NCBI GenBank assembly: GCA_021372535.1
Contig: JAJFUH010000024.1
Location: forward strand, 1 to 32,568
DNA length: 32,568 bases
DNA from: a bacterium
GTDB lineage: Bacteria > Latescibacterota > Latescibacteria > Latescibacterales > Latescibacteraceae
Reading direction: 5' to 3'
Position 1 is the first letter of the stretch; every line of letters starts with the position of its first letter. This document shows positions 1 through 32,568 of this stretch, piece by piece. The translations under genes and the position numbers were made by a program. Below the pieces are notes generated by a model, which saw nothing but the letters and a program-made list of their open reading frames with translations, ran no database searches and had not been told where the DNA came from.

Positions 1-198
1 ATGGAAACTCACCCCGCGCATAACACCTTGATAAAATAGATGTTAGCGGGCGCTTCCCCTCTCTTGTGGCAAGAGAGGGGGCAGGGGGTGAGTTAGGGTG
101 GAGAAAAGGGGTAACAATCAAATCTAAAATAATCCATATGCCGGTAAATGCCCTGTTTACAGGATATTTCGAACTTTTATAACAATTTTAACCGGACA
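1..198. mobile_element. MITE-like element, copy A (left part cut by window edge)
   Basis: Positions 6-202 align, in inverted orientation and with few gaps, to 7932-8127. Shared landmarks are ACTCACCCCGCGCATAACA at the left, a GC-rich hairpin (11-bp arms at 56-66 and 70-80, CCCCTCTCTTG/CAAGAGAGGGG), GGGGTGAGTT near 90, an AAATGCCC box near 147, and the right terminus TTTTAACCGGACA ending at 198. The complete copy at 7936-8195 has TGTCCGGT at both ends, so the other terminus of this copy should lie just left of the window. There is no coding capacity. It lies downstream of the metV stop codon at 226. The parent transposon family is not recognised. Confidence 0.75.
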
Positions 199-225
199 CT
201 ATTGATCTTCCATGAATAATCCGGA

Positions 226-894
226 CTATATCCGGTGATCCTCACGAATAATGACACGGCACCCCCCGTCACGGCTTGTTTTCCAGTTTTTCGGCGGTGC
301 GATCCGTCTGAGCCTGTCGAGCTGCCCGATATCCCTGAGACGGTTATATATGAGCTGCCAGGCGCATTCACGGTCGGGACGGACCTCGCACCTGTCCTCC
401 CGCGAACCTCCGCAGGGACCGTTGAGCAGACGTTTCGCGCACCGTGTCACGGGGCAGATTCCGCCGTAATCGGACAGCACACATGCTCCGCACGATGTGC
501 ACTTTTCGGCCCAGAAACCCTGTTCCTCGAGAATCCCGAGAAAAGCGGTATCGAGACCGGCGTACACCGGCTTTTCACGGTACCGCTCTGCAATAGCCTG
601 GACTCCGGCGCCGCAGCCGAGCGACAGCACCGCTTCGCATCGCCCGATCGCCTCGGCAGCCTGCTCGATAAACACGTTGTCGCACTGGCGCTCGATGGTC
701 AGCTCATCGATTTCAACCGGTGCTCCCCTGAGTCTGGATGCCATCCGGAGGGCCGAAGCAATGATGCAGACCTCACGTTCCCCGCCGGCGAGACACACAG
801 TGACACAGGTACCGCAGCCGAGCACGAGCACTTTCCTGTGCCCCTTCAGTATATTCATGAGTTCGGGAATGGTTTTTCTCTGTGCGACAATCAT
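226..894 (-). CDS. metV: MetV-like methylenetetrahydrofolate reductase C-terminal domain protein
   Basis: This 222-residue protein resembles MetV, the zinc/iron-sulfur partner of MetF in acetogens, where it links the methylene-THF reductase flavoprotein to an electron-donating complex. The N-terminal half is a nucleotide-binding-like fold with cysteines at 27, 30 and 34 and another at 94 (SLGCGAG). The C-terminal half carries the family signature: C132, C135, C138, C147, C152 and C161 in CTSCGACV...CPVTRC...GPCGG. The ATG at 894 has a GAGG Shine-Dalgarno sequence eight bases upstream. It is the last gene of the metF/glt/hdr cluster, separated from mvhD by a four-helix-bundle gene and heptad repeats. 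MetF lies 13 kb upstream at the other end of the same strand run, which is unusual because metF and metV are normally adjacent. Confidence 0.85.
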   Translation of the reverse strand: MIVAQRKTIPELMNILKGHRKVLVLGCGTCVTVCLAGGEREVCIIASALRMASRLRGAPVEIDELTIERQCDNVFIEQAAEAIGRCEAVLSLGCGAGVQAIAERYREKPVYAGLDTAFLGILEEQGFWAEKCTSCGACVLSDYGGICPVTRCAKRLLNGPCGGSREDRCEVRPDRECAWQLIYNRLRDIGQLDRLRRIAPPKNWKTSRDGGCRVIIREDHRI

Positions 895-906
895 GTATAA
901 TACCTC

Positions 907-948
907 GTTTATGATTCGTGGTTTCTGGTTTGTAGTTCTTGGTTCTTT
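907..948. repeat. heptad tandem array 1 (about 6 units)
   Basis: Six consecutive 7-base units fit a GTTTRTG consensus: GTTTATG, ATTCGTG, GTTTCTG, GTTTGTA, GTTCTTG, GTTCTTT. The array lies between the four-helix-bundle gene and metV, 13 bases upstream of the metV start. Confidence 0.6.
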
Positions 949-985
949 AAGAAATACAGTATGAAATCACCAGTAAGCCGATCAT

Positions 986-1372
986 TTAAAGTTCAGCCCC
1001 TTTACAGGTGAGTTTTTTTAGGTAGTGCATGAGTCCGGCAATCAGTTTCTCTGTCGAAGAGGCAAGTTCATACAAGATTTCAAAGTATTCTTTTGTTATG
1101 TACGCATGGTCAAATGCAACATAAAATTGAGATTTTACCTCACCGACAGAGCCTTTTGCAACAGTAAGAAAATGTATAAACTCTCCTGTGCCGTTCCGCT
1201 CAAAGCCTTCTGCGATGTTTGACATAACCGATACTGATGCCCGTCGTATCCGGTCTTTCAGTGTATAATCTTTACAGAAAGGCTCGGTATTCGAACAGGA
1301 ATATACGGCTTTCGTCAATTCACGTGCTTTCTGCCATGCTTCGATATCTTCAAACCGTTGAAATGTAGCCAT
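986..1372 (-). CDS. Four-helix bundle protein (23S rRNA IVS-type family)
   Basis: This 128-residue protein has the hallmarks of the S23/IVS four-helix bundle family: an N-terminal F..IEAWQKARELTKAVY helix, R-RASVSVMSNIAEGFER in the middle, a KGSVGEVKSQFYVA stretch and a closing leucine-rich helix. Family members occur both inside 23S rRNA intervening sequences and as stand-alone genes; their biochemical role is unknown. It lies between mvhD and metV, bounded by heptad arrays on both sides, so it looks like an insertion into the metabolic cluster rather than a subunit of it. No strong Shine-Dalgarno sequence is seen before the ATG at 1372. Family assignment is confident; function is not assignable. 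Confidence 0.85.
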   Translation of the reverse strand: MATFQRFEDIEAWQKARELTKAVYSCSNTEPFCKDYTLKDRIRRASVSVMSNIAEGFERNGTGEFIHFLTVAKGSVGEVKSQFYVAFDHAYITKEYFEILYELASSTEKLIAGLMHYLKKLTCKGAEL

Positions 1373-1452
1373 ATATATTCCAAAGAACCCTTATTATTTA
1401 CCCAATCCTTATTCCTTTAACCAGAAACAATTAAACTTTAATAACGAACAAA

Positions 1453-1508
1453 AAACCAGAAACAATAAACCATAAACCATGAACTACAAACCATGAACTA
1501 CAAACCAT
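1453..1508. repeat. heptad tandem array 2 (8 units)
   Basis: Eight contiguous 7-base units read on the plus strand as AAACCAG, AAACAAT, AAACCAT, AAACCAT, GAACTAC, AAACCAT, GAACTAC, AAACCAT. This is the reverse complement of the GTTTRTG pattern seen elsewhere. The array runs into the 3' end of mvhD and supplies its TAG stop codon (1498-1500) and last codons. Confidence 0.75.
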
Positions 1509-1956
1509 CTTTTAACCTGTTCGGTCCCAGCGCACGAACGGTCTCGACCATATCGGTGATGATATCGGCCAGCGGGCGGGCCATGGCAGCCGACACGTTC
1601 ACCATGCGCAGACGGTCTTCCTCGATTCCGATCTCGTTCATCAGGTTCCGGACATAATCGACCCGTTTCCGCGCCCAGAGGTTACCGTTCTGGAAATGAC
1701 ATCCGCCCTCGAGGCATCCGGCCACAAGAACGCCGTCAGCACCGTTTTCAAGGGCTTTCATAAAGAACGGAATTTCGAGCCTCCCCGTGCACGGCGTAAG
1801 GATAATCCGGACATTCGGCGGATATTGAATGCGCATGGACCCCGCGAGGTCGGCGGAGGCATACGCGCAGTAACGGCAGCAGAAGGCCACAATTTTCGGC
1901 TCGAAAGATGTCGAATCCACGTTTTCCAATATTTCCCCGTTTCGTTCAATCACCAT
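1498..1956 (-). CDS. mvhD: MvhD/FrhD-type [2Fe-2S] electron-transfer subunit
   Basis: This 152-residue protein matches the delta subunit of methyl-viologen-reducing hydrogenase, which carries a [2Fe-2S] cluster and delivers electrons to the flavin of HdrA. All expected cysteines are present: C26, C27 and C30 in FCCRYCAYASADLAG, C56 in TPCTGR, and C81 and C86 in CLEGGCHF, followed by GN. It starts 27 bases after the stop of the giant hdrA, so co-transcription and function as its partner are very likely. The start ATG at 1956 has only a weak Shine-Dalgarno sequence. The extreme C-terminus (KDGL and the stop) is encoded by the edge of a heptad repeat array, so the native end may have been altered. 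No hydrogenase large or small subunit is present in the window, which fits a MetFV-linked role. Confidence 0.88.
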   Translation of the reverse strand: MVIERNGEILENVDSTSFEPKIVAFCCRYCAYASADLAGSMRIQYPPNVRIILTPCTGRLEIPFFMKALENGADGVLVAGCLEGGCHFQNGNLWARKRVDYVRNLMNEIGIEEDRLRMVNVSAAMARPLADIITDMVETVRALGPNRLKDGL

Positions 1957-1983
1957 TATCCGGCATATGGTACAGAATACCTG

Positions 1984-4900
1984 TCATACTGTCAATTCAC
2001 GTTCCGGTATTCTCCCGGAGGAAAGGAGTTCCCCGAGCATGATCTCGAAATGATCTGCGCCGTAATGATGAAGCACTATTGCCCGCGCGGGACACTCCGA
2101 GACGCATATCCCGCAGCCCATGCATTTTGCAGCTTCGATCTGGGCCTTGTTATCTGTGTTGACAAATGGCGCCGTATACGGGCACGCTTTTACACAGGTC
2201 ATGCAGGATATGCATTTCTTCTGATCGACCTCGGAAACCTGCGCGCTCACATCGAGCACGGCCTTCGAGATAACCGTTGCAGCCCGCGCCGCGGCTGCAC
2301 GAGCCTGCGATATATTTTCATCCATGAACTTCGGCGAATGGGCAAGCCCGCAGAGGAAAATGCCCTCGGTGGCAAAATCGACCGGCCTGAGCTTCATATG
2401 CGCTTCCACATAGAAACCATCAGCGTTGAGGGGTACTTTCAACAAGTTCGAAAGGCTGCTGTTATGCTCGGGCGCCTCGATCCCCGTGCTGAGCACGACA
2501 TTGTCGGCTTCAATTTCGATGGTGTCCGGGAAATCCGGGCTTTTCACCGCGACGACAGGACCGTTCCCGACCTCGACAACCGGCGGCGCTTTACGGTCAT
2601 ACCGGATAAAGACAACACCCGCTTCCCGCGCCTTTTTGAAGTAAATTTCGCGGAAACCGTATGTCCTGATGTCGCGGTAGAGGACGAATACGTTCGCTCC
2701 GGGGTTCTGCTCCTTTATTCTAAGCGCATTTTTTACGGCCATCGAGCAGCAGATACGGCTGCAGTACAACCGCTCGTCGTTCCGCGACCCGACACACTGG
2801 ATCATGACCACCGTGCGGTCGTCCCGCGGAAATGAACGGTCATGGAGGAGCTTTTCGAGCTCGCGCTGGGTCATGACATGCCCGTATTCGCCGTACCCGT
2901 ACTCCGAGGTTCGAGCGGGGACAGCCCCTGTCGCGACAATCACGACGCCGCCCGAAATCTCTTTGTCGCCATTCTTTCCAGCCAGCGTAACGCGGAATTT
3001 GCCGATATGACCGGCGACAGCTGACACCCCGGTGTCGAGGTGGAGCCTCATGTTCGGATGGTTTTCCGCACGGCGCACGAGACTGTCCGTGAATGATCGT
3101 ATGTCGTTGTGTTCGAGCGTATAATACACATCGAGGAGATTACCGCCGAGAGTTCCGGTGCGCTCGATGAGATGCACGGTAAATCCCTGATCCGCCAGCG
3201 CAAGGGCGGCGGTCATTCCGCTCAGTCCGCCTCCGATCACAATCGCCGCCCGGTCGACTTCGAGCGATCCGCCCTTGAGCGGCACAAGACGGCGTGCACG
3301 GGCAATCGACATGCTCACGAGATCGATGGCTTTTTCGGTTGCCGCATCGGGAGCGGACGAATGCACCCACGAGCATTGATCCCTGATGTTGGCGAGCTCG
3401 AACAGATACGGGTTGAGCCCGGCGTCGCGGAGCGTGTCGCGGAACAGCTCCTCGTGCGTCCGCGGCGTGCACGATGCCACAACGATCCGGTTGAGCCTGT
3501 ACTCGCGGATTGCGTCGCGGATTTCGGACAGACTCGTATCGGAACAGGTATAGAGGGTATGTTTCGCCATGACGACACCGGGCTGACCGGAAACGGCATC
3601 GACAACCCGCCCGACATCCACCACCGACGCGATGTTCATGCCGCAGTGGCATACGAACAAGCCGATACGCGGCTCCTCATCGGTGATATCACGCTCGTCC
3701 GGGTACACCTTTTTCGTGGTGAGCGTATCGCGGGCACGGGCGAGCAGTTCCATGGACATGGAAGCCGCGGCGCTCGCCTGGGTCACCGTCTCGGGAATAT
3801 CCTTCGGCTCATGAAACGCCCCGGCAACAAACACTCCCTCCCGCGAGGTTGCAAGAGGATTGCGGCGGTCGGTGGCGCAGAAGCCATAATCGTTGAGCGC
3901 CACACCGATACGGGACGCGCTTTCACGAACCGTCGCTCCCGGCTCCATGCCTGTCGAGAGAACAACGAGATCGAAATCGTGTTCATCGAGAGCACCGTCT
4001 TCATTGACAAAACGGAGCCGGAGATCGTTTGTCCCGGGAATCTGAACGATACGGGATGGAATGCTCCTGATGTACCGGATACCCGCCTCATGACGGGCGC
4101 GCTCGTAATACTGGTCGAAATCCTTCCCGTATGCCCGTATATCCATGTAAAATATGACCGCTTCGAGACCGGGCAGGTGTTCGCGGGCAACCATGGCCTG
4201 CTTCGTCGAGGCCATACAGCAGATCGATGAACAGTAATCGTTGCCGCAGGTGGCATCACGCGAGCCCACACACTGGATGAACGCAATCCGCCGAGCCTCG
4301 CCGCCGTCCGAGCGCCGGACGATATGACCATCGAACGGCCCCGAAGCAGAGAGCATCCGCTCGAACTGGACATTCGTGATTACATTCGCATAGCGGCCGT
4401 ACCCGTATTCGCCCTTCGCCTCGGCAATAAATTCCTCGAAACCGGGCGCAAGGATGACCGAACCCACATCGATCCCGACCGTCCGCTCCTCCATGGCATA
4501 ATCGATCGCATTATGCTCGCATGCCTCGCGGCATTCCCCGCATTCCGAGCACAGGGCACAGTTGAGGCACCGTTCGCATTCAGCAAACGCCGCTTCCCCG
4601 GAGAAACCAAGCTCGACCTCTTCGAAATTACCGATTCTCAGTTCCGCTTCCAGCTCCGGCGACTCGGCGCGTGGCTTTTTTTCCACACTATTCGTTTCGG
4701 GCAGGAGCTCCTCAGGAATACGCCGTATCGTATTCTCGAACCGTGATGTCCGGAGGTCTTCTCCCCTGAGATACCGTTCGATTGATTCGGCGGCGCGTTT
4801 CCCGGCGGCAACCGCTTCGATAACCGATGCCGGGCCCGACACCACATCTCCGCCCGCGAAAACGCCCCTGAGCGAGGTTTCGAGAGTCACCGGATCGACC

Positions 4901-6447
4901 CTGAAACATCCATGTCCGGTTTCGGCGCCCGTATGGGTGAGAACCCCGCTGTCGGTCGACTGCCCGATGGCGACAATGACGCGGTCTGCACGGATGGTGT
5001 CGCGGTCGCTGTCGTCATACACAGGGCTGAACCGCTTGCTTTCGTCGAAGACACGGACACAACGCCTTAACTCCACACCAGCGACAGAACTATCTCCAAC
5101 GATTCGGGCGGGTCCCCAGCCGTTACGGATCGTGATACCCTCCCGGAGGGTAGCATCGACTTCTTCGGGATAGGCGGGCATTTCGTGACGCTGTTCGAGG
5201 CACACCATCTCCACGCTGTCCGCGCCGAGACGGAGCGCTGTCCGGGCAACATCCACCGCGACATTCCCGCCGCCGATGACGGCAACTTTCCCCGTAATGG
5301 CAGACCTGTCCATACCCGCCTGCCGGAGGAATTCGATTCCGTACGCGACGCCCCGCATCTGTTCGCCCCCGATGCCGAGCGTGCGGCTCTTCTGCGCCCC
5401 GACGGCAATGAACACCGCATCGTGGGATTCACGGAGACTCGTGAGCGTCATATCGTCGCCAAGACGACAGTTGAAGACAAAGGCGACACCCCTGCGCCGG
5501 ATAAGCTCGATTTCGTGGTCGAGCACCTTTTTAGGGAGACGGTATTCGGGGATTCCCCACCGGAGCATTCCGCCCGCAGCAGGAAGGGCATCGTACACGG
5601 TCACGGCGAAACCGGAGCCCGCCAGATCGTATGCGGCGGTCAGTCCCGCCGGTCCTGCGCCGACAACAGCCACTTTTTTCGCATCCGGCAGCGGTTTCTT
5701 TTCTTCGGGTAGAATATATTCGCCCGACTCGATGAGCTCCATCTCACGGTCGGAAGCGAATCGCTTGAGCTGCCGTATGGCGACCGGAGCATCAACCGTC
5801 CCGCGTGTGCACTCCGTTTCGCAGGGATGAGTGCATATACGGCCGCAGATTGCTGACAGGGGATTACGCTCGCGAATCAGGCTCACCGCTTTTATATACT
5901 CTTTTTTACCGATAAGCCGGATATACCCCTGGACATTGACATTAGCCGGGCAGGCAACCTTACAGGGAGCATGACCCTGTTTGAGAATATCGACGACATT
6001 CGGCACAGCCTGGGCATAGTGCTTTGCAATCGCCGTCCGGGTCCCAAGGTTACGGTCGAAACGGTTCGGGATGTTGACAGGGCAGACCTCGGTACAGTCC
6101 CCGCAGCCGGTGCAGAGATGCTCGTCCACATACCGGGGATACCGTCTGACCATCGCCCTGAAACGGCCCGGCTCGCCATCGAGCCCCATGAGGTCGGAGA
6201 GCGTCAGTATCTCGATATTGAGATTGCGCGCGCACTCGACAAGCTTCGGCGAAACGATGCAGGTCGCGCAGTCGCCGGTCGGGAAGGTCTTGTCCAAGTG
6301 TGACATCATGCCGCCGATAGCCGGAGAACGTTCAACAAGGTATACCTTGAAGCCGGAATTCGCCAGATCGAGCGCCGCCTGAACGCCGGCGATTCCGCCG
6401 CCCTGAACGAGCACGGCGCCTGTTTTTTTATCGTTGTTTTTTGCCAT
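1984..6447 (-). CDS. hdrA: Tandem HdrA with nested GltD-like NAD(P)H-flavin module
   Basis: This 1487-residue protein is about twice the usual HdrA length. In order it contains an FAD motif GGGIAG (16-21) and the first half of the HdrA ferredoxin domain, C112/115/118/122. A complete GltD-type module follows at about 155-620: a cysteine-rich N-terminus C161, C166, C201, C205, C209 and C213, FAD motif GAGPAG 263-268, NAD(P)H motif GGGNVA 392-397, and GGD 532-534. Next comes the second ferredoxin half (C624-C643) and the rest of HdrA unit 1, with CVGSRD 726 and CSSICC 739-744. A second, full HdrA unit starts at about 928, with an N-terminal domain around CHCGMN 933, FAD motif GGGLSG 1072-1077, CVGSRN 1218 and CSRICC 1229-1234. 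Two C-terminal [4Fe-4S] motifs end it (C1412-C1422, C1442-C1452). Three flavins are predicted. HdrA is the electron-bifurcating subunit in known Hdr complexes. The gene follows hdrB by 9 bases and precedes mvhD by 27. Confidence 0.92.
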   Translation of the reverse strand: MAKNNDKKTGAVLVQGGGIAGVQAALDLANSGFKVYLVERSPAIGGMMSHLDKTFPTGDCATCIVSPKLVECARNLNIEILTLSDLMGLDGEPGRFRAMVRRYPRYVDEHLCTGCGDCTEVCPVNIPNRFDRNLGTRTAIAKHYAQAVPNVVDILKQGHAPCKVACPANVNVQGYIRLIGKKEYIKAVSLIRERNPLSAICGRICTHPCETECTRGTVDAPVAIRQLKRFASDREMELIESGEYILPEEKKPLPDAKKVAVVGAGPAGLTAAYDLAGSGFAVTVYDALPAAGGMLRWGIPEYRLPKKVLDHEIELIRRRGVAFVFNCRLGDDMTLTSLRESHDAVFIAVGAQKSRTLGIGGEQMRGVAYGIEFLRQAGMDRSAITGKVAVIGGGNVAVDVARTALRLGADSVEMVCLEQRHEMPAYPEEVDATLREGITIRNGWGPARIVGDSSVAGVELRRCVRVFDESKRFSPVYDDSDRDTIRADRVIVAIGQSTDSGVLTHTGAETGHGCFRVDPVTLETSLRGVFAGGDVVSGPASVIEAVAAGKRAAESIERYLRGEDLRTSRFENTIRRIPEELLPETNSVEKKPRAESPELEAELRIGNFEEVELGFSGEAAFAECERCLNCALCSECGECREACEHNAIDYAMEERTVGIDVGSVILAPGFEEFIAEAKGEYGYGRYANVITNVQFERMLSASGPFDGHIVRRSDGGEARRIAFIQCVGSRDATCGNDYCSSICCMASTKQAMVAREHLPGLEAVIFYMDIRAYGKDFDQYYERARHEAGIRYIRSIPSRIVQIPGTNDLRLRFVNEDGALDEHDFDLVVLSTGMEPGATVRESASRIGVALNDYGFCATDRRNPLATSREGVFVAGAFHEPKDIPETVTQASAAASMSMELLARARDTLTTKKVYPDERDITDEEPRIGLFVCHCGMNIASVVDVGRVVDAVSGQPGVVMAKHTLYTCSDTSLSEIRDAIREYRLNRIVVASCTPRTHEELFRDTLRDAGLNPYLFELANIRDQCSWVHSSAPDAATEKAIDLVSMSIARARRLVPLKGGSLEVDRAAIVIGGGLSGMTAALALADQGFTVHLIERTGTLGGNLLDVYYTLEHNDIRSFTDSLVRRAENHPNMRLHLDTGVSAVAGHIGKFRVTLAGKNGDKEISGGVVIVATGAVPARTSEYGYGEYGHVMTQRELEKLLHDRSFPRDDRTVVMIQCVGSRNDERLYCSRICCSMAVKNALRIKEQNPGANVFVLYRDIRTYGFREIYFKKAREAGVVFIRYDRKAPPVVEVGNGPVVAVKSPDFPDTIEIEADNVVLSTGIEAPEHNSSLSNLLKVPLNADGFYVEAHMKLRPVDFATEGIFLCGLAHSPKFMDENISQARAAAARAATVISKAVLDVSAQVSEVDQKKCISCMTCVKACPYTAPFVNTDNKAQIEAAKCMGCGICVSECPARAIVLHHYGADHFEIMLGELLSSGRIPERELTV

Positions 6448-6456
6448 AAATACTGT

Positions 6457-7332
6457 TCACTTCCCTGATTCCCCGATTTTGCGGATAACCCGTTCCGGCG
6501 ATACCATGAGCCTGTTCATGCCGAGCTCCTCCGGCGTATACCCCATGCAGAGTCCGAGAAGCTGAGTGAAATACATAATCGGCATATCATAGAGTTTTCC
6601 CGTCTCACGCTCGATATCCCTCTGCCGCAGATCGAGGTTCGACTGGCACATGGGGCATGAAACCGCGATACACTCCGCCCCGGCGGCTCGCGCCATACCG
6701 ATGATGGAATCGGCGAGCCTGATAACCACATCCGTTCGCGTCAGGGAAAGCCCCCCGCCGCAGCATTCGACCTTGTGCGGCCAGTCGAGGCTCTCACCTC
6801 CCATGGCGGTTACGAGACGGTCGAGCGAGGTCGGATTCTCCGGGTCATCGAAGCCCGTGACCTCATGCGGACGCACCATGAGACACCCGTAATAACACGC
6901 CACTCTGAGACCATTGAGCGACCGTGAGAACGACCGTTTCAGCGTTTCGAGCCCGACATCATCGAGGAGCACCTCGATCAGATGACGCACCCTCACAGAG
7001 CCGTCATAATCTCTGTCGAGCGCATCGGCGACACATTCGCGCATGACCGGATTCGACAAAACCTCGTGGTTTGCGGTCTTCATACGGTTGTAGCAGGCAG
7101 CGCAGTTCACCACCATATCCTTATCCATATCACGGACGAGGAGGAGACTCGCGGATGGAAGAGCGGCGGCCAGAACACGGTCGGTCTGGTGCGCAGCAGT
7201 CGCTCCGCAGCATGTCCACCCTTCCGGCTCGACAAGATCGAGACCGAGAACACGGGCGACCGCAAGGGTCGATTCGTGCATGTCACGGGCTGTCGAATGC
7301 GCGGAACAGCCGGGAAAATATGCATAGGTCAT
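6457..7332 (-). CDS. hdrB: HdrB-type heterodisulfide reductase subunit (two CCG domains)
   Basis: This 291-residue protein has the usual HdrB length and two intact CCG motifs, which in HdrB bind non-cubane [4Fe-4S] clusters that reduce the terminal acceptor. The first is C9, C41-C42 (CCGATAAHQ), C77 and C80. The second is C146, C190-C191 (CCGGGLSLTR), C226 and C229. The start ATG overlaps the hdrC stop codon in an ATGA, which implies translational coupling. The stop lies 9 bases before hdrA. In methanogens HdrB reduces CoM-S-S-CoB. In a bacterial MetF/MetV setting the acceptor is unknown and may be a neighbouring flavoprotein. Confidence 0.9.
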   Translation of the reverse strand: MTYAYFPGCSAHSTARDMHESTLAVARVLGLDLVEPEGWTCCGATAAHQTDRVLAAALPSASLLLVRDMDKDMVVNCAACYNRMKTANHEVLSNPVMRECVADALDRDYDGSVRVRHLIEVLLDDVGLETLKRSFSRSLNGLRVACYYGCLMVRPHEVTGFDDPENPTSLDRLVTAMGGESLDWPHKVECCGGGLSLTRTDVVIRLADSIIGMARAAGAECIAVSCPMCQSNLDLRQRDIERETGKLYDMPIMYFTQLLGLCMGYTPEELGMNRLMVSPERVIRKIGESGK

Positions 7333-7898
7333 GAGCCGGTTCCTCTATTCCGTTTTATTCTGTCAAATATCCGCCGTACCATACTGCTGCCCGAACCGCG
7401 CGGAGGGATGAGCGCGATTTTACCCTTTTTCAGCATCGCGGGAAATTTTTCGGTATCTTTCATGAAACTGAGGGTACCGAGCTTGTAGGCGCCGATCATC
7501 CCGAGATCGTACGTTCGCCCGAACAATCTGACCGTTGCCAGAAATGCGCGGTTGAAGAGCGGAACATTGCCCTTCCGCAGCGGCGCACCCTTCTCAATGG
7601 CGAGAGCACGGAGCGCGTCCATGACCGCCGCGAGATCGATCCCCATCGGGCACCGCGCCGAGCATGTCTCGCATGAGGCGCACACCCATATGATGTCGCT
7701 CCGAAGCACCTCATCGCCTATTCCGAGGTGAAGCTGCCTGATGACCTCCGAGGGCAGCGACTGTGCGAATCCGGCAACCGGGCAACCGCTCGTGCATTTC
7801 TTGCACTGGAGGCAAATCCCGAGATCGACACCCGAGATTGCTTCCACGCGGCCGATGAGAGCCTTCGATTCGTTCCCTTTTTGTATCCTGACAGGCAT
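7329..7898 (-). CDS. hdrC: HdrC-type iron-sulfur subunit
   Basis: This 189-residue protein carries two [4Fe-4S] motifs, C29/32/35/39 (CLQCKKCTSGCPVAG) and C73/76/79/83 (CASCETCSARCPMG), as in HdrC, which wires HdrA to HdrB. The reading frame stays open further upstream to 8147, but that extension would run through repeat DNA and has no family similarity. The ATG at 7898 (MPVRIQ) is therefore chosen. No Shine-Dalgarno sequence is visible because a heptad array begins two bases upstream of the ATG. It overlaps hdrB by 4 bases. The C-terminal 70 residues are basic and hydrophobic, ending RIKRNRGTGS. Confidence 0.88.
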   Translation of the reverse strand: MPVRIQKGNESKALIGRVEAISGVDLGICLQCKKCTSGCPVAGFAQSLPSEVIRQLHLGIGDEVLRSDIIWVCASCETCSARCPMGIDLAAVMDALRALAIEKGAPLRKGNVPLFNRAFLATVRLFGRTYDLGMIGAYKLGTLSFMKDTEKFPAMLKKGKIALIPPRGSGSSMVRRIFDRIKRNRGTGS

Positions 7899-7899
7899 A

Positions 7900-7934
7900 G
7901 TTTCAAGTTTGTGGTTTGTGGTTTGAAGTCTATA
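7900..7934. repeat. heptad tandem array 3, left part (5 units)
   Basis: The units are GTTTCAA, GTTTGTG, GTTTGTG, GTTTGAA, GTCTATA, directly abutting the hdrC start codon. The array breaks off where the MITE-like element begins (7936) and resumes on its other side at 8196, so both parts look like one original array. Confidence 0.65.
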
Positions 7935-7935
7935 G

Positions 7936-8195
7936 TGTCCGGTTAAAATTGCATTAAAATCAGAAAATATCTTGTAAAAAGGGCATTTATCAGAATATGG
8001 AGTGTTTTGGATATGATTATTCCCCCCATTTCTCCACCCGAACTCACCCCTTGATCCCCTCTCTTTCCAAGAGAGGGGGAGCGCCATCAACATCTGTATT
8101 ATCAAAATGTTATGCGCGGGGTGAGTTCTCGTATTTAATAAGAGCATTGTAGATTTTGCTTCAAACTACAAATTCTTCAATATTTTTACCGGACA
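7936..8195. mobile_element. MITE-like element, complete copy B (about 260 bp)
   Basis: The element is bounded by short terminal inverted repeats: TGTCCGGTTAAAATT at the left (from 7936) and TTTTTACCGGACA at the right (to 8195). It contains an internal hairpin with 10-bp arms CCCCTCTCTT/AAGAGAGGGG (8056-8065, 8069-8078), nested inside the pair ACTCACCCC (8042-8050) and GGGGTGAGT (8118-8126). About 196 bp (7932-8127) repeat at 6-202 in the opposite orientation. There is no transposase gene. No clear target-site duplication was found. It separates the glt genes from the hdr genes. Confidence 0.75.
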
Positions 8196-8240
8196 GTTTG
8201 TGGTCTATGGTTTATGGTTTATGGTCTGTGGTTCATGGTT
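8196..8240. repeat. heptad tandem array 3, right part (6 units)
   Basis: The units are GTTTGTG, GTCTATG, GTTTATG, GTTTATG, GTCTGTG, GTTCATG, starting on the base after the MITE terminus. Two further units (AAACCAT, AAACCAG in the opposite sense) occur near 8291-8305, just beyond the stop codon of the glutamate synthase gene. Confidence 0.75.
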
Positions 8241-8314
8241 AACAGTGTAAATAATGCCGGAAAGCGGCAATGTATTTTCAACCGGAAACGAGAAACCATA
8301 AACCAGTATTTATA

Positions 8315-10978
8315 TCATTCCATGGTGATCTGTTCCACCGTCTCATCATCGATATACACTTCGGATGTTCCCGACGCAAGAACTGCTACCCGCTCGGGCA
8401 CGACCTTCCGGTACACCTTTACGGGAGCCCACTGCCCGCCGTTCACTCTCAGCAGATCATCCACCGTTATCCCGAAAAGCCGTTCGTTTTCTTCAAGGTA
8501 GGGCAGAATCAACTCCCAGTCACGCTCGGTCATGGATACGAACTTCCCGCCGTTCAACTGCTCGTCAACCACAGTCTTTCCCGGATCGCGGATATAAATC
8601 GCTCCGCCCGAGGCAAGGGAGAACAGGTTGCTCCCGGGGTATGGTTCCCGCTGCGGTATCACATGCCCCTCGTCATCGAACGCGAGACCGTTCAGCACGA
8701 CAAACCCGCCGCCGTTGAGCGGATCGCCCGCCATGAACGATTCCGCGAGGAAATCGAGACAGGTGCCGTTGATCACCACCCTCGGCTTGCCCACCGCATT
8801 GATGAGCGGCCGTCCCGCCGCGTTCCCGAGCACATAGACGCTGCCCCCTTTCGCGCCGTATAAGAATGTCTGTCCGACATCGCCGTATATGACCAGTTTC
8901 CCGCTCTTGAGAATCTGGCCGACCTGATCCTGGGCATTGTTGTGTACCCTCATAGTGAGCCCGTCGAGACCCGACCCGAGATAATCTCCGGCGCTGCCGT
9001 ACACATCGATGGTAACATCTTCGGTCGCGGGTCCCAGCCCGCAGCCGGAGAACCGCTGGCCGAGATAGCCGAAACTGATGAAATGCCGCCATCCAAGCAT
9101 GTACGCATCGAGAAGAAGCGCCGCATCGCAGCCGTTCCCTTCGGGAGGGAACCGGCTCGCATCGATGACAAGCGTGGTTTCGTTCCGGTCGGGTGAACGG
9201 AGCGCAGTACGATGCTCCGCATCTATGAGACGGTACGATCCGGGAACATCGGCTTCGGCGTTCAGGCGGGGAAGACTTCTGAGCAGACGGTCGAGCTCGC
9301 CCCGCACGATCGCAAGAACGTGGCTCCGTTTCTTTGCTCCGGTTCCGTACCGCCGGTCGTTGAGAAAGGTAAATGCTTCAATCGCCGCTGCCGTATGTTT
9401 CGGGTCGCGGCCATATTCGCCTACGATCCTGCAAACGGCCCCAAAATCAACGAAGCTCAGGCGTGGGAGCGCATCGCGGACATACTCGAAGAGCGGGAAT
9501 CCGCCGCCGGTTTCGAGGCTGCTCATGATGGCTTTTTCATAGTCCCATCCGGCGCCGTTCGTGACCGCGGGCTCTTGTGAAAAACCGCACGCCTCCGTTC
9601 CACCGGGCATGGGCACGGGTATTCCGAATTTGTCGGTGCACGAGATGCGCATCGCTCCGGCAGCGTTCTTCTCCATGTTGAATATGAACGCTCCGCCGTC
9701 CGTATGGCTTCCGCCGCGGGCGTTCCAGTAACGGTCGGCGACGGGGCATATGCGTTTGTCCTCTTCCGACAGGCTTAAAAGGGTCGCGTCGATTGCCTGT
9801 TTCTCGGAGCTGATGATTCCCACCTGGACATCGCCGTCCGAAAACGCGAACACCTGCGGACGGAGCATCGCCGTATCCGTTATGCCAAGGAGCTGGAGCC
9901 TGTTTTTACGGGGGATATTCCGCGCGATGATGAAAAACCAGGGGCCGTCCGGGGAACCATGAATATGGGTGGCCTGCACCGCACGGTATATCGCCTGTTT
10001 ATCGGGCGGAAGACGGTCGAAATCGAGCTCCGTCGTGGGAGCCATCGCCTCGATGATGTATTCGAGCGGGTAACGGTACCCCCGGTCAAACAGGTCGAAC
10101 AGGAGCACCGCAACCTCAGTGTCGGTAAGGAACTGCGGGTATATGCCGCGCTGTTTGAGGTATTCGGTCACCGAGTGATAGTTGGCAAAATCGCCGTTAT
10201 GCACGAGCGCCATGTTGATGCCCGCGAAGGGATGTGCGCCGCCGGGGTGCCACAGACGGCCCTTGGTGGGATAACGCTGGTGTGCGATCCACACATGGGC
10301 GCAGAGGTTCTCGATTCGGTAGTATTTGACAATCGCCTCGGCATACCCGACAACCTTGAGGATCATGATATTCCTGCCGTGCGACATGACAAACGCCTTC
10401 TTGTCGCCGAGAGAGGCATAGTAATCACGGTTGAGGAGGAAGCTGTTACGGTTGACGAATTCATCCTCGGCCTCACGGCGGTCGAGACCTCCGAGACTGT
10501 GCTCTGTGATGAAGGAATCGAGCACATCCGGCTTCACGCGGACGAAATAACGACACACATCGGGCGGCCTGACCTCAAGTCCCCCGACCGACTGCCAGTC
10601 TTCGACCGTGTCGACCATTCCCGCCGCAGCAACATCAAAATGCGGGGCGATGTATATACGCTCAAGGTCGGATTGCACCGAACGGTCGAGAAAAGCGACA
10701 TGGAGCAGATAGCATTCGTCGAGTACCTCACGGGTGACACCGAGCTGCTCCGGCAGAAGCCCCACTGCAGCGACACCGCCTCCCTTGCCGTTTCCACGGT
10801 TATGCATCTGCACCGAGGGCTTATAAATATGCCTCCCGGGAACGGGTTCGGTGCAGCAGAACCCGATGACGCCGCAGCCGCCTTCTTCCTCGGGTTTTCT
10901 GTGCCCCGCCGGAAATCCGCTTTCACCGTGAGGGTGTTCCCCGTCTCGCAGGCGTTTTTGTATCATGTCATCGATCAT
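8315..10978 (-). CDS. Glutamate synthase amidotransferase plus GXGXG domain protein
   Basis: This 887-residue protein combines a class II glutamine amidotransferase domain with the GXGXG beta-helix domain of glutamate synthase and lacks the FMN domain. The predicted catalytic cysteine is C35 (GGCGVIGF); the 34 residues before it would need removal, as with the GltB propeptide. Other amidotransferase signatures are HQRYPT 233-238, HNGDF 260-264 and TDTEV 285-289. The C-terminal region (about 600-810) shows the repeated glycine pattern of GXGXG (YGDVGQTFLYGAKGG, NAAGRPLINAVG). It releases ammonia from glutamine; the FMN proteins encoded just upstream would supply the reductive half-reaction. 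The ATG at 10978 has AGGT about ten bases upstream; a second in-frame ATG lies at 10966. It is separated from the FMN gene by 78 bases. Confidence 0.88.
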   Translation of the reverse strand: MIDDMIQKRLRDGEHPHGESGFPAGHRKPEEEGGCGVIGFCCTEPVPGRHIYKPSVQMHNRGNGKGGGVAAVGLLPEQLGVTREVLDECYLLHVAFLDRSVQSDLERIYIAPHFDVAAAGMVDTVEDWQSVGGLEVRPPDVCRYFVRVKPDVLDSFITEHSLGGLDRREAEDEFVNRNSFLLNRDYYASLGDKKAFVMSHGRNIMILKVVGYAEAIVKYYRIENLCAHVWIAHQRYPTKGRLWHPGGAHPFAGINMALVHNGDFANYHSVTEYLKQRGIYPQFLTDTEVAVLLFDLFDRGYRYPLEYIIEAMAPTTELDFDRLPPDKQAIYRAVQATHIHGSPDGPWFFIIARNIPRKNRLQLLGITDTAMLRPQVFAFSDGDVQVGIISSEKQAIDATLLSLSEEDKRICPVADRYWNARGGSHTDGGAFIFNMEKNAAGAMRISCTDKFGIPVPMPGGTEACGFSQEPAVTNGAGWDYEKAIMSSLETGGGFPLFEYVRDALPRLSFVDFGAVCRIVGEYGRDPKHTAAAIEAFTFLNDRRYGTGAKKRSHVLAIVRGELDRLLRSLPRLNAEADVPGSYRLIDAEHRTALRSPDRNETTLVIDASRFPPEGNGCDAALLLDAYMLGWRHFISFGYLGQRFSGCGLGPATEDVTIDVYGSAGDYLGSGLDGLTMRVHNNAQDQVGQILKSGKLVIYGDVGQTFLYGAKGGSVYVLGNAAGRPLINAVGKPRVVINGTCLDFLAESFMAGDPLNGGGFVVLNGLAFDDEGHVIPQREPYPGSNLFSLASGGAIYIRDPGKTVVDEQLNGGKFVSMTERDWELILPYLEENERLFGITVDDLLRVNGGQWAPVKVYRKVVPERVAVLASGTSEVYIDDETVEQITME

Positions 10979-11056
10979 ATCACATGACCTGCATAATGCA
11001 TTTCACCGGTTTCTCTCTTCTGTTCCGTTCCATGTTCCACGCCAAGGTGGAATGAA

Positions 11057-12625
11057 TTACCCGTCGTTCTCGTAATCGAGGTGCATGAGCAGGTCGGTCC
11101 TCCCGCGTAATTCCCCCACGCTTCGCATACCGAACCGCCGGAGGATTCTCACAATCTCGCTGCGCCATGCATTGTAAAGGTTGATAAGCCGCTGGGTGCC
11201 CCAATCTATCTGTATCTTCATGGAAAGCTCCGGATCGGTCGTCGCGATACCCCGGGGACAGCCGCGTCCGCTCTCGCACCGTCCGCACCGCACACACCCG
11301 AGCGCCACAAGCTCCGCCGTACCGACAACGGCGCCATCCGCACCGAGCGCGATGGATTTCGCGATGTCATGAGCCGACCGTATGCCGCCGCTCGCCATAA
11401 GGGTGACCTCGTCCCGAACTCCCTCGGCCACCAGAAAACTGTGTACCTTCGGAATGGCATACTCGACGGGCATGGCGATGTTCTTCTTGGCGATGTCCGG
11501 AGCCGCTCCCGTTCCACCGTAACCGCCGTCCAGGTGAACGATGTGCGTTCCCGCGGCATAGCTCCCCACGGCAACCATATCGACATCGGTCGGCGTCGAT
11601 ACCTTGGTCGATACGAGGGCGCGGCGGTTGATATGCTTTATCCAGTCGAGGTGTTTCTTGTGATCCTCGATCGAATACACGCTGTGGAACGGGAACGGCG
11701 AAAACAGCGAGCTTCCGACCACCGCTTCCCTCATCCGGGCGACATCGGGTGTATTCTTGTCGCCGAGCAGGTGACCGCCGAGTCCCGGTTTCGCACCCTG
11801 CGCATACTTGAACTCCACGATGGGGACGCGCTGGATTGTTTCCTCGCGCACACCGAAAAGCCCCGTTGCAACCTGGGTGATCACATGGTCGTCGTACGGT
11901 CTCAGGCGCTCCATATATCCGCCCTCGCCGGTGCAGGTGAACGTGTTCCATGCCACAGCAGCCCGGGCTTTTGAAAGCTGAGTAGCATTGCTCACTGATC
12001 CGAAGGACATCCCGCCGCCATACCACGGTACATCGATCCTGATGCGCGGGCGGCCGTCGTTGCGACGGTTGAGCCCGATGGAGGTGTCGATTTCGTCCTC
12101 ATCGAGCTCCACAGGCGGTTTATCGGGAAACCTGAACCTGATACGGTCGAAGCCGCCGCCGCTGTCGCCGCAGTTATACTCATAACCGTATTCGTCCGGA
12201 GGAACAACGCCCGTTCTCGCCATTTTCCATGTGGCAAGAATCATATCCGCTGTCCATCGGGCATCGCCGAGCGCCTGCATGGCGGGACTTTCCGCAAGTC
12301 TGAGGGCGTTTTGCGGGCAGGCGGTCACACAGAAATTGCCGGTCGACTCGCACGTTGGACCGATGCAGAGGTGATTGTTCGCCGCGCCGAAATGCCTGTA
12401 TCCCGGCATGAGAACATGCACCCCGCGCAGGCATACTTCCGCGCATGTGCCGCAGAGACGGCAGTCGCTGCTGCGGTGGATAATCCATTTCGCGATCTCG
12501 TTGCGGAAACGCGGGGGCGCAGGGCGAACAATACGTTCGACACGAGCCTGGGGAACACGTGTCTTCAGCGTATTCCCGGGGATAATTTCCTCAAGCCCGT
12601 TTTCGTTTTCCGAAAAGTTTGCCAA
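11057..12625 (-). CDS. Glutamate synthase FMN-domain protein with N-terminal ferredoxin
   Basis: This 522-residue archaeal-type glutamate synthase core carries two N-terminal Fe-S motifs (C55/58/61/65 and C87/92/99/103). The complete FMN/2-oxoglutarate domain follows: GGMSFGS 204-210, QGAKPG 276-281, SIEDHKKHLDWI 318-329, DGGYGGTGAAP 366-376, ASGGI 411-415. The cluster motif is C444/447/450/456 (CVRCGRCESGRGCPRGIA). It makes glutamate from 2-oxoglutarate and channelled ammonia. The start is set at a TTG (12625) because GAGGAGG lies five bases upstream of it. An upstream TTG at 12649 would have no such site. The gene overlaps the preceding one by 35 bases, so translation is probably coupled. 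This is the copy expected to be catalytic. Confidence 0.88.
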   Translation of the reverse strand: MANFSENENGLEEIIPGNTLKTRVPQARVERIVRPAPPRFRNEIAKWIIHRSSDCRLCGTCAEVCLRGVHVLMPGYRHFGAANNHLCIGPTCESTGNFCVTACPQNALRLAESPAMQALGDARWTADMILATWKMARTGVVPPDEYGYEYNCGDSGGGFDRIRFRFPDKPPVELDEDEIDTSIGLNRRNDGRPRIRIDVPWYGGGMSFGSVSNATQLSKARAAVAWNTFTCTGEGGYMERLRPYDDHVITQVATGLFGVREETIQRVPIVEFKYAQGAKPGLGGHLLGDKNTPDVARMREAVVGSSLFSPFPFHSVYSIEDHKKHLDWIKHINRRALVSTKVSTPTDVDMVAVGSYAAGTHIVHLDGGYGGTGAAPDIAKKNIAMPVEYAIPKVHSFLVAEGVRDEVTLMASGGIRSAHDIAKSIALGADGAVVGTAELVALGCVRCGRCESGRGCPRGIATTDPELSMKIQIDWGTQRLINLYNAWRSEIVRILRRFGMRSVGELRGRTDLLMHLDYENDG

Positions 12626-14000
12626 ACGTTTCCTCCTCGAGTTCCTCAAAAAACATAGCCCGGCCGGTCTCGCCGCGGAGACGGCGTATCTCGCGCATTC
12701 CCATAGCGCCCATGACCTCGATCAACTGGCCGTGCCATGCCCCGATGAGATTGGTCATCCGGCCGGCGCCGTATTCAAAATCGATATTCCCCAGCTGTGC
12801 AGGGCACGGGAGTTCCGGTTCACACCGCCTGCACAGGTGGCATTCAAGCGCAATCATGAGCGGCAGATCGATCGTGACAAGGTCGGCCCCGCAGATTATC
12901 GCCTTTGCCAGATGTTCGGGCAGCGCTATCCCGCCGCTCGCAATAATCGTGATTTCGTCACGTATGCCATCATCGACGAGTGTCCTGTGGATTTGGCGCA
13001 GCATATCCTTGATGAAACGGGGGTTCTCCGCACCGGTTTCATTCCCGTTGAGGTCGGCGACAACATGCACCGTCTCGACGGTTTTATCACGGGCAAGCTC
13101 GATTGCCCGCCCGACACCGTCCGGAGTCAATTCGACCCTGACAGACACTACCATTTCCGGATGAACATCTTTGATGGATTTTATACGGTCGATGACATCA
13201 TGACTGTCCGGAATCTCGACGAGCTTCGTCTGCCCGAGCACTTCTTTCGGCGGTTCCGGCGAATCGCAGGAAAGGAAAAAAGCGATATGCGGGAGGTATT
13301 CCCCGGTATCGAGACCCACAACCGGCCACCGTCGTGAATCGATAACCGTGAGCAGACCCGTCCTCAACGCGGTAGCAGCTTTCGGAATCTCCAGCTCCGG
13401 GAACCCATACCGCTCCGGGCTCATGTCGAGTATCAGCGGCATGGGCAGCGTCACAAGCTGCGGAAGGTCGTCCGCCGGACATTCCCTGTCGAACGCGAGA
13501 CAGGGGAGTTTACGACCGATATCGACAGAGGTGCTGATATACTCGCGGCCATGGATGCCATCCCGCGTGGGCCTTACAATCTCCGACATATCGGTCCACA
13601 TCGAATCGAAACCGGCACCGCTGAATTTCCCACCGTACCCTGCGCCCGAAACGGGGATTTTCCCGGTTTCTGCCTGGAGCCATGTAGTCCTGATTATATC
13701 GGGAGTCCAGTACCCGTTGCCGAGACGTTCATACACCGGATTGATTACCATGCCTAAAAGATTCTTCGTGCAGTCCTGAACGCAGCTGAAACACCCCATG
13801 CAGTCGAAAAACAGGGCATCGACATCGCTCAGATGACGGATATAGTCCATTTCCTGGCGGTGACGGTCATAGACGCATGCCTTCTTGACGCAGTTATGGC
13901 AGCGGGCGCAGTCCTCACGCCAGTCGACAACGCCGTGTTTACCGATACGGGGCCGTCTCGGTGGAACCGGCGTCGTTTCTATGTGATACTTTTCCGGCAT
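12591..14000 (-). CDS. Divergent glutamate synthase FMN-domain-like ferredoxin protein
   Basis: This 469-residue protein has the same layout as the next gene: two [4Fe-4S] motifs (C31/34/37/42 and C67/70/73/77), a TIM-barrel-like domain with ASGGI 354-358, and a terminal cluster motif C387/390/393/399 (CHLCRRCEPELPC). It lacks QGAKPG, GGMSFGS and GGTGAAP, so FMN or substrate binding is probably changed or lost. It may be an electron-transfer or regulatory partner of the catalytic FMN subunit. The ATG at 14000 has no Shine-Dalgarno sequence: a heptad array occupies the leader from 14004. It overlaps the catalytic FMN gene by 35 bases. Membership of the glutamate synthase-related family is clear; its specific role is not. 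Confidence 0.8.
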   Translation of the reverse strand: MPEKYHIETTPVPPRRPRIGKHGVVDWREDCARCHNCVKKACVYDRHRQEMDYIRHLSDVDALFFDCMGCFSCVQDCTKNLLGMVINPVYERLGNGYWTPDIIRTTWLQAETGKIPVSGAGYGGKFSGAGFDSMWTDMSEIVRPTRDGIHGREYISTSVDIGRKLPCLAFDRECPADDLPQLVTLPMPLILDMSPERYGFPELEIPKAATALRTGLLTVIDSRRWPVVGLDTGEYLPHIAFFLSCDSPEPPKEVLGQTKLVEIPDSHDVIDRIKSIKDVHPEMVVSVRVELTPDGVGRAIELARDKTVETVHVVADLNGNETGAENPRFIKDMLRQIHRTLVDDGIRDEITIIASGGIALPEHLAKAIICGADLVTIDLPLMIALECHLCRRCEPELPCPAQLGNIDFEYGAGRMTNLIGAWHGQLIEVMGAMGMREIRRLRGETGRAMFFEELEEETFGKLFGKRKRA

Positions 14001-14003
14001 AAG

Positions 14004-14038
14004 GTTTGTGGTTTATGGTTTATAGTTTATAGTTTGTG
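14004..14038. repeat. heptad tandem array 4 (5 units)
   Basis: The units are GTTTGTG, GTTTATG, GTTTATA, GTTTATA, GTTTGTG, with exact period 7. The array lies between metF and the divergent FMN gene and ends three bases before the latter's start codon. Confidence 0.75.
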
Positions 14039-14075
14039 GAAAGGAAAGAAACAGCCGCCGGACACGGGCGGATTT

Positions 14076-14981
14076 TTACAGCCCTGCCAGATCGAGCACA
14101 GCGGGTACAGCCTGTTCGTTTCCGCCCGAAAGAATGTGAATCCCCCGCAGACCTTTCATATTCTTCAACACCTGTATCACCTCGGCGCAGACAGTTATAC
14201 CTTCACGGCGCTGAGCCTTTTCGTCGCCGGCAGCCCGAAGCCGTCCGATAATCTCATCAGGAATCCGGAATTCCGTGTACGTATCCCGGAGCCGTTCAGC
14301 CTGAACGGCGCTCACGAGAGGCAGAACACCGGCGAGAATACATGCCTTTTCCGGTATGCCTTCAGCGCGGGCAGTGTCGAGCCACTCCCGGAAACATTCC
14401 ACATCGAACACCGCCTGAGTCTGGATGAAATCCGCGCCAGCCTCGACCTTCTTTAAAAGCCGTATCATATTCAGTTCGAGCGGTTTCATGAACGGGTTTG
14501 CCGTTCCGCCAACCAGCACGGGGAATTGCCCCCCGATTGGAGTTCCCCCGATAAGAACTCCACGTTCACGCATCCCGTTCACCGCTGCAATAAGCTGAAC
14601 CGAATCGATATCGTATACATTCGCCGATTCGGGACATCCACCCAGCGTCTGGTGGTAACCGGAAAGGCAGAGCACATTCCTGATACCGAGACACGCCGCG
14701 CCCAGCAGATCGGATTGCAGCGCTATACGGTTCCTGTCGCGCGTTACCACCTGATATACCGGCTCGATTCCCGACCGGAAAAGAACCACCGAAGCAGCGA
14801 TGGCTGACATCACCACGCCATCGGGATTATCGGATACATTCACTGCCGTTACCCGCCTGTCGAACAAACCCGCGGCGCTCTGTACCGGAGCTTCATCAGT
14901 TCCCGTCTGCGGCAGATATTCGGCGGTAATGATAAAACCGCTTTCCGCAAGTGTGCGCGCCAATGTATTTTCTGGTTTCAT
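14076..14981 (-). CDS. metF: 5,10-methylenetetrahydrofolate reductase
   Basis: This 301-residue protein matches the MetF TIM-barrel family (about 290-300 residues). It has an early glutamate in ITAEYLPQTG, NVSDNPDGVVMSAIA, YQVVTRDRNRIALQSDLLGA, NVLCLSGYHQ, and GADFIQTQAVFDVECFREW near residues 183-201. The reaction reduces methylene-THF to methyl-THF in the methyl branch of the Wood-Ljungdahl pathway or in methionine synthesis. The ATG at 14981 has AGGAG about eight bases upstream. The small MvhD-like gene precedes it by 54 bases. With metV, hdrABC and mvhD on the same strand, the acetogen-type complex is more likely than a stand-alone NADH-dependent MetF. Confidence 0.92.
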   Translation of the reverse strand: MKPENTLARTLAESGFIITAEYLPQTGTDEAPVQSAAGLFDRRVTAVNVSDNPDGVVMSAIAASVVLFRSGIEPVYQVVTRDRNRIALQSDLLGAACLGIRNVLCLSGYHQTLGGCPESANVYDIDSVQLIAAVNGMRERGVLIGGTPIGGQFPVLVGGTANPFMKPLELNMIRLLKKVEAGADFIQTQAVFDVECFREWLDTARAEGIPEKACILAGVLPLVSAVQAERLRDTYTEFRIPDEIIGRLRAAGDEKAQRREGITVCAEVIQVLKNMKGLRGIHILSGGNEQAVPAVLDLAGL

Positions 14982-15035
14982 GAGGTGGTCTCCTGACTTC
15001 CCGTATTTCCCGGAATGGAATGATTTATAACCGGA

Positions 15036-15467
15036 TCAGCGGCTCCCCTGAGCGGACGATGATAATGCCTCGTTATCAAACAGGATTTGTTTCAGTTCGG
15101 CGCGGAAATGCTCTATATCGCCGATGAGCTTTTCCATTCCATCTTCTTCAATCTGGATAACCGAAATACGGTTCCCATCGAGTCCGATCTCGCGAAGCAG
15201 GGCATCAACGGCCTCAGCCCGTTTACCGGCCCGCAGGTTTCCCTCGATGTAGCGGCATTCACCATTCCTGCACGTTACGATAATCACCCCATCCGCGCCT
15301 GTTTCAAACGTCTTGATCAGATAGAGAACATCGACTTTCCCGGAACACGGTATACTGACAGTCTTCAATACATCACCGGAGTTTTCACCTAATCGCTGCC
15401 CCAGCGCCTCGGTATCAACATGTGTCGAACAGCAGAAAATATAAAGTTTTAAAGGACGGTGCGTCAT
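15036..15467 (-). CDS. Second MvhD-like protein, with a C-to-H change in the cluster motif
   Basis: This 143-residue protein aligns with MvhD over its whole length (IFCCSTH, IPCSGKVD, GADGVIIVTC..GECRYIEGN). It keeps C12, C13, C41, C66 and C71, but the third cysteine of the first motif (FCCxxC) is a histidine (H16). The [2Fe-2S] cluster may therefore have altered ligation and potential, or be missing. It is the first gene of the metF/glt/hdr run, with GGTGAG six bases upstream of its ATG. The position next to metF suggests it serves a MetF or glutamate synthase branch while the canonical MvhD serves HdrA. That division of labour is inference. Confidence 0.8.
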   Translation of the reverse strand: MTHRPLKLYIFCCSTHVDTEALGQRLGENSGDVLKTVSIPCSGKVDVLYLIKTFETGADGVIIVTCRNGECRYIEGNLRAGKRAEAVDALLREIGLDGNRISVIQIEEDGMEKLIGDIEHFRAELKQILFDNEALSSSAQGSR

Positions 15468-15997
15468 GGTATCTCACCCCGAAAAACACGTACCATAAAC
15501 GATCCCGGAAGGGCGGGACTTTCCGATAAGAGAACGGCATAGTAATGCCGGACATGACAACAGGGATTCCAAGCGTGCTTTTTTACGAATTTATCTGAAA
15601 ATACATCTACGGAAATCCCGGCCTCGTGTCGGGAGTTCCCGTAATGCCGTCATTCCCGAATCATTAATCGGGAATCCATATGCAGCCTGCATACATTTTC
15701 ATTCTTCGTTGTGACCATTTATGGTCATGAGGATTATCCGGATTAATAAAGAAAATCCAAAAAAAGAAAAAATGTCAAGTACTATTTCTCGATATTTATT
15801 GTACGGATTATTCGCAAGATTCATGAGCGCGACAATAGAGTATTTTTTCGCGCACCGCCATATATTCACATTAGCCCGAAGGATTCGAGCCGTAACCGGA
15901 TCATTGAAAATGCGGATTGCTTATAAACGGCAGATTGCCGGGAGGGTCCGTTATGATAATCCTGCCTGAAAGGGAACTCATTTCTGATAACCCGGTT
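15468..15997. other. Intergenic region with REP-like hairpins
   Basis: This 530-bp stretch has no convincing gene. It contains two inverted repeats typical of dispersed 'CGTCATTCCCG' elements: ATTCCCGA/TCGGGAAT at 15652-15659 and 15668-15675, and a weaker GGAA-TCCCG/CGGGA-TTCC at 15611-15638. A TTGACA hexamer occurs on the minus strand at 15771-15776, without a good -10 partner. The promoter of the mvhD-like/metF cluster should lie here but cannot be pinpointed. The 82-codon plus-strand frame at 15721-15969 has no recognisable features. Confidence 0.5.
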
Positions 15998-17173
15998 TCA
16001 GAGAATTATCGATTCAACCGAAACATCATCATCACTGGCAAGATTGATCTGGATGGGATTTATCTTTTTTCTGTGAGCATCGTACACAAGACGTATAACC
16101 GGGCGGTCGAGTTTTCCTTCGTTGAGACTGACTACGACACCGAGAAAATTACGGTGCACCGTGCTCGTTACACGGATCGTGGTTCCGACCGGATAAATCG
16201 GGGCGATCTTGTGAAAATACGACAGCGCTTCGGTATTGAGGTGCGTGTTATTCATTTCGCGCATGATCGCAAACACTTTTTCCGGAGGCAGGGCAGCGCG
16301 GTAGGGACGGTCGGAAGAGAGCGCATCATAGACATCGGCTACCGCCGAGATGTTACCGTACAGATGTATCGTCCTCGGCTCCATGGACAATTTCAGGTTG
16401 TTGCTCCCTTTCAGTCCGCGGGGATAACCGGTACCGTCCTGCTTTTCATGATGCTGAAAAGCAACATGCGGAGGAAGCACCCCTATTGCGGCGACACCCT
16501 TGGTAAGCTCGTACCCGATGACCGAATGCGTTTTCATGATTTCATATTCACTGGGGGTCAGTTTATCGGGTTTATTCACAATTTCCACCGGGATCAGCAC
16601 TTTCCCCATATCATGGAGAAGACACCCTATACCGAGCTCATGAAGCCTTTTGGGAGGAAGCCCGATTTTCCTTCCCATCATGATGGACACAATCGTAACA
16701 TCGACTGAATGCTGGAATGTATAATTATCATACGTTTTAATCGAATTGAGCCCCAGTGTCACCTCACCGCTCATGAGCTGATCGACAATCTTGGACGCGT
16801 CATCGGTGATTTTCTGAAAAGCCGGGCTGTTTCCGAACATTTCCACAAACTGACGGGATGTGACAGCCGATGAAACAGCCTCGTATGACTGGTTTTTCAT
16901 CGTATTCCTGATTTCCTCGAGGGAGCCGAACAGCTCCTTCAGGTGTCCGATTGTCGAACCGCGGACCATTTCGGTAATACTTTCCTGCGGATTAACATCA
17001 TCAGTGCTGTCATCATGGATAAATACGCTCGATATGCCCCGGACACTCAGGTTCTTGATAAAAAATTCATTGATGATGACACCTCGCCCAAGGAGCAGCC
17101 TTCCTTCCTCGGAATAGATCGATTTGCCAAGCTTCATGCCTGATTTCAGGGATTGTGCGGATATCCGTATCAT
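15998..17173 (-). CDS. HD-GYP domain protein, probable cyclic-di-GMP phosphodiesterase
   Basis: This 391-residue protein has a C-terminal HD-GYP domain: candidate metal ligands H155, H187-D188 (HDMGK 187-191), H216, H241-H242 and D280, plus the extended signature HHEKQDGTGYPRG from 241. The family hydrolyses cyclic-di-GMP to pGpG or GMP. The N-terminal 60 residues (SGMKLGKSIYSEEGRLLLGRG) form the small beta domain often found before HD-GYP. No REC or transmembrane segment is seen, so the protein is cytoplasmic. About 60 residues follow the HD-GYP core (from about 328) with a predicted beta-rich pattern. It is a monocistronic gene, separated from the redox cluster by 530 bp. Confidence 0.9.
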   Translation of the reverse strand: MIRISAQSLKSGMKLGKSIYSEEGRLLLGRGVIINEFFIKNLSVRGISSVFIHDDSTDDVNPQESITEMVRGSTIGHLKELFGSLEEIRNTMKNQSYEAVSSAVTSRQFVEMFGNSPAFQKITDDASKIVDQLMSGEVTLGLNSIKTYDNYTFQHSVDVTIVSIMMGRKIGLPPKRLHELGIGCLLHDMGKVLIPVEIVNKPDKLTPSEYEIMKTHSVIGYELTKGVAAIGVLPPHVAFQHHEKQDGTGYPRGLKGSNNLKLSMEPRTIHLYGNISAVADVYDALSSDRPYRAALPPEKVFAIMREMNNTHLNTEALSYFHKIAPIYPVGTTIRVTSTVHRNFLGVVVSLNEGKLDRPVIRLVYDAHRKKINPIQINLASDDDVSVESIIL

Positions 17174-17683
17174 ATTTCTGCTTTACCGGGTTACATTCAC
17201 ATACATATGAGAGACTGTAATTATTTAAATGGTTTTTCCAGTGATGTTAGTCTAATATATAATATTTTATTTTTTCTGCAACTATATATAACTAAAAAAT
17301 TTAGGATGTAACAAAAAAATATGTCTTTTACTAATTTTATGTATACTTTTTACGGGGCAATAACCACAAAAAACGTACCGTTTCATGAAAATTGGTGCAT
17401 TTTCTCCACTACCAAACACTATTCGGTTGAAAACATTGAAGTAAGCGAAAAAACCCGGTACATGAGCACCACGGAGATTTAAAACTATTTCCCATTTCTG
17501 GAAATAAAAAAACAATGATTCGAACGCAGCAATAAAACACTATATTTCACAACCGGGCACGTGAAAAGTGACTTTTCGCCGTCCTCGTGAACACCCGGAT
17601 ACACTGCCGCAAACTGTGAAAATTCTATAAATTATACTTTTGTAATAAAAAAAAGTTGCATTTCAGCAGGAAAAGATCATACC
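17174..17683. other. AT-rich divergent intergenic region
   Basis: This 510-bp AT-rich spacer lies between the divergently transcribed HD-GYP and UroD-family genes and should hold both promoters. A poor candidate for the HD-GYP gene is TTGCAG...TATATT on the minus strand near 17240-17275. TATACT at 17633-17638 could be a -10 for the plus-strand gene, but no matching -35 is evident. The 77-codon minus-strand frame at 17282-17515 shows no motif or ribosome site and is not called. Confidence 0.4.
17563..17577. promoter_or_regulatory. 15-bp palindrome, possible operator
   Basis: GAAAAGT-G-ACTTTTC is a perfect 7-bp inverted repeat around one central base, about 107 bp upstream of the UroD-family start codon. 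Its size and symmetry suit a dimeric repressor or activator site. No regulator gene adjoins it. This is a single occurrence and could be chance. Confidence 0.3.
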
Positions 17684-18724
17684 ATGAAAACACATCTCCT
17701 AAGACAACCTGATTTTAACCAGTTTCTCAAAGTTATTACCCGCAAGGGCATGCCCGATCATCTCCCTTTTTACGAACATCTTGCCAGCCCGGGATTTATC
17801 GCAAGACGGACTGGAACGGCCTTCGATACCATGTCGCTCGATGACCCGGGTTACTGGAATATTTATGTCGATTTCTGGGTCGGTATGGGATTCGACTGCA
17901 TACGGATGGAGATTCCCCTCAACTGCCCTTTGAAAGAGATTCACGACCATAAACATTCGTACGGAAGCGAAACGTATGCAATCATAAAAACCCGTGACGA
18001 TTTTGAACGATATCCCTGGCCAGATGAATCAGAACCCATTGATTTCACTCATTTTGAAACTGTTGCTGGCATCATCCCCGAAGGAGTGAAGATTGTGGGC
18101 GGGGTCTGCATGGGACCATATGAATGGGTATCCCGGCTCATGGGAGTCATGGGGCTGTCGTACGCTCTTGCCGATGATCCCGGGCTCGTGGAATGCATTT
18201 TTTCAAGGATTGGCGTCCTTCACAGAAGCGCGGTGAGGCAGCTCGCTTCCATGGATGCGATCGGCGCATTGAGCCAGGGAGACGATCTCGGATTCAAGAG
18301 CTCGACTTTCCTGAGTCCTGCCGATCTGAAAAAACTCGTCTTTCCCATCTATAAAAACATGACCGGCGAAGCCCACGACCGCGGGAAGCCCTTTATTCTC
18401 CATTCGTGCGGTAATCTGAAAGAGGTTTACGATGACCTTATCACGGATTGCGGAATCGATGCTAAACATTCGTTTGAGGATGTAATCTTGCCGGTGGAAG
18501 ACTTTAAAAAACAGTACGGCGACAGGGTCACACCTCTGGGCGGTCTCGATGTGGATGTCATCTGCCGGGCAGAAAGGGATGAACTCCGGGCTTATACCCG
18601 GAAAAAAATCGAGTCCTGCTTCCATGATGGCTATTGGGCGCTCGGGACGGGGAATTCCCTGACCGATTACATGCCTGTCGAGAATTATATCGCCGTTCTC
18701 GAAGAAGGAATGAACATCAGATAA
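17684..18724 (+). CDS. Uroporphyrinogen decarboxylase (UroD) family protein
   Basis: This 346-residue protein belongs to the UroD/MtaA-type TIM-barrel superfamily: GGVCMGPYEW 139-148, SQGDDLGFKSS 197-207, HSCGN 240-244 and GGLDVD 286-291. Members include heme-pathway decarboxylases and corrinoid methyltransferases such as MtaA/CmuA. The HSCGN motif and lack of heme-gene neighbours favour the methyltransferase-like or uncharacterised branch over true HemE. No corrinoid protein lies beside it. It is the only complete plus-strand gene in the window. AGGAA lies about 12 bases before the ATG, rather far. It converges with the response regulator gene 18 bases downstream, with no visible terminator hairpin. 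Confidence 0.82.
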   Translation: MKTHLLRQPDFNQFLKVITRKGMPDHLPFYEHLASPGFIARRTGTAFDTMSLDDPGYWNIYVDFWVGMGFDCIRMEIPLNCPLKEIHDHKHSYGSETYAIIKTRDDFERYPWPDESEPIDFTHFETVAGIIPEGVKIVGGVCMGPYEWVSRLMGVMGLSYALADDPGLVECIFSRIGVLHRSAVRQLASMDAIGALSQGDDLGFKSSTFLSPADLKKLVFPIYKNMTGEAHDRGKPFILHSCGNLKEVYDDLITDCGIDAKHSFEDVILPVEDFKKQYGDRVTPLGGLDVDVICRAERDELRAYTRKKIESCFHDGYWALGTGNSLTDYMPVENYIAVLEEGMNIR

Positions 18725-18742
18725 CCGATCCTCCATGTCGCA

Positions 18743-19360
18743 TCATTTGTCGTCAGAATCTTCCATCAGATCGGGATAATACTTTTTCATACAATCCGGG
18801 CAGATACTGTGTGAAAATTCTGCCTCCGAGTGCTGACGGATATAATCCTCGACCTGTTCCCAGTACCCGTCATCATCGCGGATTTTCTTGCAGTGAGCAC
18901 AGATGGGTATAAAACCTTTAAGCGTTTTTACTTCTTCGAGCGCTTTTTGAAGTTTCTCAATAAGCAGCTCCTTCTCTTTTTCCATGGCATCTTTATACAG
19001 AGCCATTTCTAATGTTATAAACATCTGTCGTTCTTCACAGGGCTTGGTGAGATAACCGAAGGGTTCTGTTATCTTAGCCCTTTTAAGTGTCTCTTCATCA
19101 CTATAGGCTGTAAGAAATACAACGGGGATTTTATAGAGTTCACGGATTTTGTCTGCAGCCTCTATCCCATCCATCTGACCGGTAAGAACAATATCCATGA
19201 GGACCAGATCGGGCTTATCCTGTCCTGCAAACCGTATCGCTTCCTCACCCGTCACCGCAATGGAAGGGACTTCATATCCGTTCCGGATAAAACTTCTTTT
19301 CATATTCTCTGCCACGAGAATTTCATCCTCGACCAAAAGGATTCTTTTGGGATTATTCAT
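18743..19360 (-). CDS. Response regulator with C-terminal double-CxxC domain
   Basis: This 205-residue protein has an N-terminal receiver domain (acidic E11/D12, phosphoacceptor D56 in LVLMDIVLTG, T84, K106). A predicted coiled coil (about 120-148) and a small domain with CAHC (154-157) and CPDC (187-190) follow. This tail (ICAHCKKIRDDDGYWEQVE) recurs at the C-terminus of many PAS kinases and regulators; it probably binds a metal but is uncharacterised. There is no DNA-binding domain, so output is likely by protein interaction. The gene starts 6 bases after the stop of the giant PAS kinase, with GAGGT inside the end of that gene, so the two form a cognate pair. Confidence 0.88.
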   Translation of the reverse strand: MNNPKRILLVEDEILVAENMKRSFIRNGYEVPSIAVTGEEAIRFAGQDKPDLVLMDIVLTGQMDGIEAADKIRELYKIPVVFLTAYSDEETLKRAKITEPFGYLTKPCEERQMFITLEMALYKDAMEKEKELLIEKLQKALEEVKTLKGFIPICAHCKKIRDDDGYWEQVEDYIRQHSEAEFSHSICPDCMKKYYPDLMEDSDDK

Positions 19361-19366
19361 GTCAAT

Positions 19367-22300
19367 CTACCTCTTGAAGGCAATATCGAATTCAGTTCCA
19401 TTATCAGTTATAAGTTCAATACTTCCAAACAGCTGCCTTTCAACAAGAAGCGATACGATTTTCAAACCCAGCGAATCGGTCTTCCTCCAGTCAATTTCAG
19501 GGGATATTCCGATGCCGTCATCAATAATTTTGAGCATAATTCCGGAATCGCCTGTATCCTTCATCTCAATGGTGATTGTACCCCTTTTGTTATGGGGAAA
19601 TGCGTGCTTGAAAGAATTTGAAACCAGTTCATTGATAATAAGACCGCAGGGAATGGCTTTATCGATACTGAAATAGATATCATGAATCTCTCTGCGCACT
19701 TCGACTCTGCTGCATGTTGAGGAGTAGAGGCTTATTATGTTTAAAATCATCTTGCCGATATAATCATTGAAATTTATGTGTGTAAGAGTTTCCGATTGAT
19801 AGAGCATCGTGTGAATAAGCGCCATGGTTTGTATCCGGTTGATACTTTCATGGATCATGGTGAGATAGCGTTTGTTTTTTATACGTTCTGACTGAAGAGT
19901 GAGAAGACTCGATATGACCTGCATGTTGTTTTTAACACGGTGGTGAATCTCCTTGAGCAGTACCTCTTTTTCTTCGAGTGATTTTTTTATCTGTTCTTCA
20001 GCCTTCTTTCGTTCGGTAATATCACGGGATGTACTCAACACGCTTTCTATTTTACCGCCGGTTCCGGATTCCGGAACGAGTCTCCAGTCATAGACAATCG
20101 TACCCTGTGCGGTTTCGAGTTCGTATTGTTCGTTGACAGGATGCTTCTTTTTGAAAACATCCTTGATTTTTTTCTCCCAGAAGATACTTATATCCGCGGG
20201 GAAACCAATCTCCCGGCTTGTTTTCCCGATACACATTTCGGGATCGATTCCGGAAATTTTTGCCATCGCCGGATTTACGTAAAGATACCGGTATTTTTCG
20301 TCAAACCGTACTATGATATCGGATGAGTGCTCAACAAGCGCCCGGAATTTTTCTTCGCTTTTTCTCAGCGCATCCTGGACTTTGATTTTCTCCGTAATAT
20401 CCTCGGCAATACCTCCCAATAATGTGTGTTTTCCTTCCCTGATGATCGGGAATTTAAATACACGGAAGGTACGCGGAACAAGGTTTTTGTCATGTACCGT
20501 CTCTATTATTTCGAGAGGACCTCCATTCAGAACGTTTTTATCGTTGTTAACAAAGAGATATTCAGTTTCCGGAAACAACGCCTGTAAGGATATCTGTATC
20601 AGCCCCATGTTCTTATACATATCACGCATGGTTTTGTTGACATAAATGAGTTTGTTATCCTGATCTTTCATGAATACAAGCTCGGGTGTATGATCCATAA
20701 ACACCGAAAACCTGTTTTCACTCTCTTTCAGTGCTTCTTCCATCTGTTTCCGTTCAGTAATATCGGTCATTGTTCTGAGATAGCCTATTGTCTCTCCCGT
20801 CTCATTCTGTATGGCAGCTGCTGTACCGAATACCCATGAGGTTTTACCTTCCGATGTCATAAAGCGGTATTCGAAGGCGAACTCTTTTCTTGACCGTGCG
20901 GAGTTATACCATTCCTTTGTAATAAATTCTCTGTCATCGGGGTGAAGAGCTTTAATCCACCCCTTTCCGGCCGCTTCTTCCCTGGATAATCCGGTTATTT
21001 CACACCATTTCTCATTGACAAAAAGACAATCGCCAAATAAATCAGCCTGAAATATTCCGACCGGCGCATGTGTCACAAGCGTCCTGAACCGCCGCTCACT
21101 TTCCTGTAAAGCCTCTTCCGCTCGTTTTCTATCGGTAATATCGGTTATAAGGCCATCATAGGATACAAGATATCCCTGATCATCGTAGCGGGGTACAGGC
21201 GTGTTTCTCACCCATCGGACAGAACCGTCCTTGTGATATATTCTGTGTTCAAGTTCGGACATGCTTTTACCGGAAATAATACGTTCCGCCTGTTCAATAA
21301 CAGTGCTTCTGTCTTCATCATATACCATCCTGTACCAGAGATACTGATCACCGGCATATTCTTCGGAAGTATAACCGGTCACTGCGATACATCCGGGGCC
21401 ATGATAGGTGGAAATCGGGCGACCATTTTCGATATATACGGTATAGACGTAGTCAGTGACAGACTCCAGGAGCCGCTTGTACCGTGTTTCGCTTGACCGT
21501 AATGCCTCCTCGGCCTGTTTCCGTTCCGATATATCATGTGTGACAATCTGAATGGCCTCGATATTTCCATCCTTGTTGAAAATTGGTGAAACCGTATGGG
21601 AAACCCATAAATAACCACCGTCGCTTTTCTTCAAACGGTACTCCTGGTTTTTCACCGTAACACCGCTTAATGCCGGGATATAAGATTTTCGTATTTCTTT
21701 ATAATCATCAGGGTGAATTATCGCTTTGCCGATATTCGGGCAGGTACGGAATTCTTCTGGTGAATATCCCGTAAATGCCTGTATCTGAGGACTCACATAG
21801 ATACAGCCGCCTTCCGGATTCCTGAGCATCACTACCTGATCGGTGGGACTTTCAACCAGTGTGCGGTATCGCTCCTCAGAATGAGCAACCTGCTGAAGGT
21901 CCTCCGCTCTGTGAAAACCCTCGGACAACACAAGCGCTACCTCCTGGAAAAACCTGATGTCATCCGGGCTGAAGGCGTTGGGTCTATTACTGTTAAAGGC
22001 CAGCGTTCCGTGAGAAAACGGTATATCGATAACCGAAAGAACCGGCCATCCCCATATCTCGTAAAGCAGCTCGTATTCATTATATGGATCTTCCGCTGCG
22101 AGATCATGTCGGTATACCGGCTTACCAGTTTTCCAGAAACCCAGAATAATATTCCGCGAGACCTCTGAACTCAAGTCATTGATATTCTCCTCTTTGGTCA
22201 GAGCATAACCGCGTACAACAGCAGGCTCCTCGGATCGTACTATGATGTTGATACCTGCTTCATGATAAGGAATTTCAGTCAAGGGGAGCGTTTGTCTCAA

Positions 22301-23803
22301 AACTTCCATTACACGCTGAATATCTTCAACTCCCCGCATTTTTAATACTTCTTCACGAACCTGTTGCAGAACGAGCCTCTCTGTTTCCCTCCGCTTCTGT
22401 TCTGTAATATCGATAACTGTCGTAAGCGCCCGGGGAAACTTCTGGTTTTTACTCAGATAGGTAGCTCTGAAATTAATGGTGATTTTTCTGCCGTCCAGTG
22501 TCTCATTAACCGTTTCTCCCTCAAAAAACGTTTCACCGTTCAGAAAAGCGACAATGATTTCACGAAATAGCGTTATGGTCTGGGGAAGAAGCCTTTTACC
22601 AAACTGAGAGATCATTTCCCCTTTGTTTCCGGCGCCATAAAGCTTCAATGTCATATCATTTACATCTATCACTTTCACCTGTGATACTAACTCTATCAAT
22701 ACATCCGGATGTTCGTCAATGTACGTGTTAAAATCGCTTATCCCCTGATTTTTCAAGTTATTATTATAGTAAGTGATCGCATTTTCAAGATCATATTCCC
22801 ATATCGATATCGGAATGGTGTTGAATATGTTTCTGTAGCGTTCCTCGTTTTCACGCAGCGCTTCCTCGGCATGGATACGATCGTTGATTTCCCTGTGAAG
22901 GCGTTCATTGGTTGTTTTCAGCTCAAGGGTACGTTCACTGATAGTCTCCTCAAGGTGTTCACGGTGTTTTTTCAACGCCTCCTCAGCCTGCTTGAGATCG
23001 GTTATATCCCGTGTAATACTCACAAGGAATTCAATCGATCCGTCCCTTCCAAGTTCCGGAAAAACATGGGCCTGATAATGCCGTAATCCATCAGGAGTCG
23101 GATAATCGAATTCTACCATTACTTCACGCCCGTTTTTTATCACCCTGTCTTTATACTTCTCAAGTTCAGTATAAAGATCTTCAGACATTCCCAGTTCTCT
23201 GTGGGTTTTTCCGATAAAGGCATGGGAAGGAACTCCCGTTGCTTTTTCTATGGGAGAATTGATATATACACAGCGGAAATCACGATCGTAACGGGCAATA
23301 ATATCCGGTGAATGTTCAACCAGGGTCTTGAATTCATCTTCGCGGCCGGTCGTTTTCAACCTGTTTTTTTCGCGCCCGGAAATATCGAACACCTGAACAA
23401 CATATAAATCCGATGATTTGCGTTCAGGCATGATATCGTACGACAGCAGTTCAACGTGTCTCTTTTCGCCATTTTTCAGTGTAATAGCACATGTTTTACT
23501 GGAATTCCTGATCCTGCCGCATTGAAATTCTTCAAACAAGCCACCATCACCCGTTTCTGTCGTTTGATCCCCCGACAGGGCGGATATCCATGCACTCATA
23601 TCGGGAACTTCAGAACGGCTATATCCGGTCAATTCTGCCATTGCATCATTGTATTCCTCGATTCTTCCGTCTTCGCCTGCTATCAGGGCTGGTATCGAGC
23701 TCCGGGAATATATGTTCCAGATCGTTTCAACGGCATGATTCCTCGCTTTTTTCGGCGAATCTGCCATAGTGTCCACCGGGTTTTCATGGGCTCGTTTTCT
23801 CAT
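19367..23803 (-). CDS. Multi-PAS/GAF soluble sensor histidine kinase (HisKA_2 type)
   Basis: This kinase of about 1478 residues has no membrane segment. Eight PAS units can be recognised by their (S)E..(R/K)(F/Y)(R/K).L(V/L)E openings and closing D(I/V)(T/S)(D/E)(R/L)K(Q/R/K)AEE linkers, with one GAF-like domain between the third and fourth. The C-terminal 200 residues form the kinase core: KEIHHRVKNNMQVISSLL (about 1284-1301, phospho-His in the HH pair), INELVSNSFKHAF N-box and IIDDGIGI G-box, typical of HisKA_2. The ATG at 23803 is chosen because GGGAGAG precedes it by four bases. In-frame ATGs at 23818 and 23833 and a TTG at 23848 lack such a site. Ligands are not predictable; PAS plus GAF suggests cytoplasmic redox, light or small-molecule input. 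Confidence 0.88.
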   Translation of the reverse strand: MRKRAHENPVDTMADSPKKARNHAVETIWNIYSRSSIPALIAGEDGRIEEYNDAMAELTGYSRSEVPDMSAWISALSGDQTTETGDGGLFEEFQCGRIRNSSKTCAITLKNGEKRHVELLSYDIMPERKSSDLYVVQVFDISGREKNRLKTTGREDEFKTLVEHSPDIIARYDRDFRCVYINSPIEKATGVPSHAFIGKTHRELGMSEDLYTELEKYKDRVIKNGREVMVEFDYPTPDGLRHYQAHVFPELGRDGSIEFLVSITRDITDLKQAEEALKKHREHLEETISERTLELKTTNERLHREINDRIHAEEALRENEERYRNIFNTIPISIWEYDLENAITYYNNNLKNQGISDFNTYIDEHPDVLIELVSQVKVIDVNDMTLKLYGAGNKGEMISQFGKRLLPQTITLFREIIVAFLNGETFFEGETVNETLDGRKITINFRATYLSKNQKFPRALTTVIDITEQKRRETERLVLQQVREEVLKMRGVEDIQRVMEVLRQTLPLTEIPYHEAGINIIVRSEEPAVVRGYALTKEENINDLSSEVSRNIILGFWKTGKPVYRHDLAAEDPYNEYELLYEIWGWPVLSVIDIPFSHGTLAFNSNRPNAFSPDDIRFFQEVALVLSEGFHRAEDLQQVAHSEERYRTLVESPTDQVVMLRNPEGGCIYVSPQIQAFTGYSPEEFRTCPNIGKAIIHPDDYKEIRKSYIPALSGVTVKNQEYRLKKSDGGYLWVSHTVSPIFNKDGNIEAIQIVTHDISERKQAEEALRSSETRYKRLLESVTDYVYTVYIENGRPISTYHGPGCIAVTGYTSEEYAGDQYLWYRMVYDEDRSTVIEQAERIISGKSMSELEHRIYHKDGSVRWVRNTPVPRYDDQGYLVSYDGLITDITDRKRAEEALQESERRFRTLVTHAPVGIFQADLFGDCLFVNEKWCEITGLSREEAAGKGWIKALHPDDREFITKEWYNSARSRKEFAFEYRFMTSEGKTSWVFGTAAAIQNETGETIGYLRTMTDITERKQMEEALKESENRFSVFMDHTPELVFMKDQDNKLIYVNKTMRDMYKNMGLIQISLQALFPETEYLFVNNDKNVLNGGPLEIIETVHDKNLVPRTFRVFKFPIIREGKHTLLGGIAEDITEKIKVQDALRKSEEKFRALVEHSSDIIVRFDEKYRYLYVNPAMAKISGIDPEMCIGKTSREIGFPADISIFWEKKIKDVFKKKHPVNEQYELETAQGTIVYDWRLVPESGTGGKIESVLSTSRDITERKKAEEQIKKSLEEKEVLLKEIHHRVKNNMQVISSLLTLQSERIKNKRYLTMIHESINRIQTMALIHTMLYQSETLTHINFNDYIGKMILNIISLYSSTCSRVEVRREIHDIYFSIDKAIPCGLIINELVSNSFKHAFPHNKRGTITIEMKDTGDSGIMLKIIDDGIGISPEIDWRKTDSLGLKIVSLLVERQLFGSIELITDNGTEFDIAFKR

Positions 23804-24031
23804 TTTTCTCTCCCACATTACACCGAATTTCATACGGAAAACCAACAATTACAAGATACGAAAATTTTCAAATACTTCAAAGCACCACTTGATCCGGGCA
23901 AAACTATCATATTTTACTATAGTTGAGGGAATCCTGATATTTCAAAAACTCATGTATAAAGCGGAAAAATGAACGCGGTTTAGGGAGAATTGTGCGGAGT
24001 ATTCAAAACTGTGCTTAACCGGGATTATTCA

Positions 24032-24192
24032 TGAAAATACTTAACCACGAAGGCATAAAAACCCAAATTTATATAACATATTATTTGTACTATCTTTAGT
24101 AATTATTTAATGTCACACCAATAAAGATATAAATAAAAATTAAATCCGTGAAAATCCGTGTTCTATTAAATTTTGTGAACAGGTCGGGTTAA
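24032..24192. repeat. Dispersed repeat, direct copy 1
   Basis: It matches 25806-25982 in the same orientation. Shared parts are TGAAAATA(C/T)T(T/C)AACCACGAAG at the left, ATAACATATTATTTGTA in the middle, GAAAATCCG(T/C)GTTCTATTAA and GGTC(G/T)GGTTAA at the right. No coding capacity is seen. The flanking stretch 23804-24031 holds only the kinase leader and nothing else identifiable. Confidence 0.7.
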
Positions 24193-24259
24193 ATATGTAC
24201 GGAACAGTTTATAAAGGGCATTTATTGTTTTTGAACGGCGAGAACAGTCAGATAAGAAA

Positions 24260-25699
24260 TTATGGCTGCTTTCTGAAGGTCGTATAGACATTCGCCCGGT
24301 GGACATCGTACCAGGGATGATCGAGAGGATTCAGGGTTGTGCGGTTGACAATGACATGATCGCCGTTTTCATCGTCGTATCCCCAGCCTGCCTGGTGGAA
24401 ATAATAGAGTTTCCCATTACGGGCTCTGCCGAGATACAGGACAATATGACCGTAATTACCCGCCATGGTTATAACCGGCTCGAGCGCGGCGACCCGGGCC
24501 ATTTTTTCTTCGGTGCTCAGGGACGGGTCGATATAGAACTGGTGGTCGGAAGCGCTCAGGATAAATGACGGATGTCTCCCTGTCTTTATCCCGAAACACC
24601 TGAGAAGGACACGCATCGTTCCGGCGCAGCTCCGCTTATTGTCCTGGTCGGCCCACCCGTACGGCTGATTGAGGAGTTTGAAAGCCTGTGTGATAACGTT
24701 CCGCTTGGTATAGGGCAGATACCCTTTATGGACATCGGCATCCGGCCTGATATACCCGTTCGCGACACCAAGCGACCCGTCTGGCCTGCGGTACGGCATT
24801 TTTACGGTATATCCCCCTTTGTCCTGCCTGATAAGGGGCATGATCGCCGAAAAATAGAGATACCGTGCAAAACCGGAAAACGCGGGATCGCCGTAAACAG
24901 GAATGCGGTGACCGGTCGCCATAAGAAAATTCCTGTCGTCGGTCAGCGCCCGCACCGTTTCCCTGTCAGCGAGCGCTATGTTCTCCGCAGGAACCCATCC
25001 ACGGGTGACGGGGCTTTCGATATACAGGAAATCACCATCGGCCGACTGGTGAATCACGGCGACAGGATTTCCGATAAGGAGCGCGGTGGCCTGGAACATG
25101 TCCAGTTCCCACTGCGTGTCGCTGTATCCCGGTACTGCGGTCGGATAGTGGCGGACATTGCTGTGGTTGACAACGATCCCGAACCGTCTCGTAATGATAT
25201 CGGGGACGGCATCGATATTCATGTCGTTCACAATCTCACGGCGCATGGTGTCGCTGTATATGGCATTCCTGTTGTCATAGAAGTCGCGGGAGTAGAGCCA
25301 CTCGATGTTTTTTCCGAGACGCACCCTGAGGCTGTCCCCCGGAAGCGTATCGGGCAGTTCGATGGGCAGAAGCGGATTCATGACAGGCCCTTTGATCTGA
25401 GTGAGCTCGAAATCATTTTCGAGCGGGTCGGGCTTGCCGAAGTAATCCCTGAAAACGACGTGTTTACTGCGGACGCGCTCATTGAACGCGGCGATTTCGT
25501 CCGATGTCATGATAATCTCATCAGCGTCAGGCTGCAGGGCTATCCAGTAACCGGGGGAAAGCATTTCGGGCTCGACGCCGTCAAGAGTATCCGGAGCATG
25601 ACGGGGCTTTGATTTCTGTGACCATATAACTGAACCGCACACTGTCAGAAAAACCATTACCGACAGCAGGAATATCGTGTTATATCTTTTTACGATCAT
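24260..25699 (-). CDS. Exported SH3/NlpC-P60 family cell-wall peptidase
   Basis: This 479-residue protein has an N-terminal hydrophobic signal (about 7-26). It then has an N_NLPC_P60-like helical region, one or two SH3b-like beta domains (about 170-330, with VVNHSNVRHYPTAVPGYSDTQWE and GWVPAENIAL), and a C-terminal NlpC/P60 domain. The likely catalytic residues are C358 (RSCAGTMRVLL), H418 (NYGHIVLYLG) and H435. The family cleaves peptidoglycan stem peptides. The aspartate usual before the catalytic cysteine (DCS) is replaced here by serine (SCA). The frame is open to 25777, but the ATG at 25699 gives a proper signal peptide and has AGGA nine bases upstream. Direct repeats flank the gene on both sides. 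Confidence 0.82.
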   Translation of the reverse strand: MIVKRYNTIFLLSVMVFLTVCGSVIWSQKSKPRHAPDTLDGVEPEMLSPGYWIALQPDADEIIMTSDEIAAFNERVRSKHVVFRDYFGKPDPLENDFELTQIKGPVMNPLLPIELPDTLPGDSLRVRLGKNIEWLYSRDFYDNRNAIYSDTMRREIVNDMNIDAVPDIITRRFGIVVNHSNVRHYPTAVPGYSDTQWELDMFQATALLIGNPVAVIHQSADGDFLYIESPVTRGWVPAENIALADRETVRALTDDRNFLMATGHRIPVYGDPAFSGFARYLYFSAIMPLIRQDKGGYTVKMPYRRPDGSLGVANGYIRPDADVHKGYLPYTKRNVITQAFKLLNQPYGWADQDNKRSCAGTMRVLLRCFGIKTGRHPSFILSASDHQFYIDPSLSTEEKMARVAALEPVITMAGNYGHIVLYLGRARNGKLYYFHQAGWGYDDENGDHVIVNRTTLNPLDHPWYDVHRANVYTTFRKQP

Positions 25700-25805
25700 C
25701 GATCGAATCCTAATAAAAGAATATGTATGATAACAGGCAACTTTAATAAAAATCGTGCCTTCTGTGCAATTTGTCAATGTTTTTTACTTAATCCGGATTT
25801 TTATC

Positions 25806-25982
25806 TGAAAATATTCAACCACGAAGACACAAAGACGCAAATTTGTATAACATATTATTTGTATTATTTTAAGCAATTATAAAACGATAACGCCCAAAAG
25901 ATATAATTAAAAAAATCCGCGAAAATCCGCCCCATCCGCGAAAATCCGCGTTCTATTAAATTTTATGAATAGGTCTGGTTAA
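25806..25982. repeat. Dispersed repeat, direct copy 2
   Basis: This is the second copy of the repeat at 24032-24192, about 177 bp. It contains an extra internal duplication of the AAAATCCGC unit near 25914-25950. It begins AACCACGAAGACACAAAGAC, a sequence type often scattered in environmental genomes. It ends 10 bases before the stop of the barrel-protein gene, so it lies between that gene and the peptidase gene. Confidence 0.7.
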
Positions 25983-25991
25983 GCCTGCGGG

Positions 25992-27146
25992 TTAAAATAA
26001 CCGGAAACCGAGACTGAAAAACGGGACAAACCCTTCTATATAGGGAGAATCCGGCAGACCTTCGTAATCGAGCGGATAAGGCTCGTTCGCACCGGTATGG
26101 ATAAAATTGTCCAATTCGTCCTTGTAATACCAGTTGTGTTTCAAACCATACCAGCACCCGGTCTGGAGCACCACATAGCTTTTCTGGAGAATTCGTCTTT
26201 CAAAACTGATCTTGACCATGTAAGGAACCCAGCAGCCATCGGTGATACACGGTCTTTTATATTCGAACTGTTTTTCACCGCTTTTATACCTCTCTATCGG
26301 TTGTTCTCTCGTAATTTCTCCAAAGAAGTAATAGTCTTTTTTCAGCGGATAATCCACCATGAGACCTGCGGAAATATCGAATATCAAACGGTATGTATGA
26401 CTGCTTGTAAATGCCATGAATCCTGTATGTACCGAGGCATAGTCAATAAGCAGGGATTTTTTACGCTCAAAATATACACCGTTTGACAGCAGCCCGATAC
26501 CGGCAAACAGTGAAAAATGTTCGTTCTTCCCGGTAATATCATCAAACAGATAATAGCCTTTAATAAACAACGGTATCCCGAAAGCGGCCGATCCCTCTGA
26601 ATAATAAACTGTCGGGGTGTCAAAAATGCCTTCCAGGAGGGCAACTGATGCTTTTTTTGTGGAGTCATTATAAGAATAATTATACAGATTTTTGATAAGA
26701 TTTATTCGTTCGCTCTCCTGCATTTCCATACCGCGCTGCCATCGTGAGCTGTCGAAAGCATTGCTTGTCGAATCCGTCACCTTTTTTTCTTTCACTTTCC
26801 TGACATGCTCATCTTCCACCACAACCCGAACATACACATCACCCTGCAGGCGCCTGATATCCTTATATACCTGCCAGACGATCAGTTTTCTGCGGCCCGG
26901 CTCGACATCCCGGCCAACATCACCCTTCACCGTGCGGGGCACAATCAGGAAATTCAAGTCATCCTCTCGGAGCACCTCCAGACGAATCGTACACGGACCA
27001 TCCGCGCGGAGATCATAGATCACCACGACCTCATCGTTGCCGTTGACCGTATAGTCCACGTTCGTCACATCGGCCGCAAATGACATGCTCCATAAGCAGA
27101 AAAATGTTACAAGAAACATGCCTGATGTTTTCATTGAGAACTTCAA
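25992..27146 (-). CDS. Exported protein: shared N-terminal beta domain plus probable outer-membrane barrel
   Basis: This 384-residue protein has a signal peptide ending near SFAAD (about residue 25). An ADVTNVDYTVNGNDEVVV domain (about 25-115) is almost identical to that of the 31270-31779 protein. The linker 115-150 is charged. The C-terminal 230 residues have alternating aromatic/hydrophobic strands (FSLFAGIGLLSNGVYFE, HTYRLIFDISAGLMVDY, SYVVLQTGCWYGLKHNWYY) and end in F (FFSLGFRLF), typical of an outer-membrane beta-barrel. The TTG at 27146 is used because AAGGAG lies five bases upstream; an ATG at 27134 is the alternative and leaves the signal peptide intact. It follows the caspase gene by 31 bases and is probably the last gene of that operon. 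Exact function is unknown. Confidence 0.7.
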   Translation of the reverse strand: MKFSMKTSGMFLVTFFCLWSMSFAADVTNVDYTVNGNDEVVVIYDLRADGPCTIRLEVLREDDLNFLIVPRTVKGDVGRDVEPGRRKLIVWQVYKDIRRLQGDVYVRVVVEDEHVRKVKEKKVTDSTSNAFDSSRWQRGMEMQESERINLIKNLYNYSYNDSTKKASVALLEGIFDTPTVYYSEGSAAFGIPLFIKGYYLFDDITGKNEHFSLFAGIGLLSNGVYFERKKSLLIDYASVHTGFMAFTSSHTYRLIFDISAGLMVDYPLKKDYYFFGEITREQPIERYKSGEKQFEYKRPCITDGCWVPYMVKISFERRILQKSYVVLQTGCWYGLKHNWYYKDELDNFIHTGANEPYPLDYEGLPDSPYIEGFVPFFSLGFRLF

Positions 27147-27177
27147 TTCCGCTCCTTTATACCTGTCACCGCATGAG

Positions 27178-28896
27178 CTATTTCAGTTTCACCAGTATCC
27201 GTTCCCTGTCGCCCTTGAACTGGGGATTCTGCGGACGGCCGTTATACAATGACCGGGCATAAAACGGTACGCCTTCCTGTTTATCGCTCACCACCTTATA
27301 AATATCGCCCGCGGTTATGGTATTCGCTCCCGATTCCACCATGTCGCGAACGGTTCTCAGAAACACATAGGTAAACAGACCGTGCTGTGACTCCGCATGC
27401 CAGCTTGAAATTTCTTCTTTCGCGCAGGATGTGAATACCGCTCCATTTTTCAACTGTTGGGCCGGGTCGACAACATCAATCACCACAGGGCTCGCCTCAC
27501 TCACACCACTGAAACAGGCGTCCATCACCACAGTCGTCGACCGCGCTCCAATCTCGTCGAGCTTCTGATACAACAGCTCAACGGGGTAACCGTTGTTACG
27601 CAGGGACGAGGGTGTATTATCACAATCGACCGGAACGAAATAGCATTTTTTAGTGCCCGGGTCCGGCGCCCCGTGACCGCTGTAATATATGAACACATCG
27701 GTCCCGGCGGGATTCTGTATGATATTACGAAGACGTCCTGGGGCATCCATGCCGAAGATATCCCGCATTTCGGCAGAAGTCGCGTTCTCCAGCATGATTA
27801 TATTGCCGTCCTCATACCCGAACACATCCGTCAGAAACCGCTTCATCAACCGGGCGTCGTTTACCGCGTAGTTAACATCCTTAGTCTCACCCCTGTAATC
27901 CGCATTCCCGATCACCACAGCAACGGCGCGCCGGTTCTTCACCTTTGTCACAGGCACATTCCATTCCATACCACTTTCGAACCGTGAAGGTGCAAAATCC
28001 ATCTTCTGTGCTGAAACTCGTCCCTGGATATTCACTTCCCGGGCTCTCAGTTCCGTATTGACCGCCACACGCTCGTTGAGTTTCACCGGTTTGGGAAGGG
28101 CCGCCGTTTTTCCGAAACGCCCCTTCTTTTCGGTAATTTCCAGCGTTATCGGCAGGCTTGCGGGACCGTCGTACTTCTCCGGCACCGAAAAGGAAAACTC
28201 CACACGCCGCTCGGCACCGGGTTCCATGTCGCCCAGCGAAAATTCGGTACGCGACGTGGTCAGAAGACCGCCCCCTCCGACAAATTTAACCGAGACACCT
28301 TCCGCAAATCCCTGCCCGATGTTCTGGATCAGCACCGGCAGTGCGATCATTTCGCCCGGCTCGACACGCCCGTTGCCGTTACCGAACGAGGTATCGCCTT
28401 CCCTGTCCACCACGAGATTGTCTGCCACGACGAGTTCCGGAGGCACAAAGGCTCGGCAGGCGAGGTTCACTTTCATCGGCGCCGTTTTCGCCCCGTATCC
28501 CTCTGTGAGAGTGAAGGTGATACCCGCCGTGGTCAGTGGAAGCTCGTCGCTTGCCGACAACATGAACACCGCGCGCTTAGTCTCACCGGACTGAACCGTG
28601 CCGAAATCCGCAGTAGAGGGACGCACCATCAAACCTTTCGGAAGCTGCCCCTCATACGAAAGCTTCACATCATATGCCTTACCCGTGCCGCCGTTTTTCA
28701 CTTCCACCGCCAGCTCGGCCTCCTGCCCGGCATCCATGAAGTTGTCCGGATCGAGAAATGTCACCGACATGGATAAATCCGGGGTCTGGTAGGAAAGATT
28801 CATTTTCTTCGCCTGACTTCGCCCCGTAGTATCGGCCGGAGCCGCTCCAGGTATGAGCAGGCACAGAGCCGCTATGACAAGAATTCGAGGTCTCAT
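27178..28896 (-). CDS. Exported caspase-family (peptidase C14-like) protein
   Basis: This 572-residue protein has a cleavable signal peptide (about 1-21). Two Ig-like or CARDB-like adhesion domains follow (about 45-150 and 155-260, with GNGNGRVEPGE near 172-182). The C-terminal caspase-like domain (about 318-550) has the catalytic dyad H408 (YYSGHG) and C461 (DACFSG). Prokaryotic caspase homologues usually cleave after Arg or Lys. Export of such a protein argues for a role in the periplasm or at the surface rather than intracellular death. The ATG at 28896 has AAGGAGG six bases upstream. It lies 110 bases after the SUMF1-like lipoprotein gene and 31 before the barrel gene, which suggests one operon. 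Confidence 0.88.
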   Translation of the reverse strand: MRPRILVIAALCLLIPGAAPADTTGRSQAKKMNLSYQTPDLSMSVTFLDPDNFMDAGQEAELAVEVKNGGTGKAYDVKLSYEGQLPKGLMVRPSTADFGTVQSGETKRAVFMLSASDELPLTTAGITFTLTEGYGAKTAPMKVNLACRAFVPPELVVADNLVVDREGDTSFGNGNGRVEPGEMIALPVLIQNIGQGFAEGVSVKFVGGGGLLTTSRTEFSLGDMEPGAERRVEFSFSVPEKYDGPASLPITLEITEKKGRFGKTAALPKPVKLNERVAVNTELRAREVNIQGRVSAQKMDFAPSRFESGMEWNVPVTKVKNRRAVAVVIGNADYRGETKDVNYAVNDARLMKRFLTDVFGYEDGNIIMLENATSAEMRDIFGMDAPGRLRNIIQNPAGTDVFIYYSGHGAPDPGTKKCYFVPVDCDNTPSSLRNNGYPVELLYQKLDEIGARSTTVVMDACFSGVSEASPVVIDVVDPAQQLKNGAVFTSCAKEEISSWHAESQHGLFTYVFLRTVRDMVESGANTITAGDIYKVVSDKQEGVPFYARSLYNGRPQNPQFKGDRERILVKLK

Positions 28897-29006
28897 GTCG
28901 ATCCTCCTTCTCTGGTATCTTTTCTCATATTTTCACGCCGTTGTGCTGGTTTCACACGCCTTCATTAAGTATCATATCTTCCCGTTGGCTCGAATGGTGA
29001 ATCCGT

Positions 29007-31250
29007 TCACGGCCTGCGGACGACACGGAAACCTATGCTTTGGTGTTCTTCCGAAGGATTTGTTTCACTACGACATGCTGAAGTACAAGCTCCAGCAGAG
29101 TTACAATAGCATCCGCCACGTAATATCTTGTTACCGGAACCAGTAGAGGGTCCGGTGGGATCAATCTGGCTATCATAAGTATATGATCCATACCAATCGT
29201 TGCACCATTCACACACGTTCCCATGCATATCGAACAAACCCCATGAGTTCGGTGTCTTCCGGCCCACACTATGTGTATCCAGTCCACTGTTTCCATCATA
29301 CCATCCAGCTCTGGAAAGATCACTTTCGTTATCACCTGTGTTGTATACTGTTGTCGTCCCCGCACGGCACGCATATTCCCACTCGGCTTCTGTCGGTAAT
29401 CTGAATCCATTCTTATTAAAATCACACAACCATGTACTTTCGTTGTAACACTTTTCAAGACCTGCCTGATCGCTTAATTTGTTACAAAAAGACATTGCAA
29501 CATACCACCTCACACTATCAACAGGAAACGTGGATCCTTTCCAACTTGATGGTTTCCTACCCATAACCGTTTCAAACTGGCCTTGTGTCACTTCAGTAAT
29601 ACTCATCTCGAAACTTGAAAGAGTCACTGTATGGACTGGTTGCTCATTATACCAACCATTGCCGGATATATCACCCATCTGGAAAGTTCCACCATGAATG
29701 TATAACATTGAAATTCCTGAAATCACTGTTAAAACGCCACCGGTTTGTGTTTTCGTAAAAGACTCGTTTGAATACCCTGATAACCCATTTTTATTAAACG
29801 CTCGTACTTGAAAGGTGTATTGTGTATTAGCTTTCAGCCCGTTAACTGAATAGGATGTCGCATTAGCGTTCACTGTACCTATTTCGATAAAGTCTCCAGA
29901 ATTCTCTTTTCTTTCTATGCGAAATCCTTTCTCATTTGTCGAATTGTCTGTCCATGTCAGCTCGATTTCCGAATATGAGATTGCTACAGCTTGAAGGTTA
30001 CTCGGTGAATCTGGAATATCGGTTAGAGTTCGAGTAATTGACTCATTTGAATAAGTAGAGGTTCCAAGGGTATTAAATGAAAGCACCCGGAATGTATACT
30101 GCGTATCAGCTGTCAGTCCGGTCACGGAATAGGTTGTCACACCTGCACCCACTGTCCCAATTTCGACAAAGCTCCCTTCCTCCATCTGCTCGATAATGAA
30201 TCCCTGTTCATTCGATGAATTATCTGTCCAGTTCAACTTGATTTCTGAATATGAAATTGTTACAGCTTGAAGGTTACTCGGCGCTGCAGGGGGTTGATAT
30301 TGAGTTCTTGCCGAAGACTCATTAGAGTATTCAGAGTTACCATTGGTACTATATGCCCGCACCCGGAATGTGTATAGGGTATCTGATTTTAGTCCAGTCG
30401 CGGAATAAGTCGTCACATCAGTGCCTACTATCCCGATTTCGATATAACTCCATGAACCTTCTTTACGCTCGATACGGAATCCCTGCTCATTTTTTGAATT
30501 GTCCTTCCAAGTAAGCTTAATTTCTGAATAAGAAATTGTTTCCGTTTGAAGGTTACTCGGACCGGGTTGTGTATGCGCTGAAGACTCGTTGGAATACGCA
30601 GAGTTACCAGCGGAATTATAAGCTTGCACTCGAAATGTATACTGGGTATCAGATTTCAACCATGTATCAGAATAGGTTGTCACTCCAGCGTCTACTGACA
30701 AGTAGGTAAAGCTCCCTGTCCCCTCCTTCTTTCCGATTATGAATCCCTGCTCACTGGTTGAATTATCTTTCCACGTCAGTTTAATTTCTGAAAATGAAAT
30801 TGTTTCCGCTTGAAGGTTGCTTGGTGCTGCAGGCGCTTGCTTCGGTGTCAGCGTAATGTAAACTGTATTCGTCTCTCCCTTTATTATAGTAATATCATAT
30901 GCAGAACCTGTATACGTAAGATTTCCTGATCCATCGTAACAATGCATCTCGGCTCTAATGCCCGATCCCGCCTTTATTTTTACCGTACCCGACACCACAC
31001 GGCCGCTGACACTCATATCAGAATATGCGATCTGTACGTTTTCAGAATTATAGAATGTAATATCCGCGCGGACTGTCGGGGCTATGGCAATTTTTGCCGC
31101 TCCCGTTTGAACAAAGGTGGCTTGTATCACCACAAAGCCTTCTTCGGAGTCGCTGGAAATCGGATTCTTACGCTCATTGCAAGACAGGCAAACAAGGAAC
31201 ATCAACAATATGAGAAAAATTCTTTGCATTGTTATAAATTTCCATTCCAT
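29007..31250 (-). CDS. Lipoprotein with four FN3 repeats and C-terminal SUMF1/FGE-like domain
   Basis: This 747-residue protein has a lipoprotein-type signal with C24 as the probable lipidated residue (FLVCLSC) and a small beta domain (about 35-137). Four fibronectin type III domains follow (about 141-231, 232-317, 322-408, 414-502), each opening PSNLQ..(T/A)IS(Y/F)SEI.L.W.DNS. The FGE/sulfatase-modifying-factor fold runs from about 504 to the end: GGTFQMGD, FRLPTEAEWEYACRAG, GLFDMHGNVCEWC, LRGG, IGFRVV. The cysteines near the end (RGGCYC) do not sit at the positions of the true FGE oxidase pair, so a binding or display role is likelier than formylglycine formation. An alternative start at 31229 also yields a lipoprotein signal. 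It follows the small membrane protein gene by 19 bases. Confidence 0.85.
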   Translation of the reverse strand: MEWKFITMQRIFLILLMFLVCLSCNERKNPISSDSEEGFVVIQATFVQTGAAKIAIAPTVRADITFYNSENVQIAYSDMSVSGRVVSGTVKIKAGSGIRAEMHCYDGSGNLTYTGSAYDITIIKGETNTVYITLTPKQAPAAPSNLQAETISFSEIKLTWKDNSTSEQGFIIGKKEGTGSFTYLSVDAGVTTYSDTWLKSDTQYTFRVQAYNSAGNSAYSNESSAHTQPGPSNLQTETISYSEIKLTWKDNSKNEQGFRIERKEGSWSYIEIGIVGTDVTTYSATGLKSDTLYTFRVRAYSTNGNSEYSNESSARTQYQPPAAPSNLQAVTISYSEIKLNWTDNSSNEQGFIIEQMEEGSFVEIGTVGAGVTTYSVTGLTADTQYTFRVLSFNTLGTSTYSNESITRTLTDIPDSPSNLQAVAISYSEIELTWTDNSTNEKGFRIERKENSGDFIEIGTVNANATSYSVNGLKANTQYTFQVRAFNKNGLSGYSNESFTKTQTGGVLTVISGISMLYIHGGTFQMGDISGNGWYNEQPVHTVTLSSFEMSITEVTQGQFETVMGRKPSSWKGSTFPVDSVRWYVAMSFCNKLSDQAGLEKCYNESTWLCDFNKNGFRLPTEAEWEYACRAGTTTVYNTGDNESDLSRAGWYDGNSGLDTHSVGRKTPNSWGLFDMHGNVCEWCNDWYGSYTYDSQIDPTGPSTGSGNKILRGGCYCNSAGACTSACRSETNPSEEHQSIGFRVVRRP
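29744..30830 (-). repeat. Four FN3-encoding tandem repeats inside the lipoprotein gene
   Basis: Four repeats of about 260-275 bp encode the FN3 domains. The stretch CAGCTTGAAGGTTACTCGG (plus-strand sense) recurs almost unchanged near 29988, 30264 and, with variation, 30550 and 30810. The high DNA similarity indicates recent duplication or ongoing recombination. Confidence 0.7.
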
Positions 31251-31269
31251 ACCGTTCGCGTAATCCCTT

Positions 31270-31779
31270 TCATTCCGGAAGAGTTACCCTTATCGATGCC
31301 GTCCCTGAATCGTCCTGCTGTCCCGATCTTCCCAACAAGATTGCAGCAACCCCACCGGCGGCTACAACCGCTCCGAGAACAATCCACTTCGTTTTCGATT
31401 TCTTCTTTTGGATTGTTGTCGAAGGCCTTGATAAGCTTTCACCACCTTCCGCCACAACCTGAACATACACATCGCCCTGCAGGCGTTTTATATCCTTATA
31501 AACCTGCCATACGATCCGTTTCCCGCGACCCGGCTCGATGTTCGGGCCAATGTCGCCGCTCACTGTCCGGGGTACGATCAGAAAGTTTTTATCGTCTTCG
31601 CGGAGCACCTCGAGACGAATCGTGCACGGCCCGTCAGCGCGGAGATCGTAGGTCACCACGACCTCATCGTTGCCGTTGACTGTATAGTCCACGTTCGTCA
31701 CATCGGCCGCGAAAGCCATGCTCTGAATGCCCAGCAGAGCGGCGATGAACACGCTCAGTATTTTCTTCGCTTCTCTCAA
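31270..31779 (-). CDS. Small exported/membrane protein with the shared N-terminal beta domain
   Basis: This 169-residue protein has a signal peptide (about 1-24). A domain of about 90 residues (ADVTNVDYTVNGNDEVVV ... QGDVYVQVV) is found also in the barrel protein at 25992-27146. A basic linker, one transmembrane segment (about 131-148, VLGAVVAAGGVAAILLG) and a short polar tail ending VTLPE follow. Similar domains (YDL..D, SGD.G..I.PG..K.IVW, LQGD) sit at the start of SUMF1-type proteins in Bacteroidetes/FCB-like genomes. The only plausible start is a TTG (31779) with AAAGG seven bases upstream. It is the first gene of the likely operon with the lipoprotein, caspase and barrel genes. Function is unknown. 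Confidence 0.7.
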   Translation of the reverse strand: MREAKKILSVFIAALLGIQSMAFAADVTNVDYTVNGNDEVVVTYDLRADGPCTIRLEVLREDDKNFLIVPRTVSGDIGPNIEPGRGKRIVWQVYKDIKRLQGDVYVQVVAEGGESLSRPSTTIQKKKSKTKWIVLGAVVAAGGVAAILLGRSGQQDDSGTASIRVTLPE

Positions 31780-31829
31780 TATGGAGCCTTTATAAGTCGG
31801 CTTTAATTATATAATTATGTCTTGTTAAA

Positions 31830-31856
31830 ATTATAGAAATACAATCCATTTGTCAA
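31830..31856 (-). promoter_or_regulatory. Sigma-70-like promoter for the caspase/SUMF1 operon
   Basis: On the minus strand TTGACA (31851-31856) and TATAAT (31830-31835) both match the consensus exactly. The spacer is 15 bp, somewhat short. It lies about 50 bp upstream of the TTG start at 31779, and an AT-rich leader follows. Confidence 0.5.
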
Positions 31857-32160
31857 GCACGATACATACGTTTCCTGGCCGCCTGAGTAACGGCGCGCAA
31901 GACGGAGTAATGTACGGATATTATTTGATAAATAGTGATCCAGTACTTCAGAATTCTGCGAAATAAAAACCCGTTGAAAAGCCCCTCGTCCACAACCGGT
32001 TTTCGGAAAAAGAATGGGTGCTGTCCGAGCGAGCCGAAGGCTCGTGAGTTCACACATTCCCGAAAAACGGGCGATGGACGGGGAAAAAGGCTTTTCTCGG
32101 GCGCCCTTTCCTTGGGATACTTTCCTTTGGGCGTGCAAAGGAAAGTATCATCTTTAAAGT
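31857..32160. repeat. Dispersed repeat-like region with a strong hairpin
   Basis: This is GC-richer sequence between two AT-rich flanks. It ends in a perfect 14-bp inverted repeat GATACTTTCCTTTG/CAAAGGAAAGTATC (32116-32129 and 32136-32149) around a GGCGTG loop. Sequences of the form GGGCGCCCTTTCCTTGGG-TACTTTC...GGCGTGCAAAG recur in many unrelated genomes as a dispersed palindromic repeat, from general knowledge. Overlapping frames on both strands (31815-32138 minus, 31935-32171 plus) look like non-coding sequence read as protein and are not called. Confidence 0.5.
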
Positions 32161-32301
32161 GTTCTGAATAAATGGAAAAGCGCCAGTTTCCAAGTTGATA
32201 TTCTTTAATAAATGAGTATTTTAAGGAAAGTAATATCTGTTCATAATAAGCATATTGATCATGTGTATCAATCGGATAACCTTCAATAATGGAACAGACA
32301 A

Positions 32302-32568
32302 ATGAAAACTAAACTGCTATTTTTTATCGCCTTCCTGGTTGTAATAACCTGCTCAGCACTGAGTTCGCATGCGGAAAATCAAAATTCCGATTGGGATTTT
32401 GATTCAGCGTTCTATCTTGGTCATGGGCGCTATGTATGTTTTGAAAGAGGTCACAGCAAGGAGGAAGCAGTAATCAAGGTTATCGAACAATTTGCGCATA
32501 CCATGAAAGCATTGGTATCATCACTGAAAGAATCATACGACGATTCCACCCGTGGTTATACAAATAAT
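32302..32568 (+). CDS. Exported hypothetical protein (5' part, cut by window end)
   Basis: An open frame from the ATG at 32302 runs to the window edge (89 codons). It begins with a clear signal peptide (MKTKLLFFIAFLVVITCSALSSHAEN, likely cut after SHA at about residue 24). The mature part starts with DWDFDSAFYLGHGRYVCFERG. GGAA lies about eight bases upstream. It could also be a lipoprotein at C17, but the context (VITCSA) is poor for that. I do not recognise the family from this fragment. It reads away from the caspase/SUMF1 operon, with the hairpin-bearing repeat between them. Confidence 0.6.
   Translation, partial: MKTKLLFFIAFLVVITCSALSSHAENQNSDWDFDSAFYLGHGRYVCFERGHSKEEAVIKVIEQFAHTMKALVSSLKESYDDSTRGYTNN

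Follow-up and report, generated by a model that had tools for sequence, protein, structure and literature searches.

The HdrA of Moorella thermoacetica was described by Kremp et al. 2022 (PMC9430772) as a chain interrupted by a GltD domain and ending at residue 1487; its predicted content is three FAD and 8 [4Fe-4S] clusters, along with one NAD(P)H site. The Moorella homolog oxidises NADH (190 U/mg; PMC9430772), and bifurcation has been proposed for the complex; the MetFV-HdrABC-MvhD assembly itself is taken from Mock 2014, as cited in PMC9430772. A Sporomusa relative without GltD gave no co-reduction (PMC9430772). Related names in the literature are HdrL, type III HdrA and the ANME-1 HdrA-NfnB insert. 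The architecture considered below is thus already published for Moorella and is not new (PMC9430772).

We examined a hdrA gene within a Latescibacterota contig (the window, the whole stretch of 32,568 nucleotides that was analysed). It forms one open frame of 1487 aa running from 6447 to 1984 on the minus strand, a strand that the earlier note does not name, within the following set of genes.

226..894, minus strand: metV-like (MTHFR C-terminal family), conserved in the loci compared
1498..1956, minus strand: mvhD (FlpD)
1984..6447, minus strand: hdrA (HdrL / Moorella-type), putative 1487-aa HdrA(GltD)-HdrA pseudo-dimer with 40 single-frame homologs
6457..7332, minus strand: hdrB, two CCG motifs conserved
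7329..8147, minus strand: hdrC, the listed reading frame probably beginning upstream of the true start
8315..10978, minus strand: glutamate-synthase-like GATase + GXGXG protein
11057..12649, minus strand: glutamate synthase FMN domain (GltB2-like) with N-terminal ferredoxin
12591..14000, minus strand: second, diverged Glu_synthase-domain protein with N-terminal ferredoxin-like cysteines
14076..14981, minus strand: metF (MTHFR)
15036..15467, minus strand: second mvhD (FlpD)

The 40 homologs, each in a single frame, were 62-74% identical to the 1487-aa protein, and the same domain order was found in about 148 of 345 Desulfobacterota genomes at 47-69% identity. Both observations rule against an assembly join or a chance fusion; no point in favor of such an artefact was found, and we regard it as practically excluded. 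The earlier note on this DNA had named an assembly join as what would refute its reading, and that test failed.

The domains of the HdrA chain were placed as follows.

5986..6447, minus strand: unit 1, N half of the TrxR/FAD domain, residues 1-154, including C63 and ferredoxin motif 1
6082..6114, minus strand: ferredoxin motif 1, C112-C122, matched to the HdrA chain, cysteines invariant
4552..5985, minus strand: inserted GltD/NfnL-type module, residues 155-632, circularly permuted
4519..4551, minus strand: motif 2 of the inserted ferredoxin, C633-C643, matched to the HdrA chain, cysteines invariant
3733..4518, minus strand: unit 1, C half of the TrxR/FAD domain, residues 644-905, with E696 and K749 conserved
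3262..3699, minus strand: unit 2 N-terminal Fe-S domain, residues 917-1062
2248..3261, minus strand: unit 2 TrxR/FAD domain, residues 1063-1400, without inserted ferredoxin, with E1198 and K1239
2047..2247, minus strand: C-terminal dicluster ferredoxin domain, residues 1401-1467

The break sits exactly between the two ferredoxin motifs, since residues 13-154 and 631-840 matched one and the same HdrA chain (at residues 155-296 and 299-508 of 8rvu), and residues 154-663 matched the GltD-like family PRK12771 above its curated cutoff. The eight HdrA-type ferredoxin cysteines (C112/115/118/122 and C633/636/639/643) were invariant in 41/41 sequences. The earlier note had set the GltD module between ferredoxin halves C112-C122 and C624-C643; the position of the insert stood, in agreement with the 8rvu break and the PRK12771 match, but C624 does not belong to the motif, being kept in only 8/41 sequences. 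C627 and C630 were assigned to the GltD module, leaving C633-C643 as the second HdrA motif. Residues 598-632 (window 4552-4656) aligned with the N-terminus of NfnL, which amounts to a circular permutation of the GltD module, and the permutation was seen again in the Fer4_20 profile matches. It brings the two ends of the insert next to each other, and insertion of a module so permuted into an HdrA loop can leave the ferredoxin intact. Leu417-Glu418 occupies the place where NADPH-type relatives carry Arg-Arg, which suggests, from these residues, that NADH is the substrate.

The AlphaFold2 model of residues 1-905, made with a diverse alignment, was confident (pLDDT 90, pTM 0.84); the HdrA part was weak when residues 1-1062 were modeled with close homologs only (pLDDT 72, pTM 0.51). 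Foldseek aligned some 900 columns of the 1-905 model to solved HdrA chains, leaving the GltD module as a gap, at target TM values of 0.93 (8rwn_A, 8rvu_a) and 0.88-0.89 (7bke_A, 7bkd_a). This superposition predicts a joint fold of both HdrA halves around GltD, the nested HdrA-GltD forming one unit, which is the question that the structure-prediction check of the earlier note had posed. An arrangement with GltD merely appended between two HdrA proteins, which the earlier note had also named as refuting its reading, was rejected, since a single HdrA chain is aligned across the insert. The module itself has a predicted NfnL/GltD fold that includes Rossmann domains for FAD and NAD(P)H (4ylf_B, TMt 0.80; 9bov_A, rmsd 2.6 over 485 columns). 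The claim of an NAD(P)H module built into HdrA at the ferredoxin slot was therefore borne out by the HdrA chain and PRK12771 matches and by the model.

The same slot is without insert in some homologs (L050, L073), and in others (L048, L065) it is occupied by a NuoE/NuoF/HoxU module, which indicates that it accepts interchangeable electron-input modules. The value of the homolog comparison lies here: one HdrA loop can be left empty or filled by either GltD or a split NuoE/NuoF/HoxU module.

The inserted ferredoxin and the Cys197 equivalent, C63, lie in unit 1, which is without N-terminal domain and C-terminal ferredoxin. In unit 2 (917-1467) there are an N-terminal domain, a TrxR domain and the C-terminal ferredoxin, but neither an inserted ferredoxin nor a Cys197-type ligand; this unit is not the "second complete HdrA unit" that had been claimed. 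As judged by these features the two units are complementary halves of a putative pseudo-dimer. The type I (methanogen-type) layout was not found in this chain, whose features are divided over two units and whose ferredoxin is interrupted. The equivalents of E356/K409 were E696 and K749 (each 41/41) in unit 1 and E1198 (37/41) and K1239 (41/41) in unit 2, so that the putative bifurcation-marker pair is present in both TrxR units. K775 (in 'GKDF') was considered as the bifurcation lysine and rejected, as numbering against 5odc gives K749, with K1239 in unit 2; a supposed loss of the lysine from unit 2 was dropped, K1239 being present. By motif count the HdrA chain has putative sites for three FAD and about nine [4Fe-4S] clusters.

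In the window and close relatives hdrA is kept with hdrC, hdrB, two mvhD, metF, metV and three glutamate-synthase-like genes. Among the wider Desulfobacterota homologs, 12 of 20 adjoin metF and metV. No FlxABCD or hydrogenase genes were recognised in the window. The earlier note had proposed a self-contained NAD(P)H-oxidising bifurcating hub, and a single chain does combine two TrxR flavins with an NAD(P)H module; strict co-occurrence with HdrBC, MvhD, MetF and MetV argues for a multi-subunit complex, and we consider a self-sufficient chain very improbable. The observation of a nested HdrA was thus confirmed in part, and its interpretation supported in part.

The ten-gene operon with split glutamate-synthase genes is conserved across six phyla, and looks less familiar than the HdrA architecture. 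Its GATase/GXGXG gene was present in 29/29 close loci having enough upstream sequence, and the amidotransferase Cys, FMN-site and 3Fe-4S-type cysteine motifs of the glutamate-synthase-like genes are conserved. These points would fit a GltD part serving as the small subunit of the operon's own glutamate synthase, which would make glutamate with HdrA-delivered electrons. Against this, the same HdrA occurs in the wider family where glutamate-synthase-like genes are missing, and the window genome encodes two further complete glutamate synthases, a stand-alone GltD and glutamate dehydrogenases, so that we find this reading unlikely. Genomes carrying the operon have other GltD-like proteins and mostly also glutamate dehydrogenases. 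It is likewise doubtful that the ten genes encode a single machine, made of MetFV-HdrABC-MvhD and the split glutamate synthase, with the GltD in HdrA as shared NADH entry; if true, this would couple one-carbon redox chemistry to nitrogen assimilation. In any case the glutamate-synthase genes hint at a larger complex, which can be tested.

We favor, with a probability of about 0.78, a permuted GltD in the ferredoxin loop of an HdrA whose two units complement each other, passing electrons from NADH to MetFV. NADH would reduce the GltD FAD. Electrons would then cross the clusters of the GltD module, which C162/C166 and C627/C630 would close, reach the neighbouring ferredoxin clusters (C633-C643 together with C112-C122) and the unit 1 TrxR FAD, and go on by HdrBC/MvhD to MetFV. 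Bifurcation, or confurcation if the flow is reversed, probably takes place at one or both TrxR flavins. In the N-terminal domain of unit 2 the cluster is probably completed by C63 of unit 1, which would make the chain its own HdrA dimer. By gene order, the complex may be further associated with the split glutamate synthase in this clade. The reading draws upon the domain order, the break point, the superposed model, the permutation, the interchangeable modules of the slot, Leu417-Glu418, the metF/metV neighbours, the E/K markers, the Cys197 equivalent in unit 1 only, and the domains, end residue and NADH oxidation of Moorella HdrA. The Sporomusa result, and the standing of bifurcation by the Moorella complex as a proposal, weigh against it. 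CdhC was not found in the window genome, and a complete Wood-Ljungdahl pathway is therefore not indicated there; the ten-gene operon also occurs in genomes without acetyl-CoA synthase.

A simpler path, in which GltD feeds NADH electrons straight through HdrA to MetFV without a low-potential product, is possible though we think it the less probable course. The GltD FAD of StnC is non-bifurcating and merely feeds an Fe-S chain, GltD could keep ferredoxin from docking at the inserted ferredoxin domain, as proposed for type III HdrA (PMC12054007), and the Sporomusa MTHFR showed no co-reduction (PMC9430772); yet both TrxR units retain the E/K pair, and a linear path has no need of two TrxR flavins.

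Compared by description, the window HdrA shares with Moorella HdrA a GltD that interrupts the ferredoxin/TrxR region of the first of two units, a second unit (Moorella aa 922-1487) without inserted ferredoxin, E/K pairs at 696/750 and 1204/1246 in Moorella against 696/749 and 1198/1239 here, and co-encoded metF, metV, hdrB, hdrC and mvhD. It differs in host phylum, in the glutamate-synthase-like genes and in the second mvhD of the operon, and is a further example of the NADH-oxidising HdrA known from an acetogen, now in the uncultured phylum Latescibacterota. By description only, it also agrees with the HdrL of Desulfobacterium autotrophicum (Strittmatter 2009, PMC2702500), a large HdrA/glutamate-synthase fusion with an NADH site adjoining mvhD; two of three HdrL there are selenoproteins whereas the window HdrA has Cys at the Cys197 position, and HdrL1 adjoins dsrABC, unlike the window gene (PMC2702500). 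The ANME-1 HdrA9-11 (Chadwick 2022, PMC9012536) and type III HdrA (PMC12054007) also have NfnB/GltD in the inserted ferredoxin domain, but the archaeal proteins are reported at up to 1182 aa and carry GltD in single-unit (type I) forms, not in a tandem chain. The tandem (type II) HdrA3/HdrA4 (Chadwick 2022, PMC9012536) likewise divide Cys197 and the N-terminal domain between two units, in the reverse order to the window, where unit 1 has Cys197 and unit 2 the N-terminal domain. The GltD module was matched best, in structure and in sequence, by StnC and the NfnA of NfnABC (8oh5, 9bov, 9n5u), the match continuing through the same C-terminal hairpin; in those proteins GltD is joined to NuoG-like domains, and in the window to HdrA.

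The HdrA protein of the window is encoded as follows:

6447 to 1984, minus strand, hdrA, 1487 codons

Pfam and NCBIfam profiles assigned three of its regions to flavoproteins resembling pyridine-nucleotide reductases; they also matched several 4Fe-4S motifs and the N-terminal Fe-S domain of GltD-type proteins. Compared with the solved HdrA chains 8rvu and 5odc, the protein matched in four pieces. Two of them, residues 13-154 and 631-840, correspond to adjoining segments of a single HdrA, so that the sequence separating them is foreign to HdrA and falls between motifs 1 and 2 of the inserted ferredoxin; the HdrA N-terminal domain was matched by residues 917-1075, and the C-terminal part matched a TrxR domain and, after it, the C-terminal ferredoxin. 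Residues 154-663 passed the cutoff for PRK12771, a GltD-like family, and among solved structures the closest relatives of the insert were the GltD parts of NfnABC and StnC. Relative to NfnL, the insert shows a circular permutation, in which residues 598-632 align with the N-terminus of NfnL and residues 160-563 with the remainder, and Fer4_20 profile matches in relatives followed the same permuted order. Since these two stretches are adjacent in NfnL, the ends of the insert should be spatially close, and ends so spaced should suit insertion into a loop; C627/C630 and C162/C166 may share one common cluster.

We examined by structure prediction, as the earlier note had proposed, if the GltD module was nested in the HdrA ferredoxin. 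The model of residues 1-905, built from 57 diverse sequences, had a pLDDT of 90.1 and a pTM of 0.84; pLDDT was about 85-94 in both halves of the ferredoxin. In Foldseek comparisons it aligned with HdrA over ~900 columns, with a target TM of 0.93 for 8rwn_A and 8rvu_a, and of 0.88-0.89 for 7bke_A and 7bkd_a; against full-length HdrA chains the value was 0.60-0.63, which was to be expected since the N-terminal domain and C-terminal ferredoxin lie outside the modelled stretch. The predicted fold is thus that of HdrA, in agreement with nesting.

The note was mostly right in this observation, but mistaken in describing the second HdrA unit as complete. When the second half of the protein was searched on its own, no inserted ferredoxin was found in unit 2, and the equivalent of Cys197 (5odc numbering), which is the second Cys of DCSIC and C63 in the window protein, was kept in unit 1 of all 40 sequences having the region and was absent from unit 2. 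The N-terminal domain is found only in unit 2, and equivalents of the E356 and K409 markers are in both units. In methanogens the N-terminal-domain cluster receives its Cys197 ligand from the partner HdrA. An in-frame TGA occupies the Cys197-equivalent codon in four homologous loci, L050 (L050:1227-1229), L123, L124 and L126; this is consistent with selenocysteine, which has been reported in HdrA and HdrL of D. autotrophicum (PMC2702500).

The 40 close homologs (62-74% identity, each one open frame) came, according to their record titles, from Latescibacterota, Planctomycetota, Chloroflexi, Desulfobacterota, Verrucomicrobiota and Ignavibacteria/Bacteroidia, and the close clade was monophyletic with support of 1.0 in a quick tree. 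Among Desulfobacterota, about 148 of 345 genomes had a continuous match over residues 1-905 (by our count at E below 1e-190; 47-69% identity), in most cases within an open frame 1470-1520 aa long, and all 30 homologs fetched had the same domain order. At one locus with the same operon (L048:9983-16044) two separate genes encode HdrA, the break lying at the ferredoxin, and NuoE-, NuoF- and HoxU-like parts occupy the GltD position; by our count, 16 of the 298 genomes of that class have HdrA-NuoE fusions. NuoEFG-metFV clusters ("X type") have been described from Desulfobacterales and Chloroflexi in work on another MTHFR. Two further loci, L050 and L073, have no insert. Because the slot is filled by GltD, filled by NuoE/NuoF/HoxU-like parts, or empty, the sequences point to an electron-input slot. 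Other forms seen were a tandem HdrA whose unit 1 has a response-regulator receiver domain inserted immediately behind its second ferredoxin motif (L072:415-3354) and, in the window's phylum, a type III form (L068:988-4461), in which a single HdrA unit has both the N-terminal domain and the GltD insert and is encoded next to mvhD.

The close-clade gene order is mvhD2-metF-two Glu_synthase genes-GATase/GXGXG gene-hdrC-hdrB-hdrA-mvhD-metV, with one rearrangement of it in three loci (L023, L025 and L028). The window carries:

8315-14000, minus strand, three genes resembling glutamate synthase (one GATase/GXGXG, one with an FMN domain, one with a diverged second FMN-type domain), lying between metF and hdrC

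These three genes are kept across six phyla, and the GATase/GXGXG gene was present in 29/29 loci whose upstream sequence was long enough. In 12 of 20 wider Desulfobacterota homologs both metF and metV adjoin hdrA, and the glutamate-synthase set was beside hdrA in none of the 20. The window genome also encodes two other large proteins of glutamate synthase type and has another full metF-like gene; CdhC was not found in it and was present in 17 of 34 genomes searched. The self-contained bifurcating hub envisaged previously is unlikely. An IVP (23S rRNA intervening-sequence-type) protein gene (986-1372, minus strand) lies between mvhD and metV, without counterpart among the matches listed for homologous loci, and a URO-D family protein, possibly a corrinoid-type methyltransferase, is encoded near the metF operon (17684-18724, plus strand). 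No paper on the glutamate-synthase operon was found in the open-access literature searched, which is weak evidence of novelty as many journals are outside that set; of the features described here, it is the operon that deserves further study.

At the nucleotide-pocket motif YRR and xLE alternate across the tree. The window protein has CLE, with Glu at that place in 37 of the 41 close sequences, and this may indicate a preference for NADH; the GxGxxA rule, as used in PMC12054007, would indicate NADP. The nested architecture is already described: in the Moorella HdrA, GltD interrupts a TrxR and Fd domain, and the unit that follows (aa 922-1487) lacks the inserted Fd. That protein is described as having three FAD, one NAD(P)H site and eight [4Fe-4S], and oxidizes NADH at 190 U/mg (Kremp et al. 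2022, PMC9430772); compared by description, it has the same domains and the same last residue (1487) as the window protein. Related forms are HdrL (PMC2702500), the ANME-1 HdrA9-11 insert (Chadwick et al., PMC9012536) and type III HdrA (PMC12054007); the tandem HdrA of Chadwick et al. (PMC9012536) shows complementary loss as in the window protein, but there the order of the two features is reversed.
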